Below are positions 1 to 56,597 of a stretch of 56,597 nt of DNA, one piece after another. Source of the DNA: a virus; the IMG/VR virus record IMGVR_UViG_3300020470_005093, positions 1 through 56,597 of that record; one strand, given 5' to 3'. The notes under the pieces are model-generated. The model saw only the letters and a list, made by a program, of their open reading frames with translations. It searched no databases and was not told the origin of the DNA. The position numbers and the translations under genes are program-made. How positions within the stretch are numbered: position 1 is the stretch's first letter; every line of letters begins with the position of its first letter.

Positions 1-167
1 AATTTTTGAATATACTCTTCTGGAGATTCTTCTAACCCTATCTGACAATCCTCCGATCCATAGTTTCTTAAACCATAGTAAGGTGGAGATGTAACACAAC
101 ACCTTGCTTTTTCATCAAATTGTTTAAGAGTTTCTCTACAATCACCAAATAAAATGGTATCTTTCAT
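1..167 (-). CDS. DNA methyltransferase, N4-cytosine/N6-adenine type (5' part only)
   Basis: The first 55 codons are visible; the gene runs off the left edge. The protein begins MKDTILFGDCRETLKQF and then has TSPPYYGLRNYG at about residues 28-39. TSPPY is the catalytic motif IV of amino-methyltransferases acting on the exocyclic amine of cytosine or adenine, and the GDC near the start fits a methyltransferase of the permuted class. Phages use such orphan enzymes to mark their own DNA or evade restriction. Whether the product is N4-methylcytosine or N6-methyladenine cannot be told. No ribosome binding site is obvious before the ATG at 167. Confidence 0.8.
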   Translation of the reverse strand, partial: MKDTILFGDCRETLKQFDEKARCCVTSPPYYGLRNYGSEDCQIGLEESPEEYIQK

Positions 168-182
168 AATAAAATAATAAGT

Positions 183-398
183 TTACCCCAACAATACTGG
201 TCTTAAATCTTCTTTTTTAACAAATAAACCTTCTAAATTATAATATAACTTATAACTCTCTGTCACAACATAATAACCCACAATAGAACTTCCATCACAA
301 TGATAACCATAATTCTTAACTTTTTCTTCTATGCCGTCTATTCTTAATTTCTTACTCCCATCTAAGTAAGAATGGTATCGTTCGTCTAAGTTAATCAT
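183..398 (-). CDS. hypothetical protein, 71 aa
   Basis: I do not recognise this protein. It is 71 aa with an acidic, charged N-terminal half (MINLDERYHSYLDGSKK) and a tyrosine-rich middle (VGYYVVTESYKLYYNLEG), which suggests a small beta-rich cytoplasmic protein. It ends 15 bases before the methyltransferase start, so the two are probably co-transcribed. An extended -10 promoter lies directly upstream at 422-430. No frame damage is visible. Confidence 0.6.
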   Translation of the reverse strand: MINLDERYHSYLDGSKKLRIDGIEEKVKNYGYHCDGSSIVGYYVVTESYKLYYNLEGLFVKKEDLRPVLLG

Positions 399-421
399 AG
401 TTTTAAGAAGAATGTGTTGAG

Positions 422-430
422 ATTATAACA
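422..430 (-). promoter_or_regulatory. putative extended -10 promoter (TGTTATAAT)
   Basis: On the minus strand the sequence reads TATGTTATAATC, giving a perfect TATAAT preceded by TGn, about 20 bases before the ATG at 398. No good -35 is present 17 bases upstream, as expected for extended -10 promoters. The site at 1383-1391 (TATGGTATAAT) has the same form, which supports a shared early-promoter style. Confidence 0.5.
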
Positions 431-466
431 TAGTTATATAAATTATCTATAAATTTAATATTGTCT

Positions 467-631
467 TTATAGTCTCGCAACATTATGTTCACATTGTGGA
501 GTACCATCAATTAACATATTTTTTATTTCTTCTTTTGCTTCAATAGTTAAATATTTGTCTGAACGAATGGTTTCTAACATAGAACTAATGTCAGAACAAT
601 CTATTAATGTAGCAAGAAGAACCTCTAACAT
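467..631 (-). CDS. hypothetical protein, 54 aa
   Basis: This small reading frame starts at the ATG at 631 (MLEVLLATLIDCSDISSML) and is probably helical, with a leucine-rich N-terminus and a charged middle (TIEAKEEIKNMLIDG). A GTG start at 649 would add six residues and would sit 2 bases after the stop of the preceding gene, which could allow coupled translation. Neither start has a clear ribosome binding site. I do not recognise the family; the case for it being real rests on packing and orientation. Confidence 0.45.
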   Translation of the reverse strand: MLEVLLATLIDCSDISSMLETIRSDKYLTIEAKEEIKNMLIDGTPQCEHNVARL

Positions 632-651
632 GTTAACATATAATACCACAA

Positions 652-846
652 CTATTTAACAATTTCCCAATGATCATCACCACCTTCATACATTTCAAAT
701 GAATATCTATTTGAAATAGATGAGAGTTTAACTTTTCCATCACACCTACTCACCACTCTACACGAATGTAATCTATCCATGTTAGTATCAAATCTTGACT
801 GAGCAAGTGTTGATCGTGGTTTAACGCATATGAATTCAGTTTTCAT
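652..846 (-). CDS. hypothetical protein, 64 aa
   Basis: The start is placed at the ATG at 844-846 because it forms an ATGA overlap with the stop of the SprT-like gene upstream, a usual sign of translational coupling. The protein begins MKTEFICVKPRSTLAQSRF and ends MYEGGDDHWEIVK. It has a basic, arginine-rich middle (SCRVVSRCDGKVK) that might bind nucleic acid, but this is only a guess. No known domain is recognised. Confidence 0.6.
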   Translation of the reverse strand: MKTEFICVKPRSTLAQSRFDTNMDRLHSCRVVSRCDGKVKLSSISNRYSFEMYEGGDDHWEIVK

Positions 847-1268
847 TTTTGTAGACATTTTGTTAAGTACTGGTTGTAAAGAATTTCTTCCATGATGTGT
901 GCTTGTTTCTCCCAAGGTTGATCGTCATAATCGGTTGCAGAATGATCTACACCCTTCCATAAACGAATACCATGCTTGTCTTTTAAATCCCCCTTGACAT
1001 GCTGATAAACATGCCACAGTTCATGTAAAAGAGTTTGTATATAGTCTTTAGGAGTTAGACGATTATGAATCTCAATCTCGAACTCACGAGGTCGATAGTC
1101 ACAATCCAATACTCCCACCCATCCAAAGACACCATCACGAAGCATCCCTCTATGGTGAATAGTAATGTCTATCTTATGTCGTGGTAAATAATTCATAACG
1201 AACCACTCCACAACATCATTACATGTTCTCTTACTGTATTTGCATCCAGAAGAACTAAAAGATAGCAT
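843..1268 (-). CDS. SprT-like zinc metalloprotease
   Basis: The 141-aa protein holds HELWHVYQH at about residues 82-90, an HExxHxxxH zinc-binding and catalytic motif of the SprT/Spartan class. Cellular Spartan proteins degrade DNA-protein crosslinks; the role in phages is unknown. The start is set at MLSFSSSGCKYSK. A GTG at 1298 would add ten residues (MLELLNHFLI) but seems less likely. An extended -10 promoter lies about 110 bases upstream, with a possible 35-aa leader gene between. It overlaps the next gene by ATGA. Confidence 0.75.
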   Translation of the reverse strand: MLSFSSSGCKYSKRTCNDVVEWFVMNYLPRHKIDITIHHRGMLRDGVFGWVGVLDCDYRPREFEIEIHNRLTPKDYIQTLLHELWHVYQHVKGDLKDKHGIRLWKGVDHSATDYDDQPWEKQAHIMEEILYNQYLTKCLQK

Positions 1269-1362
1269 AATTAAAAAATGATTGAGTAATTCTAACACCC
1301 CAGTTCATAAGAACCATGAACGAAGTGATAAAAATCAATTTTTCAGATAACGAATAACTCAT
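1255..1362 (-). CDS. possible small membrane peptide, 35 aa
   Basis: An ATG-started frame in the leader before the SprT-like gene encodes a mostly hydrophobic peptide (KLIFITSFMVLMNWGVR in its centre) that could form one membrane helix. It overlaps the SprT-like start by 14 bases, so it could couple translation. There is no clear ribosome binding site and the frame could be chance in AT-rich sequence. It is listed because it fills the only large gap in this part. Confidence 0.3.
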   Translation of the reverse strand: MSYSLSEKLIFITSFMVLMNWGVRITQSFFNYAIF

Positions 1363-1382
1363 AATTAATTTCGAATATACAA

Positions 1383-1391
1383 ATTATACCA
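1383..1391 (-). promoter_or_regulatory. putative extended -10 promoter (TGGTATAAT)
   Basis: The minus strand reads TATGGTATAATTTG: a consensus TATAAT with an upstream TGn. It points toward the SprT-like gene and the small genes after it. The -35 region is poor. The placement is in the 128-base gap after the GmhB-like gene, consistent with a new transcription unit. Confidence 0.5.
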
Positions 1392-1426
1392 TATACTACC
1401 CTAGCATCCCAGTATAGTGTGACAGT

Positions 1427-2119
1427 TTACAGACTGTCCACGAATTGAGCAAGATTATCAAACACTTTTACATCCTTATATTTTGTATTAATACCCTTCA
1501 AGAATTGTTTTTCTGTATCTGCACCCTTACCAGTTCTAACTAACACAGGAGTAGCACCTGCTTTCTGTGCCATCTTAATATCATCTATAGTATCTCCAAC
1601 ATAATATCCAGTTTTCCAATTAACACCTGCCTCTTGACTTGCTCTATTCAACATTCCAGTATTTGGTTTAGCATAAGGATCTTGCGGATTAGATGTTTGA
1701 TTAAAATAAAATCCATCAATACTAAAAATACCATTCTGACCAAATGTTTGCATCATATTGTTCATAATATTTCCAACATCATTACCAGTCAACAATCCTC
1801 TCTCAATATTTGGTTGATCTGAAAATATAACGAAACGATGTCCTTTTAATCTTAAAGAACGAATAGCATCTAATGATCCAGGAATGTATCTAACATCCTC
1901 ATACCTTTTAATAACATTCTTCCATTCAAGAATTACACCATCACGATCTACTCCTATAACTGGACCAGTAAAACTTTGGGGCCAATTATTAGGATTATAT
2001 TGAGAATATCCAGGTGGAGGTGTTTGTCCACCCTGTTGTTGTGGATACCCCTGTTGTTGAGGCATTGATTGTTGTTGAAATCCCTGTGGTGGGGGATTTG
2101 TTGATTTATAACGACCCAT
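1427..2119 (-). CDS. gmhB: HAD phosphatase, GmhB-like (D-glycero-D-manno-heptose-1,7-bisphosphate 7-phosphatase)
   Basis: After a 50-residue proline/glutamine-rich leader (such as QQQGYPQQQGG), a HAD phosphatase of the HisB-N/GmhB class begins. It shows D58-R-D60-G (nucleophile and acid/base), a serine at 100 before Asp101, KPNTGML from 151 and VGDTIDDIKMAQKAG at about 174-188. GmhB removes the C7 phosphate in ADP-heptose synthesis. The cysteine-rich zinc loop of E. coli GmhB before the KP motif is absent. The window also has HldE halves, HldD and a GT9 enzyme, which supports the heptose assignment. A histidinol-phosphatase-like or other sugar phosphatase is the alternative. The low-complexity leader is unusual for the family. 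Confidence 0.7.
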   Translation of the reverse strand: MGRYKSTNPPPQGFQQQSMPQQQGYPQQQGGQTPPPGYSQYNPNNWPQSFTGPVIGVDRDGVILEWKNVIKRYEDVRYIPGSLDAIRSLRLKGHRFVIFSDQPNIERGLLTGNDVGNIMNNMMQTFGQNGIFSIDGFYFNQTSNPQDPYAKPNTGMLNRASQEAGVNWKTGYYVGDTIDDIKMAQKAGATPVLVRTGKGADTEKQFLKGINTKYKDVKVFDNLAQFVDSL

Positions 2120-2121
2120 AG

Positions 2122-3909
2122 TTAAACCTTTTGTGTAGGTGGAACAAATACAGACTTCTCATTAGATAATTTAACCAATTTACCCAATTCAGGTAAATAC
2201 ATGTACTCTAATTGACTAGTATATAAAGTTTGAATAGCATCATCCAAAGTTTCTACTAATGGATGTCCTGCTAAATTAAAACTAGTATTGAATAGTAAAG
2301 GAACTCCAGATAGTTTATAAAACTCATTAATAAGATTATAATAGTTTTCATTCTGTTCTTTAGTAACAGTTTGAATTCTACAAGTACCATCTACATGAGT
2401 AACTGCTGGTATCTCACCTATATGCTTGTCTTGCATCTCCATAGCATACATCATATGAGGTGTCTCGTCAAGTCCACGCATTTGAAACCACTCTGCTGCA
2501 TGTTCTTGAAGCATAGAACCTGCAAATGGACGGAACCATTCCCTACCCTTTACTCTATTAACAAAGTCCTTACCTTTAGGATCTGTTGGATCATAAAGAA
2601 TAGAACGATTACCCAATGCTCGTGGTCCTGCCTCTGCTCTTCCTTGGAAAATAGAAACAATATTACGATCTTTAATTAATTGTGCAACCTCAGTAGGTGT
2701 TGTATCCGTTACTTCAATTAATTCATTATCTATATGTGCTTTTAAATTATCTAAAGTATAATTATATTCAGGACCAAGATAAAGAGTATTTAATCTTTCA
2801 GGCATTGGATATTCAACTTCTTCATCACCATTTTTACTTGCGTTTTCAGCAAATTTTTGCAGTCCAAAATATTTTGCATATCCAATCGCAGTTCCACCAT
2901 CATGAGATATTGGATCAACGTAAATATTCAACTCAGGAAATCTTTCTTTATAATAATAATTTGCTACAACATTTAATCCATAACCACCAGAAATACAAAT
3001 ATTATCTTCTCCAGTCATGTCAACTGCTTTTTCAATCAAATCACCTACATATTCCTGTGTTTCTTGTTGAACTTTCCATGCAATATTCTTTTGAGCATCT
3101 GTTATTTTTGCAGGATTCCTATGCCACTCATTAGGTTGACCCTTACTATGGGATAGATATGGAAATCTTTCCTTATCAATATATGAACCCATCGGATAAG
3201 CAGCAACAAAAACATTTTTATCCCCTCTCTTAGTATCTCTGTAAAAGAGATCAGGAATTTTATCATCTTGTCTACCATATGGAGCAAGTCCCATTGTTTT
3301 ACCTGCTTCAATAAATCCAAATCCCAAATAATCAGAGACTCCCTCATATGCTTTAACAGTGGTTACAGCAGAATCTACTTCAAAATCAGGTCTAGAAACT
3401 CTAGGAACCTGATTGTCACCATATCTCTTAAAAATAGGATCAAAGTCTCCAGGATAAGATGCTAAATATATGCTCTCAGTTTCTAATGCTTGCAAATTCA
3501 GTTCTTCATTATCAGATGCTTTAAGATTATGCCTACTACCACAACCATCAACAATTATACAAGCAGCACTTTCAAATCCTGAACCATAAAAAGTAGCAGC
3601 AGCATGTCCTAAATGATGTTCATTTCCAACTGCTAATACTTTTAAATTTGGATTAAATTTCCTAACCAATGCTTCATAAGAACTTTCACCAGTCCAAGGA
3701 AGTCTATGCTCTTCTTGCCCTGTTCCACATATAACCAAGAAATCTACATGATGGTCTTGCATTATATGAAGCATACCCCGAAAAGGATTGCCATCATACT
3801 TTTGACGACTCATCCTTTCCTCTTCAATATAATACTTTAATATACCATCAACCGTAAGTGCCACAGAACCATTGTGTCCTGGATTAATTGCCATCACATT
3901 CCAAGTCAT
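2122..3909 (-). CDS. carbamoyltransferase, NodU/CmcH family
   Basis: This full-length 595-aa protein matches O-carbamoyltransferases, which move a carbamoyl group from carbamoyl phosphate via carbamoyl-adenylate onto a hydroxyl of a sugar or similar acceptor. Visible marks are GHNGS at residues 11-15, the metal-binding HHLGH at 98-102, VDGCG at about 120, SGGYGLN in the middle, and the C-terminal YrdC-like region with FQGRAEAGPRALGNRSIL at about 420-437 and NTSFN near 540. It shares one base with the GT9-like gene and lies 2 bases from gmhB, so the three form an operon. The substrate is probably a surface or fibre sugar (inference). Confidence 0.88.
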   Translation of the reverse strand: MTWNVMAINPGHNGSVALTVDGILKYYIEEERMSRQKYDGNPFRGMLHIMQDHHVDFLVICGTGQEEHRLPWTGESSYEALVRKFNPNLKVLAVGNEHHLGHAAATFYGSGFESAACIIVDGCGSRHNLKASDNEELNLQALETESIYLASYPGDFDPIFKRYGDNQVPRVSRPDFEVDSAVTTVKAYEGVSDYLGFGFIEAGKTMGLAPYGRQDDKIPDLFYRDTKRGDKNVFVAAYPMGSYIDKERFPYLSHSKGQPNEWHRNPAKITDAQKNIAWKVQQETQEYVGDLIEKAVDMTGEDNICISGGYGLNVVANYYYKERFPELNIYVDPISHDGGTAIGYAKYFGLQKFAENASKNGDEEVEYPMPERLNTLYLGPEYNYTLDNLKAHIDNELIEVTDTTPTEVAQLIKDRNIVSIFQGRAEAGPRALGNRSILYDPTDPKGKDFVNRVKGREWFRPFAGSMLQEHAAEWFQMRGLDETPHMMYAMEMQDKHIGEIPAVTHVDGTCRIQTVTKEQNENYYNLINEFYKLSGVPLLFNTSFNLAGHPLVETLDDAIQTLYTSQLEYMYLPELGKLVKLSNEKSVFVPPTQKV

Positions 3910-4853
3910 TATGAATTCTCCTTAATATGTTTTGTAATTTGAGTATAGATTTTACCTATTTGATCATCATCAAAATCCATCAAACGATCATTTAACCTAT
4001 CTGCTAAATGAGAATCAAATCCACATGCACGAATAGGAGAATATGTTTTTGCAACATTCTCATTCTCTATGATCTGGAAATAATCAGGATAAGAAATATT
4101 TTCAGCATAAGTTGATCCAAGAATAACTGTACCTGGAATATCAAATGCTCTTGCTACATGTTGACCTAAACTATCGCATCCAATAAAATAATCAACAGAT
4201 TCTATGATTGAACACCATGCTCTAAGATCAGGTATTTGTGGTTTCTCTGAAATTTGATCATCTTGCGATAATGCTTGACCAAATTCAGGGTCTGCCATCA
4301 ATATGATATTATATTTCTGAGATAACTTCTTAACCAACTGGAGATAGACATTAGGTTCTAATGATCTTGTACTATCGTCAATAATGTCTCCATTATCAAC
4401 TCTTGCTGATCTACCAAATGGTTGAATTACGATTGTCTTATCTTTACCTTGCTTTGCTTTAACTTGGGCTAACTGATTTGCTGCCATTTTCTCCTCTGCT
4501 TTACATAAGTAAAGATGAGGTTGCTCTAGATCTGAATGATCATCGGTCTCATTAATGATCTTATCAAATCCTTCGATTAACGAACACTTCTGATTATAGT
4601 AATCATGCAGTAAATATGGTTCAGGATGTATTAAATCATTATCTTTAATAAGAAGATTGAATAACCCCTTCACATCCATACTATATGTTTTATCTTGTAG
4701 AAGACGATTGCCATATAATAAAGAATCCCAACCACCTATAATAACTCCAAAATCTTTATCTGGATTCTTCTTTGCATATTTCTCAAGTGCAGGAATAGCA
4801 CAAATAACACGACCTGCTCCACCATCAAGGTGGAATACCTTTTTTCTAGACAT
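3909..4853 (-). CDS. glycosyltransferase family 9-like (ADP-heptose transferase-like)
   Basis: This 314-aa GT-B protein has an N-terminal acceptor domain beginning KKVFHLDGGAGRVICAIPAL, the glycine-rich turn and 'AIPAL' of heptosyltransferases. VIQPFGRS opens the second domain and YFIGCDSLGQHVARAFDIPG at about 230-250 matches the family's sugar-nucleotide site (usually D-S-G-P-x-H). The last element here is DSLGQH, close to the canonical form. Family members transfer L-glycero-D-manno-heptose from ADP-heptose to LPS core. Context with gmhB, hldD and hldE-like genes favours heptose as donor. An ATAAATA late motif lies 42 bases upstream. Confidence 0.72.
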   Translation of the reverse strand: MSRKKVFHLDGGAGRVICAIPALEKYAKKNPDKDFGVIIGGWDSLLYGNRLLQDKTYSMDVKGLFNLLIKDNDLIHPEPYLLHDYYNQKCSLIEGFDKIINETDDHSDLEQPHLYLCKAEEKMAANQLAQVKAKQGKDKTIVIQPFGRSARVDNGDIIDDSTRSLEPNVYLQLVKKLSQKYNIILMADPEFGQALSQDDQISEKPQIPDLRAWCSIIESVDYFIGCDSLGQHVARAFDIPGTVILGSTYAENISYPDYFQIIENENVAKTYSPIRACGFDSHLADRLNDRLMDFDDDQIGKIYTQITKHIKENS

Positions 4854-4895
4854 AAGTAAAGACCAAATACCTTTGCATGTAATTCAATACACTGG

Positions 4896-4902
4896 TATTT
4901 AT
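4896..4902 (-). promoter_or_regulatory. putative late promoter (ATAAATA)
   Basis: The minus strand reads AATAAATACC in the 76-base gap before the GT9-like gene, 42 bases from its ATG. It matches the core of the T4 late box TATAAATA. It would place the GT9, carbamoyltransferase and gmhB genes under late control. Confidence 0.4.
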
Positions 4903-4929
4903 TATAGTCTAAAAACTGTAATTATGCAA

Positions 4930-6219
4930 CTATGTCGTAGTAACCCCCACAGTTGCTGCGAAACCAACAAATGATGCGCCTTCTTTTTTATATAAATTTT
5001 CAACATTAACATCTATCACGAAATTCCTACCAGCAATAACCGATTGTTGTTCCTCAACATCTCCTACAGTACCACCAGCACCAATCGTAGAAGCAATAGA
5101 AACAGTTATAGTGGATACTCCAGTTGTTCCTGATGGAGTAACTATTACGTTTCCTTGAGCAGGTGAAGTAATTATATCCTCAAATGGATAATTACGTACT
5201 CCTAATGTATAACCATATAATTCTGGAGCAGTTGTATTAGTATCAGTAATTATAATATTAAATGATCCACCAGCAACTACTTTAGTTGTACTTAATCCAA
5301 CAGTCTCACTTAAAGTTGGTCTGGTTTGTTCAACTAAAACACTCTTTGATCTCTCAAAAGTAACCACATCTCCAGTACCAATTCCAGATGAAATTGTAGA
5401 AGATAACGAAACTAACGGATGCTCAATTAGTCTTCTAAATTTAACAACGGCATCTGCATCTAAAGCAGATCCTATTGTAGATGCTAACGAAACTGTATTA
5501 TAAACAGTTCCACCAGCAGCAGCAGTTCCTACCCCAATAACTTTTTCAGAAATAGATCCAGACTCAAAAGTATCTCCTAATCCTATGTCTCCAATATCAT
5601 CAATTGCTATAGTACTTTGACCAACAGCTATATCATAACTCACAGCAGTTGTTTGTAGATCAATAATTGCATCTGTTTTAATACCTGCAACTGTACCAGT
5701 TATACTTCCTGTTTTTAATATATCACCAATCGAAACCTCACCAATATCATCTGTAGATATAATATCTGTTCCTACTCCACTAATTTCTCCTGTTTGAGTT
5801 GTATAAACCACAGTTGTTTCTGTACCATTTCCTACCCATGAAGTTGATCCTATTCCTAAAGGATCACTAAACTCAGGAATAAAAATATACACATCATCAG
5901 TAATTTCAGATTGTCCAGGTGCTAATGGCCAATCAGATTTAGCAAATTGATTAGGTGCTTTAGCATTTGATGGTAAATCACGCAATTTATCTCTATAGGT
6001 TGCCCATGCTGCTTTAGTAGTAGAATCTAATGCACCATCAGGAACTTGAGTCCAATCAGATGCTCCTAATGCACCATTTCTCCAATTTCTTAACTCATCA
6101 AGTCGTTGTTGTTTTGCACTTTCAAAAGCATCCATCTGCTCTTGCAATGATATCTGAGGATCTTTTGGACCCCCAGACTCAATTAACTCTCTTCCGTCTA
6201 CTGTAAAATGATGTCCCAT
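4930..6219 (-). CDS. virion structural protein with tail-assembly-chaperone-like N-terminal segment
   Basis: The protein is 429 aa. Residues about 30-105 contain DELRNWRNGALGASDWTQV, AWATYRDKLRDLPSN and SDWPLAP, the pattern of the phage tail fibre assembly chaperone domain (a W-x2-YR-x2-LRDLP core). The rest is a beta-rich, Thr/Ser/Gly/Val-dominated region with repeats such as 'STIAIDDIGDIGLGD' typical of cyanophage virion proteins. It is first in line after the cysteine-rich pair and has a GGAG ribosome binding site. It probably helps attach or fold the neighbouring fibres, or is itself a fibre; this is inference. Confidence 0.65.
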   Translation of the reverse strand: MGHHFTVDGRELIESGGPKDPQISLQEQMDAFESAKQQRLDELRNWRNGALGASDWTQVPDGALDSTTKAAWATYRDKLRDLPSNAKAPNQFAKSDWPLAPGQSEITDDVYIFIPEFSDPLGIGSTSWVGNGTETTVVYTTQTGEISGVGTDIISTDDIGEVSIGDILKTGSITGTVAGIKTDAIIDLQTTAVSYDIAVGQSTIAIDDIGDIGLGDTFESGSISEKVIGVGTAAAGGTVYNTVSLASTIGSALDADAVVKFRRLIEHPLVSLSSTISSGIGTGDVVTFERSKSVLVEQTRPTLSETVGLSTTKVVAGGSFNIIITDTNTTAPELYGYTLGVRNYPFEDIITSPAQGNVIVTPSGTTGVSTITVSIASTIGAGGTVGDVEEQQSVIAGRNFVIDVNVENLYKKEGASFVGFAATVGVTTT

Positions 6220-6233
6220 TTTTTTAAATCTCC

Positions 6234-7166
6234 TTATTCGTATGCATCATTCGCATCTGGTGCTGATGATCCAGACCATACACCCACGTTAACTGGTAAG
6301 CAGCACGGCCAACCCCATATTGTCCAATTTGGTATTGGATGTGGTAGAGCAACATCACCACATGATGTGTTACCGTAACTACCACCAGCTAATGCTGACA
6401 TGAAGAAGCAATTAGCAAAGAAACATATTGCACAAACATAATTATTAGCCTTTTGATTTTTACTCCATGCCGTACATGCGTTGCAATATGGTATTCCCAT
6501 CATTCTATTACATTGTGCTGGAAAATCACTCCGCCAATAAGGATGCCCCATCCAACATAAATCCCACATCCAATCTGAGTTACAATTACAGTAAGGAGCA
6601 CGAGCACCTCCTGGAGCAGCTTCAAGTTTTAAATCAAACCATCCTAAATTATCCAATCCACTTTGACAATAGTAGCACCATTTTTGATCTGCTCCTATCG
6701 TACATCCACATGTCCTACATCTGCACCAATAACAAAAACAACAAGAACCCATTGGCCAATTATTACATGCACATATTAGCCAATAGGTTTGTTGGCAACA
6801 ACACATGCAACCATTACTACTGACTATTCCTGCACAGAAGTAGATATAACAACATGCTTTAATTCTTTGTCCTGCGAAACAAAATCTAAATCCTCTATAC
6901 TTATTAGTATCAAGATCAAACTTAAAACATCCATTTTCAAAACAATTTGTCCAACAGTTGCAATGACAAATTACAACGTAGCAATTATCAGTGGTTGGTA
7001 AGTAATTTAATGTAGGTCTACATGCAGGAGTTTTTAGATTTGTGCAAAACAGATCACAAACTGCCTTACATGCATATTGACATACTTCAGCAGGGGTAGG
7101 TCCACTTGCTCCTCCACCACCAACAGTTCCTCCAGATGCAGTTTTAGTGCTTACATAACGTGCCAT
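6234..7166 (-). CDS. cysteine-rich putative tail-fibre protein, 310 aa
   Basis: By my count 42 of 310 residues are cysteine (about 13.5%), many in CC or CxC pairs (for instance CMCCCQQ, SCCFCYWCRCRTCGC). The first 27 residues are Cys-free, Gly/Ser/Thr-rich (SGGTVGGGGASG) and resemble a linker; the C-terminal 20 are also Cys-free. Aromatic residues (W, Y, F) are frequent between cysteines. No metal-cluster family is recognised. It shares one base with the 911-aa cysteine-rich gene upstream, so both belong to one transcript. No signal peptide or membrane helix is seen. Fibre function is inferred from position between structural genes. A metal-binding or disulfide-crosslinked adhesin are both possible. 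Confidence 0.6.
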   Translation of the reverse strand: MARYVSTKTASGGTVGGGGASGPTPAEVCQYACKAVCDLFCTNLKTPACRPTLNYLPTTDNCYVVICHCNCWTNCFENGCFKFDLDTNKYRGFRFCFAGQRIKACCYIYFCAGIVSSNGCMCCCQQTYWLICACNNWPMGSCCFCYWCRCRTCGCTIGADQKWCYYCQSGLDNLGWFDLKLEAAPGGARAPYCNCNSDWMWDLCWMGHPYWRSDFPAQCNRMMGIPYCNACTAWSKNQKANNYVCAICFFANCFFMSALAGGSYGNTSCGDVALPHPIPNWTIWGWPCCLPVNVGVWSGSSAPDANDAYE

Positions 7167-9901
7167 TAACCTTCATACCCCCATACTTGGAATGATATCT
7201 TACCAGCACCCGATGATCCATAGTTCTTAACGAAGATCTTATCACCATCACTTAGAACGACTCCCGTTCTTTCATATTGATTTATTGGTACGCATTGATC
7301 GATCATTCCTGCACAATCCATATTAGCAGTGAAACAATCACAACATCTATCGATACATGCAGGTGATGCCCTTAAGCAACAATATATGCATGGGTCTTGA
7401 CATGCGACCACAGTTCCTGGTAGTGATGACCAATTAACTAAGTCTTTTGTAGTAAATGCATCCCATCCACAAGTACAGCAGTTATAAAGACCTATACTCC
7501 ATGCACAATGCTCATATCTGAATAGACAAGATACACACATACGTGGTCTTGTATAGTAACTACATGTCCATTCTACTGGGAAGTTAGCTAACTTACAGAA
7601 GAACATAGAATTAATTCCAACTCCATCAGCATTCGGTACAGTATAACCAAACATAGTATCTTTACTAGGATGGTTATTAAGTCCAGAAGGATCTAATGGA
7701 ATCCATTGAGATGATTCAGCACCACCATAACTACCGTTACAACAAGACATATAACAATTTGCCATAGTTGCAGTATCACTACCACATGCACCACCAAGAC
7801 ATATACATCTTCGTTGCATACATGCATTAATACATTTCATATTAATTGAGAATATACCACATCCTGGATGAACTCCTCCACAGAAACTAGCAGTAGCAGG
7901 TCCAGTTCTTATCATCATATAATGACAATCACAACCTGGATGATAAGTAAAGTACTTAATAGGTAACTCAGTACCTGCGTATCGAGCACAATTAACACCA
8001 CCATCTCCACAAGAATATGTTTGTATATCAGGTCCGTATGCTAACCAAGTAGTATTTGGACAATCATAAACCCCACCAACATGCAATGTAAAGGTATTAT
8101 TGCACCAGTTACAATCTTGACAGCAACATTTGCAGAAACAATAACATGAATAGTGTGCTCCACCAATTCCATAAACAGCATTACAACAACTTATATGCCT
8201 CAACCACAGTTGTGCTCCACATGTCATCGCAGCCACAACACCATAAGGACTTATTGGACCACATGAAGAGTTTCTCATAAAGAAATTATTTCCTGTTCCA
8301 CAAGTAGGACAGAAATAAGAACAATGGCATGGTCTACACCAAATCATCTGTTCATTACTACCACATCCATTAACACACCACTGGTATTCAGTACCAGCGC
8401 ACAAACCTATTGTAGCAGTGGTGTAACAGAATTTACCACATTGGCTATTCCGATGACATGATTGACCACAATGTGCTTGACAACAATCAATACGTGTTAT
8501 AGGGTTACTCCATCTTGCTGTACAACAATCACACCTTTTAAATGGTGCAAAATGGAAGTATCCAGCTGGTGGTGTGCCTTTCGCTCCAATATAACCTTCA
8601 TAGTTAGTCAAGCCTAAGTAAGTTCCTGGAGTACATGAAGGACAACATGCACAATAACACATTGTCCATCCCTGTTGAACATGAGCAGTAGTTGCTACAC
8701 TAGAAACATCTTGATCACAATAACCATTATAATTAGCAAGACACATTAAGTTATACCAGTTATGCATAAAGAAACTTCCCCTCATTCCTGGATTCTCACC
8801 AGCACATTCGCTGAACCCAGCTTGAGTTCCTAATCTCATGTAGCATCTCTTACCACCTGGCATATAACAATTACAATAATTACACTTACAACAAACACAA
8901 TTATAAGGAACTGGGTTTGGAGTAGTAGGATTGCAACAAGATGATGTCCAACAACAAGGATTACTACCTGCACCCCAAGGTTTACAGAAGTAGTTACTTG
9001 GACAACCAGTTGGGTCTAGTTGCAATCTCTTTGCATCCCAACAAGATCCAATATGACAATGATTTACAACATATAGTTCTGGACCTTGCATCACATTATT
9101 ACAATAACTTTGACAACATCCACACATAAATCCTGGAAGTACTCCAACAAAAGCGGTTGCTGACATTATGCCACTAAAACACAACGCACAATTCTGTTTT
9201 GCTTGACATGCTGCACAATTACAGAACCAATTCCATCCTGGAAATACGTTAGTATTACCAACACCTAAATGAAGAGCAGTAATTTCAGTACCACCATAAT
9301 TACCTTTTACAAAGCAGCAATTCATGGGATTACCCCAACAACAACTACCTAAACATGTACAAACATTACAATATGGCCATTGCCATTTTTGACAACAATT
9401 AGCAGCAGTATTAGTACAATTTAAATCATTACGGCTATAAATTGTTCCAGCAGCACTTACAAATTCTGATGGATGTGGAATAGCTGTTCCTGATCCAAAA
9501 TAACTACATGTATTTGATAACTGACAACAACCAGTACATTGAGCATTATTAACACAACAGTGCAATCTCCACCAACCACATACACCTGCATCAGAAACTT
9601 CTGGTGTTGCACCATCAGTGCTCATATCCTCATTATACATCCATCCACTAAAGTTGCCCAAATTTCCAGCAACAGTAGTACCAACTCCAACACCAGTTGA
9701 AGTAAATAAAGTAGTTATTCCAGCCATTGCAGTTGTTGCCACACCAACAACAACAGATATTACTTGATTACTTGAAGTACTTAGAGAGTTTGCGAATAAA
9801 GTAACCGCATTTGACTTTCCAGAATCATTACTGTAAGCAATAAAATTACCAAAATCCGATTCTGTGTCTATTACCGTTCTGGTAAATCTTCCACTTGCCA
9901 T
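7166..9901 (-). CDS. large cysteine-rich putative tail-fibre/adhesin protein, 911 aa
   Basis: The N-terminal ~105 residues (MASGRFTRTVIDTESDFGNF onward) are Cys-free and look like the fibre-attachment part of cyanophage tail proteins. From about residue 107 to 870 there are about 111 cysteines (12% of the whole), again in CC and CxC groups, mixed with W, Y, G and N. The last ~35 residues are Cys-free and end in FVKNYGSSGAGKISFQVWGY, which looks like an ordinary fibre C-terminus. So a normal fibre frame seems to carry a huge cysteine-rich insert. One segment reads TTKDLVNWSSLPGTVV, resembling a beta-propeller or glycosidase-type blade. A strong ribosome binding site (GGAGGAG) precedes the ATG. 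Confidence 0.65.
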   Translation of the reverse strand: MASGRFTRTVIDTESDFGNFIAYSNDSGKSNAVTLFANSLSTSSNQVISVVVGVATTAMAGITTLFTSTGVGVGTTVAGNLGNFSGWMYNEDMSTDGATPEVSDAGVCGWWRLHCCVNNAQCTGCCQLSNTCSYFGSGTAIPHPSEFVSAAGTIYSRNDLNCTNTAANCCQKWQWPYCNVCTCLGSCCWGNPMNCCFVKGNYGGTEITALHLGVGNTNVFPGWNWFCNCAACQAKQNCALCFSGIMSATAFVGVLPGFMCGCCQSYCNNVMQGPELYVVNHCHIGSCWDAKRLQLDPTGCPSNYFCKPWGAGSNPCCWTSSCCNPTTPNPVPYNCVCCKCNYCNCYMPGGKRCYMRLGTQAGFSECAGENPGMRGSFFMHNWYNLMCLANYNGYCDQDVSSVATTAHVQQGWTMCYCACCPSCTPGTYLGLTNYEGYIGAKGTPPAGYFHFAPFKRCDCCTARWSNPITRIDCCQAHCGQSCHRNSQCGKFCYTTATIGLCAGTEYQWCVNGCGSNEQMIWCRPCHCSYFCPTCGTGNNFFMRNSSCGPISPYGVVAAMTCGAQLWLRHISCCNAVYGIGGAHYSCYCFCKCCCQDCNWCNNTFTLHVGGVYDCPNTTWLAYGPDIQTYSCGDGGVNCARYAGTELPIKYFTYHPGCDCHYMMIRTGPATASFCGGVHPGCGIFSINMKCINACMQRRCICLGGACGSDTATMANCYMSCCNGSYGGAESSQWIPLDPSGLNNHPSKDTMFGYTVPNADGVGINSMFFCKLANFPVEWTCSYYTRPRMCVSCLFRYEHCAWSIGLYNCCTCGWDAFTTKDLVNWSSLPGTVVACQDPCIYCCLRASPACIDRCCDCFTANMDCAGMIDQCVPINQYERTGVVLSDGDKIFVKNYGSSGAGKISFQVWGYEG

Positions 9902-9957
9902 CTTATTTTACTCCTCCAAGATTTAAAATGTGTGAGCTCATCATTATTAATTCTCTT

Positions 9958-9968
9958 ATTATTTATTT
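9958..9968 (-). promoter_or_regulatory. putative late promoter (overlapping ATAAATA copies)
   Basis: The minus strand has TAATAAATAAATAATA about 57 bases before the 911-aa cysteine-rich gene. It contains two overlapping ATAAATA matches to the T4 late box core. The distance is longer than at other late sites here, so this is weaker. Confidence 0.3.
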
Positions 9969-9988
9969 ATTAGTTTTTTTAAGACCAA

Positions 9989-10867
9989 TTATTTGGTTCT
10001 TGTTGTTCTACTCCCCCAACCAGAAGCAAAATAAGATGCAGAAGCATTACCACCTCCACCTCCACCACCACCAGCAATACTAACATCTACAGTAGTACCA
10101 TCTACAGCAAATGTATTACCAGCACCAACAAAGTTAAGGGTTTTAACTGGTGCTGTTGTTATAGCAGTTCCACCAGACTGAATACCAATATTAAATCCAC
10201 CAGTAGATGTAGTAACACCAGTAACAACAATTCCATCAGAATTAGTTACTACTCGATCTGATCCACCTACTTGAATTTTTAAACTACCAGTACCTGCATC
10301 ATTGATGAAAGAATTTCCAGAATCATGCCAGATCTGAAGATCTGCACCATCTCCCAGTTTTATTCGATCATTGTCACCCATGTTTAGATGACTAGTTACA
10401 GTAGCAACACCACTAATTGTTACGTTACCTGACAAATCAAATCGTGGAGCACCCGTCCCCATCTTCGCATAAGTAACACTTCCATCAGGTATAGTATTAA
10501 GTGTTAGATCTGTACCTAATATAATACCGAAAAATGATAATCCACTAATTGGGGCAGTAGTAAATGTAAGTTTAGTTCCTGCAACACTAAAATCCTGATT
10601 AGGATTCTGCATTACACCACCCAAACTAATCAACATCTGTTGACTGGTTACAGGAGAAACTCCAGCACCACCAACTGACATCGTAAATTCAGTTTCAGAT
10701 CCATCAAACCCAGAGGAAATATCATCTAATTCTCTAATATTAGCAACACGAGTTGTTGAAATACCAATACTTGTCCAGACAGTACCATTCCACTTATATG
10801 TAAAACCCGAACCACTATCCGAGTATTGTTGATTTACTGACGGGTTATCAGGAAAGTTAAGTGCCAT
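9989..10867 (-). CDS. virion structural / tail-fibre-like protein with poly-Gly tract, 292 aa
   Basis: The protein starts MALNFPDNPSVNQQYSDSG with a segment (FTYKWNGTVWTS) like a tail-fibre head-binding motif seen in many cyanophage fibres. The middle has repeats of beta-strand type (SGVATVTSHLNMGDNDRIKL, ADLQIWHDSGNSFI). Near the end is a run of eight glycines, followed by ASYFASGWGS. The 764-aa protein at 23577 has the same features (IGIQSGG, LNFVGAGNTF and poly-Gly), so the two are partial paralogues. A CTAAATA late box lies 17 bases upstream. Confidence 0.75.
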   Translation of the reverse strand: MALNFPDNPSVNQQYSDSGSGFTYKWNGTVWTSIGISTTRVANIRELDDISSGFDGSETEFTMSVGGAGVSPVTSQQMLISLGGVMQNPNQDFSVAGTKLTFTTAPISGLSFFGIILGTDLTLNTIPDGSVTYAKMGTGAPRFDLSGNVTISGVATVTSHLNMGDNDRIKLGDGADLQIWHDSGNSFINDAGTGSLKIQVGGSDRVVTNSDGIVVTGVTTSTGGFNIGIQSGGTAITTAPVKTLNFVGAGNTFAVDGTTVDVSIAGGGGGGGGNASASYFASGWGSRTTRTK

Positions 10868-10884
10868 TATCGATACTTTTTAGC

Positions 10885-10891
10885 TATTTAG
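10885..10891 (-). promoter_or_regulatory. putative late promoter (CTAAATA)
   Basis: The minus strand reads CTAAATAG, 17 bases before the start of the 292-aa fibre-like gene. The same heptamer precedes the 598-aa RCC1 gene, the 1999-aa gene, gp26, gp48 and the 81-aa gene, supporting it as this phage's variant of the T4 late box. Confidence 0.55.
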
Positions 10892-10895
10892 TAAG

Positions 10896-12629
10896 TTAAG
10901 CATTTAAATCTTTAGCTATAGGACCAGTCCACATCGTCGTAACATCTCTATCCATTGTCCAATTAGTATCACTACCAATTTGAACTGGTGAGGAATAGCA
11001 GCAAGTTAATGCCCACGATCCACACCCTAGTTGTCCTTGACAATTAGATCCACTTGCCCATAAGGTTCCATCACATTTTCTCCAATATCCCACCCTACAT
11101 TGAGGACTCATAAAATCAGAATATACTCCTGCTGAATGAATTTGTATAGGAGATGAATATTTTTGAGTAACACAAGTATTATTACCCCAAATTGCTTTGT
11201 CTTCAGAACCCCATCCCCAGAAAGATCCATCAGCTTTCTTTGCTATGGATAATTTATCCCAACTAGAATAGACATCTTGCCAATTAGTATCACTACCAAT
11301 TTGGACTGGTGATGAATATTTTATTACATTATTTTGCCCTAATTGTCCTTGAGAATTATCTCCCCATGCCCATAATGTACCATTTGTCCTAACCGCAATT
11401 GTTCCATAATTAGAATGTGCTACTTTACTCCAATTAGTGTCCGTTCCTATCTGGACTGGTACTGACATTGACGTTGTGTTATTAATTCCTAAATTTCCAT
11501 TAGGATTATATCCCCATGACCACATTGTTCCGTCACATTTAATCATCGTAACAAACTCACAATTTGATAATAATGCTTTAGGTGATGTAAATGATGCAGC
11601 AGTTCCTACTTGAGTTGGTGATGATTGTCTAGGATGTCCATGAGCATTAAGTCCTAATTCTCCATAATTTTGACCACCCCATGCCCATAAAGTGCCATCA
11701 GTTCTAACCGCGTGCATTCTTTCAGCGCAAAGCATTGGATAAACTTTATACCAATTATTTCCAGGCACTTGTACAGGTGATGACCAACAAACCCATGATA
11801 TTGGAGCAATACAAGGGTTTGCAAGTAATCCACATTCATTTTTACCCCATGTCCATAATGTTCCATCTAATTTTGTACCTGCTTTTCTTCCAATAGATCT
11901 CCAATTAGTATCACTACTCATCTGAACTGGAGATGAATACGCAGAAGGTTGACACCCTCCAATAGAAGTTCCTGTTTTCGCATTTAATGGTTTATTTTGA
12001 TTTGCTCTCCAATCATAAGTTTTAGGAGCAAGAAATGTAGAATACATATTCTTATGCCCCCACACAGAAGCAGTATATGATGCATTTCTACAAAATTGCT
12101 CATATCCTATCCATGTAGATCCACCATCTCTTGTTATTAAATTAAATATTTGAGCATCAGTAGTACTAATACTCGCACCCACTAATGTTGGAGCAGTTCC
12201 ACCTTTCCAATATACATTTGCTGGCCATGTAATTGTTCTATTATTATCATCTGCATTCTTCTTTCTAATAATACGAAGTTCTTGATTATTACCATCTGTA
12301 TTCGCAAATGCAACAGTTGTATTAACATTTTGAGTAAAAGTTATAACATTTCCACTACTTAAATTAATAGTTGTTGTTCCAGAAACAGCAGTTACATTTT
12401 GTGCAGTAAAAGGAGCTTTTGCAACTCCTGACATATTACTACCATCACCTACCATATTAGTAGCACAAATAGTACCAACATTTAAACAAGAGTTATTTGT
12501 TAATCCCGTAGCAGTTCCCGTAAAATCACCATGAAATCCAGCAGTAGATGTGACTACTCCCGTTATATTCATAGAAGGGAATGTTGTTACACCAATAGGA
12601 TGTATTAATTGTACTTTAGTTTGACTCAT
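10896..12629 (-). CDS. RCC1-repeat tail-fibre protein 1, 577 aa
   Basis: The N-terminal ~70 residues (SQTKVQLIHPIGVTTF, GVVTSTAGFHGDFTGTATGL) are a fibre-attachment segment shared by all three neighbours, followed by a jelly-roll-like region (VITFTQNVNTTVAF) to about 200. Then come RCC1-type repeats of about 50 residues with LWxWGxNxxGQLGxN and SSPVQIGSDTNW. Seven SSPVQ-type ends can be counted, which matches a seven-bladed beta-propeller. RCC1 repeats here probably present a host-binding surface. Several cysteines sit in the loops between blades. It is 5 bases from the next RCC1 gene. Confidence 0.8.
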   Translation of the reverse strand: MSQTKVQLIHPIGVTTFPSMNITGVVTSTAGFHGDFTGTATGLTNNSCLNVGTICATNMVGDGSNMSGVAKAPFTAQNVTAVSGTTTINLSSGNVITFTQNVNTTVAFANTDGNNQELRIIRKKNADDNNRTITWPANVYWKGGTAPTLVGASISTTDAQIFNLITRDGGSTWIGYEQFCRNASYTASVWGHKNMYSTFLAPKTYDWRANQNKPLNAKTGTSIGGCQPSAYSSPVQMSSDTNWRSIGRKAGTKLDGTLWTWGKNECGLLANPCIAPISWVCWSSPVQVPGNNWYKVYPMLCAERMHAVRTDGTLWAWGGQNYGELGLNAHGHPRQSSPTQVGTAASFTSPKALLSNCEFVTMIKCDGTMWSWGYNPNGNLGINNTTSMSVPVQIGTDTNWSKVAHSNYGTIAVRTNGTLWAWGDNSQGQLGQNNVIKYSSPVQIGSDTNWQDVYSSWDKLSIAKKADGSFWGWGSEDKAIWGNNTCVTQKYSSPIQIHSAGVYSDFMSPQCRVGYWRKCDGTLWASGSNCQGQLGCGSWALTCCYSSPVQIGSDTNWTMDRDVTTMWTGPIAKDLNA

Positions 12630-12634
12630 TGTTT

Positions 12635-14431
12635 TTAACTAGATTTAAATGCCATAGAATTATTACAAAAAGTACCTAAACCACCACGAGGATTCCAATC
12701 AGTATCGGTTCCTACCTGAACTGGTGATGACCTTGCTGTTATACTATTTCCATTATCATTTACTCCATTGTTTCCTTGTTGATTCCATCCCCATGCCCAT
12801 AATGTACCATCAGTCTTAATACCAAGAGCAGCACATCCAGTACCAGAACTAGATAACCTAGCCCAATTACCAGGAAGATGGACTGGAGTTGTCCTTGTAG
12901 TAGTATCATTAAGTCCTAGCATTCCTCCTTGATTAGATCCCCATACAAACACACAATCATCACAATTTTTAGCCCAGAATGCTGACTTACCTAGAGCACC
13001 TACTGCAGTCCAATTACAACTAGTACCTATTCGAACTGGTGATGAATATGAAGTGCTTGTTGATGCATCAATCCCAAGTCCTCCGCAAGTATTAGAACCC
13101 CATGCCCATAATGCACCACCATTTGCAGTTGTAGATCTAATTCCAATTGAAGCATTTTCAGATCTAGTTACATCAGTCCAATATCCTCCACCACAAATTT
13201 GAACTGGTGTTGTAGCACAAGCTTCATTATCTTGACTTTTATTATTTCCCAAAACTCCTTCTAGAGAACTTCCCCACGACCATAATGTTCCATCAGTCTG
13301 GATTGCATGATATCCAATACCAGTTCCAGTATTAAGTGTTTTCCAATTATTAAAATTCCTATAACATACGGGAGTGCAGTTCTTCACCAAACAACTCTGT
13401 AAACAATACATATATTTTTGATCACACTCAAATCTTTGTCCACAATAGATTCGACCCCATGTCCATATTGATCCATCTCTTCCAATAGTAGCTCCTGACT
13501 GATACCCTCCAGATACTTGCAATACATCAGTACAATATCCACTAATAGTCCGTGATATTTGTACGGGAGATGAATATGGAGTAGATCTTGCTACACTAGT
13601 AGCATCTCCTCCAACACAACCAGCTAAAGCACCCTCATCTCCATAACCCTGACCCCAAAGAGATCCATCGCAACATATACCATAAAAATTATATCCAAAA
13701 TGATCAGTAGTTGCCCCTCTACAATTAGATAAATTATCTGCTCTAAAATATTTTTTTTCTCCTCCAATCAATACAGGTGAGGAACGTTTTCCATCAACAG
13801 TATTCCTTCCAAAAACTCCAGCAAAATCAGATCCCCAAATGTATCCAACAGCTGCTTGTGGATCATTTCTTACAGTTTCTTCAGCAACCCATAAATCTTT
13901 TGAATCATCATCTACTTGAGTAAAAGTAAATATTTGTTTAGCATCTTGTGAAGTATTAGATACTATACCAGGAGGTGAAGTTGGAGAATATACATCACCC
14001 CAAATTACATTTGATGGCCAAGTTATTGTTTTACCTTGCGTTGGAATTTTAATCTCCATTTCTATTTGCATGGTCCTAGTCTGACCTGTATTAGCAAATG
14101 AAACTGTAGAATCATGTAATGGTTTAAAAAATACTACATTACCCTTTGATATATCAAGTGTATGTGTTGCTCCTGATGTTACTGTAGTCTGACCTACTAA
14201 AGCAGGTGCTGCTGGCATATTACTTAAATTAGTTCCATCTCCTCGAAAAGAAGTGGCAGTTATAACACCTACACTTACTACAGAAGTACTAGCAGCAGCA
14301 ACTAGTCCCCCAACATTACCCGTTAAATTTCCAGTAAAAGAAGTAGCAGAAACCACTCCAGAATTAACCTTTATACTAGTAGCAGTAAAAGTTTCATTAG
14401 GGTCTATTAATTGTGCCTTCTTTTGACTCAT
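12635..14431 (-). CDS. RCC1-repeat tail-fibre protein 2, 598 aa
   Basis: This paralogue has the same plan as its neighbours: an attachment segment (MSQKKAQLIDPNETFTATS, SFTGNLTGNVGGL), a jelly-roll-like middle (THTLDISKGNVVFF, ITWPSNVIW) and RCC1-type blades ending in SSPVLIG, SSPVQIS, TTPVQIC, SSPVRIG, TTPVHLP and SSPVQVGTDTDW, plus one degenerate blade around CTPVCYRN. That gives seven. The degenerate blade lies in a cysteine-rich stretch (CGQRFECDQKYMYCLQSC). By eye there are about 25 cysteines in the protein. It has a CTAAATA box 18 bases upstream. Confidence 0.8.
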   Translation of the reverse strand: MSQKKAQLIDPNETFTATSIKVNSGVVSATSFTGNLTGNVGGLVAAASTSVVSVGVITATSFRGDGTNLSNMPAAPALVGQTTVTSGATHTLDISKGNVVFFKPLHDSTVSFANTGQTRTMQIEMEIKIPTQGKTITWPSNVIWGDVYSPTSPPGIVSNTSQDAKQIFTFTQVDDDSKDLWVAEETVRNDPQAAVGYIWGSDFAGVFGRNTVDGKRSSPVLIGGEKKYFRADNLSNCRGATTDHFGYNFYGICCDGSLWGQGYGDEGALAGCVGGDATSVARSTPYSSPVQISRTISGYCTDVLQVSGGYQSGATIGRDGSIWTWGRIYCGQRFECDQKYMYCLQSCLVKNCTPVCYRNFNNWKTLNTGTGIGYHAIQTDGTLWSWGSSLEGVLGNNKSQDNEACATTPVQICGGGYWTDVTRSENASIGIRSTTANGGALWAWGSNTCGGLGIDASTSTSYSSPVRIGTSCNWTAVGALGKSAFWAKNCDDCVFVWGSNQGGMLGLNDTTTRTTPVHLPGNWARLSSSGTGCAALGIKTDGTLWAWGWNQQGNNGVNDNGNSITARSSPVQVGTDTDWNPRGGLGTFCNNSMAFKSS

Positions 14432-14449
14432 TAGAATATTATTTTTAAA

Positions 14450-14456
14450 TATTTAG
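14450..14456 (-). promoter_or_regulatory. putative late promoter (CTAAATA)
   Basis: The minus strand reads GCTAAATATTT in the 21-base gap before the second RCC1 gene, 18 bases from its ATG. It overlaps the last codons of the third RCC1 gene. Sequence and spacing match the other CTAAATA sites. Confidence 0.5.
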
Positions 14457-16231
14457 CAAGTTACTGAAATAGCCGCATGATGGCAAAAACTACCAGATAC
14501 TCCACCAAATTTTCTATCATTCATAATCTGAACTGGTGAAGATACTCTTTTATTAGCACAACAGCAATTTATACCACGTTTACCATCTTGATTAGATCCC
14601 CATGTCCATAGTCTTCCGCAACAATCTACTGCAGCTGCAGAATCTCCAGCAAGATGAAGACATTGTATATAATCACCACCCATTGTACGAACTGGTGAAG
14701 AAACACCTCCACTAGTACAACTTTGATTTTCTGATACGTTACAACCTATTACTCCAGATGAATGACTACCCCACATCCATAATTCATTAGATCCTTTTAA
14801 TCCTGCACCATTATATTCTCCACCCCAAACACACTTCCAATCAGTATCGGTTCCTACTTGTCTAGGAGAACAAGGAAATCCAGCTTGTCCATTTGCCCAT
14901 GAAGAATTGCCAGTTTGACCATAATGACCACAACCCCATGAATATAATTTTCCATCATGTGTAACTCCTAATGAACCTGATTGCATCATTGCAATAGCTT
15001 TCCAACAAAGAGCTGCACAAACTTTAGCTGGTTGAGATTTATTATTAATACTAGTTCCAAGTTGTCCTGCTGATCTTTGTGCTTGATAATTCCTACCAAA
15101 TCCCCATAATGTTCCACAATTATCTATAGCAAGAGCACCATCTTGACCAAACGAAAGACATTTCCATCTATATCCAATACAATGGCATATTTGAATTGGT
15201 ACTGAATAAGAAGACTCCCTATTATTACCTAGTTGTCCACTTCCACCATTACCCCATGTCCACATTGTTCCATTCTGTTTAATTGCTCCTGCTGTAGCTG
15301 CATGTCCAGCATTTGTATTACCAAGAGATTGCCAATCACTATCAATTCCTATCTGAACTGGTGATGATCTACTAATAGAGTGGTCTTCATTCGTTCCAAG
15401 AACTCCTTGAGTATTCTGCCCCCATGACCATAATGTTCCATCCTTTTTAAGACCTAAAGCATAATAATGTCCCCATTGTATATCTTTAAAATCACTATAT
15501 GGATTACAACCACTCATCCATGAAGCTCCAATAGAAACTGGTGATGAATACTTACTACACTCAGCACAGCTGCCATCTCCACCTCCCCATTGGGCGTTCA
15601 TTCCAAACCATCCTTTCCTATGCTCCCATCCCCATGCCCACACATTAGTAGTACTTGGATCTGAACGAACTGTTTCACTTCCATACCAACTTGCACCAGA
15701 ATTTGTAGTAAGTAAAGTTATTTCTTGAACATTATTACATCTTGGATTAAAAATACTATCAGGTTTTTGTCCGTCTCCTTCCCAAGTAATATTCGAAGGC
15801 CAATTAAGATATATTTCACAGTTACATCGAGCACATATAGGTTTTCTAACAATTCTTACCTCACCACTTCCAGTAGAAGTATTGGAAAATCCTACTGTAG
15901 CAGTTCCATTAAAACCACCATCCTCAATATGAACTACATTACCCTTTGATAAATCAATAGTATATGTTGCTGCAGATGTAAACGAAGTAGTTTGTCCAAT
16001 ATATGATGTTCCCGCCAATCCTGTTATTCCCGCTCCACTTCCTCTATATGTGGTTGCTGTTACAATAGCACCAACTACATTAGGACTGCCCGTTAAATTA
16101 GTAGCTGTACCCGTAGTATTTCCTTCAAAACCAGTAGCAGTTACAACTCCAGTTACATTAATTCCTCCACCAAACTCTATATGTCCTGCAACTGAAGGGT
16201 CTACTAATTGTGCTCTTGGTAACTTAGCCAT
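14453..16231 (-). CDS. RCC1-repeat tail-fibre protein 3, 592 aa
   Basis: The third tandem paralogue starts MAKLPRAQLVDPSVAGHI, then the shared GVVTATGFEGNTTGTATNL segment and a jelly-roll-like region (TYTIDLSKGNVVHIEDGG). RCC1-type blades follow with ends SSPVSIG, SSPVQIGIDSDW, SVPIQIC, SQPAKVC, CSPRQVGTDTDW, SSPVRTM and SSPVQIM, again seven. About 33 cysteines are present, mostly in inter-blade loops (for example GINCCCANKRVSSP and CARCNCEIYLNW). The loops differ strongly between the three paralogues while the WG and SSPVQ cores do not, which suggests diversifying host-contact loops. Confidence 0.8.
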   Translation of the reverse strand: MAKLPRAQLVDPSVAGHIEFGGGINVTGVVTATGFEGNTTGTATNLTGSPNVVGAIVTATTYRGSGAGITGLAGTSYIGQTTSFTSAATYTIDLSKGNVVHIEDGGFNGTATVGFSNTSTGSGEVRIVRKPICARCNCEIYLNWPSNITWEGDGQKPDSIFNPRCNNVQEITLLTTNSGASWYGSETVRSDPSTTNVWAWGWEHRKGWFGMNAQWGGGDGSCAECSKYSSPVSIGASWMSGCNPYSDFKDIQWGHYYALGLKKDGTLWSWGQNTQGVLGTNEDHSISRSSPVQIGIDSDWQSLGNTNAGHAATAGAIKQNGTMWTWGNGGSGQLGNNRESSYSVPIQICHCIGYRWKCLSFGQDGALAIDNCGTLWGFGRNYQAQRSAGQLGTSINNKSQPAKVCAALCWKAIAMMQSGSLGVTHDGKLYSWGCGHYGQTGNSSWANGQAGFPCSPRQVGTDTDWKCVWGGEYNGAGLKGSNELWMWGSHSSGVIGCNVSENQSCTSGGVSSPVRTMGGDYIQCLHLAGDSAAAVDCCGRLWTWGSNQDGKRGINCCCANKRVSSPVQIMNDRKFGGVSGSFCHHAAISVTC

Positions 16232-16242
16232 TTATCAATTTC

Positions 16243-16269
16243 TATTTAAGGCTTGCTTTTCTTATTTAT
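16243..16269 (-). promoter_or_regulatory. possible late promoter region (TTAAATA and ATAAATA)
   Basis: Before the third RCC1 gene the minus strand holds TTAAATA at 16243-16249 (11 bases from the ATG) and ATAAATA at 16263-16269 (31 bases from the ATG, overlapping the end of hldD). The second has a spacing like other late sites in this phage. Either could be the late box. Confidence 0.35.
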
Positions 16270-17053
16270 CTTTAATATAATCCTCCACTGTTTTAAACTT
16301 ATAATCACCCCATTCTTTTTTAGCACGAGTGTATTCTTGATACTTACCTTCTAAGTGCTTTGGAAATGGTATATATTCTATCGTACCATTATATTTCTCT
16401 GCTACTAGTTCTCCTACTTCTTGAAAACTAATAGGATTGCTTGTTCCTAAATCATAGATACCTGATGGTTTATCATTATTCAATACAATATCCACAACAT
16501 CATCTACACATATAAAGTCTCTAAGGTATCTATCAGACCCCTTAAATAATTTAAGTGTTCCTGTCTCTTTAATTTGTTTAGTAAATTTATGCACAGGACT
16601 TGCTTGATCCTCCTTATGATCTTCACCTTCTCCATAGACATTAAAGTACCTAAATCCTTGTATTAATTCAAATCTATCCATATTATCTAAAACCCAATAG
16701 TCCATGATGACTTTGGATATAGCATAGTAGTTAAGTGGATTGATTAAGTTCTCTTTATTAAGATGTCCATAGACTGATGCTGATGATGCATACTTAATTG
16801 GTATTTTATATCTGATTGCTTGCTCAAATAACCATTGACTAAACTCAACATTAAAATGATTGATTGCCTTTAGATTGGTGCAAGTGGTATCAGAAATTGC
16901 ACCTTGATGTAGTATGAGTTCTACCTTATGCCACTCATTAAAAGTACGAAAGTGCCAACTGTTTCTTTTTTCAACTTTAACTACTTCTTTTCCTGATAAT
17001 TTTTCAAGAAACTTTTTCCCTATAAACCCCTCATCACCTGTTAGTATAATCAT
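16262..17053 (-). CDS. hldD: ADP-L-glycero-D-manno-heptose 6-epimerase (HldD-like)
   Basis: This 263-aa short-chain dehydrogenase has TGDEGFIGKK (residues 5-14, NAD(P) loop), LILHQGAISDTT (47-57), YASSASVYG (88-96) and the catalytic YYAISK (Tyr110, Lys114), then FRYFNVYGEGEDHKED and IEYIPFPKHLEGKYQ. The last two match E. coli HldD closely in form (FRYFNVYG and IEYIPFPDKL), which is why I prefer HldD to other sugar epimerases. HldD converts ADP-D,D-heptose to ADP-L,D-heptose. It is about 45 residues shorter than E. coli HldD. It is the last gene of the sugar operon and is followed closely by the RCC1 genes. Confidence 0.85.
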   Translation of the reverse strand: MIILTGDEGFIGKKFLEKLSGKEVVKVEKRNSWHFRTFNEWHKVELILHQGAISDTTCTNLKAINHFNVEFSQWLFEQAIRYKIPIKYASSASVYGHLNKENLINPLNYYAISKVIMDYWVLDNMDRFELIQGFRYFNVYGEGEDHKEDQASPVHKFTKQIKETGTLKLFKGSDRYLRDFICVDDVVDIVLNNDKPSGIYDLGTSNPISFQEVGELVAEKYNGTIEYIPFPKHLEGKYQEYTRAKKEWGDYKFKTVEDYIKDK

Positions 17054-17055
17054 AG

Positions 17056-17412
17056 TTAATCACCTTTAAATATTCTGTATGAATCTTCATCAAAATGTTG
17101 AGTAGAAAATTCAAATAATTCAGTATCACTCAATGCAATCATTTGATGTCTCAATCCTCTATAAACATAAAATTTATCTCCAGGTTCTAATATAGTAGTT
17201 TTTGCTTTCGAAAGATCATCAGTATCACCATAAAATAAATGAATCTTTCCAGATTGAATATAAAATGTTTCGTCTTTTAATTTATGATAGTGCCATGAAC
17301 ATCTCTTATTCTTCCTAATAAACAAAAGCTTGCCACAATACTCTGGAGAATTGGCAATCCATTTCTCAAATCCCCATCCTTTTTTTACGTATTTAATTTC
17401 TGAAGAAGTCAT
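17056..17412 (-). CDS. cupin-fold protein (sugar isomerase/WbuC-like)
   Basis: A 118-aa single-domain cupin with SWHYHKLKDETFYIQSGKIHLFYGD (about residues 40-63: the HxH...E of cupin motif 1) and DKFYVYRGLRHQMIAL (motif 2, with a second metal histidine). Such cupins in surface-sugar clusters are often phosphomannose-isomerase-like or epimerase-like, but the substrate is unknown. The start is set at the ATG at 17412, which has AAGGA about 9 bases upstream; an earlier ATG at 17433 would add seven residues. It overlaps the HAD gene upstream by 20 bases. Confidence 0.7.
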   Translation of the reverse strand: MTSSEIKYVKKGWGFEKWIANSPEYCGKLLFIRKNKRCSWHYHKLKDETFYIQSGKIHLFYGDTDDLSKAKTTILEPGDKFYVYRGLRHQMIALSDTELFEFSTQHFDEDSYRIFKGD

Positions 17413-17731
17413 CACAATTGATTCCTTTGTCATCTATGAATAGATCTGCATGAGGTTTACCCATAATCAATTCGTTATACTTACAACCCCAATCATCTAA
17501 TTGTTGTTTTGTAAGATCAAATAAAGCTGCCTCTGCTGATACAGATGCTATAGAATGAGGTTGATCAGAAAATCTACCCATTGCTCGTGCAGTGAAATAG
17601 ATTATGTAATTACCCTCATCGTAAAGTTTATTTAGTACCTTGATCCTATCCTGCCAAGGTTCTGCTTTATGGTAATCTCTACCTACAGTAGGTGTACAAA
17701 TTGTACCATCAATATCAACACAATATCTCAT
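17393..17731 (-). CDS. HAD-superfamily hydrolase, capsule/sugar-phosphate type
   Basis: The 112-aa protein starts MRYCVDIDGTICTP, giving the HAD motif I D-x-D-G-T at residues 5-9, and has the motif II region YIIYFTARAMGRFSD (Thr/Ser at about 46). The C-terminus GKPHADLFIDDKGINCDDF supplies Lys and the paired Asp of motifs III and IV. Proteins like this occur in capsule and LPS clusters. It overlaps the HldE-kinase gene by 17 bases and the cupin gene by 20 bases, which indicates a coupled operon. The substrate is not known. Confidence 0.7.
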   Translation of the reverse strand: MRYCVDIDGTICTPTVGRDYHKAEPWQDRIKVLNKLYDEGNYIIYFTARAMGRFSDQPHSIASVSAEAALFDLTKQQLDDWGCKYNELIMGKPHADLFIDDKGINCDDFFRN

Positions 17732-18443
17732 TTATATCCTCCTTTGTTAATACATAAGTTCCTGCATGTGATACAGCAATTGCTGCTGCTTTATTTGCAT
17801 AAGGGATTGCAGTCTCTATTGATTTAGTTTGTATATAACCAACAACTAATGCTGCAAGGAAAGTATCACCTGCACCAGCAACATCAAAGACGTTTACTTT
17901 CTCTGCTGGATATAATTTGCCTTGATACTCTGCACCTTTCCCACCTCTAGTTATAATCAAATTATCTGTTGGTGTTTTTAAATTCTCATATTCAATATCA
18001 TTTACTTTAGTAAAGCATCCATGAGGTATTTCTTGCTTTTTAGTGTCAACAAATACTGGACCTTGAAAAGAATAAACTATCTCGAATAATTTCTCTTGTG
18101 TTATGAATCCTTTGTTATAATCTGATATAACAAGAGCATCATAATTATCTTCTGGTTTTTCAAACTTTAATTCTTCAACCTCATATTCTTCATCGACACG
18201 AAGAATTTGTTGATTTGATTTCTTATCAATATATCTAGTCTTTACAATCTCCTCCTCTTGAGTAATCATATCAACTTCAGCACCAAAAGCATTTAGATTA
18301 TTGAAAACATTCCATGCCATTCCCTCCGTTTTAGTTGTCCTAATATAATTTAACACAGGAACAGGTGCTTCTGGACTCAACCGTTTGGCATCACCATAAA
18401 CATATTTGTCAATACAACTATCACCAATTAACAATATTTTCAT
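17715..18443 (-). CDS. hldE: HldE kinase half (PfkB-family D-glycero-beta-D-manno-heptose-7-phosphate kinase)
   Basis: A 242-aa ribokinase/PfkB protein. GDSCIDKYVYGDAKRLSPEAPVPVL (residues 7-31) is the pattern of the N-terminal half of HldE (RfaE domain 1), VISDYNKGFI lies in the middle, and DVAGAGDTFLAALVVGY near 190-205 carries the GAGD catalytic Asp. The E. coli half is about 320 aa, so this is a compact form. It phosphorylates heptose-7-phosphate at C1. The next gene supplies the nucleotidyltransferase half, so the usual fusion is split into two polypeptides here. It overlaps its neighbour by ATGA. Confidence 0.82.
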   Translation of the reverse strand: MKILLIGDSCIDKYVYGDAKRLSPEAPVPVLNYIRTTKTEGMAWNVFNNLNAFGAEVDMITQEEEIVKTRYIDKKSNQQILRVDEEYEVEELKFEKPEDNYDALVISDYNKGFITQEKLFEIVYSFQGPVFVDTKKQEIPHGCFTKVNDIEYENLKTPTDNLIITRGGKGAEYQGKLYPAEKVNVFDVAGAGDTFLAALVVGYIQTKSIETAIPYANKAAAIAVSHAGTYVLTKEDINEILC

Positions 18444-18841
18444 AGGTTCTGTATTTTCTTAACTGTTTTACTACTAGCATAACCTCCCACTCTTGGAAGA
18501 AATCTTGTTTCCATAGCATATTCCCAACCAACTACATCACCATCCCTCCAATCATCACCAAGTAATAGTATATCAGGTTCATATAATTGAATCAAGCCTT
18601 CTAATTCTTTTCTGTCACAAAACGTCAACACAACATCAATATACTTGATTGCCTCAAGCATTGCAACTCTATACTTTAAATCATTGATAGGTTTATGATC
18701 ACCTTTATCCTTTTTTATCTTCTCATCAGTATCCGTGGCAACAATAACCTTATCACCCAGTGATCTTGCAACTTTAAAAAGTTCTATATGACCTGGATGT
18801 AGAATATCAAATGTTCCATTAGTCCATACAATTTTAGACAC
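18440..18841 (-). CDS. hldE: HldE nucleotidyltransferase half (cytidylyltransferase-like, D-glycero-beta-D-manno-heptose-1-phosphate adenylyltransferase)
   Basis: The 133-aa protein has TNGTFDILHPGHIELFKVAR (residues 7-26) with the HxGH motif of cytidylyltransferase-like nucleotidyl transferases, and ends with GGYASSKTVKKIQ, near the usual S-x-T-x3-I signature. It matches HldE domain 2, which attaches AMP to heptose-1-phosphate, giving ADP-heptose. It sits directly after the 2OG oxygenase (8-base overlap) and before the kinase half (ATGA overlap). Together with gmhB and hldD this covers four of the five steps of the pathway; gmhA is not seen in the window. Confidence 0.82.
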   Translation of the reverse strand: MSKIVWTNGTFDILHPGHIELFKVARSLGDKVIVATDTDEKIKKDKGDHKPINDLKYRVAMLEAIKYIDVVLTFCDRKELEGLIQLYEPDILLLGDDWRDGDVVGWEYAMETRFLPRVGGYASSKTVKKIQNL

Positions 18842-19586
18842 GATAAACCTCGTCTACAGTTACCATACTTGCCCTCTTGTTGATGATTCTATTCACTTCA
18901 GGATCATCTTTCTGTTCCTCAGTAGGAATATAAATTGCCTTTGAATTTATAGGACAATTTTTTACAGGATCAGTTAGATAATAAACTGCTATACTCTTTC
19001 TGTAACACTTCTCAGGACACTCTAAAGGAGTGGGTAATCCATGATATGAGTTTTGTGTCGTATCAAAAATTACAGCACGATTAAACAAAGTATCAATAGA
19101 AGTTACACATTCTTTTCTATCTGCTGACCAGAATTCTAATTGACCTTTCCACTCAGGATTCCAGTTCTCTGCAAGATAAACAATAAGATTTAACTTCCGT
19201 TGGAGTTTCAGTTTAGGATGTATAGAATAATCAAGATGTATGTTAAGTTTACCACCTTTTTCATGTATATGCAACCCTCCACCATGCAAACCAACATCAG
19301 GATAGAGTTTCTTAATACCAGTAATTTTTTTTAACTTAGATATAAATGTAGGTGAATTTAAATAGCAAAATGTAGAATATAAATTTCTAGGAAACAAATT
19401 CCATACGTTACATGTCTTTTTATTTTCTAATGGATTATCATATACATACCAGACATCAGAATTATAATCAGGAAACTCACGACTTAATGATATAGCAGTC
19501 TCCTCATCAAAAAAATTATCTATAACTGCATGATGAAATGGTTTTCCTGAAGTAAACTCATTTTTTAATTTGAGTTGATTAATCAT
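18834..19586 (-). CDS. 2-oxoglutarate/Fe(II)-dependent oxygenase (prolyl-4-hydroxylase-like)
   Basis: The 250-aa protein has HEKGGKLNIHLDYSIHP (about residues 108-124), containing the HxD iron ligand pair, and NSYHGLPTPLECPEKCYRKSIAVYYLT (about 180-206), giving the distal histidine and the arginine that binds 2-oxoglutarate. This is the double-stranded beta-helix core of P4H-type oxygenases. T4-like cyanophages often carry such enzymes, with uncertain substrates: proteins, nucleic acids or sugars. Its position among sugar genes suggests modification of a surface glycan or fibre (inference). Confidence 0.8.
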   Translation of the reverse strand: MINQLKLKNEFTSGKPFHHAVIDNFFDEETAISLSREFPDYNSDVWYVYDNPLENKKTCNVWNLFPRNLYSTFCYLNSPTFISKLKKITGIKKLYPDVGLHGGGLHIHEKGGKLNIHLDYSIHPKLKLQRKLNLIVYLAENWNPEWKGQLEFWSADRKECVTSIDTLFNRAVIFDTTQNSYHGLPTPLECPEKCYRKSIAVYYLTDPVKNCPINSKAIYIPTEEQKDDPEVNRIINKRASMVTVDEVYRV

Positions 19587-20209
19587 ATATAATTATCTTC
19601 TGCAAAAATTGTATCATACATATTCATCTCTTTATGTACATGATGCATATCATAAGGATCAAACCTATCTCCTGTACCAATCATCAACTCCCTATCAATC
19701 TTACCATGTTCTCCATCAGTGTATAAAAAACTCTCATCTAATGTTGCCACATAGTCTGCATTAGCCCACCAAAAATTACCACTAAAATGAGGTGAAGGAT
19801 GCATCCTCAACTTAGCTCCCACTGCATCATAGGTTTTTAATTTTTTGATACATTCTTTCCACCTATCAATAACAATATACTCTAAAAACATTCTCCATGC
19901 ATGAAGTTGAGGAACAAACTGTCTACTTGCTCCCTTTGCATGAAAGAATAATACTTTATAATCTGGATTTAACTTACAAAATCTATATACAGACTCTACT
20001 GTTTCTCCTTCATCTTTAGTTAATCGTTTATTATAAAGAACTTGTGATTTTTTTGGTCGTGAAAATAATTCATGCTCACCTACAATACCAATATGAATAA
20101 ACTCACATGCATCCATCAATCCAGATGCATATAATCTGTGCATCTGTTGTTGATATATCAAACCAGATAATGGAGTCTGATATAAATGATAAAAAATTGC
20201 TATCTTCAC
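19583..20209 (-). CDS. glycosyltransferase-like protein, 208 aa
   Basis: The protein starts MKIAIFYHLYQTPLSGLIYQ and contains FFHAKGASRQF (about 89-99) and HPSPHFSGNFWWANADYV (about 137-154). The PHFSGNFWWA stretch is, to my knowledge, common in phage and bacterial surface-polysaccharide proteins of glycosyltransferase type. No DxD is evident. It overlaps both neighbours by ATGA, so it is translated with them. The activity is not proven from sequence. Confidence 0.65.
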   Translation of the reverse strand: MKIAIFYHLYQTPLSGLIYQQQMHRLYASGLMDACEFIHIGIVGEHELFSRPKKSQVLYNKRLTKDEGETVESVYRFCKLNPDYKVLFFHAKGASRQFVPQLHAWRMFLEYIVIDRWKECIKKLKTYDAVGAKLRMHPSPHFSGNFWWANADYVATLDESFLYTDGEHGKIDRELMIGTGDRFDPYDMHHVHKEMNMYDTIFAEDNYI

Positions 20210-20871
20210 AAGTTACTCCATTTCGCAATTGTTTCCTTTGCTATTCTTATAGACTTTTCTTTATCACCTGTGCCAACATGAACAGCATAATCATGGTGTG
20301 AACCAGCACCAAGAACTCCTTGATACTTTAAACCATACTTTGCAAGATTATATGATAAAGCAAACTCATCAGCATAATGACCCCACCCACGGTTCCATTC
20401 ATTTGGTTCCTCATCATTAGGGACTGCTAAGTCAGAAATTTGTTCAGGTGTGAGTGGTAATGGTTCCCAAATATCATGAGTTAATTGGGATGAAACAACT
20501 AGATTAGTAGCAATTCCAACATCTCTACCATCTCTTACAAAATACTTTATTCTATTAGTATAATATTTTTTACTAATATTATAACCATAATTGAAAGCAA
20601 CTGCATCCTCAGATAAAAAAGTTTCAAAGTCTGGTAAGTTTGGATGAAGTAACATATCAGCATCAACTAAGACATTCATTTGATTATCTTTACCATCCTC
20701 ATAGACCTGCATCTTCTCATAAGTGATAGGATAATCAGGAAACTTTCTCTCTGTTATCATATTAATAATATATCCGTTCCTCTCTGCATATAATCTAATA
20801 GTAGGATATGTTATCCTAAAAAGTTTTGGAAAGAAATTATTAATATTAAGTACGTGTATTACCTTTTTCAT
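20206..20871 (-). CDS. putative GT-A glycosyltransferase, 221 aa
   Basis: This 221-aa protein begins MKKVIHVLNINNFFPKLF. It has NVLVDADMLLHPNLPDF at about residues 67-83, where DAD acts as the DxD-type metal/nucleotide-sugar motif of GT-A folds. The C-terminal half has YADEFALSYNLAKYGLKYQGV and ends with a histidine-containing segment (AGSHHDYAVHVGTG). The donor and acceptor are unknown. ATGA overlaps on both sides link it to the operon. Confidence 0.65.
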   Translation of the reverse strand: MKKVIHVLNINNFFPKLFRITYPTIRLYAERNGYIINMITERKFPDYPITYEKMQVYEDGKDNQMNVLVDADMLLHPNLPDFETFLSEDAVAFNYGYNISKKYYTNRIKYFVRDGRDVGIATNLVVSSQLTHDIWEPLPLTPEQISDLAVPNDEEPNEWNRGWGHYADEFALSYNLAKYGLKYQGVLGAGSHHDYAVHVGTGDKEKSIRIAKETIAKWSNL

Positions 20872-21602
20872 TTATATTCAGTTAATGCCGTTCCGTCTTC
20901 TCTAATTGTCGATAACCCATAATTATCTTCATATGCGTAAAGATCATCCTGAACTATCCCAAACATATCTGACCTTATCATTGCATCTGCAGTGGTTATT
21001 ATACCATGATTAATACTATATGCAACCAAGTTCTTTGCAATAGCAGGATCAATAGAATAAGCATGTGCTCTACAAATAAATCTATCCAATCCTTTATGGT
21101 CGGTTGCATGTGGAGGAATAGTATCATCCATAGGCATACTTCCATCTACTTGCTCACTGCCTCCCAAATAAACAATGTTATTATAATAACTGTGCCTAAG
21201 ATATGGTTTGACCATAACAGCATCATGTTCCAAAATAACAATTGGTTTATCCTGAGATAAGCATAGACACCATAACGAATAGTGAGAAAGGAAACATGCA
21301 ATCTGAGTCATTAATAGATCAGACCTACGCAATCTTAAAAAATTAAGAAATGCTTGGTCTTTTAAAGCTTCAGGAACCTTAATAGTTCCCATCTCCCCTA
21401 TTGGTTGCCCAAGTTTATGATCTTGAGTAGCTATAGGAGAATTTGTAGCATCAAAACCAGGCACAACTATAACATTAGGTTGACCTACTTTCTTACATGA
21501 TTCAAAACATTGTTTAGTAAGTTTCTGAGAAACCTCATTACCCTCAATAGAAATAATATAAGTTGCCCCCACATCCATATCATAAGAATTATAATAATTC
21601 AT
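20868..21602 (-). CDS. glycosyltransferase family 25-like protein (LPS type)
   Basis: The 244-aa protein has VGATYIISIEGNEVSQ near the N-terminus and the family 25 core ACFLSHYSLWCLCLSQDKPIVILEHDAV (about residues 102-129): GT25 proteins have a GC-x-LSH...W motif followed by E-x-D. Here ACFLSHYSLW and LEHD fit that form. Bacterial family members often add galactose or glucose to lipo-oligosaccharide. The start at 21602 is supported by an ATGA overlap with the upstream stop. The acceptor is unknown. Confidence 0.72.
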   Translation of the reverse strand: MNYYNSYDMDVGATYIISIEGNEVSQKLTKQCFESCKKVGQPNVIVVPGFDATNSPIATQDHKLGQPIGEMGTIKVPEALKDQAFLNFLRLRRSDLLMTQIACFLSHYSLWCLCLSQDKPIVILEHDAVMVKPYLRHSYYNNIVYLGGSEQVDGSMPMDDTIPPHATDHKGLDRFICRAHAYSIDPAIAKNLVAYSINHGIITTADAMIRSDMFGIVQDDLYAYEDNYGLSTIREDGTALTEYK

Positions 21603-22264
21603 TTCAATATCTCCTCACACTTATCATAAAAGTAAGTATTATATACATTTTCTCGACTAGAAAATAAATGAAAGAACATCTCAACACCTAAAGAATTTTC
21701 AAATGTAGTTCCAATACCATAACTACCACGACCCTTCCCAAGATTCCATTTACCACCAAAAGGATCTCTGATATAAGATTTTGGCATGAATATCTCAACT
21801 TCTACTCCTTGCTCCTCTGCATCATAAGTATAATATTCACATGTATCTGCTCTAATATGATCAGGAGCAAATGATCTTCTACCAAACTTATCATAGTTGG
21901 TTCTGTTTATACAGAAACATGAAGATCCAACAAACATATGCTCATCGTTATCAATGTGCATAGATCGTTGAGCATTACCAATTATAATATTCTTCTCTGC
22001 TTGCGTAAAGATATAATCTAATGCATAAGAATTTAATGGTATACAATCAACATCTAAAAACAATACACTATCATATCCTTCTTCAAATAAAGCAGATGCA
22101 CCATAATCAAGTGCTTGATAATGTATTATTTGATCTTCTCCCACTTTACAGAATAATGGTTTATAATCTGCAACAGTATTATATTTCTGTAATACTCTTT
22201 GATGCAAAAATAGAAGGTTTTTATCTATAGCATCATTATAATATGTAAGTATAGCTCTTTTCAT
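21599..22264 (-). CDS. putative GT-A glycosyltransferase, 221 aa
   Basis: MKRAILTYYNDAIDKNLLFL opens a 221-aa protein with GYDSVLFLDVDCIPLNSYAL (about residues 63-82), where DVD is the likely DxD motif of a GT-A fold. The middle region MFVGSSCFCINRTNYDKFG looks like the acceptor side. It shares a base with the TPR gene upstream (TAATG) and overlaps the GT25-like gene by ATGA. I cannot tell its sugar. Confidence 0.65.
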   Translation of the reverse strand: MKRAILTYYNDAIDKNLLFLHQRVLQKYNTVADYKPLFCKVGEDQIIHYQALDYGASALFEEGYDSVLFLDVDCIPLNSYALDYIFTQAEKNIIIGNAQRSMHIDNDEHMFVGSSCFCINRTNYDKFGRRSFAPDHIRADTCEYYTYDAEEQGVEVEIFMPKSYIRDPFGGKWNLGKGRGSYGIGTTFENSLGVEMFFHLFSSRENVYNTYFYDKCEEILK

Positions 22265-23550
22265 TAGAAATCTTTCATAAAATCATGTAATTTTTCAATC
22301 GTCTTATCCCAACCATTATACTCCATTTGTTGAATAACGACAACATTATCAGGATACCAAGTATTTTCTTTAACATTCCACGTTATATATGGCACTAAAG
22401 GAGGAAGAACAACAACCTTTGCTCCCATTGCACCAGCAAGATGTGCAACTGCGGTACATGATGTAACTACTAAATCAGACTCAGCAATAACATCATATGT
22501 ATCACACCAATCATGAATCAAATGAGAAAGATCCCATACATTTGCATTCTTAGGAAGATTACTATCCTCTATTTGCAACGAAAACAATTGTCCATACTTC
22601 TCAAGTCCCAATAAACCCTCAACAGGAACACTTCTAAATTGTTCATGTTCGAATTGAGGATTACCTCTCCATCTAATACATATCTTTTTCTTACCATTAG
22701 CAATCCTATTCATCTCATCAACGGGATTTGCTTTCCTCTTTAAGTATGGGAAAGTTACTCCTTCACGAGGATGATTTAACCCTAGAAAATATGGAGCAGA
22801 CATAGCAGGTACATATTTGTCCCAACCAGTCTTTGTAATATATTCAGGTGTATATACATTCTCATATCCACATTCTTCTAATAAAGGTATTAATGATTTG
22901 GGTGCAAATATCTTTACTGTCTTACAATATTTTTTAAAATTTTCTACATAACGAACAAATATCATTCCATCACCCATACCTCCTTCAAGATAAAAAGCAA
23001 TCGTATCTACTGTCTCACCATTCCACCTATACTGCTCACCTATATTATAATCCTTCCTCAGTATCCACTCATGACCCCATACTCTTAATTCATCACTAGC
23101 ACCTGCACGAATATACTTATATCCTTCTTGTAATTTATCTTCTGCTAATAGATACCATCCATAATTAAATGAAGCACGCGCATTAGTATCTGCAATCGGT
23201 GCTAAAATTTCTCTAGATTTATCAAATTTACCTTGTGCATTTAAATATAAAGACAAGTCTATTTTATGACCATCATCAAATGTCGGAAGAGATCTCATAA
23301 TCTCTTCTGCTTCATGTGCTCTATGTAAAAAATATAAACAACTAGCTTTATTAACAAGAAGATGAGGTGTTTCTGGCAATTTATCCAAACATTCTAAAGT
23401 TTTATCAAACTTTTTATCTTCATAGTAGGTTCCAGCTAAAAGACCTAGAATTTGCTCATCTTCCTCATGATTCAAATAAGCAATAGCAAGTTTTTGTGCT
23501 GCAGCAAATTCCTTTGCGTCATACAACTCATTAATTAATTGTGGTATCAT
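22264..23550 (-). CDS. TPR-domain glycosyltransferase (GT9/GT41-like C-terminus), 428 aa
   Basis: The N-terminal ~180 residues contain tetratricopeptide-type helical pairs (EQILGLLAGTYYEDKKFDKTL, LYLNAQGKFDKSREIL). The C-terminal ~230 residues look like a GT-B enzyme: LEGGMGDGMIFVRYV (glycine-rich turn), ICIRWRGNPQFEHE, and SDLVVTSCTAVAHLAGAMGAKV, which resembles the heptosyltransferase sugar-nucleotide site (S/T-x-HLAGAMG). It is the first gene of the sugar operon. TPR plus GT-B proteins often glycosylate proteins or surface sugars. No late box is seen before it. Confidence 0.7.
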   Translation of the reverse strand: MIPQLINELYDAKEFAAAQKLAIAYLNHEEDEQILGLLAGTYYEDKKFDKTLECLDKLPETPHLLVNKASCLYFLHRAHEAEEIMRSLPTFDDGHKIDLSLYLNAQGKFDKSREILAPIADTNARASFNYGWYLLAEDKLQEGYKYIRAGASDELRVWGHEWILRKDYNIGEQYRWNGETVDTIAFYLEGGMGDGMIFVRYVENFKKYCKTVKIFAPKSLIPLLEECGYENVYTPEYITKTGWDKYVPAMSAPYFLGLNHPREGVTFPYLKRKANPVDEMNRIANGKKKICIRWRGNPQFEHEQFRSVPVEGLLGLEKYGQLFSLQIEDSNLPKNANVWDLSHLIHDWCDTYDVIAESDLVVTSCTAVAHLAGAMGAKVVVLPPLVPYITWNVKENTWYPDNVVVIQQMEYNGWDKTIEKLHDFMKDF

Positions 23551-23576
23551 AATAAATCATAATATAAATTAGATAA

Positions 23577-25871
23577 TTAAACAGCCATGCCTAAGAATGT
23601 CCATTTCAAACTTGTAAAAGCTTGAGATGATTCTAATCTAATTGCATTATATGCACCTGCCGTATCCCAAGAAGTAGTAGAAATAATAGCACCAAAGTAA
23701 CCACTACTACCTGAAGTTGTTTCTCCAATCTGACCAGAAAAATTGAAAGTTGGACGTACCACCGTACCAGTAGGTTCAACAAAATTTATTTCACCTGCAT
23801 AAAACTTTTTATTATTGCCAGCAAGAAGTTGCCCCCAATCACATCCTTCACCAATATTCCAATGAGAACTACCCTCTCTTCCCTGAACTGATGTTCTCCA
23901 AGAAGTATCAGCAGCTGTATATGAAGATCCACCATCTGTAGAAAGGTTAATTCCAAACTTACCATTACTACTTAACACAGTTGAAAATAGTATTTTATAA
24001 AAATGATAAGTAGTTGTCAATTGATTTGTTGTTACAACAGAAGTAGTTCCTGATGTAGCAGATCCAGACCCCAATTTAACCCATCCAGCAGCAGGAGTTG
24101 CCCATTGAGGAGCAGCACCCGTACCTTTACTTGTTAATACTTGCCCATCTGTTCCATAGTGACCTGTACCAGCAATACCAATTTGACCTGCTGTACCTAT
24201 GCGGAGTTTTTCTGCATTAATATTTCCTAATACTAAAGGACCACTATAATGATTAAGAATATAGGAAGTATCACTACCACCTTGGTATAACTTTAAACCA
24301 TTAGAATCACCCGATGCATTTTTAAGCCGTAGTTCTCCTCCAGATTCAATTATATTACCAGTAACATTTAGACTAGTAGAAGTTACAACACCAGCACTAA
24401 CTCCACCAGCACTAAATCTAGCACCACCCGCTTCTAATATACCAGCCTGGAAAGTAGCAATTCCCACTCCACCAGCAGTAAATGCAAATTGATCTGCAGC
24501 AGGAGAATATAAACCAGTATTTGTATCTCCATTGAAGTAAAGACCTGGTGCTGAAATTGTACCAGCAGTAATTCCAAGTCCTGCCAACATATTATCCCCC
24601 ATTTTACTGAGGAACATTCCACTAGCTTCAAATGGTGATGCGTCTACCCAGAAAGCAGAAGAACCAACACCTAAAGCACTTTCATCATAATAAACGAATG
24701 TTCTTGCGATGTCAATATTGAACCATAAATCTCCACTAGAAGGAGTAACAGGAGCAGTTTGTCCAATACTAACAGAACCTCCACCTCCTCCTCCACCACC
24801 ACCTGAAATGGTAATGTCTACTGTATCAGTTGATGGATTATATTGGAAAGTATTACCAGAACCAACAAAATTAAGTTGAGTTACACCAGTACCAATTCTT
24901 ACTCCACCAGACTGAATACCAATCTGACCAGTAAACTCTGTACTAACACCACTCAGAGGATCCCCAACCAAATTACTAATAGTAGCAGTCGTAAAGGTAA
25001 CAACCCCAATACTGGCATTCGTTGCATTAAACTGAGCAACTGTACCAACACCCGTTATATTCGCATTAGTTGCACTAAGATTAGCAATCGTACCCAAAGA
25101 AGTTATATTGGGTTGAGCAGCAGTTTGTAATGTACCCGTTAAATCACCAACAAAACTTGTAGCAGTTGCAACTCCTAATACTGCATTAGTAGAATTTAAC
25201 TGAGCAATAGTACCAAGACCAGTAATATTAATATTTCTACCTGTTACCTCATCATATACAACATCACCAACAACATTTAAGTTACCAGCAACATATAAAT
25301 GACTACTAAACGTACCAATACCAGCAAAGGTAGATACTCCTGATACGTTTACATTATCTAACTCTGAATGTCCAGTAACATTAAGTCCCGAACCACCTGA
25401 AATATCTGCACCACCATTAGCATCTATAGCACCAGTGAATGTAGATACACCAACTACAGCATTCGTTGCATTAAACTGAGCAACTGTACCAACACCACTT
25501 ACTAATAAATTATCTTCTGCAATTACATCCGCCTTGAATGTAGAAACTCCAGTTATTACTAAATCATCATATTCATTAGGACTACCTTTAGTCGCTGCTT
25601 CAATCGTATTCTGGGTTGTCGTATCCAGACTAGCAATATTTTTTAATTGTCTCGCAGAACTTATAACTTCATTCGACCCAATACTTAATGAACCTACAGT
25701 AGAAATTCCAGATATTACTGTATTAGTAGCACCAATTCCTCCAATAACATGGAATTTGTGCTGTACTATAGTAGTACCTATACCAACTGAATTTAACTCT
25801 GTATCAGAATATATGAGGTTATTATTTACCTCAATACCATTCTTAACTATAAAATTCTTGTTAACAGCCAT
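23577..25871 (-). CDS. virion structural / tail-fibre protein, 764 aa
   Basis: A long beta-rich fibre protein beginning MAVNKNFIVKNGIEVNNNL, a start used by many cyanophage structural proteins. Residues about 110-310 contain four degenerate repeats built on G[VL]GT[VI]AQ[FL]N[AS]TNAVVGVSTFTG. A nine-glycine tract follows at about 360, then IGQTAPVTPSSGDLWFN and a DNMLAGLGITAGTISAPGL section, ending in a region like a fibre tip (FSGQIGETTSGSSGYFGAI). It diverges from the 119-aa plus-strand gene across a palindromic late promoter. Confidence 0.75.
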   Translation of the reverse strand: MAVNKNFIVKNGIEVNNNLIYSDTELNSVGIGTTIVQHKFHVIGGIGATNTVISGISTVGSLSIGSNEVISSARQLKNIASLDTTTQNTIEAATKGSPNEYDDLVITGVSTFKADVIAEDNLLVSGVGTVAQFNATNAVVGVSTFTGAIDANGGADISGGSGLNVTGHSELDNVNVSGVSTFAGIGTFSSHLYVAGNLNVVGDVVYDEVTGRNINITGLGTIAQLNSTNAVLGVATATSFVGDLTGTLQTAAQPNITSLGTIANLSATNANITGVGTVAQFNATNASIGVVTFTTATISNLVGDPLSGVSTEFTGQIGIQSGGVRIGTGVTQLNFVGSGNTFQYNPSTDTVDITISGGGGGGGGGSVSIGQTAPVTPSSGDLWFNIDIARTFVYYDESALGVGSSAFWVDASPFEASGMFLSKMGDNMLAGLGITAGTISAPGLYFNGDTNTGLYSPAADQFAFTAGGVGIATFQAGILEAGGARFSAGGVSAGVVTSTSLNVTGNIIESGGELRLKNASGDSNGLKLYQGGSDTSYILNHYSGPLVLGNINAEKLRIGTAGQIGIAGTGHYGTDGQVLTSKGTGAAPQWATPAAGWVKLGSGSATSGTTSVVTTNQLTTTYHFYKILFSTVLSSNGKFGINLSTDGGSSYTAADTSWRTSVQGREGSSHWNIGEGCDWGQLLAGNNKKFYAGEINFVEPTGTVVRPTFNFSGQIGETTSGSSGYFGAIISTTSWDTAGAYNAIRLESSQAFTSLKWTFLGMAV

Positions 25872-25899
25872 CGGGTTTCACTCTCCGCCCTTTTATTTT

Positions 25900-25911
25900 T
25901 ATTTATAAATA
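25900..25911. promoter_or_regulatory. palindromic bidirectional late promoter (TATTTATAAATA)
   Basis: TATTTATAAATA is its own reverse complement and contains a perfect T4 late box TATAAATA on each strand: 25904-25911 on plus and 25900-25907 on minus. The plus box lies 22 bases before the ATG at 25934 and the minus box 28 bases before the ATG at 25871. Both distances suit a late promoter, so one site can serve two divergent structural genes. Confidence 0.7.
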
Positions 25912-25933
25912 TAAAAAAGTATTTCGTCTAGAT

Positions 25934-26293
25934 ATGGCAGCTCAAGTATTATCAGGAACTGGTCCGTTAACATATACCAACAACACTGGAGAGAATGTAA
26001 GAATAGTAATTAACTTCATAGACGTTGGAAGTACTTCTGGAACAATGAGTTTTGGAGGGGGTGCAAGTGTTAACCTGTATGGTGGACACGCTTACGGTAA
26101 AAATCTAGCATTTATTAGTGCATCGTCTTCTGCTTCACTGATAGGAAGTGGTGTTGATGGTGGCAGTACTCAAGGAAGTAAAAGTGGTGTCCCTATGGAA
26201 TTAGGACTAGCAAGTGGAGATACCTTTAGTATATCATCACCTTCTCAAGGACCAGCTAATTATAATATCATTGTTATCCCTGAATCTGGTTGA
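25934..26293 (+). CDS. small structural protein, 119 aa
   Basis: This plus-strand gene encodes MAAQVLSGTGPLTYTNNTGENV and is rich in G, S and A, with ISASSSASLIGSGVDGG and GLASGDTFSISSPSQGPA. It looks like a short beta-rich virion accessory or fibre-tip protein, but I do not recognise the family. Its stop (TGA at 26291-26293) touches the stop of the 1999-aa minus-strand gene with no spacer. It is isolated on this strand inside a minus-strand block, driven by the palindromic late box upstream. Confidence 0.7.
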   Translation: MAAQVLSGTGPLTYTNNTGENVRIVINFIDVGSTSGTMSFGGGASVNLYGGHAYGKNLAFISASSSASLIGSGVDGGSTQGSKSGVPMELGLASGDTFSISSPSQGPANYNIIVIPESG

Positions 26294-29200
26294 TTAGAAA
26301 GGAGTACTAAATCCTTTTGTTGTAAATGGATATGGTGATTGGTTTCCTACATCAAAACTTATACTATTTGCAGTATCATTATACGTTACCTTAATACCAG
26401 TTTGGATACCTGCATTAATTGCATCTCCAAATGTATCTTGAGCTCTTTCACTAGTAAAGTATAAATTACCAGATCCTTCAGCAAGTGAATCGGTATTAGG
26501 GAATGCGTTAGTAGCAATACCACTCATAGAAATCCAACTTAACTGACCACTTCCTGTAGTATAAAGAACACTACTTGCAGCACCAACTTTACTTGGCAAT
26601 GTTAGTTCAACATTTTCCGCAAGTCCACTAGGTGCTGTAAGTGAAGCATAATAAGTTCTCGCATCATTATATAATGCTACTGTATTACCAACAGCAACTG
26701 TTCCATATACATCTAGAGCATCTCTAGCAGTTGCGGTATTAATACCAACCTGTCCAGTAGTATCAATAATAAATGGTTCAGTATCACTATCACTCTTATC
26801 AACTCTTACTATATTTCCAGAACCACTAGTTGATTTAACTCTGATCGATTCACCAGATGCAGAATTAACTTCTAATTTAGCACTAGGAACAGAACTTCCA
26901 ATACCAACAGAACCAGATCCTGTAATAGAGAATATAGAAGAAGTTGAGGCAGAATCATGAACTTCTAATGCATTTCCCGTACCAAATTGCTTAACGGTAA
27001 AGAGTGCATTAGTAGATGTAGCAGCAAGAGAAACATTTAATCCATCATAGGTAAAATCGTTGCCTCCACCAAAGAATCCATTATTATTATATTGAAGTGA
27101 ATATGTATTTCCTCCTGGTTGCGTAGTAGACCCAACACCGACAGTAGAATCAATAATAACAGTAGCAATACCAGTATTAGCATCTGCATATTCAGTTCTA
27201 ACTGTTACTCCATAACCGATAAAGTTAAGTTGAGTAGCAATACCTGTGTATACATTTCCAGTTCCTGTAGAAATTGCAACTCTTGGATTTGCATCTAAAG
27301 TTAAAGTAGCAATACCAACAGTCGCATCAAGCACAGTTTTAACTGTAATACCTGCACCTACAACATTAATTTGAGTGGCAAGTCCAACATAATTACCACC
27401 ACTTGCTATACCAATAGCAGCAGATGGTTCTGCACCGTTAGCACCAATCTTACTAAATTTCTCCCAACGATTTGATGATGAGTAAACCCATCCTAAGAAT
27501 CCACCAGAAGAAACTGAAGTATTATATACAACATCACCTACGTTTCCTGCTGCTGTTGGAGTAGAAATACCAACTGTATACTTTCTAGAAATCGTTTGAT
27601 CACCTTGTAAGAATAATGAAGTAGCTTCAATTCCTTTAGGAGAGTTAGAACTAATCTTATCGTTAAAGATAACTGGACCATCAAATTCTGATATCATATT
27701 AGAGTCAGGACCACCTTCAACTCTTAGAGAACGATTAACTGTTATCTCTTGGGGTGTTATTAATCCAAATCCAACATTAACACCAACTCCAATACCAGGA
27801 TCTTCTCCTGTTACTGTTGGGATTGGAGTATTAAATCTTTCTTCTTGACCTGTTTCTGCACTAACTTTTTTATTTCTAGTGTATAGATTTCCATCAGCAT
27901 TCATTGCTGTATAGTTAGCATTACCTCCATCAGTTAAGGTTGCTTGTGCTAATATTTCCTCTTGTGGAGAAATATTTCTATCCTGTCTCTCAGGAAGTGC
28001 AGTAGAATAGTTACCTGGACCATAACCAAGATATTCAAATGTATGTCCTGATGCACGAAGTAAAGAAGTTCTATGGAATTCAACTGGGTTTGGTTTGATT
28101 CTTCTAACAACTGCTCCAGAATTATGTGGATTATTAAGAGTTCCTAAAAGACCTCTGAATACCGTAATACTATCACTTGAAACAGTAGACTTAACCCTCA
28201 TTATTTCATTATCTACCATCAAGTAATCACCAATATCTAAATTATATTGAGATACACTAGTAATACCTATCGTAGTAGCAGAATCTGTTATAGGACCAGA
28301 AACAACAGTAGTAATACCAGCATATTCAGGCATCAATCTACCAGAAGTGCTTTCAGTTTCCTTAGCAACATTACCACCCTGTGAACTATATGTTGTAGGA
28401 TAAACAAACATATTACCAGTAGTTACTGGTGTTATTGTACTTACTCCAACATTAGCAACAAACGATGTAGTTGTTCCAACTTGCTTAATAACAAAAGATC
28501 CATTAAGAAGTTGAGAATCTGCTCCACCAATATGAACTTTATTATCAACCTGTAAACCATGAGTTTGGTGTGTTAAAACAGTAGCAAGTCCAACTGTACC
28601 ATCATAAACAATAGAATATACATTTAAGGTGTTACCAGTGACTCTAACATTTCCAGTTGACGCAACTGTAACTCCTATTCCAGATGTGGAAGGAGAAGAA
28701 ATTGTAGATGCAGAAGAAACAGAAATTTCTTTTTCACTACCAACACCAACTGAAGTAATTCTATAAAGAGAATCATACTTATTAAACGAGTCAGGAGAAA
28801 GACCTGTAATACTTAAGGTATCTCCAACATTATTATAAATGGATGATACTTTAAGAACTGCCTTTGTATTACTTGCGGATGTTGTAACACCAGTAACGTG
28901 TACAGTGTTACCAATACCATATGCACTACCACCATCTATAATTTTGACAGAGGTAACAGATCCACTACTTACAGTAACTCTTGCGGTTGCATATTTACCT
29001 GTCGTAGATGCTCCAATAGAAACTAATTTTGCATTATAGTAACTTCCGTCAACATAATTAGCACCAGCATTGAATATATCTACATTCGTTACACGATTTA
29101 AACCATGATCAATATCAGTATATAACGTATGAGTAGTTCCAGAAGTTCCTGATTTAATATCAGTTAAACCGAAACCAACACCAACATCAACCAGTCTCTT

Positions 29201-32200
29201 ATTCAAAGACTCTTTAGTAATAGATTTTTGTGGTTCATTAATAACAACCTGCCCAATCGGATCAGAAAGAGCAAAAGACTCTGCTGCTTGTGGATCGGAA
29301 TTAGGATTATCTCTATTGGTTTGAGGATAAAGATTCTGTATTGGTTGAGTATATCTTTCTGTAGAGAATGGTGCAACAGCAGGTTTATTAGAAGAATTAA
29401 CAACTGCTATGTGATATATTCCATCCTGTTTACTAGGAACATACTCTTGAACTTCATCAGTACTATAAACCTGATATGTTCCAGCAGTTTTCTTTGCCTT
29501 GAAGTTTGGTAAGGAAGTTGTCCTAACAGAAACATCATTAGAGAATGTTCCAGGATTAGTTGGTATAGAAATACTAAACTGTTTTGCACTACTAATTCCA
29601 GTAACAGTAAATGTACCATTAAATGCAGAATTTGCTACTCCAACAGAGTTAGTACTAGTTTTTATATTAACAATTTCTACAGTAGAACCAACCGTCAAAT
29701 CGTGAGGAATCTCTGTAATAATATTTCCTACAGTACTAGACCAATTAGCATCAGCAATATACCTTGGATTTCTTAATTGAGTAGAATTGGAAAGAGATGT
29801 TGTTGTAGGGCTGTACAAATATGCAACCTCTGCATCAGTGGATCCAATTGAAGTACTTGATTTCTCAATAATATATCCTTCAATAGGTGGACGTGCAACT
29901 ACTGAAGAATCTTTAGATAAAACATATCTGTAACGATAAAGTGTATCATCTAATGTTCTAGTATCTGGTTTACGTGTAATGAATGATCTTGGAGTAGCAG
30001 AACCAAGTCCTGTTGATCCCACTCCTACTATAATATCATAAAGAGACCTTTCAGTCGCAGCAGTAGCAACATTGGTATACCACTGAGAATTTGCTGCATC
30101 ATATTGTATTGGGTGTCCAATATCTCCAGATTTCTTATCAGATACTCTACTCTCAATCGTTAAAACACCACCATTACTATTAATCTCAACTGGTTTTGTT
30201 GGACTTGTTATAGTATCATTTAAAGTTTGAGCAATTTTAATTTGATCTGCATTTAAACCACTAGTAATAGCAAAATAAACAGTATTATGAGTTAAACCAT
30301 CAGGAATGTGACCATTTTGACTAACTAATCTAATTTTCTCACCATTAATCAAACTATGATTCTCAGTAAAGGTTAGAGTATTTGAAGTAATACTATTTGC
30401 AGTTCCAGCTCTACCTACAGTAAACTCTTTCTGAGCAGATATCTCATTAGAAGTAAACTGAGTATTCGGCATAATGACACGAGCCGAATAGGTAGTAGAA
30501 ATACCACCACTAGTTAATGAAACATTTAATAATTCATTATTCTTTGCACCTACTCTATATCCATCAACAATAGTGTCAGGTGGTGCTTCTAAATTAGTTT
30601 GATTGTAAAGGTATAATCTATTAGTAGTACCTACACCTACAGTTTTATTAACATCAATCGAATTAAACTCTAATGATATGTCTTTATTCTCATTTTCTTT
30701 TGGAGGAATAATATGGGTAAAATATCCAATATCATCTCTAGTATAAGCATTCTTTCTAAATCCACTAGAATATAAAGCATGAGCACCAAAGTTAGAGTTA
30801 GAGTTAGTGATACTCATATCACCACCAGTATCAGCTACGAAATGCTTTGCATATCCAATAGCAAATACAGATGCTATTTGAATAACTGCACCATTCGATG
30901 CTTTAACATGATAGTTAGCATAATCTGGCTTATATCTTGCTCTAGAATCAGAAGCAATATTTTCATTACCAGGTGAAGTGGAATCTAAGTATGTTCCAAT
31001 AGTTTCATCATACTTCACAAAGGCGTTATTATCCTTCTGCAGACCAATACCCGTAAACTGAGCACAGACCATAGACTTAAATCCATCTGCCTTATCACCA
31101 TCAGCATGGAGACCATTCATACCATAAACAGATTTCTGAGAACAGTTAAAGATATATGGTGAGGCAGATGTAACAGTATCTACTGCAATTGTTATTGTAG
31201 CACCAACAACTGAAGGAAGAGGATCTGCAGGAGAGTTTTGTACCTTATATTCTATATTAGTAGCATCTACTTTTTTAGATATAACATATTGACCATCATA
31301 ACCAGCAGAACCAATAGATTCAATTCTAATAGGAGTATCAACGTCAAATGCTGTTGCTGCTTCTGCTAATGTTACTGTAATTGTTGTATCAGATGTAGTT
31401 CCGTCACCAGCACGAATACTTGTGATTCCTACTTCTACTCCTTTTGATCCTACAATACGATACTCATCAATCTTAGGTTGTATATCAAGTCCTGTTGATG
31501 GATAATCGGGTTCAATTTCACGACCAGAAGCAGGACCATATGCAAGACCTACTTTCTCATAATACATATCAAGATCAGTTCTAGTATAATCACCATCAGT
31601 ACCACTTATAAAAGTATCATCAATGTCTACATTATTAGCACCATCAGCAAACTCAAATGTAGTTAACTTATGGTGTGAAAAATTAGGAACAAATTTATTT
31701 GAAGTATAATCTTTATAAGCAACACCATTAGGGTCTGCATCTAATATTTGGAATCCTTGGAAGTAAGAAGAACCAGTTATTCTAAAAATAGCACTTCTAT
31801 CAATAAGATTACTTTCTGGATTAGGAACATATTTTGGACGTATTTTACATTTTCTTACATCTATACCAACAATAGAACAACCACGAGGAACTATAACACC
31901 ACCATATACACTATTCAACTTATAAAGGGCATTAGTTGAAGATGATAAATCAAAATTAGTAGTTAAATCCCAAGCTCCAAAGGCATTTGATACCTCACCA
32001 CTCCTTAATTTGTACGTATTAGCACCAACAGGAATCCAACCAGGTCTATTATCTATTACATGCTCTCCAGGATAAACATAAATGGTAGTTTTATTAAACC
32101 TATCATTATCTAATCCTTTCTGATATGAAAACCTTGATGTTTCTGCTAATGCTCTTTGAATAGTTTTAAAGGGTCTCGTTAGCGAGTTTCCCTGATTCTC

Positions 32201-32293
32201 AATACTGTCCGTTGCATCCAGACTGTTTGGATCAACGTATATAACAGTACCTCTTACTGATTTGAGAAAATTATCTAATCTGGAAAGACCCAT
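26294..32293 (-). CDS. very large virion structural protein, 1999 aa (cyanophage tail/fibre-type)
   Basis: The protein starts MGLSRLDNFLKSVRGTVIYV and continues with DPNSLDATDSIENQGNSL and RPFKTIQRALAETSRF, a start widely shared by T4-like cyanophage structural proteins. The N-terminal ~600 residues look like a pectate-lyase-type beta-helix (FKTIQRAL, VYPGEHVIDN). The centre and C-terminus are beta-rich with many G/T/S/V repeats, including VGIATLTLD and TGIATVIID-type pairs. Near 1700-1850 are GSGSVGIGSSVPSAKLEVNS elements like those of bacterial fibre trimers. It has only about four cysteines, unlike the cysteine-rich proteins nearby. A CTAAATA box lies 30 bases upstream. Its exact place in the tail is not determinable here. 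Confidence 0.78.
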   Translation of the reverse strand: MGLSRLDNFLKSVRGTVIYVDPNSLDATDSIENQGNSLTRPFKTIQRALAETSRFSYQKGLDNDRFNKTTIYVYPGEHVIDNRPGWIPVGANTYKLRSGEVSNAFGAWDLTTNFDLSSSTNALYKLNSVYGGVIVPRGCSIVGIDVRKCKIRPKYVPNPESNLIDRSAIFRITGSSYFQGFQILDADPNGVAYKDYTSNKFVPNFSHHKLTTFEFADGANNVDIDDTFISGTDGDYTRTDLDMYYEKVGLAYGPASGREIEPDYPSTGLDIQPKIDEYRIVGSKGVEVGITSIRAGDGTTSDTTITVTLAEAATAFDVDTPIRIESIGSAGYDGQYVISKKVDATNIEYKVQNSPADPLPSVVGATITIAVDTVTSASPYIFNCSQKSVYGMNGLHADGDKADGFKSMVCAQFTGIGLQKDNNAFVKYDETIGTYLDSTSPGNENIASDSRARYKPDYANYHVKASNGAVIQIASVFAIGYAKHFVADTGGDMSITNSNSNFGAHALYSSGFRKNAYTRDDIGYFTHIIPPKENENKDISLEFNSIDVNKTVGVGTTNRLYLYNQTNLEAPPDTIVDGYRVGAKNNELLNVSLTSGGISTTYSARVIMPNTQFTSNEISAQKEFTVGRAGTANSITSNTLTFTENHSLINGEKIRLVSQNGHIPDGLTHNTVYFAITSGLNADQIKIAQTLNDTITSPTKPVEINSNGGVLTIESRVSDKKSGDIGHPIQYDAANSQWYTNVATAATERSLYDIIVGVGSTGLGSATPRSFITRKPDTRTLDDTLYRYRYVLSKDSSVVARPPIEGYIIEKSSTSIGSTDAEVAYLYSPTTTSLSNSTQLRNPRYIADANWSSTVGNIITEIPHDLTVGSTVEIVNIKTSTNSVGVANSAFNGTFTVTGISSAKQFSISIPTNPGTFSNDVSVRTTSLPNFKAKKTAGTYQVYSTDEVQEYVPSKQDGIYHIAVVNSSNKPAVAPFSTERYTQPIQNLYPQTNRDNPNSDPQAAESFALSDPIGQVVINEPQKSITKESLNKRLVDVGVGFGLTDIKSGTSGTTHTLYTDIDHGLNRVTNVDIFNAGANYVDGSYYNAKLVSIGASTTGKYATARVTVSSGSVTSVKIIDGGSAYGIGNTVHVTGVTTSASNTKAVLKVSSIYNNVGDTLSITGLSPDSFNKYDSLYRITSVGVGSEKEISVSSASTISSPSTSGIGVTVASTGNVRVTGNTLNVYSIVYDGTVGLATVLTHQTHGLQVDNKVHIGGADSQLLNGSFVIKQVGTTTSFVANVGVSTITPVTTGNMFVYPTTYSSQGGNVAKETESTSGRLMPEYAGITTVVSGPITDSATTIGITSVSQYNLDIGDYLMVDNEIMRVKSTVSSDSITVFRGLLGTLNNPHNSGAVVRRIKPNPVEFHRTSLLRASGHTFEYLGYGPGNYSTALPERQDRNISPQEEILAQATLTDGGNANYTAMNADGNLYTRNKKVSAETGQEERFNTPIPTVTGEDPGIGVGVNVGFGLITPQEITVNRSLRVEGGPDSNMISEFDGPVIFNDKISSNSPKGIEATSLFLQGDQTISRKYTVGISTPTAAGNVGDVVYNTSVSSGGFLGWVYSSSNRWEKFSKIGANGAEPSAAIGIASGGNYVGLATQINVVGAGITVKTVLDATVGIATLTLDANPRVAISTGTGNVYTGIATQLNFIGYGVTVRTEYADANTGIATVIIDSTVGVGSTTQPGGNTYSLQYNNNGFFGGGNDFTYDGLNVSLAATSTNALFTVKQFGTGNALEVHDSASTSSIFSITGSGSVGIGSSVPSAKLEVNSASGESIRVKSTSGSGNIVRVDKSDSDTEPFIIDTTGQVGINTATARDALDVYGTVAVGNTVALYNDARTYYASLTAPSGLAENVELTLPSKVGAASSVLYTTGSGQLSWISMSGIATNAFPNTDSLAEGSGNLYFTSERAQDTFGDAINAGIQTGIKVTYNDTANSISFDVGNQSPYPFTTKGFSTPF

Positions 32294-32323
32294 TTTTACT
32301 AATTCTTATAGTCCCTTATGGTT

Positions 32324-32330
32324 TATTTAG
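32324..32330 (-). promoter_or_regulatory. putative late promoter (CTAAATA)
   Basis: The minus strand reads GCTAAATAAACC, 30 bases before the ATG of the 1999-aa protein and within the 44-base gap after the 60-aa gene. It has the same heptamer as other late sites in the window. Confidence 0.5.
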
Positions 32331-32337
32331 CATTTTC

Positions 32338-32520
32338 TCAAAGGGGATTTGCATAGGATAATGTATCCTCATCTAGAGTTTTGCGAACAAAATCCAACGC
32401 ACTCATAAATTCCTCTACCGTATCACACTCAACGACATTCTCCCTCCCCTCATCAGAATAAAGATATATTTTTCTTTTAAGAGGATCTACCACACACCTA
32501 GACAAATAATCATTATCCAT
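32338..32520 (-). CDS. hypothetical protein, 60 aa
   Basis: The start is set at the ATG at 32520 because GGAG lies 6 bases upstream; a TTG at 32532 is possible but weaker. The protein (MDNDYLSRCVVDPLKRKIYL, then EGRENVVECDTVEEFMSALDFV) is acidic and probably alpha-beta. It lies 32 bases after the 296-aa structural gene and ends before the late box of the 1999-aa gene. I do not recognise it. Confidence 0.6.
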   Translation of the reverse strand: MDNDYLSRCVVDPLKRKIYLYSDEGRENVVECDTVEEFMSALDFVRKTLDEDTLSYANPL

Positions 32521-32552
32521 ACCATTCTCCAATTTACCACTATCTATACTAA

Positions 32553-33443
32553 TTATAATCCCTTTGTCAACCCATCTAACTTTTCTCTAGCGACTTCCTT
32601 AACAAGTCTTTCCATGTTATCATTTTCCCAACTAAATGAATATCCCTCATTTCCTCCAGGATAATCCAAATGACTTTCTCCTTGATATTCTACTATAAGA
32701 TCATCATCTACTCTCTTAGCAGTAATATGATAAAAACAATCAATAGGCATACCACCTTGAGATTGTAAATGAATCTTTTTATTATCCCATCTCTTTACAA
32801 TAACATTCTGATGAGAACCTACAGGAGTAAGTTGAACAGTAATACTATCAACCTTAACTAATCCATCCCAATAAGAAGGTAATACAATTTCCTTACTATT
32901 CTTTACTCTTCCTCTACAATATACTGCAATCTCTGGTCCTTCAATACACACATGCCTCAATCTCCATCCTTTTTTATTAGGATGCTCCATATCAAAAGGA
33001 AGATTTTTCTTGTTCGAAAGAATATGAGCTCCACCATTAGATTTAACTTCACCACCAGCCAATAAAGTACCACCAAGAGTGATATCTCCCGTTACTCTCT
33101 CATCTCCATCTAAATCAATATCTCCTTTCTGATCCGTATTACCCGTTTGATCAGTATTACCTTTTATTTTAACAGAAAATCCACTAATATTATCATCACC
33201 ATCAATCTGAACATCTCCTTTTACATGAAGAGATGTGGTTGGATGGGTATCCGAATCCGTATTATATTCATGTCCAACCATTAAAGTTGCATCAACAGAA
33301 GAAAAATCAGAATCAGTACCAATCTGAACTGGACCTTCAGCATAAGCAGATCCTCTAATTTCCTCCTCACCCTTTCCTAATGCTGCAGGTTTACCACATC
33401 CTACAAATAATCTTTTACCTATGAATAAATCAGCTAATTTCAT
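32553..33443 (-). CDS. virion structural protein with 'EGPE' C-terminal domain, 296 aa
   Basis: Residues about 60-150 are a beta-repeat stalk (VKGDVQIDGDDNISGFSVKI, GNTDQTGNTDQKGDIDLDGD). Then comes a conserved domain starting FDMEHPNKKGWRLRHVCIEGPE, followed by IAVYCRGRV and VLPSYWDGLVKVDSITVQLTPVG. This 'HP-x-KKGW-RLRH-x-EGPE' domain is found at the C-terminus of many phage and bacterial fibre-like proteins; its function is unknown to me. It overlaps the needle-like gene by 4 bases. It may form the tip or a fibre near the baseplate. Confidence 0.7.
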   Translation of the reverse strand: MKLADLFIGKRLFVGCGKPAALGKGEEEIRGSAYAEGPVQIGTDSDFSSVDATLMVGHEYNTDSDTHPTTSLHVKGDVQIDGDDNISGFSVKIKGNTDQTGNTDQKGDIDLDGDERVTGDITLGGTLLAGGEVKSNGGAHILSNKKNLPFDMEHPNKKGWRLRHVCIEGPEIAVYCRGRVKNSKEIVLPSYWDGLVKVDSITVQLTPVGSHQNVIVKRWDNKKIHLQSQGGMPIDCFYHITAKRVDDDLIVEYQGESHLDYPGGNEGYSFSWENDNMERLVKEVAREKLDGLTKGL

Positions 33444-34036
33444 TTATGTTGCCCCTCATTTACAGATGCAGGTCCACCGCAAGTTTTAGACCCTTTAATT
33501 TTAGTAGCTCCGTCAGCCATATCAACCAATCCACCATAAAGATTTAGTATACTTTCACCTATAACCTCTACAGTTTTTTCTGAAAAGAATTTACTAGAAA
33601 CCGTTGATTTCACCTCAACGGTTTGTGCATTCAAAAGAATTTGACTATTAGCATCTATCTGAACAACCCCATTCTCACCATCAGATCCACTAGCAAATAA
33701 TTCAATATTTTCTGCATATATCCTAACCTTTCCTTTAGGTGCTCCTATAACAATATCACCATTTTCTGCTAATTGATAAATTGCTGGAATACCACCTTCT
33801 TCTAAATCTTTACCAGCTTTTATACTAAATTCGCCAGGACATACATTCAAGGTAGACCCTTTCCTACCCATCGCCACATCACCAGTAGAATCCATCGTCA
33901 TATAATGACGACCACCATCTTCTCCAGTTCTCAACATAACCCCAGAAAGGTTAGTATCATCATGAAGATGACCAAACTTTATTTCTCCATGTTCAGTACC
34001 ATATCTAACAGCATGGTAATTTTTTCTTTGAGACAT
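33440..34036 (-). CDS. beta-helical needle-like baseplate protein, 198 aa
   Basis: This protein has repeated short strands (SGVMLRTGEDGGRHYMTMD, NGDIVIGAPKGKVRIYAENI, GVVQIDANSQILLNAQTVEV), typical of a triangular beta-helix. It shares one base with the gp5-like gene. In T4 the needle is the C-terminus of gp5; here the gp5-like protein ends differently, so this gene might supply the needle in trans (inference). It ends CGGPASVNEGQHK, a possible metal-binding tip. A PAAR-type tip protein was not recognised in the window. Confidence 0.55.
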   Translation of the reverse strand: MSQRKNYHAVRYGTEHGEIKFGHLHDDTNLSGVMLRTGEDGGRHYMTMDSTGDVAMGRKGSTLNVCPGEFSIKAGKDLEEGGIPAIYQLAENGDIVIGAPKGKVRIYAENIELFASGSDGENGVVQIDANSQILLNAQTVEVKSTVSSKFFSEKTVEVIGESILNLYGGLVDMADGATKIKGSKTCGGPASVNEGQHK

Positions 34037-36636
34037 TAAACTCTACCTACACAATCGATAACGTTAACAATAGATTCAGAAGGTGGAATAACTTCTTGAG
34101 TATCATCTGCACCTGAAGCTGAATCAGCAACTCTATTTACATTAAAAACTGGAACTATGGTTGCATTATAACCTGTTTTACTTCGAATGTAAACATTTGG
34201 TTCTTCAACAAATCCCTGACCCTTAGATATAACATCTACACCTGTTAATGATCCTGTACCATCTACCTTAACTTTTAATTCAGCACCATTTCTAGGTTCA
34301 ATAACAACAGTATCATCTTCTTTATAATTAAATCCAGAATCTGTAATAAACACAGAACCAATTTCCAAAATAACAGGGTAAGATCCATCACCTAAAGAAG
34401 GGTATGCTCCAGTTCTTTCATTTGAAAGTGTTGGAATAGGTTTAGATATAGTAAGAGAATTAGTACCTCCTGTTCCCGTATCAGAAGGAGAAATAATACC
34501 ATTAACATTAATACTACTAACAGTTGCAGGAGGTGTAGTTATGGTTTCTTGAACAGTAACATCAGTTATAACTCCACCAGGATATGTAATTTCATCTCCA
34601 GGAAAAACTTCAACTGTTTGACCTGGTTTCATTGGTGTTTCATAAGTTCCATCTGCTCTTTTAAGAGTAGTTTCATCAGCATTAGCCCAAGTTCTACCAT
34701 CACCACCTTGACTTCCATCAGGTGTAGGAATATAACCTATTCCACCATTAATAACTGCAACACTTACAACCCCCAAAGGTGTACCTTCAGGATAAGTTCC
34801 ATCATCATTTTGTGCAACAGAACTATCTGGTATATAAAGAATATTACCATCATCATCTACACTACTAGTTGCTACTACAGGACCAAGAATAGCTTTACCA
34901 CTAGCACCTCTACCCTTATTACATGCATCATTAAATTGAACAAAAGGAGGAACTTTAAATCCAAATCCAGATTGTATCAAATCAACTCCAAGAACACTAC
35001 CACTACCACTCACTATAGCATTACCCAATACACCTTTAACTGCACCAGCAATACCAGTACCACCAAAAAACTCTACGGTAGGAGGACCACAAAACTTAGG
35101 ACCAACATTACAACCTCCACCTAAAGAATCAAATACATCACTAAATCCACCACCTAAAACAGAACTTAAAGCATTAGTTGCTCCGAGAGCATCATCAATA
35201 CCACCCACTACACCTTTACCAATAGCATTTTTCAATCCACCACCAGCAATACTTTGCGCTAACCCCTTAACTCCAGAAAGTGCAGCTTTTGCTTGATCCG
35301 CAAATCCTTTAACTTCAGTAACCAAACTAGAAAGATTTGTATTAGGAACAGGCATTGCACCTTTCCAAGGACTCCATTCTCTAATATCTGACTCAGCAGG
35401 ATCATCTTCACAATCAAGGAAAGAAATACTATCAATTACAAAATCTACAGGATTACCAGTTATAGATGACATATCAAAAACCCCAAGAAGAGATTTAACA
35501 GGTCCAAGAAGATCGTCAAGACCTCCTGCAACAATACCACTTATCTTACCTAGTAATGATCCTATAAAATTTTCAACAGCACATAAAGGTGTATTAATAA
35601 ATTTATCTACAGCATTTTCTAAAAACCCACCAACCATATCAAAAAGACCATCTATTAATCCCTTAAACATACAAGCAATAGCATCGTTTGCAGTTTCTAC
35701 AGCAGCTTTTAATGCTGGTCTTTCAGTAGGAAACAAATCAAAATACTTATCTTTCATATTAAAGTTAAGTTTACTTGTCACATTCTGCTGCACTTCCTTT
35801 AAAATAGTTTTAACATTACCAGATATCATCTTGGTAGCATTTCTCATAGATTTCTGAATAGCCGCATCAACATCATCTACCTTTGTTGATACTTTCGTCT
35901 CCCAATCAGTTAGTGATTTTTTATATCTCTGAACATCTGCAATCAAATTTTTAACTTCCTTTTGAATTCTAGGTAAAGGAGCTTTTTCTTTTAACGTGGG
36001 TACTGGGATAGGTTCTGAATTTAATCCATTAATATATTGTTCTCTAGTTGCTCCATCTGATCGACTATCATATCCTGTAGAAGATTCAATAGCAGTATCA
36101 TTATTAATATTTTCTACTTCACCTGGAAACTTGAATGCTTTAGCAATCAGTTCCAAATCCTGTACTATTGGCAATGCTGCTCTACTAACTTTTCCAGGAT
36201 TACTTGTATATCCACTAAAAGGTACAAAAGCAACTTCAGGAATATCCTTTTGTATAGCAGTAAAATCATTATTATCAATTACACCCATAATAACAGGCAT
36301 TTGCCCATCATCACCGTCTAAAAAGAAACCATATACAAAATTACCCTGTCTTAGGTTGGGTGACATAGATGCCCCACCAGCACCAGAACCAGCAGTAACA
36401 GGAAAAACAACTCCACACCAAGGAAGTTCCTCATCAGCTAGTTCTTTAGATGCAGGATGATACCCCATAATACGGACTTTATATCTCCACCCAAATCCAT
36501 CATGCTCCTTATTAGTAGGAGTACTCATTCCTGGAATATTAGTTCGCCATGTTTTTTCATCAGCAATTTGACCTATCCACCAGACAAGTCCATCCTTACC
36601 ATAAAAATGTTTTTTAAAAAGTCCTTGCTCTATCAT
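34036..36636 (-). CDS. 5: baseplate hub protein gp5-like (no lysozyme domain seen)
   Basis: The N-terminal ~130 residues form the gp5/VgrG-type OB-fold: GLVWWIGQIADEKTWRTN, GWRYKVRIMGYHP, LRQGNFVYGFFLDGDDGQMPV and MGVIDNNDF. The middle has coiled-coil-like and hydrophobic segments (LFDMVGGFLENAVDKFI, LLGKISGIVAGGLDDLLG). The C-terminal ~300 residues are Thr/Val/Gly-rich beta segments (DTVVIEPRNGAELKVKVDG). I see no T4-lysozyme-like domain, so the tail lysozyme of T4 gp5 seems absent here. The gene touches the needle-like gene (1 base) and is near gp27, as in the T4 hub. Confidence 0.8.
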   Translation of the reverse strand: MIEQGLFKKHFYGKDGLVWWIGQIADEKTWRTNIPGMSTPTNKEHDGFGWRYKVRIMGYHPASKELADEELPWCGVVFPVTAGSGAGGASMSPNLRQGNFVYGFFLDGDDGQMPVIMGVIDNNDFTAIQKDIPEVAFVPFSGYTSNPGKVSRAALPIVQDLELIAKAFKFPGEVENINNDTAIESSTGYDSRSDGATREQYINGLNSEPIPVPTLKEKAPLPRIQKEVKNLIADVQRYKKSLTDWETKVSTKVDDVDAAIQKSMRNATKMISGNVKTILKEVQQNVTSKLNFNMKDKYFDLFPTERPALKAAVETANDAIACMFKGLIDGLFDMVGGFLENAVDKFINTPLCAVENFIGSLLGKISGIVAGGLDDLLGPVKSLLGVFDMSSITGNPVDFVIDSISFLDCEDDPAESDIREWSPWKGAMPVPNTNLSSLVTEVKGFADQAKAALSGVKGLAQSIAGGGLKNAIGKGVVGGIDDALGATNALSSVLGGGFSDVFDSLGGGCNVGPKFCGPPTVEFFGGTGIAGAVKGVLGNAIVSGSGSVLGVDLIQSGFGFKVPPFVQFNDACNKGRGASGKAILGPVVATSSVDDDGNILYIPDSSVAQNDDGTYPEGTPLGVVSVAVINGGIGYIPTPDGSQGGDGRTWANADETTLKRADGTYETPMKPGQTVEVFPGDEITYPGGVITDVTVQETITTPPATVSSINVNGIISPSDTGTGGTNSLTISKPIPTLSNERTGAYPSLGDGSYPVILEIGSVFITDSGFNYKEDDTVVIEPRNGAELKVKVDGTGSLTGVDVISKGQGFVEEPNVYIRSKTGYNATIVPVFNVNRVADSASGADDTQEVIPPSESIVNVIDCVGRV

Positions 36637-36905
36637 TAGTCGTCGTAAACTTTACATTCTGCTGCATCTGGATGATTATCACAATAGACCTCTAGATGTG
36701 AATCCTCGTGTCTGGTGTGCCAATCATTTATCTTTCCATCATTTGAATTTACTTCTGATTCATCATGAGCATGAAATGCATCATTGTGCATTTTCAAATC
36801 CTCTTCACTATACTCGTGCATACCATGATTGATATGCTCCTTACCATCTTTAGGATCTAGGTAAACCTCATGGTTTAAATCGTGATTTGGAGTTTTAGTA
36901 GTCAT
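36636..36905 (-). CDS. small histidine-rich acidic protein, 89 aa
   Basis: Of 89 residues about 12 are histidine and many are Asp or Glu (for example NHDLNHEVYLDPKDGKEHIN and DWHTRHEDSHLEVYCDNHPD). Two cysteines lie near the C-terminus. It sits between gp27 and gp5 and could bind metal (iron or zinc) at the spike or act as a chaperone; I cannot name it. It shares one base with the gp5-like gene and is 9 bases from gp27. Confidence 0.6.
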   Translation of the reverse strand: MTTKTPNHDLNHEVYLDPKDGKEHINHGMHEYSEEDLKMHNDAFHAHDESEVNSNDGKINDWHTRHEDSHLEVYCDNHPDAAECKVYDD

Positions 36906-36914
36906 AATTTTTCC

Positions 36915-38264
36915 TTAGTAAGGTTTTCTTCCAAAAGTATCTCGTACAAGAGTTAAACTAGTAAAGCAATCTTTCGGAGTTACTCGATGACACAAGCTAG
37001 ATATCATATATATACCACCACTAATCTGATCAACCATTCCAGTATTTTCAATAGTTAATTCAGGAAAATCACAATAAATGAGATCTCCTGCCCTTAAATC
37101 AAAATTACCAGGAATCATAACATTAACCTTAATGGTGAATAACTGGTTGTATCTCATTAAAGATTGTACCATAGTATTTAATGGATCGGAAGTAGGTTTC
37201 TCCCTATTTCCTCTCCAAGTCTGCAATTGCTCATCTGCATTCTCACCTGAAGGCAATGTTCCTATATCAAGAACATGATTCATTAATCTAGATGGAGCCG
37301 TTCTAAATTGAGGAGCAATACCTGCAAACTCTTTAGTTCCTGCAGATACGATTTTACCTTTACTACCACCCCCAGTAGATTCTGCAGAATCAGAAGAATC
37401 AACATTAAAAGTTCTTAACTGATAATCATTTGCATAAAAATCAAAAAATAAACTAACATTAGAATAAGTACCCATCGCTAGATTACTTAAAAGATCTATA
37501 TTTCTATCAATAGAATAATTAAGTATCTTTCCATTATATCCTTTAGGTAAATCTGTAGTATTGGTATAAGTATATTTGTACTTATAATCTTGCTCAAATA
37601 AAACATCAATAGACTTAAAATTAAACCCATCATAAGTTTCATAAAATAAAAATCCAGAAGCTCCACCTTTAGAACCAGAATTTACTGGAATCGATTTAGA
37701 TGCTAACCAAGTACAAACAGTAAAAGGTTTTCTATAATTACCAATGAAATTAAAAGGTTCTAAAGTTTCATCACAATTAACTTTTTTTTGTGTTTTTAAT
37801 CCTACAGTTCCAGATGTGGATTCAGTAAGAATTTTCTTTATATTATCGGATATTTTCTCATTATATCTCCTTACAACTCTACATTGTTCATTTGCAAGAG
37901 CCTCTCTAGAACAAAAATCAAGAGTATAACTATCAGTTTGAGTGCCAGGATTTACATTTCTAATTCTATTAAGATAAAAGGATTTAACCCCTATAAAATT
38001 CAATGAATTCTCAAGATTATCTTTAATTTTAATATCACAACATTCACCACCACCAATTGGAAGACCATTTAACATACCCTTAGTAGGCAATTCTGTAGAA
38101 TTAACATCACCACTTTCAAGAACATCTACACTTAGAGTATGAGAATTAGACAAAACATTCTCATAGTAAGACAATCTAGTAATACCTGGAGTAATATCTA
38201 CTAATCCAGAAATCTCAAATTTATCTATTGAACCAGCTCTGGTTATTGATCTAGCGTCTGACAT
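36915..38264 (-). CDS. 27: baseplate hub subunit gp27-like
   Basis: A 449-aa protein placed between the tape-measure-like proteins and gp5, as gp27 would be in a T4 hub. It begins MSDARSITRAGSIDKFEISG and has beta-rich segments such as HTLSVDVLESGD, GLPIGGGECCDIKIKD, DSYTLDFCSREAL and GDLIYCDFPEL, consistent with the gp27 tube-like hub fold that recruits gp5. Length is near T4 gp27 (391 aa) plus insertions. It shares one base with the 747-aa gene. Confidence 0.75.
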   Translation of the reverse strand: MSDARSITRAGSIDKFEISGLVDITPGITRLSYYENVLSNSHTLSVDVLESGDVNSTELPTKGMLNGLPIGGGECCDIKIKDNLENSLNFIGVKSFYLNRIRNVNPGTQTDSYTLDFCSREALANEQCRVVRRYNEKISDNIKKILTESTSGTVGLKTQKKVNCDETLEPFNFIGNYRKPFTVCTWLASKSIPVNSGSKGGASGFLFYETYDGFNFKSIDVLFEQDYKYKYTYTNTTDLPKGYNGKILNYSIDRNIDLLSNLAMGTYSNVSLFFDFYANDYQLRTFNVDSSDSAESTGGGSKGKIVSAGTKEFAGIAPQFRTAPSRLMNHVLDIGTLPSGENADEQLQTWRGNREKPTSDPLNTMVQSLMRYNQLFTIKVNVMIPGNFDLRAGDLIYCDFPELTIENTGMVDQISGGIYMISSLCHRVTPKDCFTSLTLVRDTFGRKPY

Positions 38265-40507
38265 TATACTTTATATAAAAAGGATAATAATTGTTCCTTA
38301 TAATATCTATTTAATAGAGATCTAGAACTTGGCATTATAGGCACTAAAGAAGGAACTGGTTCAGGAGTATCTGGGGATGAAGGTTTAGGCATTGCAATAG
38401 GAACACTTATTTCAGACTCAAAATCTTCTTCATACGTACTAATAGTATTGATATCTTCTAAGTTTTTATTATCCTCAGTATCAACAATTTCCTCAATATT
38501 AACCATCTCATCGATGCTACTAGATTCTTTATCAATAGATTCTTTATTTCCACCAAATAAATTACCAACATTAGATAAAAGTCCATCAATACTACGTTCA
38601 AGTTTACTCTTTGAAAAATCAGTTAACATATAATTAAGTTTTTTAGTATTGAAATGTAAATCATCTCTCTTTTTAAACCTATAACTATTAATAAAATCTT
38701 CGGTAGATACTTTATCTTCTTGCGTATATGTCCCTTGAGCACTTAATGAGGGATGTTTACCTTTATTTCGCCCATACTTATACTTAAACGCAGGGTTTGT
38801 AATCTTAACTATTCTATTCGTTCCATCTCCATAATCTTCAATATTAAAATTATTTTCCTTCGCAAAATCATATGGTTTTACTAATCCACCACCAGACATT
38901 CCCCTTCTATTCATAAGTAGTGCTCTATCACGAGCAGATATTCCTCCCTTTGCTGCTGGACTCATAGTATCTGCTTGAGCTTTCAAAAATAATCTATTTG
39001 CTGCTGTACCTGGTATATCTTTATTAATATCAAATGCAATATCTCCTTTAAAATTAGGATTATCTAAAGTTTCTCTTCTAATAAACATCATCTTCTTAAG
39101 AAGTGCTTCTTTAACTTCTGCTGGTATAGACTCGTTCTCCTGCGTCATCTTCACACCCTGATTGAATGCCCACTCACTCATATTAGCAATTGTCTTACCA
39201 AAATCTGGTATCTTACCGTCTCTGTCCATCTCTATTCTGCTATGAGTTCCAAAGAACTCAGGATCACTATCAATCAATTCATTATGTTGTTTCATAAACA
39301 TCTCTAATGAAGGACCAATTGTTGCTAATAAATCTTCTGTGCTCATAGGAGTTGCAGCACCACCTTCATTATATCCACGCATAATAGTTGGTTTATTAGT
39401 TCCACCACCCATACTATTCATAGCAGCAAGAGTATCTTCTCCATATTTCTGAACTGCTCCTTTAGACATAACAAACTCACCAGGAGTTAACATTGCAGGA
39501 ACAGTATCAGTATTACCAGTTCCAGGAACTTTTCCACCCTTATTCATTTTTTGGACATCTATACCATATTTTTCTAATCGTTCAGGTTTCGACAAATTCA
39601 TAAATTCCTTATATTCATCTAAAGGAACTTCCTTCTCATTAATAAATGTCTTTCCTGTTTCTATATCAAATCTATTATCAACTGTTTTCTGGGTTTGAAG
39701 TGTTTTAGTATCAATTTCCTTCTTTTCTACCTTTTCATCTTTTTCACTTGATGGTGTTTCATTATCTGATTCTTCTGGTGGCTCCCAATCCTCCCATTCT
39801 TTTTTTATTTTTTTAGCTTCCGCATCTACATCATCATAGTCTTTACCCAACTCGTTCACTTTATCCTCACCCAAATCTTGACCTCCCCTAAAAAGAGGAG
39901 GTATCTTCATAGCCAAATTAACTAATCCTTTTCCAATTCTAACTATCCATCTTACTACGGGTGTTATTATATCAAGAAACCCCTTAAACCATTGCAAAAT
40001 AGTATCCATATTCTCATATAAAAAAGTCAACAAAGATCCTATTAAAACTGTTCTAATGAATTTTTGTATTCTCTGCAGTGCTGAAATATTCTTAAGAACT
40101 TTTAATTTAGGTCTAACTGGTTTTGGTAATTTTTCAAGAAACTTTTCTCTAGTACGAGCAAACATACTTCTGATACTAGTCCTTTTATCCTTAGCCTCTA
40201 TTCTATCTAATTGAAGATCTTTCTCTAAAATGGATTTAATATCACCGACAACATTATTAATATCACCTACAATATCTTTAACCTCAGTTGATTCTGGTAC
40301 ATCTTTAGAAGACAAATCTGAAGATAATGTAATATTAGTGTTAGAAATAGTAGGAATGGGTCTGCTATATGTTTTTCTTTCTTTCTTCTTCTTATTCATA
40401 AATTTATCAGGATCAATTTTTTTAGCTCTTTCCTTTATCCCCTTGGTAACTTTTTTACCTGCACCAAGTACTGTTTTTCCTAATGCTCCTATTATTGGTA
40501 ATATCAT
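38264..40507 (-). CDS. tape-measure/hub-type tail protein, 747 aa
   Basis: This protein has a basic N-terminus, a long charged helical region, hydrophobic helices (FIRTVLIGSLLTFLYEN, LDIITPVVRWIVRIGKG) and a segment KVPGTGNTDTVPAML followed by TPGEFVMSKGAVQKYGED, the 'M-L-T-P-G-E-F' motif frequent in phage tape-measure proteins. It shares a ~45-residue segment with the 716-aa protein upstream (RFDIETGKTFINEKEV, then LSKPERLEKYGID), so the two are partly paralogous. It is probably the gp29/tape-measure equivalent or an associated hub protein. It overlaps the 716-aa gene by 4 bases. Confidence 0.6.
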   Translation of the reverse strand: MILPIIGALGKTVLGAGKKVTKGIKERAKKIDPDKFMNKKKKERKTYSRPIPTISNTNITLSSDLSSKDVPESTEVKDIVGDINNVVGDIKSILEKDLQLDRIEAKDKRTSIRSMFARTREKFLEKLPKPVRPKLKVLKNISALQRIQKFIRTVLIGSLLTFLYENMDTILQWFKGFLDIITPVVRWIVRIGKGLVNLAMKIPPLFRGGQDLGEDKVNELGKDYDDVDAEAKKIKKEWEDWEPPEESDNETPSSEKDEKVEKKEIDTKTLQTQKTVDNRFDIETGKTFINEKEVPLDEYKEFMNLSKPERLEKYGIDVQKMNKGGKVPGTGNTDTVPAMLTPGEFVMSKGAVQKYGEDTLAAMNSMGGGTNKPTIMRGYNEGGAATPMSTEDLLATIGPSLEMFMKQHNELIDSDPEFFGTHSRIEMDRDGKIPDFGKTIANMSEWAFNQGVKMTQENESIPAEVKEALLKKMMFIRRETLDNPNFKGDIAFDINKDIPGTAANRLFLKAQADTMSPAAKGGISARDRALLMNRRGMSGGGLVKPYDFAKENNFNIEDYGDGTNRIVKITNPAFKYKYGRNKGKHPSLSAQGTYTQEDKVSTEDFINSYRFKKRDDLHFNTKKLNYMLTDFSKSKLERSIDGLLSNVGNLFGGNKESIDKESSSIDEMVNIEEIVDTEDNKNLEDINTISTYEEDFESEISVPIAMPKPSSPDTPEPVPSLVPIMPSSRSLLNRYYKEQLLSFLYKV

Positions 40508-42654
40508 GCTGGACTCACATTATAAATTCCCTGAATAGCAAAATTTGATTGCGTTGGATCTTCTGAAGAGAAAACGACAGAATTATTACCAAAATTACCT
40601 GATGAACTTGCAATCTTTGACTGCTCACCTCCTGTTATAGGTAAAAGATTAATTTTTGGAGTTTTATTTGAAGCAACAGATTCTATACCACCAGAACTCT
40701 TCACTGATGTCTGATTACTTTTATCTATGTTAGCATTACTAATTTTTTTATCTATACCATATCGGTTTACTTGTTCTTCCTTAGATAAACTCTGGAATTT
40801 ATTATAGTCTTTAGTAGAAACCTCTTGATCATTAATATATGCCTTTCCTGTTTTCATATCAAATCTAGCAGCAACCTCTTTATTAGTCGAGTATGACTCA
40901 GAATCTATTAATTTTGTTGTTGGTTCTACTTTAGCACCCCTATCTTCAAATCCACCCAAAACAGTACCCACTTTTCCTTCATCTACTTTACGTTCATATG
41001 ATTGTTTCCAACGGTGATCCATTTCCTTTCCTGTTTCCAATCTATAAATTTCCTCATTAATTTCACCACCAACACCACTCAATCTTTCCCATAAATTCAA
41101 ATTCTTTTTCTGTTCTCTTAATCTAGCAATAGTCTCTTCCTTTCCAATTTCCACAACAGATTCATTAACCTTATCTATGTTAGAGGGAGGAAGAAGTTTC
41201 TGTTTTTCTGATTCAAGAGTTTCACCTTTCTTATCTACTTTCAAATTAGATTTTACACCTTCAGATTTAGCTCTACCAATTAACCATTCAAAATATCCTT
41301 GAGCACTTGGCATACCAGATTTAAGAAGATTATCTAGATAAAAACCTTTCTTTTGTTGTGTCAATCCTCCAGGTTTTATTGCATTTTCCCATCTTTTAGT
41401 AAATAATTCACCAGCAACCCTATTTGTACCATTCTCTACCATATTATCAAACCAATTTTTACCATTATTACTCAGTGATTTTCTTATTTGTATTAAATTA
41501 TTCAACGACTTGACCAATGCTTCTTTAGGTATTTGCTGTTCCTTTTTAAGTTCCTCAATTTCAGGTGCAGAAGGATCAACACCATTATTAACTTTGGAAT
41601 CAATTTCCACAGCAATAGATCTGAATTTTTTCCAGGATTTTCTTGCAGATTCAAATTCAGGTTCAACTTGTTCAAATATAGCTAAATCTTTAGGATCCAT
41701 ATTAACAGGATCAAATTTGTCATATCTCCCTTCTTCAGTATGTTTTATTGCACGTTCCATTTCTAATTTCATAGGATCCCATCTTCCGATATCAGGATTT
41801 TCATACAGATACTTTGCCAACTTTGCCTTTTCATCTGCTAGAGCCTTTTCCTTACCATCTTTTGTAACCCTATTAATCATACCTTGCTGATATTCATTGA
41901 AACTCTTTCTTCCCTGTAAATCTGGTCCATAGAAATCATCCATATATCGTTTAGTCTCTATTCCCGCCCCAATTGCTGCAGTTACTACACCTGCAGCAGC
42001 TGCTGCTACTGCAAATCCTTTAAGACCAACAAGACTTAAAATACCTTTAAGAGTTCCACCGATACCAATAAGTCCTCCTACAAAATTTATTGCAGTAAGA
42101 GCAACTAGGGTTGCAATAATCTTACCACCATGATCTTGAAGAAATTTTGCAAAATTCTTTAAATTATCTAAATTTTTTGGATCCTTTAACCATTCAAGTA
42201 AATTTATTATTACAGAACCTAACACTATACTTGTAAGGAATTTTTTTAACCTACCAAAAATATCTTTAGCTACTCCCCCTACAGCCTTTAATGGACCTTC
42301 ACGTTTTTCTTTTTTATCTTCTAATTCATCCTCTCTTCTTTTTTTCTTCAATCGTTCATTTTCTTTTCTAGCATCTCTTCTCTCTTTCAATCTTTCTTTA
42401 ACCTGATCAGCTAATATTGCCTTTACTCCTACTAAAGCCTCGGTAATAGAATGCAACCCATCCATCAAATCATTATTAGTATTATCTACATCATCTTCAA
42501 TCTTTTCTAATCTAAGATCTACATTCTCCTTACGTAAATTAATAGTACTCTTAATTAAAGTAATTTTTTTCGAGTTACTCTCAACCTTCTCCTCTAAAGA
42601 AAGTCCTCTTTTAAAAGAATCCGCATTTATTTTTTTAGGAGGCGCCTCAGGCAT
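40504..42654 (-). CDS. tape-measure/hub-type tail protein, 716 aa
   Basis: The N-terminus is highly charged and coiled-coil-like (DADSFKRGL-type, then EDKKEKREG), followed by hydrophobic helices (FLTSIVLGSVIINLLEWL, GKIIATLVALTAINFVGG, GFAVAAAAAGVVTAAIG). The C-terminal part carries the segment shared with the 747-aa protein (ARFDMKTGKAYINDQEV, LSKEEQVNRYGID). No enzymatic motif is recognised. It is located right after gp51 and gp26, a plausible place for a tape-measure or hub component. Confidence 0.6.
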   Translation of the reverse strand: MPEAPPKKINADSFKRGLSLEEKVESNSKKITLIKSTINLRKENVDLRLEKIEDDVDNTNNDLMDGLHSITEALVGVKAILADQVKERLKERRDARKENERLKKKRREDELEDKKEKREGPLKAVGGVAKDIFGRLKKFLTSIVLGSVIINLLEWLKDPKNLDNLKNFAKFLQDHGGKIIATLVALTAINFVGGLIGIGGTLKGILSLVGLKGFAVAAAAAGVVTAAIGAGIETKRYMDDFYGPDLQGRKSFNEYQQGMINRVTKDGKEKALADEKAKLAKYLYENPDIGRWDPMKLEMERAIKHTEEGRYDKFDPVNMDPKDLAIFEQVEPEFESARKSWKKFRSIAVEIDSKVNNGVDPSAPEIEELKKEQQIPKEALVKSLNNLIQIRKSLSNNGKNWFDNMVENGTNRVAGELFTKRWENAIKPGGLTQQKKGFYLDNLLKSGMPSAQGYFEWLIGRAKSEGVKSNLKVDKKGETLESEKQKLLPPSNIDKVNESVVEIGKEETIARLREQKKNLNLWERLSGVGGEINEEIYRLETGKEMDHRWKQSYERKVDEGKVGTVLGGFEDRGAKVEPTTKLIDSESYSTNKEVAARFDMKTGKAYINDQEVSTKDYNKFQSLSKEEQVNRYGIDKKISNANIDKSNQTSVKSSGGIESVASNKTPKINLLPITGGEQSKIASSSGNFGNNSVVFSSEDPTQSNFAIQGIYNVSPA

Positions 42655-42832
42655 TTCTATTCTTTGCTTGCTGTTGTTTTAATCTTTCATCTTCAAGATG
42701 TTGCTGTAGAAGACCAACATAAATGTCTCTTTCCCAAGGAATAAGATTTTCAATCTCAGTTAATGAGTATTTATGATACTGCATCAAAGCAAAATTTATT
42801 TTATAATAACTCTCAAGGCTCATATGAACCAT
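42647..42832 (-). CDS. 51: gp51-like baseplate hub assembly protein, 61 aa
   Basis: A 61-aa protein (MVHMSLESYYKINFALMQYH and TEIENLIPWERDIYVGLLQQ) placed between gp26 and the first tape-measure-like gene. In cyanophages a short gene of this type at this place is annotated as gp51, the catalyst of hub assembly in T4 (249 aa in T4, so the family is much shorter here). The start could be MVHM or the internal M4. The assignment is by context and I recall this type only loosely. Confidence 0.6.
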   Translation of the reverse strand: MVHMSLESYYKINFALMQYHKYSLTEIENLIPWERDIYVGLLQQHLEDERLKQQQAKNRNA

Positions 42833-42834
42833 TC

Positions 42835-43554
42835 CTAACCGAAAAAAGATGTTAGTCCCTCAAGTAGAACAGTATTTTCCTTTTTAGTTTTAGGATTGAT
42901 AAAAGTTACTTCATGAGATAACTTAGGCATAGTTTCAAAGAATTTCTCAACTTTTTTAAATTGAACAGTATTCATTTGTTCCAAAAATTCTACTAATTCT
43001 TTCTTAGTACAATCAGATGCCGACCAAACTTCATCATCAGTGTAAACAGTATCTATGGAAGATGCGATTAATTCAAATGATTTTTCAAAACCAATTTCGT
43101 TACCAAGTTCAAAATTATTATTAATAAATTCATTTAATGAAGGATACTTCATTTCCATCATCAAATTATCATCCAATTGAATCTTATTAGTATGATTTTC
43201 ATCTTTATGTACCTGAATATCATCAATATTAATCTCAACAGGTACTGAAGTTACTCCATCATCAGGAGCAAACAAATTAACTTCAATAACTTCTCCTACA
43301 GACTTACCTCGAATATTTAAAAATAAGTACTCAATATCAAATGTAGGAAGAGTTTCTACCTTCACACCTCTTGATTGAATGCAACTACTAAGAACAGCCT
43401 TAATAGCATTTGTTATTTGTTTCGTATCTTCAGATTCTAATGCTAAAACTAAAAGTTTTTCTTCTTTAACTAAAAAAGGTCTATATTTTACAGTCTTATT
43501 ATTAGAAGGCAATACCAACTCATAAGTTGGAGTAGCAATTTTTGGTAAAGGCAT
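42835..43554 (-). CDS. 26: baseplate hub subunit gp26-like (T4_baseplate family)
   Basis: A 239-aa protein beginning MPLPKIATPTYELVLPSNNK and with KTVKYRPFLVKEEKLLVLAL (residues 19-38), the usual start of the T4 gp26-type family. FLNIRGKSVGEVIEVNLFAP follows at about 73-92. T4 gp26 (208 aa) helps build the hub. It is preceded by a CTAAATA box and adjoins gp51, which matches other cyanophages. Confidence 0.75.
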   Translation of the reverse strand: MPLPKIATPTYELVLPSNNKTVKYRPFLVKEEKLLVLALESEDTKQITNAIKAVLSSCIQSRGVKVETLPTFDIEYLFLNIRGKSVGEVIEVNLFAPDDGVTSVPVEINIDDIQVHKDENHTNKIQLDDNLMMEMKYPSLNEFINNNFELGNEIGFEKSFELIASSIDTVYTDDEVWSASDCTKKELVEFLEQMNTVQFKKVEKFFETMPKLSHEVTFINPKTKKENTVLLEGLTSFFG

Positions 43555-43573
43555 GATAATTAGATCAGTGTTT

Positions 43574-43580
43574 TATTTAG
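43574..43580 (-). promoter_or_regulatory. putative late promoter (CTAAATA)
   Basis: The minus strand reads GCTAAATAAAAC in the 30-base gap upstream of gp26, 19 bases from its ATG. It is one of the clearest of the CTAAATA sites. Confidence 0.55.
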
Positions 43581-43584
43581 CTCG

Positions 43585-44367
43585 TTATTTAAGGAATGGT
43601 AAGAACTTAGGATCCATTGCTCTTATAGCATTGGGATTAGTAATTTCATTTGAACTAGCTTTGGATGGTGCATTCATTGCAGCAACTTCTGCAGCAGAAT
43701 ATTGATTTTCTATTTCTATACCACTATTCATAAAATGCTCAACAGCAATTGTTCCTTCTTCTAATTCTTTAATATTATACCTCATAAATGAAAAATTGAC
43801 ACTACATTTCAAAATCTCTGGTTGATCATATGATACTGGCATTGCAGTAATACTAAGAGGAAAAGCTTTTTGAAAACAATATTCTAGAATTTTACTATCA
43901 GTTACATTATAATCTTTCTCAAATTTTGTCAAATGAATATCTTTTTTATATCCATTCACCCCACCAGGATATGCATATCTAGCATTAGCATATGGATTAG
44001 CAAATTTTCTACTATCAACTCCACTAATATAATTAATCCATCCCTCAAATAATTTAATTACATTATATCTACGATCAACATAAAAAGATGTGTTAAAGGT
44101 TTCATCATATATTCTTCTATATGCCATTCTTTCAGTAACTCCATGATAATCATTAGTTGATTCATGAGTAGCAAGAGATGATCCTGGCAAATTTGCATTA
44201 CTACATAGCAACTCAACTCTTTCCGTCTGCCACGAACCCATACCCAATGCATCCGTAACCTTCAAAGGAATACTTAAACTTAAAAGATATTGGGAAGTCT
44301 GAGCTACATTTAATAAAGTAGATTTTATATCACTTATTGGTAATTTTTTGGGACTCTTAGCTGGCAT
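43585..44367 (-). CDS. 54: baseplate tail-tube initiator gp54-like
   Basis: A 260-aa protein with the tail-tube fold look: VELLCSNANLPGSSLATHE, MAYRRIYDETFNTSFYVD, VIKLFEGWINYISG, and ITAMPVSYDQPEILKCSVNFSF. These elements (LPGSS..., FNTSFYVD, LFEGWINYI) resemble tube and tube-initiator proteins of T4 type. T4 gp54 seeds tail-tube polymerisation on the baseplate together with gp48, whose gene lies on the other strand nearby. It is separated from gp4 by a 39-base divergent gap. The alternative is the tube protein gp19, but placement suits gp54. Confidence 0.65.
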   Translation of the reverse strand: MPAKSPKKLPISDIKSTLLNVAQTSQYLLSLSIPLKVTDALGMGSWQTERVELLCSNANLPGSSLATHESTNDYHGVTERMAYRRIYDETFNTSFYVDRRYNVIKLFEGWINYISGVDSRKFANPYANARYAYPGGVNGYKKDIHLTKFEKDYNVTDSKILEYCFQKAFPLSITAMPVSYDQPEILKCSVNFSFMRYNIKELEEGTIAVEHFMNSGIEIENQYSAAEVAAMNAPSKASSNEITNPNAIRAMDPKFLPFLK

Positions 44368-44368
44368 C

Positions 44369-44376
44369 TATAAATA
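44369..44376 (+). promoter_or_regulatory. late promoter (TATAAATA)
   Basis: The plus strand reads CTATAAATAATTT, a perfect T4 late box, 30 bases before the ATG of gp4 and immediately next to the start of the minus-strand gp54 gene. It faces the plus-strand block. Confidence 0.7.
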
Positions 44377-44406
44377 ATTTTTAGGCCGTTATATTATGTA
44401 TACAAG

Positions 44407-44847
44407 ATGGCAGAGAGTATTAAGAGTAGGTACAAACCAGAAAACCCCAGAAAATACAAAGGAGACTATAAAAACATTATATGTCGAAGTAGTTGGGAAA
44501 GAAAATTTTGCAGATGGTGTGACCTCAACGAAAGTATTTTAGAATGGGGCAGTGAAGAATTTTTTATACCTTATCGTGCTCCTGATGGTAAGGTTCGTAG
44601 ATACTTTCCAGATTTTATTATGAAAGTAAAAGAAAGTAACGGTCAAGTAAAAACTTATGTAATTGAAGTTAAACCACTAAAACAAACAAAACCACCAAAG
44701 AAAAAGAAAAGAGTTACTAAATCATACATATATGAATGCACTACATATGCAGTCAATCAAGCAAAATGGAAAGCAGCAGATGAATGGTGTAAGGATCATA
44801 AAATAGAATTTAAAATCATTACCGAAAAAGAATTAGGTATTAATTAA
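44407..44847 (+). CDS. 4: head completion protein gp4 (PD-(D/E)XK nuclease fold)
   Basis: A 146-aa protein matching T4 gp4 (150 aa). It has WERKFCRWCDLNESILEWGS (about 30-49), then RRYFPDFIMKVK with Asp69 and YVIEVKPL with Glu87-Val-Lys89, a TnsA-type PD-(D/E)XK catalytic layout. T4 gp4 completes heads after packaging. It shares one base with the 114-aa gene and is the first gene after the late promoter at 44369. Confidence 0.8.
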   Translation: MAESIKSRYKPENPRKYKGDYKNIICRSSWERKFCRWCDLNESILEWGSEEFFIPYRAPDGKVRRYFPDFIMKVKESNGQVKTYVIEVKPLKQTKPPKKKKRVTKSYIYECTTYAVNQAKWKAADEWCKDHKIEFKIITEKELGIN

Positions 44848-45191
44848 TGGATAGAATAGAAGAACTTCAAGAAAAACTCGATGGGTCGGAAGATGCCGAT
44901 CTAATTATGATGAGTATTTTAGAAGTATTCACTGAAACAGAATGGGTTCCAGATGCAGGAAAATATTATACATTTATATACATAGCAAAAACTCCTGATA
45001 AATACTATGACGAACATCCATTAGTTGCTGTTACATCAGTAGAAAAATGGGGATTCAAAGGACTAAATTTTCATTGGGGTGAATCTCGAAACTACACTTG
45101 GAGAGAAGTGGTTGGTGCTTTACATGTAATCAATAATGATGAGATTGAGTATTTACGTTCATTACCTTATGCTAAATATCGGGCTAAATAA
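44847..45191 (+). CDS. conserved cyanophage protein, 114 aa
   Basis: This gene overlaps gp4 by one base (TAATG) and encodes an acidic N-terminus (MDRIEELQEKLDGSEDADL), YTFIYIAKTPDKYYDEHPL in the middle, and WGFKGLNFHWGESRNYTWRE in the second half, a run of aromatic residues that suggests a tight beta domain. I know of similar proteins in T4-like cyanophages but not their function. Its stop codon overlaps the CTAAATA box for gp48. Confidence 0.65.
   Translation: MDRIEELQEKLDGSEDADLIMMSILEVFTETEWVPDAGKYYTFIYIAKTPDKYYDEHPLVAVTSVEKWGFKGLNFHWGESRNYTWREVVGALHVINNDEIEYLRSLPYAKYRAK
45184..45190 (+). promoter_or_regulatory. putative late promoter (CTAAATA) overlapping a stop codon
   Basis: The plus strand reads GGGCTAAATAATT, 16 bases before the ATG of gp48, and the box contains or overlaps the TAA stop of the 114-aa gene. 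The same motif on the opposite strand precedes several other genes, so orientation follows gene direction. Confidence 0.55.
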
Positions 45192-45206
45192 TTAAAAAAT
45201 TCTAGT

Positions 45207-46622
45207 ATGGGATTCGGAAACTTAGGAGTTAAAGAAGCCACAGATACTTTTCTTGTAAATGGTAAATCATTTAATCTATCAAAAGAAGTAGAAACTGGTG
45301 AACAAACTATTATAAGAAATAACGATATTCCTCTAACACAAGAGGAAATATTTACTGCTGGAGCTTTTTATGATGCAGAATTAAGTGAAGTTGAATGGGC
45401 TAAAATAACATCATGGGATGAAGATAATTACTTAGAAATAAAAGGAGCATCCTTTGAAGATGTAGAAGAAATACTTAATGATTCAACTTATAAGAATATA
45501 TTCAGAGATGCTGCAGGAGAAGATCCAAATAATCTTAGTTTTGCAGATGCAATAGAAGGAGGTGCTTTATTAAAAAGTATAGGTGGAATGAATACTGGCA
45601 AGTCATATGGTGGTGCATATGATGCTGATCCACAATCTCTGGTCTATCCATTAAATAGAGACCCTGAAGAAAAATTTGATTATTTACAAGTAGTTGGATA
45701 TGAATATATTCCTGGTATGACTAGTAAAGATTGGACTTGGGATTCAGGAATTTCAAGAAAGACAACTAAAGATGCAGATGGAAACGAGACTAGTGGATAT
45801 GAATATAAGGTCGAGGAATCACCAGATTTTAGGAGACCTGGCGCTCGATATGACCAAAGTGCTAGAAAGAAAAATATTTTAGCTACAGTAAGATTGCCAA
45901 TGACTGGAGGACTATCTGAATCTAATTCAGTTGGTTGGGGACCAGATAATCTAGATGCTTTGCGTTTAGCAGGAGCAAGACTTGCATCAGCAGGTATAGA
46001 TATATTTACAGGAGGGAATGTTGATGAGATATTTAGAGAGATGGGAGGTGAAATTGAAAATCTCCTTGGAGATATAACTAAAGAGCAAATTAAAACATTT
46101 TTTGCAGGTGAAGCTGTTGGTGCAAATATTTTTACAAGGGGAACAGGAATGGTACTTAACCCTAATTTAGAACTATTATTCAATGGACCTAACTTAAGAA
46201 CATTTCAATATGCTTTTAATTTCGTACCTAGAGAACCTGCAGAAGCACAAAATATAAGAAATATTATAAGATTTTTCAAACAAAATATGGCTCCTAAAAA
46301 ATCTGATGGAGGAACTTTTCTACAATCACCAAATATTTTCCAATTAAAATATCTTACTGATGGTGGAGAAGACCATCCATTCTTAAACCATATAAAATTA
46401 ACAGCTTTAACTAATTTTACGGTCAATTATACACCAAGCAATCAATACATGACCTATGAAGAAAATAAATCTATGACATCCTATCAAGTAGGAATGACAT
46501 TTAGTGAACTAGAACCAGTCCTCTTTGATGATTTTAATGAAGGAGAAATAGTAGGTGTGGTTGATGGAGATTACTCTAATGCAAGTGTTGTTGGTGATAA
46601 TTACTTCTCAATGGGGTATTAA
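45207..46622 (+). CDS. 48: baseplate tail-tube cap gp48-like
   Basis: The 471-aa protein has an N-terminal ~250-residue part rich in acidic and aromatic residues, and a C-terminal part with GPNLRTFQYAFNFVPREPAE (around 330-350) and IIRFFKQNMAPKK, then FLQSPNIFQLKYLTDGG, the pattern of gp48/tube-like proteins. T4 gp48 caps the tube assembly site together with gp54. It is about 107 aa longer than T4 gp48 (364 aa). It lies 3 bases from gp53, and the gp4-gp48-gp53 block reads on the plus strand. Confidence 0.72.
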   Translation: MGFGNLGVKEATDTFLVNGKSFNLSKEVETGEQTIIRNNDIPLTQEEIFTAGAFYDAELSEVEWAKITSWDEDNYLEIKGASFEDVEEILNDSTYKNIFRDAAGEDPNNLSFADAIEGGALLKSIGGMNTGKSYGGAYDADPQSLVYPLNRDPEEKFDYLQVVGYEYIPGMTSKDWTWDSGISRKTTKDADGNETSGYEYKVEESPDFRRPGARYDQSARKKNILATVRLPMTGGLSESNSVGWGPDNLDALRLAGARLASAGIDIFTGGNVDEIFREMGGEIENLLGDITKEQIKTFFAGEAVGANIFTRGTGMVLNPNLELLFNGPNLRTFQYAFNFVPREPAEAQNIRNIIRFFKQNMAPKKSDGGTFLQSPNIFQLKYLTDGGEDHPFLNHIKLTALTNFTVNYTPSNQYMTYEENKSMTSYQVGMTFSELEPVLFDDFNEGEIVGVVDGDYSNASVVGDNYFSMGY

Positions 46623-46624
46623 AA

Positions 46625-47638
46625 ATGGCAAATCCTTATTTTAGACAAGTACCTAATTTCGATTATATTAATCGAAATAAAGATAGTTCAACTTTATCAA
46701 ATTATATAAGAGTAAAAAACCTATTTAAAAGGGCAAAACTTCGTGAAGATATTATTGCCAATCTTGCATACTTTACTAAGTATCAAATAATTGGGGATGA
46801 TAGACCAGATAATGTTGCACAAGAAGTATATAATGATCCTCAGTTAGATTGGATAGTTTTGTTAGCAAATAACATTTTAAATATTCAAAATGAATGGCCA
46901 TTACCCCAAAGAACATTCGATGCATATCTATTGGACAAATACGATACATATGAAAAATTAAATTCAACACATCATTATGAAACTGTAGAAATTAAGAATT
47001 CCAAAAATTCCATAATATTAGAAGGTGGATTAGAAACTCCAAGCACATGGAAAACTAATGGAAATTTTTTACAAGTATCGAAAACAACTATAGGACAAAT
47101 ATTTGCAGGTAGTGGTGGAATTCCATCAAAAACAGTCACAGTTACTATGAACAATGGTATCAAAAACTTAACTGTAGGTTCTGAAATACAAATTAACAAC
47201 GTATCCCATCCAGACTTTAATGGAAGATTTGCCGTAACCTCAATTTTTGCTGCTGTAGAAGATATGGTTATTAAATTCACTTATGATTTACCTTCAATTC
47301 CAACAGTATTATCACCTTCACTAAATGGTACTGAAGAGATATTACTCACAGTAGAAGGAAATATTGGTGTAGGAAATGCCTATTATTATGAATATTTTGA
47401 TAAAGGACTAAATTCTTATGTTACCGTTCCTTCTTCAAAAGTAGTTAAGGAAGTTACCAATTATCAATACGAAGAAAATATAGAAAATAATAAAAGGAAT
47501 ATATTTGTAATAAAACCAGAATATCTAGGAGTTATATTTAACGATATGGATGATATCATGAAATATAAAAAGGGTTCCACTCAATATGTAAGTGAAACCC
47601 TAAAGAAAGGAGAAAATATTAGATTATACCAAAATTAA
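46625..47638 (+). CDS. 53: baseplate wedge subunit gp53-like
   Basis: Residues about 30-115 match gp53: DNVAQEVYNDPQLDWIVLLA and NEWPLPQRTFDAYLLDKY, the equivalent of the T4 gp53 NAIYGNPQLYWVLLM segment. T4 gp53 is 196 aa; this one is 337 aa, with a beta-rich insertion of about 120 residues (about 130-250, including GSEIQINNVSHPDFNGRFAV) before the conserved C-terminus YEENIENNKRNIFVIKPEY. It ends 4 bases inside the stop of gp32 on the other strand. Confidence 0.75.
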   Translation: MANPYFRQVPNFDYINRNKDSSTLSNYIRVKNLFKRAKLREDIIANLAYFTKYQIIGDDRPDNVAQEVYNDPQLDWIVLLANNILNIQNEWPLPQRTFDAYLLDKYDTYEKLNSTHHYETVEIKNSKNSIILEGGLETPSTWKTNGNFLQVSKTTIGQIFAGSGGIPSKTVTVTMNNGIKNLTVGSEIQINNVSHPDFNGRFAVTSIFAAVEDMVIKFTYDLPSIPTVLSPSLNGTEEILLTVEGNIGVGNAYYYEYFDKGLNSYVTVPSSKVVKEVTNYQYEENIENNKRNIFVIKPEYLGVIFNDMDDIMKYKKGSTQYVSETLKKGENIRLYQN

Positions 47639-48531
47639 CTTTCTGCTAATTTTTGGAAATATTGTAAAGTATCATCTTCATCAGATGAAGCAGAAGGAGC
47701 AGCCACTGGTTCTTTACTCTTAAAATCAGGAGTAAATGATCCACGACTATTATCTTCCTCAAACACCTCTTCATCTATACGACGAGCAGGTTGTTTATTA
47801 CCTAAAACATAATCAAGACGTTTCTTCAGGTCATCATATGACTTGAACTGATCAGCAGCAGTAACAGCAGCAAGAGAATACTGCTTATTCCATATTGCTT
47901 CTAATGCATCTTCATCATCTAGAAGTGGAGTTACTTTATCAAACTCTGACTTGTCATAGTTCCAATAACCATCCTTCTTGACGATCTTCAACTTGAAGTT
48001 TGCACCTTGCCAGAAGTCAAAAGGATTGATTGGTGTTTCATCCTCAAACTCAGGCTGCATTGCTTCCATAATCTTATCAAAAATTTTCTTACCGAACTTA
48101 TATAAGAAAACTCTACCCTCGTTTTGAGGATTTGTAGGATCTTTTACAACATAGATGTTTGCATAATAAGAAAGCTTACGTTTCTGCTTACGTACTGTAT
48201 CCTTATCAGCATCATTACCACTATTCCATAATTCACGATTATACTCTGAAACAGGATCTTTTCCACCAGTTGTAGTCAAAGAGTTTTCAATATACCATCC
48301 ACCTGGTCCTTGAAATGCGTGTGAATACATTTTTGCCCAAGGAAGTTCTTCTCCATTAGGAGCAGGAAGGAATCGAAGAACGGCATAACCGTTACCTGTT
48401 TTATCTACCTCTGGTTTCCAAAGACGGTCATCACCGCCTCCTCCGCCATTATTCATTTTTTCTACTTCTTTAACTAATTTTTGTGTTAAAGAACCAAGTT
48501 TAGATTGTTTTTTTAAAGATGCGAATGACAT
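47635..48531 (-). CDS. 32: single-stranded DNA-binding protein gp32
   Basis: This 298-aa protein has the T4 gp32 layout: a basic N-terminus for cooperative binding (SLKKQSKLGSLTQK), a poly-Gly linker (NNGGGGGDD), the OB core with YAVLRFLPAPNGEELPWAKM, YANIYVVKDP and FDFWQGANFKLKIVKKDG, and an acidic C-terminal tail (SSDEDDTLQYFQKLAES) that binds partner proteins. The cysteine/histidine zinc site of T4 gp32 is not visible. A sigma70-type promoter (TTGACA, 17 bases, TAGAAT) precedes the gene, with its -10 overlapping the stop of the gene upstream. Its stop overlaps gp53 on the other strand. Confidence 0.9.
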   Translation of the reverse strand: MSFASLKKQSKLGSLTQKLVKEVEKMNNGGGGGDDRLWKPEVDKTGNGYAVLRFLPAPNGEELPWAKMYSHAFQGPGGWYIENSLTTTGGKDPVSEYNRELWNSGNDADKDTVRKQKRKLSYYANIYVVKDPTNPQNEGRVFLYKFGKKIFDKIMEAMQPEFEDETPINPFDFWQGANFKLKIVKKDGYWNYDKSEFDKVTPLLDDEDALEAIWNKQYSLAAVTAADQFKSYDDLKKRLDYVLGNKQPARRIDEEVFEEDNSRGSFTPDFKSKEPVAAPSASSDEDDTLQYFQKLAES

Positions 48532-48569
48532 TAGATTTGTTTTTAGATTTGGCTTTTGTGTACTCCATT

Positions 48570-48598
48570 ATTCTACACGTCAGAACTTGTTTTGTCAA
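48570..48598 (-). promoter_or_regulatory. sigma70-type promoter for gp32 (TTGACA-17-TAGAAT)
   Basis: On the minus strand TTGACA (48593-48598) is followed after 17 bases by TAGAAT (48570-48575), one mismatch from consensus in total. It gives a leader of about 35 bases to the gp32 ATG. The -10 overlaps the stop codon of the DUF1825-like gene (48573-48575). It probably supports early gp32 synthesis. Confidence 0.7.
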
Positions 48599-48917
48599 TC
48601 TTGTCCCTCATTACAGATATAGCATCTGTCATTTGTTTGAACACTACATTAACATCAACGTTCTTAGGAAATCCTAAATCATCAATTCCTCGTCTAATCT
48701 GTTTTAACATTCTATCCGTTTCAGGATCATCTGATAAAGATAAACGAGTATAAAGAATTCTTTGTTTTTCCATTAATGATTCTAAAAGATCAATATGGTC
48801 TAACTGCTGTTCTTTATCCATATAGGCAAATTTAAACACATTAGAGTAAACCTCTTCTTGAAGTTCTTGTATTTCGGCCATTTCGGCACGTACATATTCA
48901 GAATCGAAGAAACTCAT
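48573..48917 (-). CDS. DUF1825-like protein, 114 aa
   Basis: The protein starts MSFFDSEYVRAEMAEIQELQ and has DHIDLLESLMEKQRILYTRL and LSLSDDPETDRMLKQIRRG. This matches the cyanobacterial DUF1825 form (typically M-x-FFDSE-x-V... and EQMEALMDRYRIFMKR-x-ELSED) as I recall it. The function is unknown in cyanobacteria and phages. It is probably all-helical. It sits between gp59 and gp32, overlaps gp59 by ATGA and may join the replication complex (inference). Confidence 0.65.
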   Translation of the reverse strand: MSFFDSEYVRAEMAEIQELQEEVYSNVFKFAYMDKEQQLDHIDLLESLMEKQRILYTRLSLSDDPETDRMLKQIRRGIDDLGFPKNVDVNVVFKQMTDAISVMRDKIDKTSSDV

Positions 48918-49504
48918 AACGCAATTTGTTTTAGGATTTTTTTGTAGTGGAATACATCTATATTTATGAACGGTTCATACTTCTTTATCTTCATACTGAC
49001 GGTTGACCACACATAAGGATCTAACTTTTTATCAAAATTTTGAACATAACCAAGTATCTTATTACATATAACTAGTGTCTCTAAACATATATGCCCACCA
49101 AGGTAATTCTTCAATATTAGTGGATGCCCCTTAGAGCAATTAAACACCTCATCTAAGTTTCTACCCTCAAATAACTTATTAAGGTCTTCTTTAAAAGTAT
49201 ATGAAAGTGATTGATTTCTCTTTTGCCACTCAACATAGGTATCTCGACCAGTTTTAATAATATCAGAAATAAAGACTTTTTCAGGATCTGTACCAGAAGT
49301 GAAATTTGCGATAAAAAACTTTTCTATCTCATTATCGTTAAATTGCCTAGACATCTTTTCAAAGAAAAATCGGTCTTTTCGTTGATAAAAGGAATTTACC
49401 GATACACGAGGAAGTCTATTACCATACCTCAAATAGTCATATGAGTTTTTTGTAAAATGAGACTTCATAGCAATATAAGTCTTATAGCAGTCAAATGGCA
49501 TCAT
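48914..49504 (-). CDS. 59: gp41 helicase loader gp59
   Basis: A 196-aa protein resembling T4 gp59 (217 aa). It begins MMPFDCYKTYIAMKSHF with RKDRFFFEKMSRQF at about 43-56 (T4 has RRDKYFFQKLSEKY at the same place), and PYVWSTVSMKIKKYEPFIN near the C-terminus (T4: NLVWNNYSIKLKAYRKILN). gp59 loads the gp41 helicase onto gp32-covered forks. The gene order gp33-gp59-(DUF1825-like)-gp32 matches the T4 order with one insertion. Confidence 0.82.
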   Translation of the reverse strand: MMPFDCYKTYIAMKSHFTKNSYDYLRYGNRLPRVSVNSFYQRKDRFFFEKMSRQFNDNEIEKFFIANFTSGTDPEKVFISDIIKTGRDTYVEWQKRNQSLSYTFKEDLNKLFEGRNLDEVFNCSKGHPLILKNYLGGHICLETLVICNKILGYVQNFDKKLDPYVWSTVSMKIKKYEPFINIDVFHYKKILKQIAL

Positions 49505-49558
49505 AAAAAAAGTAATAGGGCAAAAAATTGCGGAGATATTTTTTCGACTTTTTTGGAA

Positions 49559-49822
49559 TTAAAAAACCAATTTCGCACGGGAAGTGCGCTTTAAAAAGTT
49601 TAACTCTTGTGCTTCATACTTTAATTTCTCTTTCAATGGTTTAGAAATTAGTTTAGGTACGGACTCTACATCGATACTATTCTTCTCACAAAAATGAATG
49701 ATAGCATCAATGTAATTCATGTATTCATTATCTCTAACAAGTTCTTCAATCTCTTGTGCAAATTTTGCAGGACAAAAAAACTTACTTGCCAATACCTTCT
49801 CTAATTCTTTTTCTGCAGACAT
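49559..49822 (-). CDS. 33: late transcription coactivator gp33
   Basis: The protein (87 aa from the ATG at 49822: MSAEKELEKVLASKFFCPA) matches T4 gp33 (112 aa). YMNYIDAIIHFCEKNSIDVE followed by SVPKLISKPLKEKLK aligns with the T4 MSYLEATTAFLEENSIPET segment, and the hydrophobic C-terminal end (RAKLVF) stands where T4 has its clamp-binding LDFLL. gp33 links the sliding clamp gp45 and gp55 to host RNA polymerase at late promoters. A TTG start at 49846 with a GAGG box 9 bases upstream would give 95 aa and could be real. A sigma70-type promoter lies upstream. Confidence 0.82.
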   Translation of the reverse strand: MSAEKELEKVLASKFFCPAKFAQEIEELVRDNEYMNYIDAIIHFCEKNSIDVESVPKLISKPLKEKLKYEAQELNFLKRTSRAKLVF

Positions 49823-49870
49823 AGTATTTAATACAGTAAGGTGCAATATTTTTCCTCAAATGCTAATAAT

Positions 49871-49899
49871 ATTTTAACTGATAAAATCAATATGGTCAA
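49871..49899 (-). promoter_or_regulatory. sigma70-type promoter for gp33 operon (TTGACC-17-TAAAAT)
   Basis: The minus strand shows TTGACC (49894-49899) and TAAAAT (49871-49876) separated by 17 bases, close to consensus. The -35 overlaps the stop codon of the exonuclease gene at 49896. It would drive gp33, gp59, the DUF1825-like gene and gp32 early, before late transcription begins. Confidence 0.65.
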
Positions 49900-50576
49900 G
49901 CAATCTCTAACAATTTATCATCCACAAACTTCTTAATATACTTTGATAAAAGCTTAATATATTTTGCCTTATCTCTCTCTTCATATACAACACAATCTCC
50001 ATCTTCACATGCCATAATAAGAACTAATTTCTTAACGGATATACCTGTTAATTCATGCAACATACAAGCATATGCCATACACTGAACGAAATAATGATCC
50101 ACCCATGCTCTTGGTTTCTCTTTCTTCGATGTCTTAAAATCTATTATTGCAAGTTCTCCATCAAACTCTGCTATACAATCAACCGTACCAGCAATTCCTA
50201 AAAAAAGACTGTAGAGTGGACCTTCTAGTGAGTAAATATTATTTATACGTTCTAATGTAGGCTTAGCAATACTAAACAGATGCTCAGAAATAGGTAATGA
50301 ATCACCAATATATTTCTCATTCTTTAAATGATACTCAGTAAGAGTGTGAAAATCTGTTCCTCTTGCAGTAGATTGTCTTGTTATCTTATCTGCTGTCTCG
50401 TTTCCTACTTTCTTTCTCCACTTTGCAAATATAGCTTTATTAAAATGACTAGTTACGGAGGTAATAGATACCAACTTAACTAGTTCATCTTCATTGGGAA
50501 CAGAATAATAACGAACACCATCTATAGTTTCTCTCTCCAGAGGAGAAAGATTCAAATCAACATGATCAAAGGTCAT
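49896..50576 (-). CDS. PD-(D/E)XK exonuclease (MGME1/Cas4-RecB-like)
   Basis: A 226-aa nuclease with the signature RGTDFHTLTEYHL (His77), GTVDCIAEFDGELAIIDFKT (Asp133 and Asp146-x-Lys148), and HYFVQCMAYACML (Gln165, Tyr169). The D...(D/E)xK spacing plus Q/Y is the RecB-type and MGME1-like pattern. In cyanophages it may trim DNA ends or aid recombination or recycling of host DNA. It overlaps phoH by ATGA, so the two are probably translated together. Confidence 0.78.
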   Translation of the reverse strand: MTFDHVDLNLSPLERETIDGVRYYSVPNEDELVKLVSITSVTSHFNKAIFAKWRKKVGNETADKITRQSTARGTDFHTLTEYHLKNEKYIGDSLPISEHLFSIAKPTLERINNIYSLEGPLYSLFLGIAGTVDCIAEFDGELAIIDFKTSKKEKPRAWVDHYFVQCMAYACMLHELTGISVKKLVLIMACEDGDCVVYEERDKAKYIKLLSKYIKKFVDDKLLEIA

Positions 50577-51328
50577 AAATTTAATTGCATTTTTGATAAG
50601 ATGTATTCTCTACAGAAACCTGATCTGACGATATCATCTACTCCAAACTCTATTATATCAAATGATGGCATGATTTGCAATATCTTCATAAAATCATGAA
50701 TACCATTACGTTCATTAGTTTTAACTAAATCACTCTGAACTGCATCACCACAGAACATAATCTTTGTATTCTGTCCTACACGAGTGATGATAGAATCAAG
50801 TTCATGGAAGTTAAGGTTCTGGAACTCATCCACAATAATGATAGCATTATCAAACGTGGTTCCTCTTATAAAAGATGTACTCCAAAAACTAATAGTTCCT
50901 TGTGCTTTCAAGTTACCATAAAGCATCTCAAAGTCTGCTTCAGTAGGCATCTCAAACATATACTTTACCATATTCTTATATGGTATCTGATAAAGAGTTG
51001 ACTTGTCCTCATGATCACCAGGTAAGAATCCAATCTCCCTTGTAGATACAAGTGACCTTACAATGTAAATTTTCTCATAAGGTGTAGAGGTATCTAATAC
51101 ATCATTTAATGCATTATACAAAGTAATAAAAGTCTTACCTGTACCAGCACATCCATATGCCACAAGATGTCTATTCTGACTATATGAATCAAATAGTCTA
51201 ATTTGATTCTCTGTTAAGGGTTCAATATCCCTCAACTTATCTGTGTTAATTGGTTTTTTTCTTTTCATTTGTTTGGCCGTTAAACCAACACCAATTGGTT
51301 GTAAATCTGATTTCTTTTTACGTGGCAT
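50573..51328 (-). CDS. phoH: PhoH-like ATPase
   Basis: The 251-aa protein has Walker A GCAGTGKTF (residues 59-67), Walker B NAIIIVDEFQN near 160 and a sensor segment KIMFCGDAVQSDL (about 191-203), the layout of PhoH-type P-loop ATPases. phoH is common in marine phages; its role (RNA or nucleotide metabolism, phosphate stress) is still debated. It shares an ATGA with the exonuclease gene. The start is fixed by the ATG MPRKKKSDLQP, 4 bases after the 81-aa gene. Confidence 0.88.
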   Translation of the reverse strand: MPRKKKSDLQPIGVGLTAKQMKRKKPINTDKLRDIEPLTENQIRLFDSYSQNRHLVAYGCAGTGKTFITLYNALNDVLDTSTPYEKIYIVRSLVSTREIGFLPGDHEDKSTLYQIPYKNMVKYMFEMPTEADFEMLYGNLKAQGTISFWSTSFIRGTTFDNAIIIVDEFQNLNFHELDSIITRVGQNTKIMFCGDAVQSDLVKTNERNGIHDFMKILQIMPSFDIIEFGVDDIVRSGFCREYILSKMQLNL

Positions 51329-51332
51329 ATAC

Positions 51333-51578
51333 TTATGAGAATGGTTTTACTTTAGCACCAGGTGCTTTAGATGCTTTACGCAAGACTTCATTCCATCCTG
51401 GTTTTTTTCTTACCAATTTCTCTTGCCACTCTCCTACTTCTCCTACTCCAGCACATCCTTGGCTCCAATCTTTATCCCAATCAGGATTATCCTTTCTCCA
51501 TTGGTCATAAGAACTCATGGTCATAGAGAGTGTTTGAGTCTCTCCAGTCTTTAAATTTTTCACAGGGTATGTTGGCAT
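51333..51578 (-). CDS. conserved cyanophage protein, 81 aa
   Basis: The protein (MPTYPVKNLKTGETQTLSMT, then QWRKDNPDWDKDW, CAGVGEVGEWQEKL and KPGWNEVLRKASK) is rich in tryptophan and lysine. I have seen this type in T4-like cyanophages beside phoH and thyX. Its start resembles FmdB-type zinc-ribbon proteins (MPTY...), but there is only one cysteine, so no zinc ribbon. It has a CTAAATA box upstream that overlaps the end of thyX. Confidence 0.65.
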   Translation of the reverse strand: MPTYPVKNLKTGETQTLSMTMSSYDQWRKDNPDWDKDWSQGCAGVGEVGEWQEKLVRKKPGWNEVLRKASKAPGAKVKPFS

Positions 51579-51597
51579 ACTTAAAAATTAAGGGTAA

Positions 51598-52239
51598 TTA
51601 TTTAGCCCAATCAAGAGCTTCTGAGACTGCAGGAAATTGTTCGGTAAATAATCTCTTACACTCGTTAGCAATATCCATATGTTCTTTCTGGGTTCCATGT
51701 GCAGAACGTAGATTGATATAATGTATCCAAGAACGACATGAACCTGTCATATAAATCCTAGTTGGTGTGGCAAGTGGAAGTACAAATCTTGCACATTCTT
51801 TAGCAACTCCTGCTTTTAACATCTGATTATATAAACCAAAAGCAGAACTGAATAAAGTATTCATCTGTCTATTAAACTTATCAACCATTTCTGGATCTAA
51901 ATCATCAATACTATTCTGCCTATTCTTACTGTCCTGTCTACGGAGTTCAGGTAATTCAATATCACCCAGAAGATTGCTATCAGCATACCTTTGAGAAAAC
52001 TCTTGGTATGTGAAACTTCTGTGCCTTAAGATCTGTGCAGCAATACCTCTTGTAGTATTAATCTCTACTGTCATGTATGCTTGCTCAAAGACACTCCAAT
52101 GACCGTGCTTGATGCAATACTTAAGAAGACCAGCAAAGTTATCATTATCTTGATTCTTCGGGTTAGAAACACGAGCAACATATGCCATGTGTTTTTCAGC
52201 ATCAGGAGTGACACTAATTAAATTAATTTCTTTACTCAT
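51598..52239 (-). CDS. thyX: FAD-dependent thymidylate synthase ThyX
   Basis: The 213-aa protein has RHRSFTYQEFSQRY (about residues 72-85), the ThyX motif (RHRxxSxQxxSxR). HGHWSVFEQAYMTVEI before it and SCRSWIHYINLRSAHGTQKE later are also typical. It makes dTMP from dUMP with FADH2 and methylene-tetrahydrofolate, which helps phage DNA synthesis. The ATG at 52239 is preferred; a TTG at 52245 would add two residues. The ATG is 2 bases after the stop of the 58-aa gene. Confidence 0.92.
   Translation of the reverse strand: MSKEINLISVTPDAEKHMAYVARVSNPKNQDNDNFAGLLKYCIKHGHWSVFEQAYMTVEINTTRGIAAQILRHRSFTYQEFSQRYADSNLLGDIELPELRRQDSKNRQNSIDDLDPEMVDKFNRQMNTLFSSAFGLYNQMLKAGVAKECARFVLPLATPTRIYMTGSCRSWIHYINLRSAHGTQKEHMDIANECKRLFTEQFPAVSEALDWAK
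51599..51605 (-). promoter_or_regulatory. putative late promoter (CTAAATA) at the thyX stop
   Basis: The minus strand reads GGGCTAAATAATT, 20 bases before the 81-aa gene, overlapping the thyX stop codon at 51598. The same ten bases (GGGCTAAATA) occur before gp48 at 45181-45190, where they also overlap a stop. Such reuse of stop codons is compact. Confidence 0.5.
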
Positions 52240-52241
52240 AA

Positions 52242-52418
52242 TCAACCATCATCATCTTCAAAAACTTCATCATAATCTACTGGGGGTGAAGAAAAAGCAT
52301 GAGGATCTTCCATTACTCTTTGTCTATAAGAGTCAACATCAGATAAGACTTCTGCTTTAAGAGCATCAACTAATAATTCCAAGTTCTGAACAATTAGTTT
52401 TAGTTTGTCCCTTTCCAT
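52242..52418 (-). CDS. small acidic protein, 58 aa, upstream of thyX
   Basis: From the ATG at 52418 the frame reads MERDKLKLIVQNLELLVDAL and ends DYDEVFEDDDG, then TGA at 52242-52244. It is an amphipathic N-terminal helix followed by an acidic C-terminal tail. thyX follows with ATG 2 bases after this stop. I believe similar short proteins precede thyX in other cyanophages. The promoter at 52439-52467 lies just upstream. Function is unknown; the acidic tail may mediate protein contacts. Confidence 0.65.
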   Translation of the reverse strand: MERDKLKLIVQNLELLVDALKAEVLSDVDSYRQRVMEDPHAFSSPPVDYDEVFEDDDG

Positions 52419-52438
52419 AATAGCATTAAACTAATTCA

Positions 52439-52467
52439 ATTATATATGAAAAAAGGGGGTATGTAAA
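52439..52467 (-). promoter_or_regulatory. sigma70-type promoter for the 58-aa/thyX unit (TTTACA-17-TATAAT)
   Basis: The minus strand has TTTACA (52462-52467), a 17-base spacer and a perfect TATAAT (52439-52444), with the ATG 20 bases further on. The -35 lies in the loop and stem edge of the terminator at 52449-52475, so one sequence acts both as transcription stop and as promoter. Confidence 0.65.
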
Positions 52468-52475
52468 CCCCCTTT
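52449..52475 (-). terminator. rho-independent terminator after the DUF4278 gene
   Basis: The minus strand has the stem AAAGGGGGT/ACCCCCTTT (9 bp) with a 6-base loop and then TTTTTT, immediately after the DUF4278 stop at 52479. It is the strongest terminator in this window, together with the one at 56206-56232. Confidence 0.8.
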
Positions 52476-52478
52476 CTA

Positions 52479-52622
52479 TTAACTGCAAGGTACTGCCTTG
52501 CTCTTTACCTTGATACCTCGATACATAAGATCGAAGTTCCTGTGCTTTGCTGCTTCAGCAAGCACTCTTTTGTTGTACTCTTCAGTGTCGTACTCGACAC
52601 CACGGTAAGTAACTTGTGCCAT
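52479..52622 (-). CDS. DUF4278-type small protein, 47 aa
   Basis: The ATG at 52622 has GGAG 7 bases upstream, so the start is preferred over the earlier in-frame ones, which would lie inside the aptamer region. The protein (MAQVTYRGVEYDTEEYNKRV and NFDLMYRGIKVKSKAVPCS) has two YRG motifs (TYRGVxY near the N-terminus, MYRGIK later), typical of the cyanobacterial DUF4278 family of unknown function. Two glutamine-aptamer-like hairpins and a sigma70 promoter precede it, and a terminator follows, so it is a single-gene unit. Such small ORFs behind glutamine aptamers are known from marine cyanobacteria. Confidence 0.7.
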   Translation of the reverse strand: MAQVTYRGVEYDTEEYNKRVLAEAAKHRNFDLMYRGIKVKSKAVPCS

Positions 52623-52655
52623 TGGCTTTCTCCAAAGTAGTAGGGATTTTTGCCC

Positions 52656-52697
52656 CGTTCCTTCAGTCGGCTTTTGCGTCCTCAAAGAGGATGAACG
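52656..52697 (-). promoter_or_regulatory. glutamine riboswitch-like aptamer, copy B (Downstream-peptide/glnA type)
   Basis: On the minus strand the element starts CGTTCATCC, has a stem-loop CCTC-TTT-GAGG, the core GGACGCAAAAGCCGACT, and closes with GGAACG, which pairs with CGTTC to form P1. The order (P1 with GUUC/GAAC, P2 hairpin, GACGCAA core) fits the glutamine-binding aptamers found upstream of short ORFs in marine cyanobacteria. It ends 33 bases before the DUF4278 ATG. It is the second of two tandem copies. Confidence 0.72.
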
Positions 52698-52701
52698 ATT
52701 C

Positions 52702-52742
52702 CGTTCCGAGTCGGCTTACTTGCGTCCCTTATGGGATGAACG
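52702..52742 (-). promoter_or_regulatory. glutamine riboswitch-like aptamer, copy A (Downstream-peptide/glnA type)
   Basis: On the minus strand: CGTTC (P1 5' side), the P2 hairpin TCCC-ATAA-GGGA, core GACGCAAGTAAG, a P3-like hairpin CCG-ACT-CGG, and GGAACG (P1 3' side). P1 and P2 pairing are kept between copies while P2 bases change (TCCC/GGGA here; CCTC/GAGG in copy B), which is covariation. The promoter start lies only a few bases before it, so the aptamers open the transcript. Confidence 0.72.
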
Positions 52743-52751
52743 ATTGTGTTA

Positions 52752-52780
52752 ATACTAACACACGTATACTATATAGTCAA
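52752..52780 (-). promoter_or_regulatory. sigma70-type promoter of the riboswitch unit (TTGACT-17-TAGTAT)
   Basis: The minus strand has TTGACT (52775-52780), 17 bases, then TAGTAT (52752-52757). The expected transcription start is about 52745, just before the first aptamer at 52742. It fits an early, host-polymerase-driven transcript. Confidence 0.65.
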
Positions 52781-52798
52781 GTAGTTTTGTAACATGTA

Positions 52799-52999
52799 CT
52801 ACTTAAAGTATTTGTTGATAACATCTATTTGATCTTGGTACTTAGCAATCATATTAAGTTCGTCTTCAATTGCCTCTACAATATTAGAATGCTCACCAAT
52901 ACCAGCAGGATTAGTTAAATATACTTCCACGTTTGCTTTATGTTTAGCAATGTCACCATGAGCATGGGCTAGAAGTGCCTTGATAAGTGAATCTCTCAT
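52799..52999 (-). CDS. conserved small cyanophage protein, 66 aa
   Basis: The start is placed at MRDSLIKALLAHAHGDIAKH (ATG at 52999) because GAGG lies 6 bases upstream; an earlier frame start at 53029 is less likely. The protein is mostly helical (HKANVEVYLTNPAGIGEHS and IVEAIEDELNMIAKYQDQID). I have seen similar short proteins in T4-like cyanophages; no function is known. It overlaps the upstream small gene by 47 bases in another frame, a tight overlap. Confidence 0.68.
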   Translation of the reverse strand: MRDSLIKALLAHAHGDIAKHKANVEVYLTNPAGIGEHSNIVEAIEDELNMIAKYQDQIDVINKYFK

Positions 53000-53132
53000 G
53001 TATACCTCGTGCGTGTTTGTTATGTTCAAGTAACTTATTATACCACATCATGTCAGATAAGGAAACCTCCCTACCCAATCTAATTTTACATGCAATTTCA
53101 ACACACCTAAGTCTATATTCTTTGCTTAACAT
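52953..53132 (-). CDS. conserved small cyanophage protein, 59 aa
   Basis: From the ATG at 53132 it reads MLSKEYRLRCVEIACKIRLG and LSDMMWYNKLLEHNKHARGI, a short, mostly helical, basic protein. AGAGG lies about 9 bases upstream. It overlaps the end of purN by 20 bases and the following 66-aa gene by 47 bases. Similar sequences with 'YNKLxEHNKHARGI' occur in other cyanophages, but I know no function. Confidence 0.62.
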   Translation of the reverse strand: MLSKEYRLRCVEIACKIRLGREVSLSDMMWYNKLLEHNKHARGIHERFTYQGTSSPCSW

Positions 53133-53640
53133 GTTCAATTGCCTCTGGTAAAATAGAATACTCTAATCTTTGAATTGATTTAGTTAAAGAAACAATATCA
53201 TCATCAGGAAGAATAGGTACTTGTCTCTGAAGTATTATCTCTCCACCATCCATTTCTTCATTCACATAATGTACAGTAACTCCTGTAACATCATCACCAC
53301 TTTCTAATGCTTGTTCTATTGCATGTAGTCCCTTATACTTAGGTAGTAATGATGGATGAATGTTTATAATTCTATTAGGAAAAGACTCGACAAATTTAGG
53401 AGAAATAATTTTCATATATCCAGCAAGAACTATAAGATCTACTCCCGCCCATTTAAATTCATTAATTATCCAATTCTCATCTAAACCATAAGCATGAGGT
53501 ATACCAAACTTCCTTGCTCTTTTAACAGCACCACAATCTCTCTTATTGGTTATCATTAAGACAACCTCATCTTTATTACACGTTCTAAGTATGTTTTCGA
53601 AGTTTGTTCCGTTCCCAGAACACATGACTCCTAGTTTCAT
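53113..53640 (-). CDS. purN: phosphoribosylglycinamide formyltransferase PurN
   Basis: A 175-aa GART-type enzyme. CSGNGTNFENIL (residues 7-18) is the GAR phosphate loop, IINIHPSLLPKYKG has Asn93 and His95 (catalytic), and VTGVTVHYVNEEMDGGEIIL has the catalytic Asp131. PurN transfers a formyl group from 10-formyl-THF in purine synthesis, a common cyanophage auxiliary gene. It is slightly shorter than E. coli PurN (212 aa), as the C-terminus is compact. It overlaps the 94-aa gene by 4 bases. Confidence 0.9.
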   Translation of the reverse strand: MKLGVMCSGNGTNFENILRTCNKDEVVLMITNKRDCGAVKRARKFGIPHAYGLDENWIINEFKWAGVDLIVLAGYMKIISPKFVESFPNRIINIHPSLLPKYKGLHAIEQALESGDDVTGVTVHYVNEEMDGGEIILQRQVPILPDDDIVSLTKSIQRLEYSILPEAIEHVKQRI

Positions 53641-53921
53641 TCAGTAAACCTCACTCCTTCGCAATCAGATTTGGAACAATAATAACGACCTTCAGGATCA
53701 GTAGGTTGGGTTAGATACTCAGTCTCTTTTACCCACTCCCTCAATGCCTCTAACATAATTTCTTTCAACTCTGCTCTTTCTTTATCAGTAAAGATAGGCA
53801 GTTCTTTAAATACCCCTTTAGGTAGAATAGGATCTCCATTTTCGTCATGGGGATAAATGTTATCGGTGCAACCAGGAGTAGAAGGACCACTCATCCCCTG
53901 AGTATCAATCTTTTCTGTCAT
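53637..53921 (-). CDS. hypothetical protein, 94 aa
   Basis: The protein has a flexible N-terminus (DTQGMSGPSTPGCTDNIYP), a central helix (DKERAELKEIMLEALREWVK) and a C-terminus with two cysteines (RYYCSKSDCEGVRFTE) where CxxxxC could bind metal. It overlaps purN and the 92-aa gene by 4 bases (ATGA). I do not recognise it. Confidence 0.6.
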   Translation of the reverse strand: MTEKIDTQGMSGPSTPGCTDNIYPHDENGDPILPKGVFKELPIFTDKERAELKEIMLEALREWVKETEYLTQPTDPEGRYYCSKSDCEGVRFTE

Positions 53922-54196
53922 TTTAAAGGTTTTCCATATTTATCAACTAAACCCATCTTCTTTACTTGTCCTATATTGGATCTCTGACTTTTCTTAATCT
54001 TCTTATACTCTTTAATAAGTTTATCTACTTCTTTCTTTGCTATGTTTACCTTTAATTCCTTCTCTTCATCCGACTTTACAAAACCAAGTCCTGTTTTACT
54101 ACTTTCATTTTGAGCATCAACATACTCATTAATCACCTCTTGTATTTCATCTCTAATGAGAGAATCTACTTGCTTCCTTAACTCTTCATTATCCAT
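53918..54196 (-). CDS. hypothetical coiled-coil-like protein, 92 aa
   Basis: The sequence MDNEELRKQVDSLIRDEIQE followed by ELKVNIAKKEVDKLIKEYKK is highly charged and helical, with heptad-like leucine and valine positions. The end (GQVKKMGLVDKYGKPLK) is basic. It overlaps the 97-aa gene by 8 bases. No family is recognised; it might be a small adaptor or a nucleic-acid-binding accessory. Confidence 0.6.
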   Translation of the reverse strand: MDNEELRKQVDSLIRDEIQEVINEYVDAQNESSKTGLGFVKSDEEKELKVNIAKKEVDKLIKEYKKIKKSQRSNIGQVKKMGLVDKYGKPLK

Positions 54197-54482
54197 TTTC
54201 CCTTTTCCTCGGTTTCTTAGTTACTTTTTTACCTTTAGTATTAGAAGACCCTAATGGCCACATCTTAGGATTAACCTGACCATGAGTATAATCAATATCT
54301 TGAAGACCTTCTTTATACTTATCCCAATATTCATCAAATATATCTACCTTACTATCAGCAATTACAATATCATACACTACCTTTTCTTCAGAAACATAAG
54401 TTACGATATAAGCATTTCTAGGTAGACTTTTATCTTGGGCTAGTTTCTTTTCACATTTTTCATGAATAACATTAAGAGACAT
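54189..54482 (-). CDS. conserved cyanophage protein, 97 aa
   Basis: MSLNVIHEKCEKKLAQDKSL begins a protein with RNAYIVTYVSEEKVVYDIVI and SKVDIFDEYWDKYKEGLQDI in the middle and a strongly basic C-terminal tail (NTKGKKVTKKPRKRENG). It is probably a small alpha/beta protein with a nucleic-acid-binding tail. Function unknown. It shares one base with the DUF6433-like gene upstream. Confidence 0.6.
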   Translation of the reverse strand: MSLNVIHEKCEKKLAQDKSLPRNAYIVTYVSEEKVVYDIVIADSKVDIFDEYWDKYKEGLQDIDYTHGQVNPKMWPLGSSNTKGKKVTKKPRKRENG

Positions 54483-54979
54483 TAGGATCTACCTCCCCAT
54501 ACAATATCTGGATATGCTTCTGCAACTATTTCTTTTGTAATTTTATACTCATCAGTTAACTTCTTATCTTTAACTAAACATACGATCTTTGCTTCCTCTG
54601 GATGGAGACCTTCTAATAATTGAATGAAAATACTTTCTCTTCTAATAGGAGATAAACTATCATTACCACCTTTAACAAACAGGTAAAAATTCTTCCACTC
54701 TCTACGAAGTGAAGAATGATCTGTACCTAATGGCTTATCATTTGGTTTAAATGGAACATCACCTGCTGGCAATACTGTTATTGCAGTAGGATCGAAATTC
54801 CATATCAACAAAGATTTTAAAGCATCGGTTTCATATTCTTTAAGTGTAGAAATCTTTTTTGCTTTTGTAGTTTGTTGATTAACGAGATTCAAAATCTCAT
54901 TCATAAAAGGATTGGGTGGCAACTTTTGCTTTACTTTAGGTGTCCTAGTCCTCTTCGAGGCTGTCTTCGTCTGTGTCAT
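54482..54979 (-). CDS. DUF6433-like protein, 165 aa
   Basis: The ATG at 54979 is chosen; a TTG at 54991 would add four residues. The N-terminus is basic (MTQTKTASKRTRTPKVKQK). The core contains LKEYETDALKSLLIWNFDPT, LPAGDVPFKPN, and REWKNFYLFVKGGN with RRESIFIQLLEGLHPEEAKI, the pattern I associate with DUF6433, common in T4-like phages, with no known function. It overlaps the membrane gene by 35 bases. Confidence 0.65.
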   Translation of the reverse strand: MTQTKTASKRTRTPKVKQKLPPNPFMNEILNLVNQQTTKAKKISTLKEYETDALKSLLIWNFDPTAITVLPAGDVPFKPNDKPLGTDHSSLRREWKNFYLFVKGGNDSLSPIRRESIFIQLLEGLHPEEAKIVCLVKDKKLTDEYKITKEIVAEAYPDIVWGGRS

Positions 54980-55184
54980 GATGGTTTTCAATTCTTAGGG
55001 CTACAATTTCATCTGGAACTAATTGTCCATTCGCATCAAACATCTCTGGATGAGTATACACTACTTGAGGAGTTGTTTCATATGAATGTTGTCTTGCCAT
55101 CCATCCTATCATACCTCCCACTAATAATGCAAGAGCCGAGACAACTGTTGTAAGTGTCAAGGTTACTACTAATACTTCTGACAT
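54945..55184 (-). CDS. small single-span membrane protein, 79 aa
   Basis: Residues about 4-28 (VLVVTLTLTTVVSALALL then VGGMIGWM) form one transmembrane helix; the rest is a polar acidic tail (EDSLEED at the end). The ATG at 55184 has a good ribosome binding site (GGAGGAG). It would be placed in the cytoplasmic membrane, with the tail probably inside. It overlaps the DUF6433-like gene. Function unknown; it could be a holin-like or host-takeover protein. Confidence 0.65.
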   Translation of the reverse strand: MSEVLVVTLTLTTVVSALALLVGGMIGWMARQHSYETTPQVVYTHPEMFDANGQLVPDEIVALRIENHHDTDEDSLEED

Positions 55185-55201
55185 GGCACTCCTCCAAAGA
55201 G

Positions 55202-55411
55202 TTATTTTTTTCTGATGTCCAAATAAAAATCAAAGTGAAAAACAATTTCTCTATTCCATAGAGCAATTAGATTTCCGAATTTTATTTGAAAAGTTTTAGG
55301 TTTTGTTTGAATCTTCCTCCTATTTCTAAGTAATAATTCTACTCCCCTGTTTATCTCCAGAGGCTTGTCATTATTTAGAGACTTTTTTTCGTCTTCCTGG
55401 TTTTCGGTCAC
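55202..55411 (-). CDS. conserved cyanophage protein, 69 aa
   Basis: The GTG start at 55411 is preferred because GGAGGT lies 6 bases upstream, whereas the ATG at 55429 has no such site. The protein has an acidic start (TENQEDEKKSLNNDKPLE), then EINRGVELLLRNRRKIQTKP and FGNLIALWNREIVFHFDFYLDI. The basic and aromatic C-terminal half is probably a compact beta domain. It overlaps the 119-aa gene by 41 bases. Function unknown. Confidence 0.62.
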   Translation of the reverse strand: MTENQEDEKKSLNNDKPLEINRGVELLLRNRRKIQTKPKTFQIKFGNLIALWNREIVFHFDFYLDIRKK

Positions 55412-55730
55412 GACTATACCTCCATGCATCTTCTAGTATACCATACAAGTAATCTCTTATCTTACGTGCTTTAGGTTTAGGTATGTGGCCATATGCCTCA
55501 CGTAACATTTTATGATTATTATCAGCACCTCCTTTAATGTATTGTTCAAGTTCTAAAACCTGTTCTGATATTTCAGCAGCAGTAGAACTTTCGATAAAAG
55601 AATCTATTTCATATTTTTTTGTCTTACGATACTTAAGAAAATCATAAAACTTAAGTTGCATCTTGCCATCAAACGCAAGTTCAATGGCATGTTCAATCAT
55701 ATCGTATACAGTTTCAAAATCGTCTTTCAT
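55371..55730 (-). CDS. conserved cyanophage protein, 119 aa
   Basis: The protein MKDDFETVYDMIEHAIELAF has a helical, charged N-terminus, then STAAEISEQVLELEQYIKGG and a basic end (DAWRYSRDRKPGRRKKVSK). The last part looks like a nucleic-acid-binding tail. It shares one base with the glutaredoxin gene. I do not know its function. Confidence 0.6.
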   Translation of the reverse strand: MKDDFETVYDMIEHAIELAFDGKMQLKFYDFLKYRKTKKYEIDSFIESSTAAEISEQVLELEQYIKGGADNNHKMLREAYGHIPKPKARKIRDYLYGILEDAWRYSRDRKPGRRKKVSK

Positions 55731-56005
55731 TAGACTAATTCCTTCTCCTTGAGATATTTAACAGTATCACTACATCCACCAAGATTAGTATGATCTAAGA
55801 CAACTTGAGGAAAAGTAGATCCTTCACCAAACTGCCCATAGAAAGACTTTTTATCAAAGTGTTCATCTAGTTTATAAACTACATGATTTAAACCTGCTAA
55901 CTCTAGTACTTTTTGAACTTTAACGCAATAGGGACACCCCTCTTTAGAATAAACTGTGAAATTTTTGCCGAATACATGTTCTTCGGGTTCCAGATTACCG
56001 TGCAT
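55730..56005 (-). CDS. glutaredoxin
   Basis: A 91-aa glutaredoxin: CPYC active site at residues 24-27, a cis-proline in TFPQVVL and a GGCSDT glutathione-binding segment near 75-80. Dithiol type. It probably reduces phage ribonucleotide reductase or other proteins in the infected cell; a link to the cysteine-rich fibres is only speculation. It starts 2 bases after the 46-aa gene and shares a base with the 119-aa gene. Confidence 0.9.
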   Translation of the reverse strand: MHGNLEPEEHVFGKNFTVYSKEGCPYCVKVQKVLELAGLNHVVYKLDEHFDKKSFYGQFGEGSTFPQVVLDHTNLGGCSDTVKYLKEKELV

Positions 56006-56007
56006 AA

Positions 56008-56148
56008 TTATTCGTTGGTAGGTTTTTGTTTTACTTTTTTAGTTAGTTTTTTTACGTGTTTCGCATACAAAACATCCTCTTTACTATACCAGTTTGGATG
56101 TTCTTTAGCAAGCTTTAATAATTTTTTTGCTGCTTTCCTGTCCTTCAT
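56008..56148 (-). CDS. small basic protein, 46 aa
   Basis: From the ATG at 56148 the frame reads MKDRKAAKKLLKLAKEHPNW, then YSKEDVLYAKHVKKL and a lysine-rich end. It is very basic (about 15 Lys/Arg) and helical, so it may bind nucleic acid. I recall short cyanophage proteins with 'KKLLKLAKxHPxWYSKEDVxYAK'. It ends 2 bases before glutaredoxin. A CTAAATA box and a possible sigma70 promoter lie upstream. Confidence 0.62.
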   Translation of the reverse strand: MKDRKAAKKLLKLAKEHPNWYSKEDVLYAKHVKKLTKKVKQKPTNE

Positions 56149-56176
56149 TAACTTTGATAACTTTACTCTATAGAAA

Positions 56177-56204
56177 ATAATATTTAGTTTATAGGTATTC
56201 TCAA
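56177..56204 (-). promoter_or_regulatory. possible promoter (TTGAGA-16-TATTAT) with late box CTAAATA
   Basis: Between the psbA terminator and the 46-aa gene, the minus strand has TTGAGA (56199-56204), 16 bases, then TATTAT (56177-56182), and CTAAATA at 56181-56187. So the glutaredoxin operon may have both an early-type and a late-type start. The late box is 32 bases from the ATG at 56148. Confidence 0.5.
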
Positions 56205-56205
56205 T

Positions 56206-56232
56206 AAAAAAGGGACTGATAAAGTCCCTTTT
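56206..56232 (-). terminator. rho-independent terminator after psbA
   Basis: The minus strand has a stem of AAGGGACT/AGTCCCTT with a 5-base loop (TTATC) followed by TTTTTTATT, 7 bases after the stop of the 24-aa peptide gene. It separates the psbA transcript from the glutaredoxin operon. Confidence 0.8.
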
Positions 56233-56238
56233 ATTATA

Positions 56239-56313
56239 TCAACTTTTAGGTGTCATCTTATACGCACCGAAGGCAGTTGCTGCTAAAGCAAGTCCTAATG
56301 CTATAAGTTCCAT
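56239..56313 (-). CDS. 24-aa hydrophobic peptide coupled to psbA
   Basis: The ATG shares its A with the psbA stop (TAATG, 56311-56315), the usual form of translational coupling, and the frame ends in TGA just before the terminator. The peptide starts [19 protein letters not shown]: a hydrophobic run that could span a membrane, then KMTPKS. This could be a small thylakoid or membrane peptide made with D1. It is too short for any family recognition, and the frame could be by chance, but position and hydrophobicity favour it. Confidence 0.5.
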   Translation of the reverse strand: MELIALGLALAATAFGAYKMTPKS

Positions 56314-56597
56314 TAACCAACTGAAGGAGCAACAAGTGCAACTTCAGTAGACTCTGCAGCAGCAAGGTCTAGTGGGAAGTTGTGTGCATTTCTTTCATGC
56401 ATAACTTCCATACCAAGGTTTGCTCTGTTAAGAACATCACCCCAAGTAGGTACAACCTTACCAGATGCATCAACAACCGACTGGTTGAAGTTGAATCCAT
56501 TGAGGTTGAATGCCATTGTGCAGATACCCATAGAGGTTAACCATACACAGATAACAGGCCATGATGCTAGGAAGAAGTGAAGACTTCTTGAGTTGTT
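56313..56597 (-). CDS. psbA: photosystem II D1 protein PsbA (C-terminal part)
   Basis: The last 94 residues of D1 are visible; the gene runs off the right edge. Recognisable are [38 protein letters not shown], and [13 protein letters not shown], which holds the His, Glu, Asp and C-terminal Ala ligands of the manganese cluster. The extra tail after DLA ([15 protein letters not shown]) is the part removed by the CtpA protease during maturation. Phage D1 keeps photosynthesis running during infection. No intron is visible in this part. Confidence 0.95.

Follow-up and report, generated by a model that had tools for sequence, protein, structure and literature searches.

Phage glycosyltransferases modify the phage's own virion proteins in mycobacteriophages, and to our knowledge this glycosylation has not been linked to Cys-rich acceptors. 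Heptosyltransferases of the TibC/AAH type glycosylate adhesins, and the acceptor residue on these autotransporters is serine (PMC4358343). The virions of Agrobacterium phages Milano and 7-7-1 contain disulfide networks that stabilize the particle (PMC10491603, PMC12796354). The receptor-binding proteins of phages decide which Prochlorococcus and Synechococcus cells are infected, and their chemistry is hardly known.

The DNA analyzed here (hereafter the window) is the stretch of 56,597 nucleotides forming IMG/VR virus record IMGVR_UViG_3300020470_005093. Its genes form the tail and host-interaction module of an ocean phage that is cyanomyovirus-like (T4-like). The 1999-aa fibre matched 460 phage records, nearly all of them T4-like phages of Synechococcus or Prochlorococcus, and gp5-like, gp26-like and gp59-like genes were also identified. 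The hosts are probably picocyanobacteria. The window encodes members of a Cys-rich protein class that occupies a conserved slot in cyanophages and is associated with GT9-like genes in unrelated phages. An earlier note had assigned the two most Cys-rich proteins to the tail region, and the T4-like cyanophage tail genes, the Phage_tail_APC neighbour and the fibre neighbours are all in agreement with this (Table 1).

Table 1. Features of the window and orthologues of the two Cys-rich genes (L003, AG-345-O18; L009, IMG/VR 3300020470_003365)
Feature	Coordinates	Strand	Remarks
Nol/NodU-type carbamoyltransferase, possible decorator of sugar	2122..3909	-	
GT9-like (heptosyltransferase-type) protein, 314 aa	3909..4853	-	T4-GC302 / phrog_8954
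429-aa protein, Phage_tail_APC (tail assembly chaperone) domain	4930..6219	-	0 Cys
310-aa Cys-rich tail adhesin	6234..7166	-	42 Cys = 13.5%, residues 29-289
911-aa Cys-rich tail adhesin	7166..9901	-	111 Cys = 12.2%, residues 108-870
292-aa fibre-related protein	9989..10867	-	0 Cys; upstream partner, order conserved
RCC1 beta-propeller tail protein	10896..12629	-	17 Cys (2.9%)
RCC1 beta-propeller tail protein	12635..14431	-	19 Cys (3.2%)
RCC1 beta-propeller tail protein	14453..16231	-	26 Cys (4.4%)
ADP-heptose 6-epimerase-like protein	16262..17053	-	TIGR02197 E 4e-62, below curated cut-off
Cupin of sugar cassette	17056..17433	-	
HAD-type sugar phosphatase-like protein	17393..17731	-	TIGR01689 E 1.3e-7
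Heptose-7-phosphate kinase-like protein (RfaE domain I)	17715..18443	-	TIGR02198 E 2.3e-43
Heptose-1-phosphate adenylyltransferase-like protein (RfaE domain II)	18440..18841	-	TIGR02199 E 4e-30
1999-aa cyanophage tail fibre	26294..32293	-	4 Cys; places virus among T4-like cyanophages
Orthologue of 911-aa protein	L003:10016-12292		758 aa, 73 Cys
Orthologue of 911-aa protein	L009:10001-12274		757 aa, 75 Cys
Orthologue of 310-aa protein	L003:12289-13161		31 Cys
Orthologue of 310-aa protein	L009:12274-13146		31 Cys

The Cys counts given previously for the 310-aa protein (42), the 911-aa protein (111) and the 1999-aa fibre (4) were exact, and both ends of the two Cys-rich proteins are indeed free of Cys. 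Cys content had a median of 0.86% and a 95th percentile of 3.4% in 325 ORFs (at least 120 aa) taken from 12 related regions and the window; only these two proteins and their orthologues exceeded 6.2%. Their Cys codons are ordinary, being mostly TGT in accordance with the low GC3. An artefact or a non-standard decoding of TGT/TGC, to which we attach virtually no probability, was refuted by orthologues in a single particle that was sequenced independently, by Cys-rich proteins in cultured phages and by the normal Cys contents of the remaining proteins of these genomes.

Groups of CC and CxC, as described in the earlier note, are present in both proteins, but their frequency is that of chance at such a density. 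In the 911-aa protein, 19 CC, 18 CxC and 20 CxxC were observed, while random placement would give 16.1, 16.0 and 16.0, respectively. The unusual feature is therefore the density of Cys and not their spacing. This also bears on metal binding, a possibility raised in the earlier note. Thiolates would hold Fe, Zn or Cu, in a counterpart of the iron-loaded tail fibres with HxH motifs proposed for marine phages (PMC11705849). No periodic CxC or CxxC of the metallothionein or Zn-ribbon type was found in either window protein (lags 1-3 within chance), nor was a match to a metal-protein family; aromatic residues are many and His makes up only 1-2%. There was thus no signal for metal binding of the Ferrojan type, and we consider this explanation very improbable.

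The three RCC1 propellers (10896-16231), overlooked in the earlier note, are Cys-enriched as well, with 2.9-4.4% Cys versus 0-1.3% in the RCC1 proteins of S-SRM01 and BUCT-ZZ01 (Fisher p 1e-9). By inspection, their extra Cys sit in longer loops. The other structural proteins of the window, apart from the Cys-rich pair, have 0-2% Cys.

Searches of PDB, Pfam and PHROG with the 310-aa and 911-aa proteins gave no match (Pfam: none at E 0.1 or better), and profile comparison indicated that the two are unrelated to each other. AlphaFold models, built from few input sequences, had pLDDT values of 27 and 23 and were unusable. The ends of the 911-aa orthologues resemble one small virion protein of the MASG type (MASGILGQ... 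family), whose gene precedes the Cys-rich ones in P-SSM2, S-CAM3 and other phages. The profile matched L009 at E 1e-3 and L003 at E 2e-3 (C-terminal part only), while the window copy alone reached E 1, which is not significant. The earlier view that the Cys-free ends look like normal fibre ends is supported in this refined form, through the orthologues. The 911-aa protein may be a MASG-type domain carrying a large Cys-rich insert.

Both Cys-rich genes were found in the same order in AG-345-O18 (MH319759), from a plate sorted for extracellular particles (PMC6122165), and in IMG/VR contig 3300020470_003365, with 9.6-10.7% Cys. A third contig (L010), itself a fragment, carries part of the 310-aa protein with 92% identity. 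IMG/VR scans with both families recovered only the same contig (3300020470_003365) and one fragment, and the scan with the carbamoyltransferase only L010. No bacterial homologues of the 911-aa family or of the GT9-like protein (GT) were detected in the genome collection by a pattern method that finds close relatives only; a Cys-dense DNA pattern was too insensitive, giving no match even in the window. AG-345-O18 and the L009 contig each encode one more protein (1087/1104 aa) that is Cys-rich in its C-terminal domain.

When AG-345-O18 was compared with L009, Cys ranked first in conservation in the 290-aa orthologue pair (31/31 kept; identity 78% overall, 76% for non-Cys residues). In the 758/757-aa pair, 68/80 Cys were kept, second to Pro, at a non-Cys identity of 72%. 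The dN/dS of the Cys-rich genes was about 0.5-0.6, versus 0.17-0.2 in the neighbouring 420-aa fibre and the carbamoyltransferase, while a neighbour resembling a tail chaperone evolved as fast as the Cys-rich genes. Since Cys are kept while other residues diverge at a high dN/dS, they are under selection in fast-evolving proteins.

These values are consistent with disulfide-hardened adhesins, a close rival which we regard as only slightly less probable than the reading given below. The Cys would pair after assembly or release into oxygenated seawater, small loop-dominated domains rich in Trp, Gly and Pro would stay stable while their loops diversify, and the neighbouring sugar genes would modify something else, for example LPS. 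The S-SSM7/Sf-FS3 pairs, which keep 83-90% of Cys versus a non-Cys identity of 63-70%, the networks of Milano and 7-7-1, and the loop position of the extra RCC1 Cys all argue for it. However, the distant pairs (P-SSM2/F15) keep Cys at 0.53-0.56, no better than other residues, and the Cys density, found in adhesins only, is 4-5 times that of structural proteins in Milano.

With the adjacent 314-aa protein as anchor, the syntenic slot was located in P-SSM2, S-SSM7, S-CAM3, Sf-FS3 and the particles AG-345-P14 and AG-345-F15. Between one and three proteins, each with 24-36 Cys (7.6-11.6%), are encoded there, all called 'hypothetical' wherever annotated. Most belong to phrog_4205/phrog_35878, both of unknown function, and some to Pfam Gly_rich_2 (PF21722). 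S-SSM7_114 (24.9 bits), S-SSM7_116 (26.4 bits) and S-CAM3 gp156 (33.9 bits) scored above the Gly_rich_2 cut-off of 24.3 bits; S-CAM3 gp157 (19.3 bits) fell below it, and P-SSM2_304, P-SSM2_306 and S-CAM3 gp158 gave no match. The 310-aa and 911-aa proteins had no Gly_rich_2 match above the cut-off and no detectable similarity to the slot proteins. The presence of unrelated Cys-rich proteins at one slot indicates that several adhesin families became Cys-rich at the same place. We treat the Cys-loaded tail proteins as one class on several unrelated scaffolds, and interpret the pair in the window as adhesins at the distal tail of a T4-like cyanophage. The earlier note knew of no described family of this kind, which applies to the 310-aa and 911-aa families, absent from Pfam and PHROGs, but not fully to their cousins of the same slot. 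No description of Cys-rich cyanophage adhesins was found in the literature searched, which covered few subscription journals.

The anchor protein was tentatively assigned to GT9 through its homologues: Pfam Glyco_transf_9 (PF01075) matched 9/13 of them (best 1.1e-5), while the window member alone had no GT9 match in Pfam. PDB matches included heptosyltransferases I and II (E 0.0018-0.025), with heptosyltransferase I at E 0.0018, and the family profile aligned to the C-terminal region of heptosyltransferase I. The four-Cys iron finger of TibC-like BAHT was not found in the 13 homologues, which share no conserved Cys.

In 12/12 phages whose GT neighbourhood was read, a Cys-enriched tail gene lay next to the GT homologue or at most two genes away. 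The cyanophage cases (the window, L009, AG-345-O18, -P14 and -F15, P-SSM2, S-SSM7, S-CAM3 and Sf-FS3) share ancestry and are not independent. The others are Vibrio phages D505 and SBP1 (41 Cys each) and Aeromonas phage HJ05 (23 Cys), in which the GT directly adjoins the tail gene. In a 13th case, Pelagibacter phage HTVC111P, the GT is adjacent and the enrichment is weak (12 Cys in 811 aa). Homologous Vibrio tail proteins displayed 0.2-1.2% Cys in four phages without a GT match versus 2.3-4.4% with GT (pooled Fisher p 5e-13, residues treated as independent). Among 12 cyanophage genomes, GT and phrog_4205 were both present in four and both absent in eight (p 0.002). In S-SM2 and P-TIM68, a heptose kinase is present, the GT is absent and no Cys-rich adhesin was detected genome-wide.

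The position of the Cys differed between these proteins. In D505 and SBP1 they are distributed over a stalk that is rich in Ala and apparently helical ('CVCACAYADG'), in HTVC111P several lie in the turns of beta-roll-like repeats ('NTTGCCNVSIG'), and in HJ05 they were read from the sequence as lying in the C-terminal half, which has features like those of Gly_rich_2. Odd Cys totals were common, and no convincing acceptor motif was found around the Cys, only a mild Arg/Asn bias. The link between GT9-like genes and Cys-loaded tail proteins suggests that the host-contacting part of the virus has Cys that bear sugars or are joined in disulfides. Disulfide formation, as proposed in the earlier note, has the backing of Cys conservation; however, it leaves the GT9 link unexplained and fits poorly with odd counts, random spacing and Cys in apparently helical stalks. 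The recurrence of the GT9-like gene, which the earlier note did not see, next to Cys-enriched tail genes of unrelated phages points to a third reading, glycosylation of the Cys.

Our preferred, though tentative, explanation is that the adhesin Cys serve mainly as heptose acceptors (S-glycosylation); here we infer the enzyme activity, the role of Cys as acceptor, the sugar and the purpose. With Cys as sugar acceptor, the link between the genes, the diversity of folds, the odd Cys totals and the absence of a spacing pattern would all be accounted for most simply. Cys have been added to unrelated folds, among them apparently helical stalks and beta-roll-like repeats, in which pairing into disulfides makes little obvious sense. 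The ADP-heptose-type cassette in the window and the GT9 identity of the homologues also support it, and adhesin glycosylation by TibC/AAH heptosyltransferases provides a precedent. The LPS of marine Synechococcus has been described as lacking heptose, which would argue against the heptose pathway serving an ordinary host LPS core.

The phage would make ADP-heptose through its RfaE-I-like and RfaE-II-like genes together with those for the phosphatase and the epimerase (16262-18841). In the reducing cytoplasm, which keeps thiols free, the GT9-like enzyme (3909-4853) would transfer heptose onto Cys thiols of freshly synthesized adhesins. A further decoration of the sugar may come from the carbamoyltransferase (2122-3909), and the virion would then bear a dense coat of S-linked glycans on its host-facing part. 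Some Cys may instead pair as disulfides, so that both chemistries may coexist. In the Vibrio, Aeromonas and Pelagibacter phages, ADP-heptose would have to come from the host. More tentatively still, we suggest that several unrelated phage groups encode S-glycosylation of tail adhesins by a GT9-type transferase, with adhesins of up to 13% Cys as acceptors, to which cyanophages would add their own ADP-heptose supply and a carbamoyltransferase.

Several observations count against S-glycosylation. The TibC acceptor is serine and not cysteine, the 31/31 conservation of Cys in close orthologues is explained at least as well by disulfides, HTVC111P is a weak case, no acceptor motif was found and the window GT has no GT9 match of its own. 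Furthermore, joint transfer as a host-interaction module could account for the pairing of GT and Cys-rich genes in cyanophages. In that case the adhesins and the GT9, carbamoyltransferase and heptose genes would merely share an exchangeable module, the enzymes would act on host LPS and the Cys would have an unrelated purpose. Cyanophages are known to carry LPS-type gene clusters as cassettes that may be mobile (PMC3037559). We consider such hitch-hiking unlikely, since in the Vibrio and Aeromonas phages the GT adjoins the Cys-enriched tail gene with no annotated sugar cassette around it, and a heptose kinase alone is not accompanied by Cys-rich adhesins.

If true, the recurrent pairing of Cys-rich adhesins with GT9-like genes would reveal a new system of protein S-glycosylation or else a new class of disulfide-built adhesins. 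For more than 12 proteins annotated as 'hypothetical' in P-SSM2 and other model cyanophages, this poses a concrete, testable question.

Compared with known systems, the cousins in phrog_4205/phrog_35878 share the slot before the GT9-like gene, a Cys content of 8-12% and the annotation as hypothetical. They differ in being a Cys-rich form of Gly_rich_2, whose members among the cousins carry about 10% Cys, while the window proteins do not match this family. Milano and 7-7-1 are the closest phages known to us in having Cys-enriched virion proteins. Their Cys amount to 2.4-2.6% in sheath, neck and capsid and form proven disulfides, whereas here 8-13% is found in adhesins; apart from the RCC1 propellers, no Milano-type enrichment across several other structural proteins was seen in the window. 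TibC/AAH with TibA/AIDA-I resemble the present locus in that a GT9-like gene adjoins an adhesin gene and ADP-heptose is the likely donor. The acceptor of TibC is Ser and the enzyme contains a four-Cys iron finger, while the phage enzyme lacks conserved Cys and its putative acceptor is Cys.

Further Cys-rich proteins were encoded by relatives of the window. In the large fibre-like protein of the single virus particle AG-345-O18 and the IMG/VR contig 3300020470_003365, roughly 235 aa at the C-terminus form a domain of their own that is rich in Cys, reaching 16 residues per 100 aa; the window showed no counterpart. The additional protein from particle AG-345-P14 had no match in PHROG or Pfam and apparently represents one more unrelated Cys-rich family.

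Features detected in the window and its relatives
Feature	Record	Position	Strand
Large fibre-like protein, 1087 aa	AG-345-O18	17453-20716	
Large fibre-like protein, 1104 aa	3300020470_003365	17439-20753	
Additional Cys-rich protein, 282 aa, 26 Cys	AG-345-P14	5117-5965	
Three tandem RCC1 beta-propeller tail genes	window	10896-16231	(-)
Run of 2OG-Fe(II) oxygenase, glycosyltransferase-25-like and TPR genes	window	18834-23550	(-)
89-aa protein, His 13.5%, Asp 14.6%	window	36636-36905	(-)
Tandem duplication, two copies of 46 bp, 79% matches	window	52655-52745	

No long ORF occurs in the stretch that holds the duplication. The gene of the His/Asp-rich protein adjoins that of the baseplate lysozyme; a small CP12 gene occupies the comparable position in cyanophage S-SM2. 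The oxygenase run is flanked by fibre genes, and the tail region of cyanophage S-SRM01 resembles this run. In the RCC1 propellers of the window, the longer loops hold most of the Cys; S-SRM01 and AG-345-E08 displayed similar RCC1 sets, but with an ordinary Cys level.

Follow-up and report, generated by a model that had tools for sequence, protein, structure and literature searches.

Occurrence of glnA RNAs in tandem has been on record since 2010 (PMC2864571), and PMC9481103 lists 157 glutamine doublets, which it classes as pseudo-cooperative. In the genomes of cyanobacteria, glutamine riboswitches mainly target DUF4278 genes (PMC6316151), and these cellular homologues respond to glutamine by activating expression (Klaehn et al. 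2018, as reported in PMC6316151). In the crystallised aptamer, the E-loop is formed by the strands AGUA and GAA (GGAAGUAA/UGAAGC; PMC5393176). Glutamine riboswitches in T4-like cyanophages and in phage AG-345-P14 are mentioned in passages of PMC9964418, PMC9602691, and PMC9004378. The locus described here lies in a stretch of viral DNA of 56,597 nucleotides (IMG/VR record IMGVR_UViG_3300020470_005093, positions 1–56,597; referred to below as the window), the minus strand of which carries, between positions 52780 and 52450, a promoter-like site, two copies of a glnA-aptamer-like element, a 47-residue DUF4278 gene, and a terminator. The initial annotation of a self-contained unit with a glutamine riboswitch-like leader before a DUF4278 gene is borne out, as all of the parts are found at the proposed positions, and relatives of the leader exist, as it had stated, in marine cyanobacteria and phages. 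As tandem glutamine aptamers, DUF4278 targets, and glutamine riboswitches of cyanophages have each been described before, the unit is, at this level of description, of a known kind. The proposal that the copies are two independent tandem aptamers is not supported. Each copy supplies one strand of P3 and one of the E-loop, and the helix that joins the copies covaries, so that they form one composite unit. Our reading of the leader as a single composite glutamine-type riboswitch that is ON for the DUF4278 gene and likely tunes host nitrogen assimilation has, in our estimate, a probability of about 0.7.

All features of the window described below are on the minus strand. The promoter-like site (TTGACT-17-TAGTAT, 52752–52780) had been annotated as a sigma70 promoter. 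It is present where proposed, and its support is the recurrence of a similar TTGACT(A/T)AATA sequence at the same place, upstream of the aptamer, in relatives; sites of this type are no more frequent in the window than in shuffled sequence. A palindrome, TGTGTTAGTATTAACACA (52745–52762), covers the −10 region directly 5' of the aptamer. A hairpin or palindrome occurs at this place in 98 of the 119 tandem loci listed, with 53 different arms, and may be a DNA operator or a 5' RNA hairpin. In loci such as L123–L139 the palindrome often has TATAAT at its center and a TTGACTAAATA-like sequence upstream, which in some loci is replaced by TATAAATA. The intrinsic terminator 3' of the DUF4278 gene (hairpin and U tract, 52450–52477) is as strong as originally supposed, with a hairpin folding energy of −16.7 kcal/mol and a z score of −3.4. 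Low-scoring Rfam matches on the opposite strand, to SraG and similar families, are matches to this terminator and were rejected. The gene thyX lies downstream and a purN-like formyltransferase gene and phoH are nearby, neighbors that fit a T4-like cyanophage. Parts of the region are matched by 139 phage records, the majority of which are named Synechococcus, Prochlorococcus, or cyanophage. A manA RNA (RF01745, 142–188 bits) is found near the DUF4278 unit in several cyanophages (L126, 1103–1297; L134, 1069–1254; L139, 416–601; L141, 1557–1756).

The product of the 47-residue gene (52479–52622) matches DUF4278 (PF14105) with 23.9 bits and an E value of 5.5e-5, just below the gathering cut-off of 25.3, and phrog_5049 with an E value of 4.4e-22, which upholds the family assignment made earlier. 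YRG motifs are invariant among the phage DUF4278 relatives, and RefSeq names the relatives from P-TIM40 and S-SSM5 as DUF4278. A search of solved structures with DUF4278 returned no match. DUF4278 corresponds to only the dispensable N-terminal part of the glutamine-synthetase inactivating factor IF17 (PMC6316151), and the phage protein is a relative of this part of the cyanobacterial factor. Because of this relationship, the phage protein is likely, by analogy, to adjust nitrogen assimilation by the host at times of abundant glutamine. In the viral contigs L017, L035, L038, L066, and L069, the composite is followed by a gene for another DUF4278-type protein, which is extended at its N terminus (MNTLTLIKNQIEKAA..., phrog_545).

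Relatives with tandem copies were gathered by pattern from isolates and from IMG/VR, with at least 120 stretches in each IMG/VR scan. The third pattern scan selected RAA in the last copy, whereas the other two, including a scan for the junction between copies, did not. The P1 strings were used to find loci, which is part of the reason that the P1 strands are invariant in this sample. The shuffle and permutation controls treat loci as unrelated, and kinship is handled only in the tests on a DUF4278 tree.

The covariance-model check that the initial annotation had proposed gives a divided result. Copy 2 (52652–52699) matches the type 1 glutamine riboswitch model RF01739 with 38.0 bits, above the gathering score of 35 (E value of 1.1e-4 for all of Rfam and 56.6 kb), and copy 1 (52700–52744) matches it with 27.8 bits, below that score (E values of 8.4e-4 in a 701-base search and 1.6e-5 for the single family and the whole record). 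Both matches are well beyond chance level. The type 2 model RF01704 scores 25.6 and 23.7 bits, under its cut-off of 33 bits, so that neither match amounts to membership. P1 (CGUUC/GGAACG) and a P2 hairpin of the RF01739 type are present, and between the copies the P2 stem changes from TCCC/GGGA to TCCTC/GAGGA with pairing kept, as had been noticed. The E-loop (AGUA opposite GAA) and P3 of RF01739 are found only in the composite and in neither copy by itself; two complete, independent aptamers, as in a tandem pseudo-cooperative riboswitch, are thus not present, each copy having an incomplete P3 and E-loop. The canonical core sequence CGGA reads CGCA in the window, and the core is strongly conserved across relatives. 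The junction between the copies, GGAACGGA-N-CGTTCA, is present a single time in the window and in none of 100 shuffles.

The division of the E-loop is uniform. In each of the 125 tandem loci listed, the first copy contains AGUA and lacks RAA ahead of GGAACG, and the last copy contains RAA and lacks AGUA, one of the three scans having selected for RAA. In the window AGUA is at 52717–52720, only in copy 1, and GAA at 52662–52664, only in copy 2. In the 124 relatives listed, the strand that follows AGUA in copy 1 pairs with the one that precedes RAA in copy 2. In the window these P3 strands, both AGCCGACU, are at 52709–52716 and 52665–52672 and pair with two mismatches, C.A at position 3 and A.C at position 6. 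The segment lengths fall mainly into two classes, (6,7) in 60 and (9,10) in 56 of the 124 loci listed, and the two strands vary in length together. Short pairs are AGUCG/CGACU with the variants AGUCA/UGACU, AUUCG/CGAAU, GGUCG/CGACU, and AGUCG/CGGCU; here the strands differ from each other, and all eight distinct combinations give all five pairs. Long pairs are AGCCGACU/AGCCGACU; positions 3 and 6 hold mismatches of the C.A type, and position 8 is U-A in 41 of the loci listed, A-U in 9, and G-C in 4. When partners were permuted within each length class, none of 3000 permutations was as good as the observed pairing in either class, and sliding the strands lowered the share of paired cells from 100% to 47% or less in the short class and from 81% to 36% or less in the long class. 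On the DUF4278 tree, the two P3 strands change length together in all 7 independent pairs (p = 0.016), and changes at position 8 agree in 3 of 3 and 2 of 2 pairs and never go the opposite way; these tree-aware tests have few supported pairs. In 23 loci, 12 double-change cells were counted in the inter-copy P3, compared with 3.4 ± 1.6 in shuffled data (0 of 500 as high), and no covariation was found in P3 hairpins drawn inside one copy. Copies with short P3 strands have no P3 of their own.

The composite aptamer occupies 52656–52742, as defined by the RF01739 matches, the MFE fold, and RNAalifold. Its outer P1 pairs CGUUC at 52738–52742, the 5' end of copy 1, with GAACG at 52656–52660, the 3' end of copy 2. 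P2a (UCCC-AUAA-GGGA, 52725–52736) has compensatory changes among relatives at two of its four pairs, and P2b (UCCUC-UUU-GAGGA, 52679–52691) at four of its five. An inner hairpin (GAACG-GAAU-CGUUC, 52693–52706), made by the last strand of copy 1 and the first strand of copy 2, has a pair probability of about 0.97. Applied to 23 compact relatives, RNAalifold returned the outer P1, P2a, the inner hairpin, and P2b unprompted. The whole composite is 95.8% paired, with a covariation score of 0.227 against 0.082 ± 0.009. A covariance model of the composite gives the window 104.4 bits, the window being among its training sequences. P2a, P2b, and P3 covary, the E-loop strands are split between the copies, and the most fitting description of the module is a single composite aptamer that contains an additional P2 and a P1-like inner hairpin. 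In the proposed fold the outer P1 would tie the start of copy 1 to the end of copy 2 and be followed by P2a and the CGCA core; the E-loop, from AGUA of copy 1 and GAA of copy 2, and P3 would then form between the copies, and at the distal end of P3 the inner hairpin and P2b would make a second junction, pseudo-symmetric to the first. This fully nested arrangement would be a canonical glutamine aptamer in which the loop of P3 is swapped for a second junction. The GGAACG-CGUUC hairpin had been considered as a misfold that breaks both aptamers, an idea that was dropped after the inter-copy P3 was found, since the hairpin reads better as a part of the composite.

The topology of P1 is assigned on other grounds. 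Each copy does carry both strands of a P1, as the initial annotation had it. However, because the four P1 strands are identical, pairing within and between copies are both possible, and pairing of copy 1 with copy 2 is lower in energy. The free fold of the window aptamer has the RNAalifold topology at −23.0 kcal/mol, against −19.3 kcal/mol with P1 forced within each copy. With a 2-bp P3 forced, the composite lies below the within-copy fold in energy in only 15 of 23 relatives. The P1 strands are invariant, and a looser search gave no convincing variant pair; the choice of partner for the outer P1 therefore follows from energy, from the shortness of the linkers, and from homology with the canonical fold, and not from covariation. 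The linker between copies is 3–6 nucleotides in every tandem locus listed, and P1 helices closed within each copy combined with P3 between copies would make a double pseudoknot across such linkers, which favors the nested composite.

The conventional description would be a tandem of two independent glutamine aptamers that each close their own P1 and act pseudo-cooperatively on one gene. It is how Sherlock et al. (2022) class glutamine doublets, of which the 157 in PMC9481103 are known examples; each copy in the window matches RF01739 separately, and the fold with P1 inside each copy is only 3.7 kcal/mol worse. We consider this unlikely for the cyanophage leader, where neither copy has both E-loop strands in any of the 125 loci listed, copies with a short P3 strand lack an internal P3, the covariation lies in P3 between copies and not within them, and the lengths of the two P3 segments vary together. 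The complementarity of P3 might instead be a by-product of near-identical sequence after a recent duplication without joint function, as AGCCGACU is present in both copies of the window and is partly self-complementary. This is very improbable, because the strands of the short class differ and yet are fully complementary (AGUCG/CGACU; 8 of 8 combinations) with compensatory variants, and the cores differ consistently between the copies.

The composite could also be correct and its ligand or sign different, either because another compound is sensed or because ligand control has been lost and ribosome traffic alone governs translation. The altered core (CGGA to CGCA) and the split E-loop, as compared with the crystallised aptamer GGAAGUAA/UGAAGC (PMC5393176), speak for such a change. 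On the other hand, CGCA is also the core of the consensus of glutamine-binding type 2 RNAs (RF01704 model), the DUF4278 context is that of proven glutamine riboswitches (PMC6316151), and the core is strongly conserved across relatives; a different ligand or sign is thus improbable, if slightly less so than independent aptamers. The composite glutamine-type riboswitch is the reading followed below.

Its polarity is predicted from the DUF4278 translation start. The strand CUGAAG (52661–52666), which consists of the end of P3, the GAA of the E-loop, and one G, pairs in the ligand-free fold of the full leader with CUUUGG over the Shine-Dalgarno region CUUUGGAG (52630–52637), and the outer P1 is absent from this fold. 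The anti-Shine-Dalgarno strand is complementary to the Shine-Dalgarno region across relatives, with a duplex energy in the 148 leaders listed of −7.42, against −3.82 for shuffled leaders and −6.61 after permutation among loci. UUCAG, one form of the Shine-Dalgarno sequence, is confined to leaders with a CUGAAG core (31 of 95 versus 0 of 44, p = 1.4e-6 with kinship ignored). Since this strand cannot at the same time sit in P3 and the E-loop, folding stabilised by a ligand predicts ON. In the model, CUGAAG would pair with the Shine-Dalgarno region of the DUF4278 gene in the absence of glutamine (OFF) and would be held in P3 and the E-loop in its presence, allowing translation (ON). From this model and by analogy to the cellular homologues, we infer that glutamine is the ligand of the phage composite and that its polarity is ON. 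The initial statement that it was unknown which state glutamine favors is outdated, as the cellular homologues are ON (PMC6316151) and the phage anti-Shine-Dalgarno pairing predicts the same.

In the majority of the relatives found, the leader is interrupted by genes inside the aptamer. A nested case was defined by CGTTCATC, an ATG within a few bases, and an in-frame stop that falls within the 3' half or at its margin; at least 138 distinct cases were collected, at least 118 without near-duplicates, with open reading frames of 49–75 codons. The loci listed comprise about 64 that are compact in the first copy and nested in the second, 23 compact in both, 18 nested in both, and 8 nested and then compact. 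Where the nested families are recognised, they are phrog_504 in P2b and phrog_6471 in P2a. The compact form is found in the window phage, P-TIM68, S-PM2, and AG-345-P14. The window has, at 467–631, a free-standing homologue of phrog_504 with no aptamer sequence around it (E value of 3.2e-11 with an HMM and 1.4e-7 with phrog_504). The DUF4278 tree, which is poorly resolved, gives 26 and 22 changes between nested and compact forms, i.e. many switches.

The P2 stem is retained across the nested genes. Its mean length is 5.96 bp, versus 4.08 bp with permuted 3' strands (0 of 5000 as long). All 110 listed P2b cases pair at both variable columns (C-G, U-A, A-U, U.G); pairing in P2a is weaker, with the fourth pair missing in 10 of the 28 P2a cases listed. 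A tree-aware test of P2 across the nested genes is consistent with this and has low power, the peptide tree being unresolved. Aspartate codons that overlap the core are GAC in 179 of 179 instances, versus 84 of 338 elsewhere in the same reading frames, and the core is retained despite four different stop registers. The reading frames look like real genes by their divergence at codon positions, with 1300, 691, and 2318 differences at positions 1, 2, and 3. Among the 118 cases listed, the nested AUG lies wholly within the contiguous P2 stem in 45 and partly within it in 55. The stops are mostly in the E-loop strands, as UAA (in AGUAAG) or URA (in CURAAG); in 17 of the 118 listed the stop is in the 3' strand of P2 instead, and there the type of stop and the bases upstream of the start mostly co-vary. 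Because a ribosome and the fold would occupy the same nucleotides, translation of a nested gene and folding of its aptamer would be mutually exclusive, and the composite folded with glutamine would also mask the nested start codons. A switch of this kind, in which low glutamine favors the nested genes and high glutamine DUF4278, is a proposal to which we give even odds. Nested genes such as those of L137, L164, and L216 encode a short hydrophobic N terminus and two cysteines (e.g. MYHILLSLIAIGAPLDC...C), shared features that suggest export or membrane contact of the predicted proteins.

A scan of genome contigs for a cellular source of the composite gave five loci, all on cyanophage-like contigs. 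The phage-type 3' half was found in one of 300 sampled host-family genomes, on a phage-like contig, and the composite model, which is of the compact form and would miss doubly nested ones, matched one of 121 host-family genomes; both single matches are to the same phage-like contig, so that no cellular composite was found in these samples. Three loci filed as Rhodospirillaceae, Nonlabens, and Dehalococcoidia (L230, L231, and L233) carry the cyanophage leader. The Nonlabens contig, of 188 kb, is closely similar to P-TIM40 at the leader, and the three therefore look like misfiled phage contigs.

The cyanophage glutamine "tandem" riboswitches may thus be re-read as a single interlocked sensor, the strands of which are common to two repeats. 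Covariation across a gene shows protein-coding genes in aptamer loops whose start and stop regions double as RNA structure, which extends the single reported case of an upstream reading frame in an aptamer to a conserved and repeated arrangement. The model in which abundant marine phages sense the nitrogen state of the host and switch between small proteins is testable.

As compared with type 1 glutamine riboswitches (RF01739), the composite shares P1 (CGUUC/GGAACG), P2, the AGUA/GAA E-loop, P3, and a DUF4278 target, but the strands of its E-loop and P3 are in two repeats, CGGA reads CGCA, and in place of L3 it has a further P2 and CGCA core together with the inner hairpin that resembles P1. 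With type 2 (Downstream-peptide, RF01704) it has in common the CGCA core, a short DUF4278-type reading frame downstream, and multiple copies, as in marine picocyanobacteria (PMC6316151), although the match to this family is weaker here and there is no pseudoknotted P3 around a single copy. The tandem pseudo-cooperative riboswitches of PMC2864571 and PMC9481103 likewise have two glnA-like repeats before one gene. Those doublets are treated as separate riboswitches, whereas the cyanophage repeats interlock, and PMC9481103 includes only doublets without intervening reading frames, whereas the cyanophage relatives have them within the repeats. Marine phage glutamine riboswitches are also described upstream of the tmRNA in the methylophage Melnitz and in AG-345-P14 (PMC9004378). 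AG-345-P14 carries a close relative of the window leader; the passages of PMC9004378 that deal with these riboswitches describe them without inter-copy structure, nested genes, or DUF4278. Finally, uMetE2 in the metE B12 aptamer of M. tuberculosis (PMC11260477) is, like the nested genes, a translated reading frame within an aptamer that competes with its folding. It is, however, a 48-nucleotide upstream reading frame in a peripheral extension, whereas in the cyanophages conserved genes of 49–75 codons fill the loop of P2, and their start-codon region and stop codon are parts of the aptamer.
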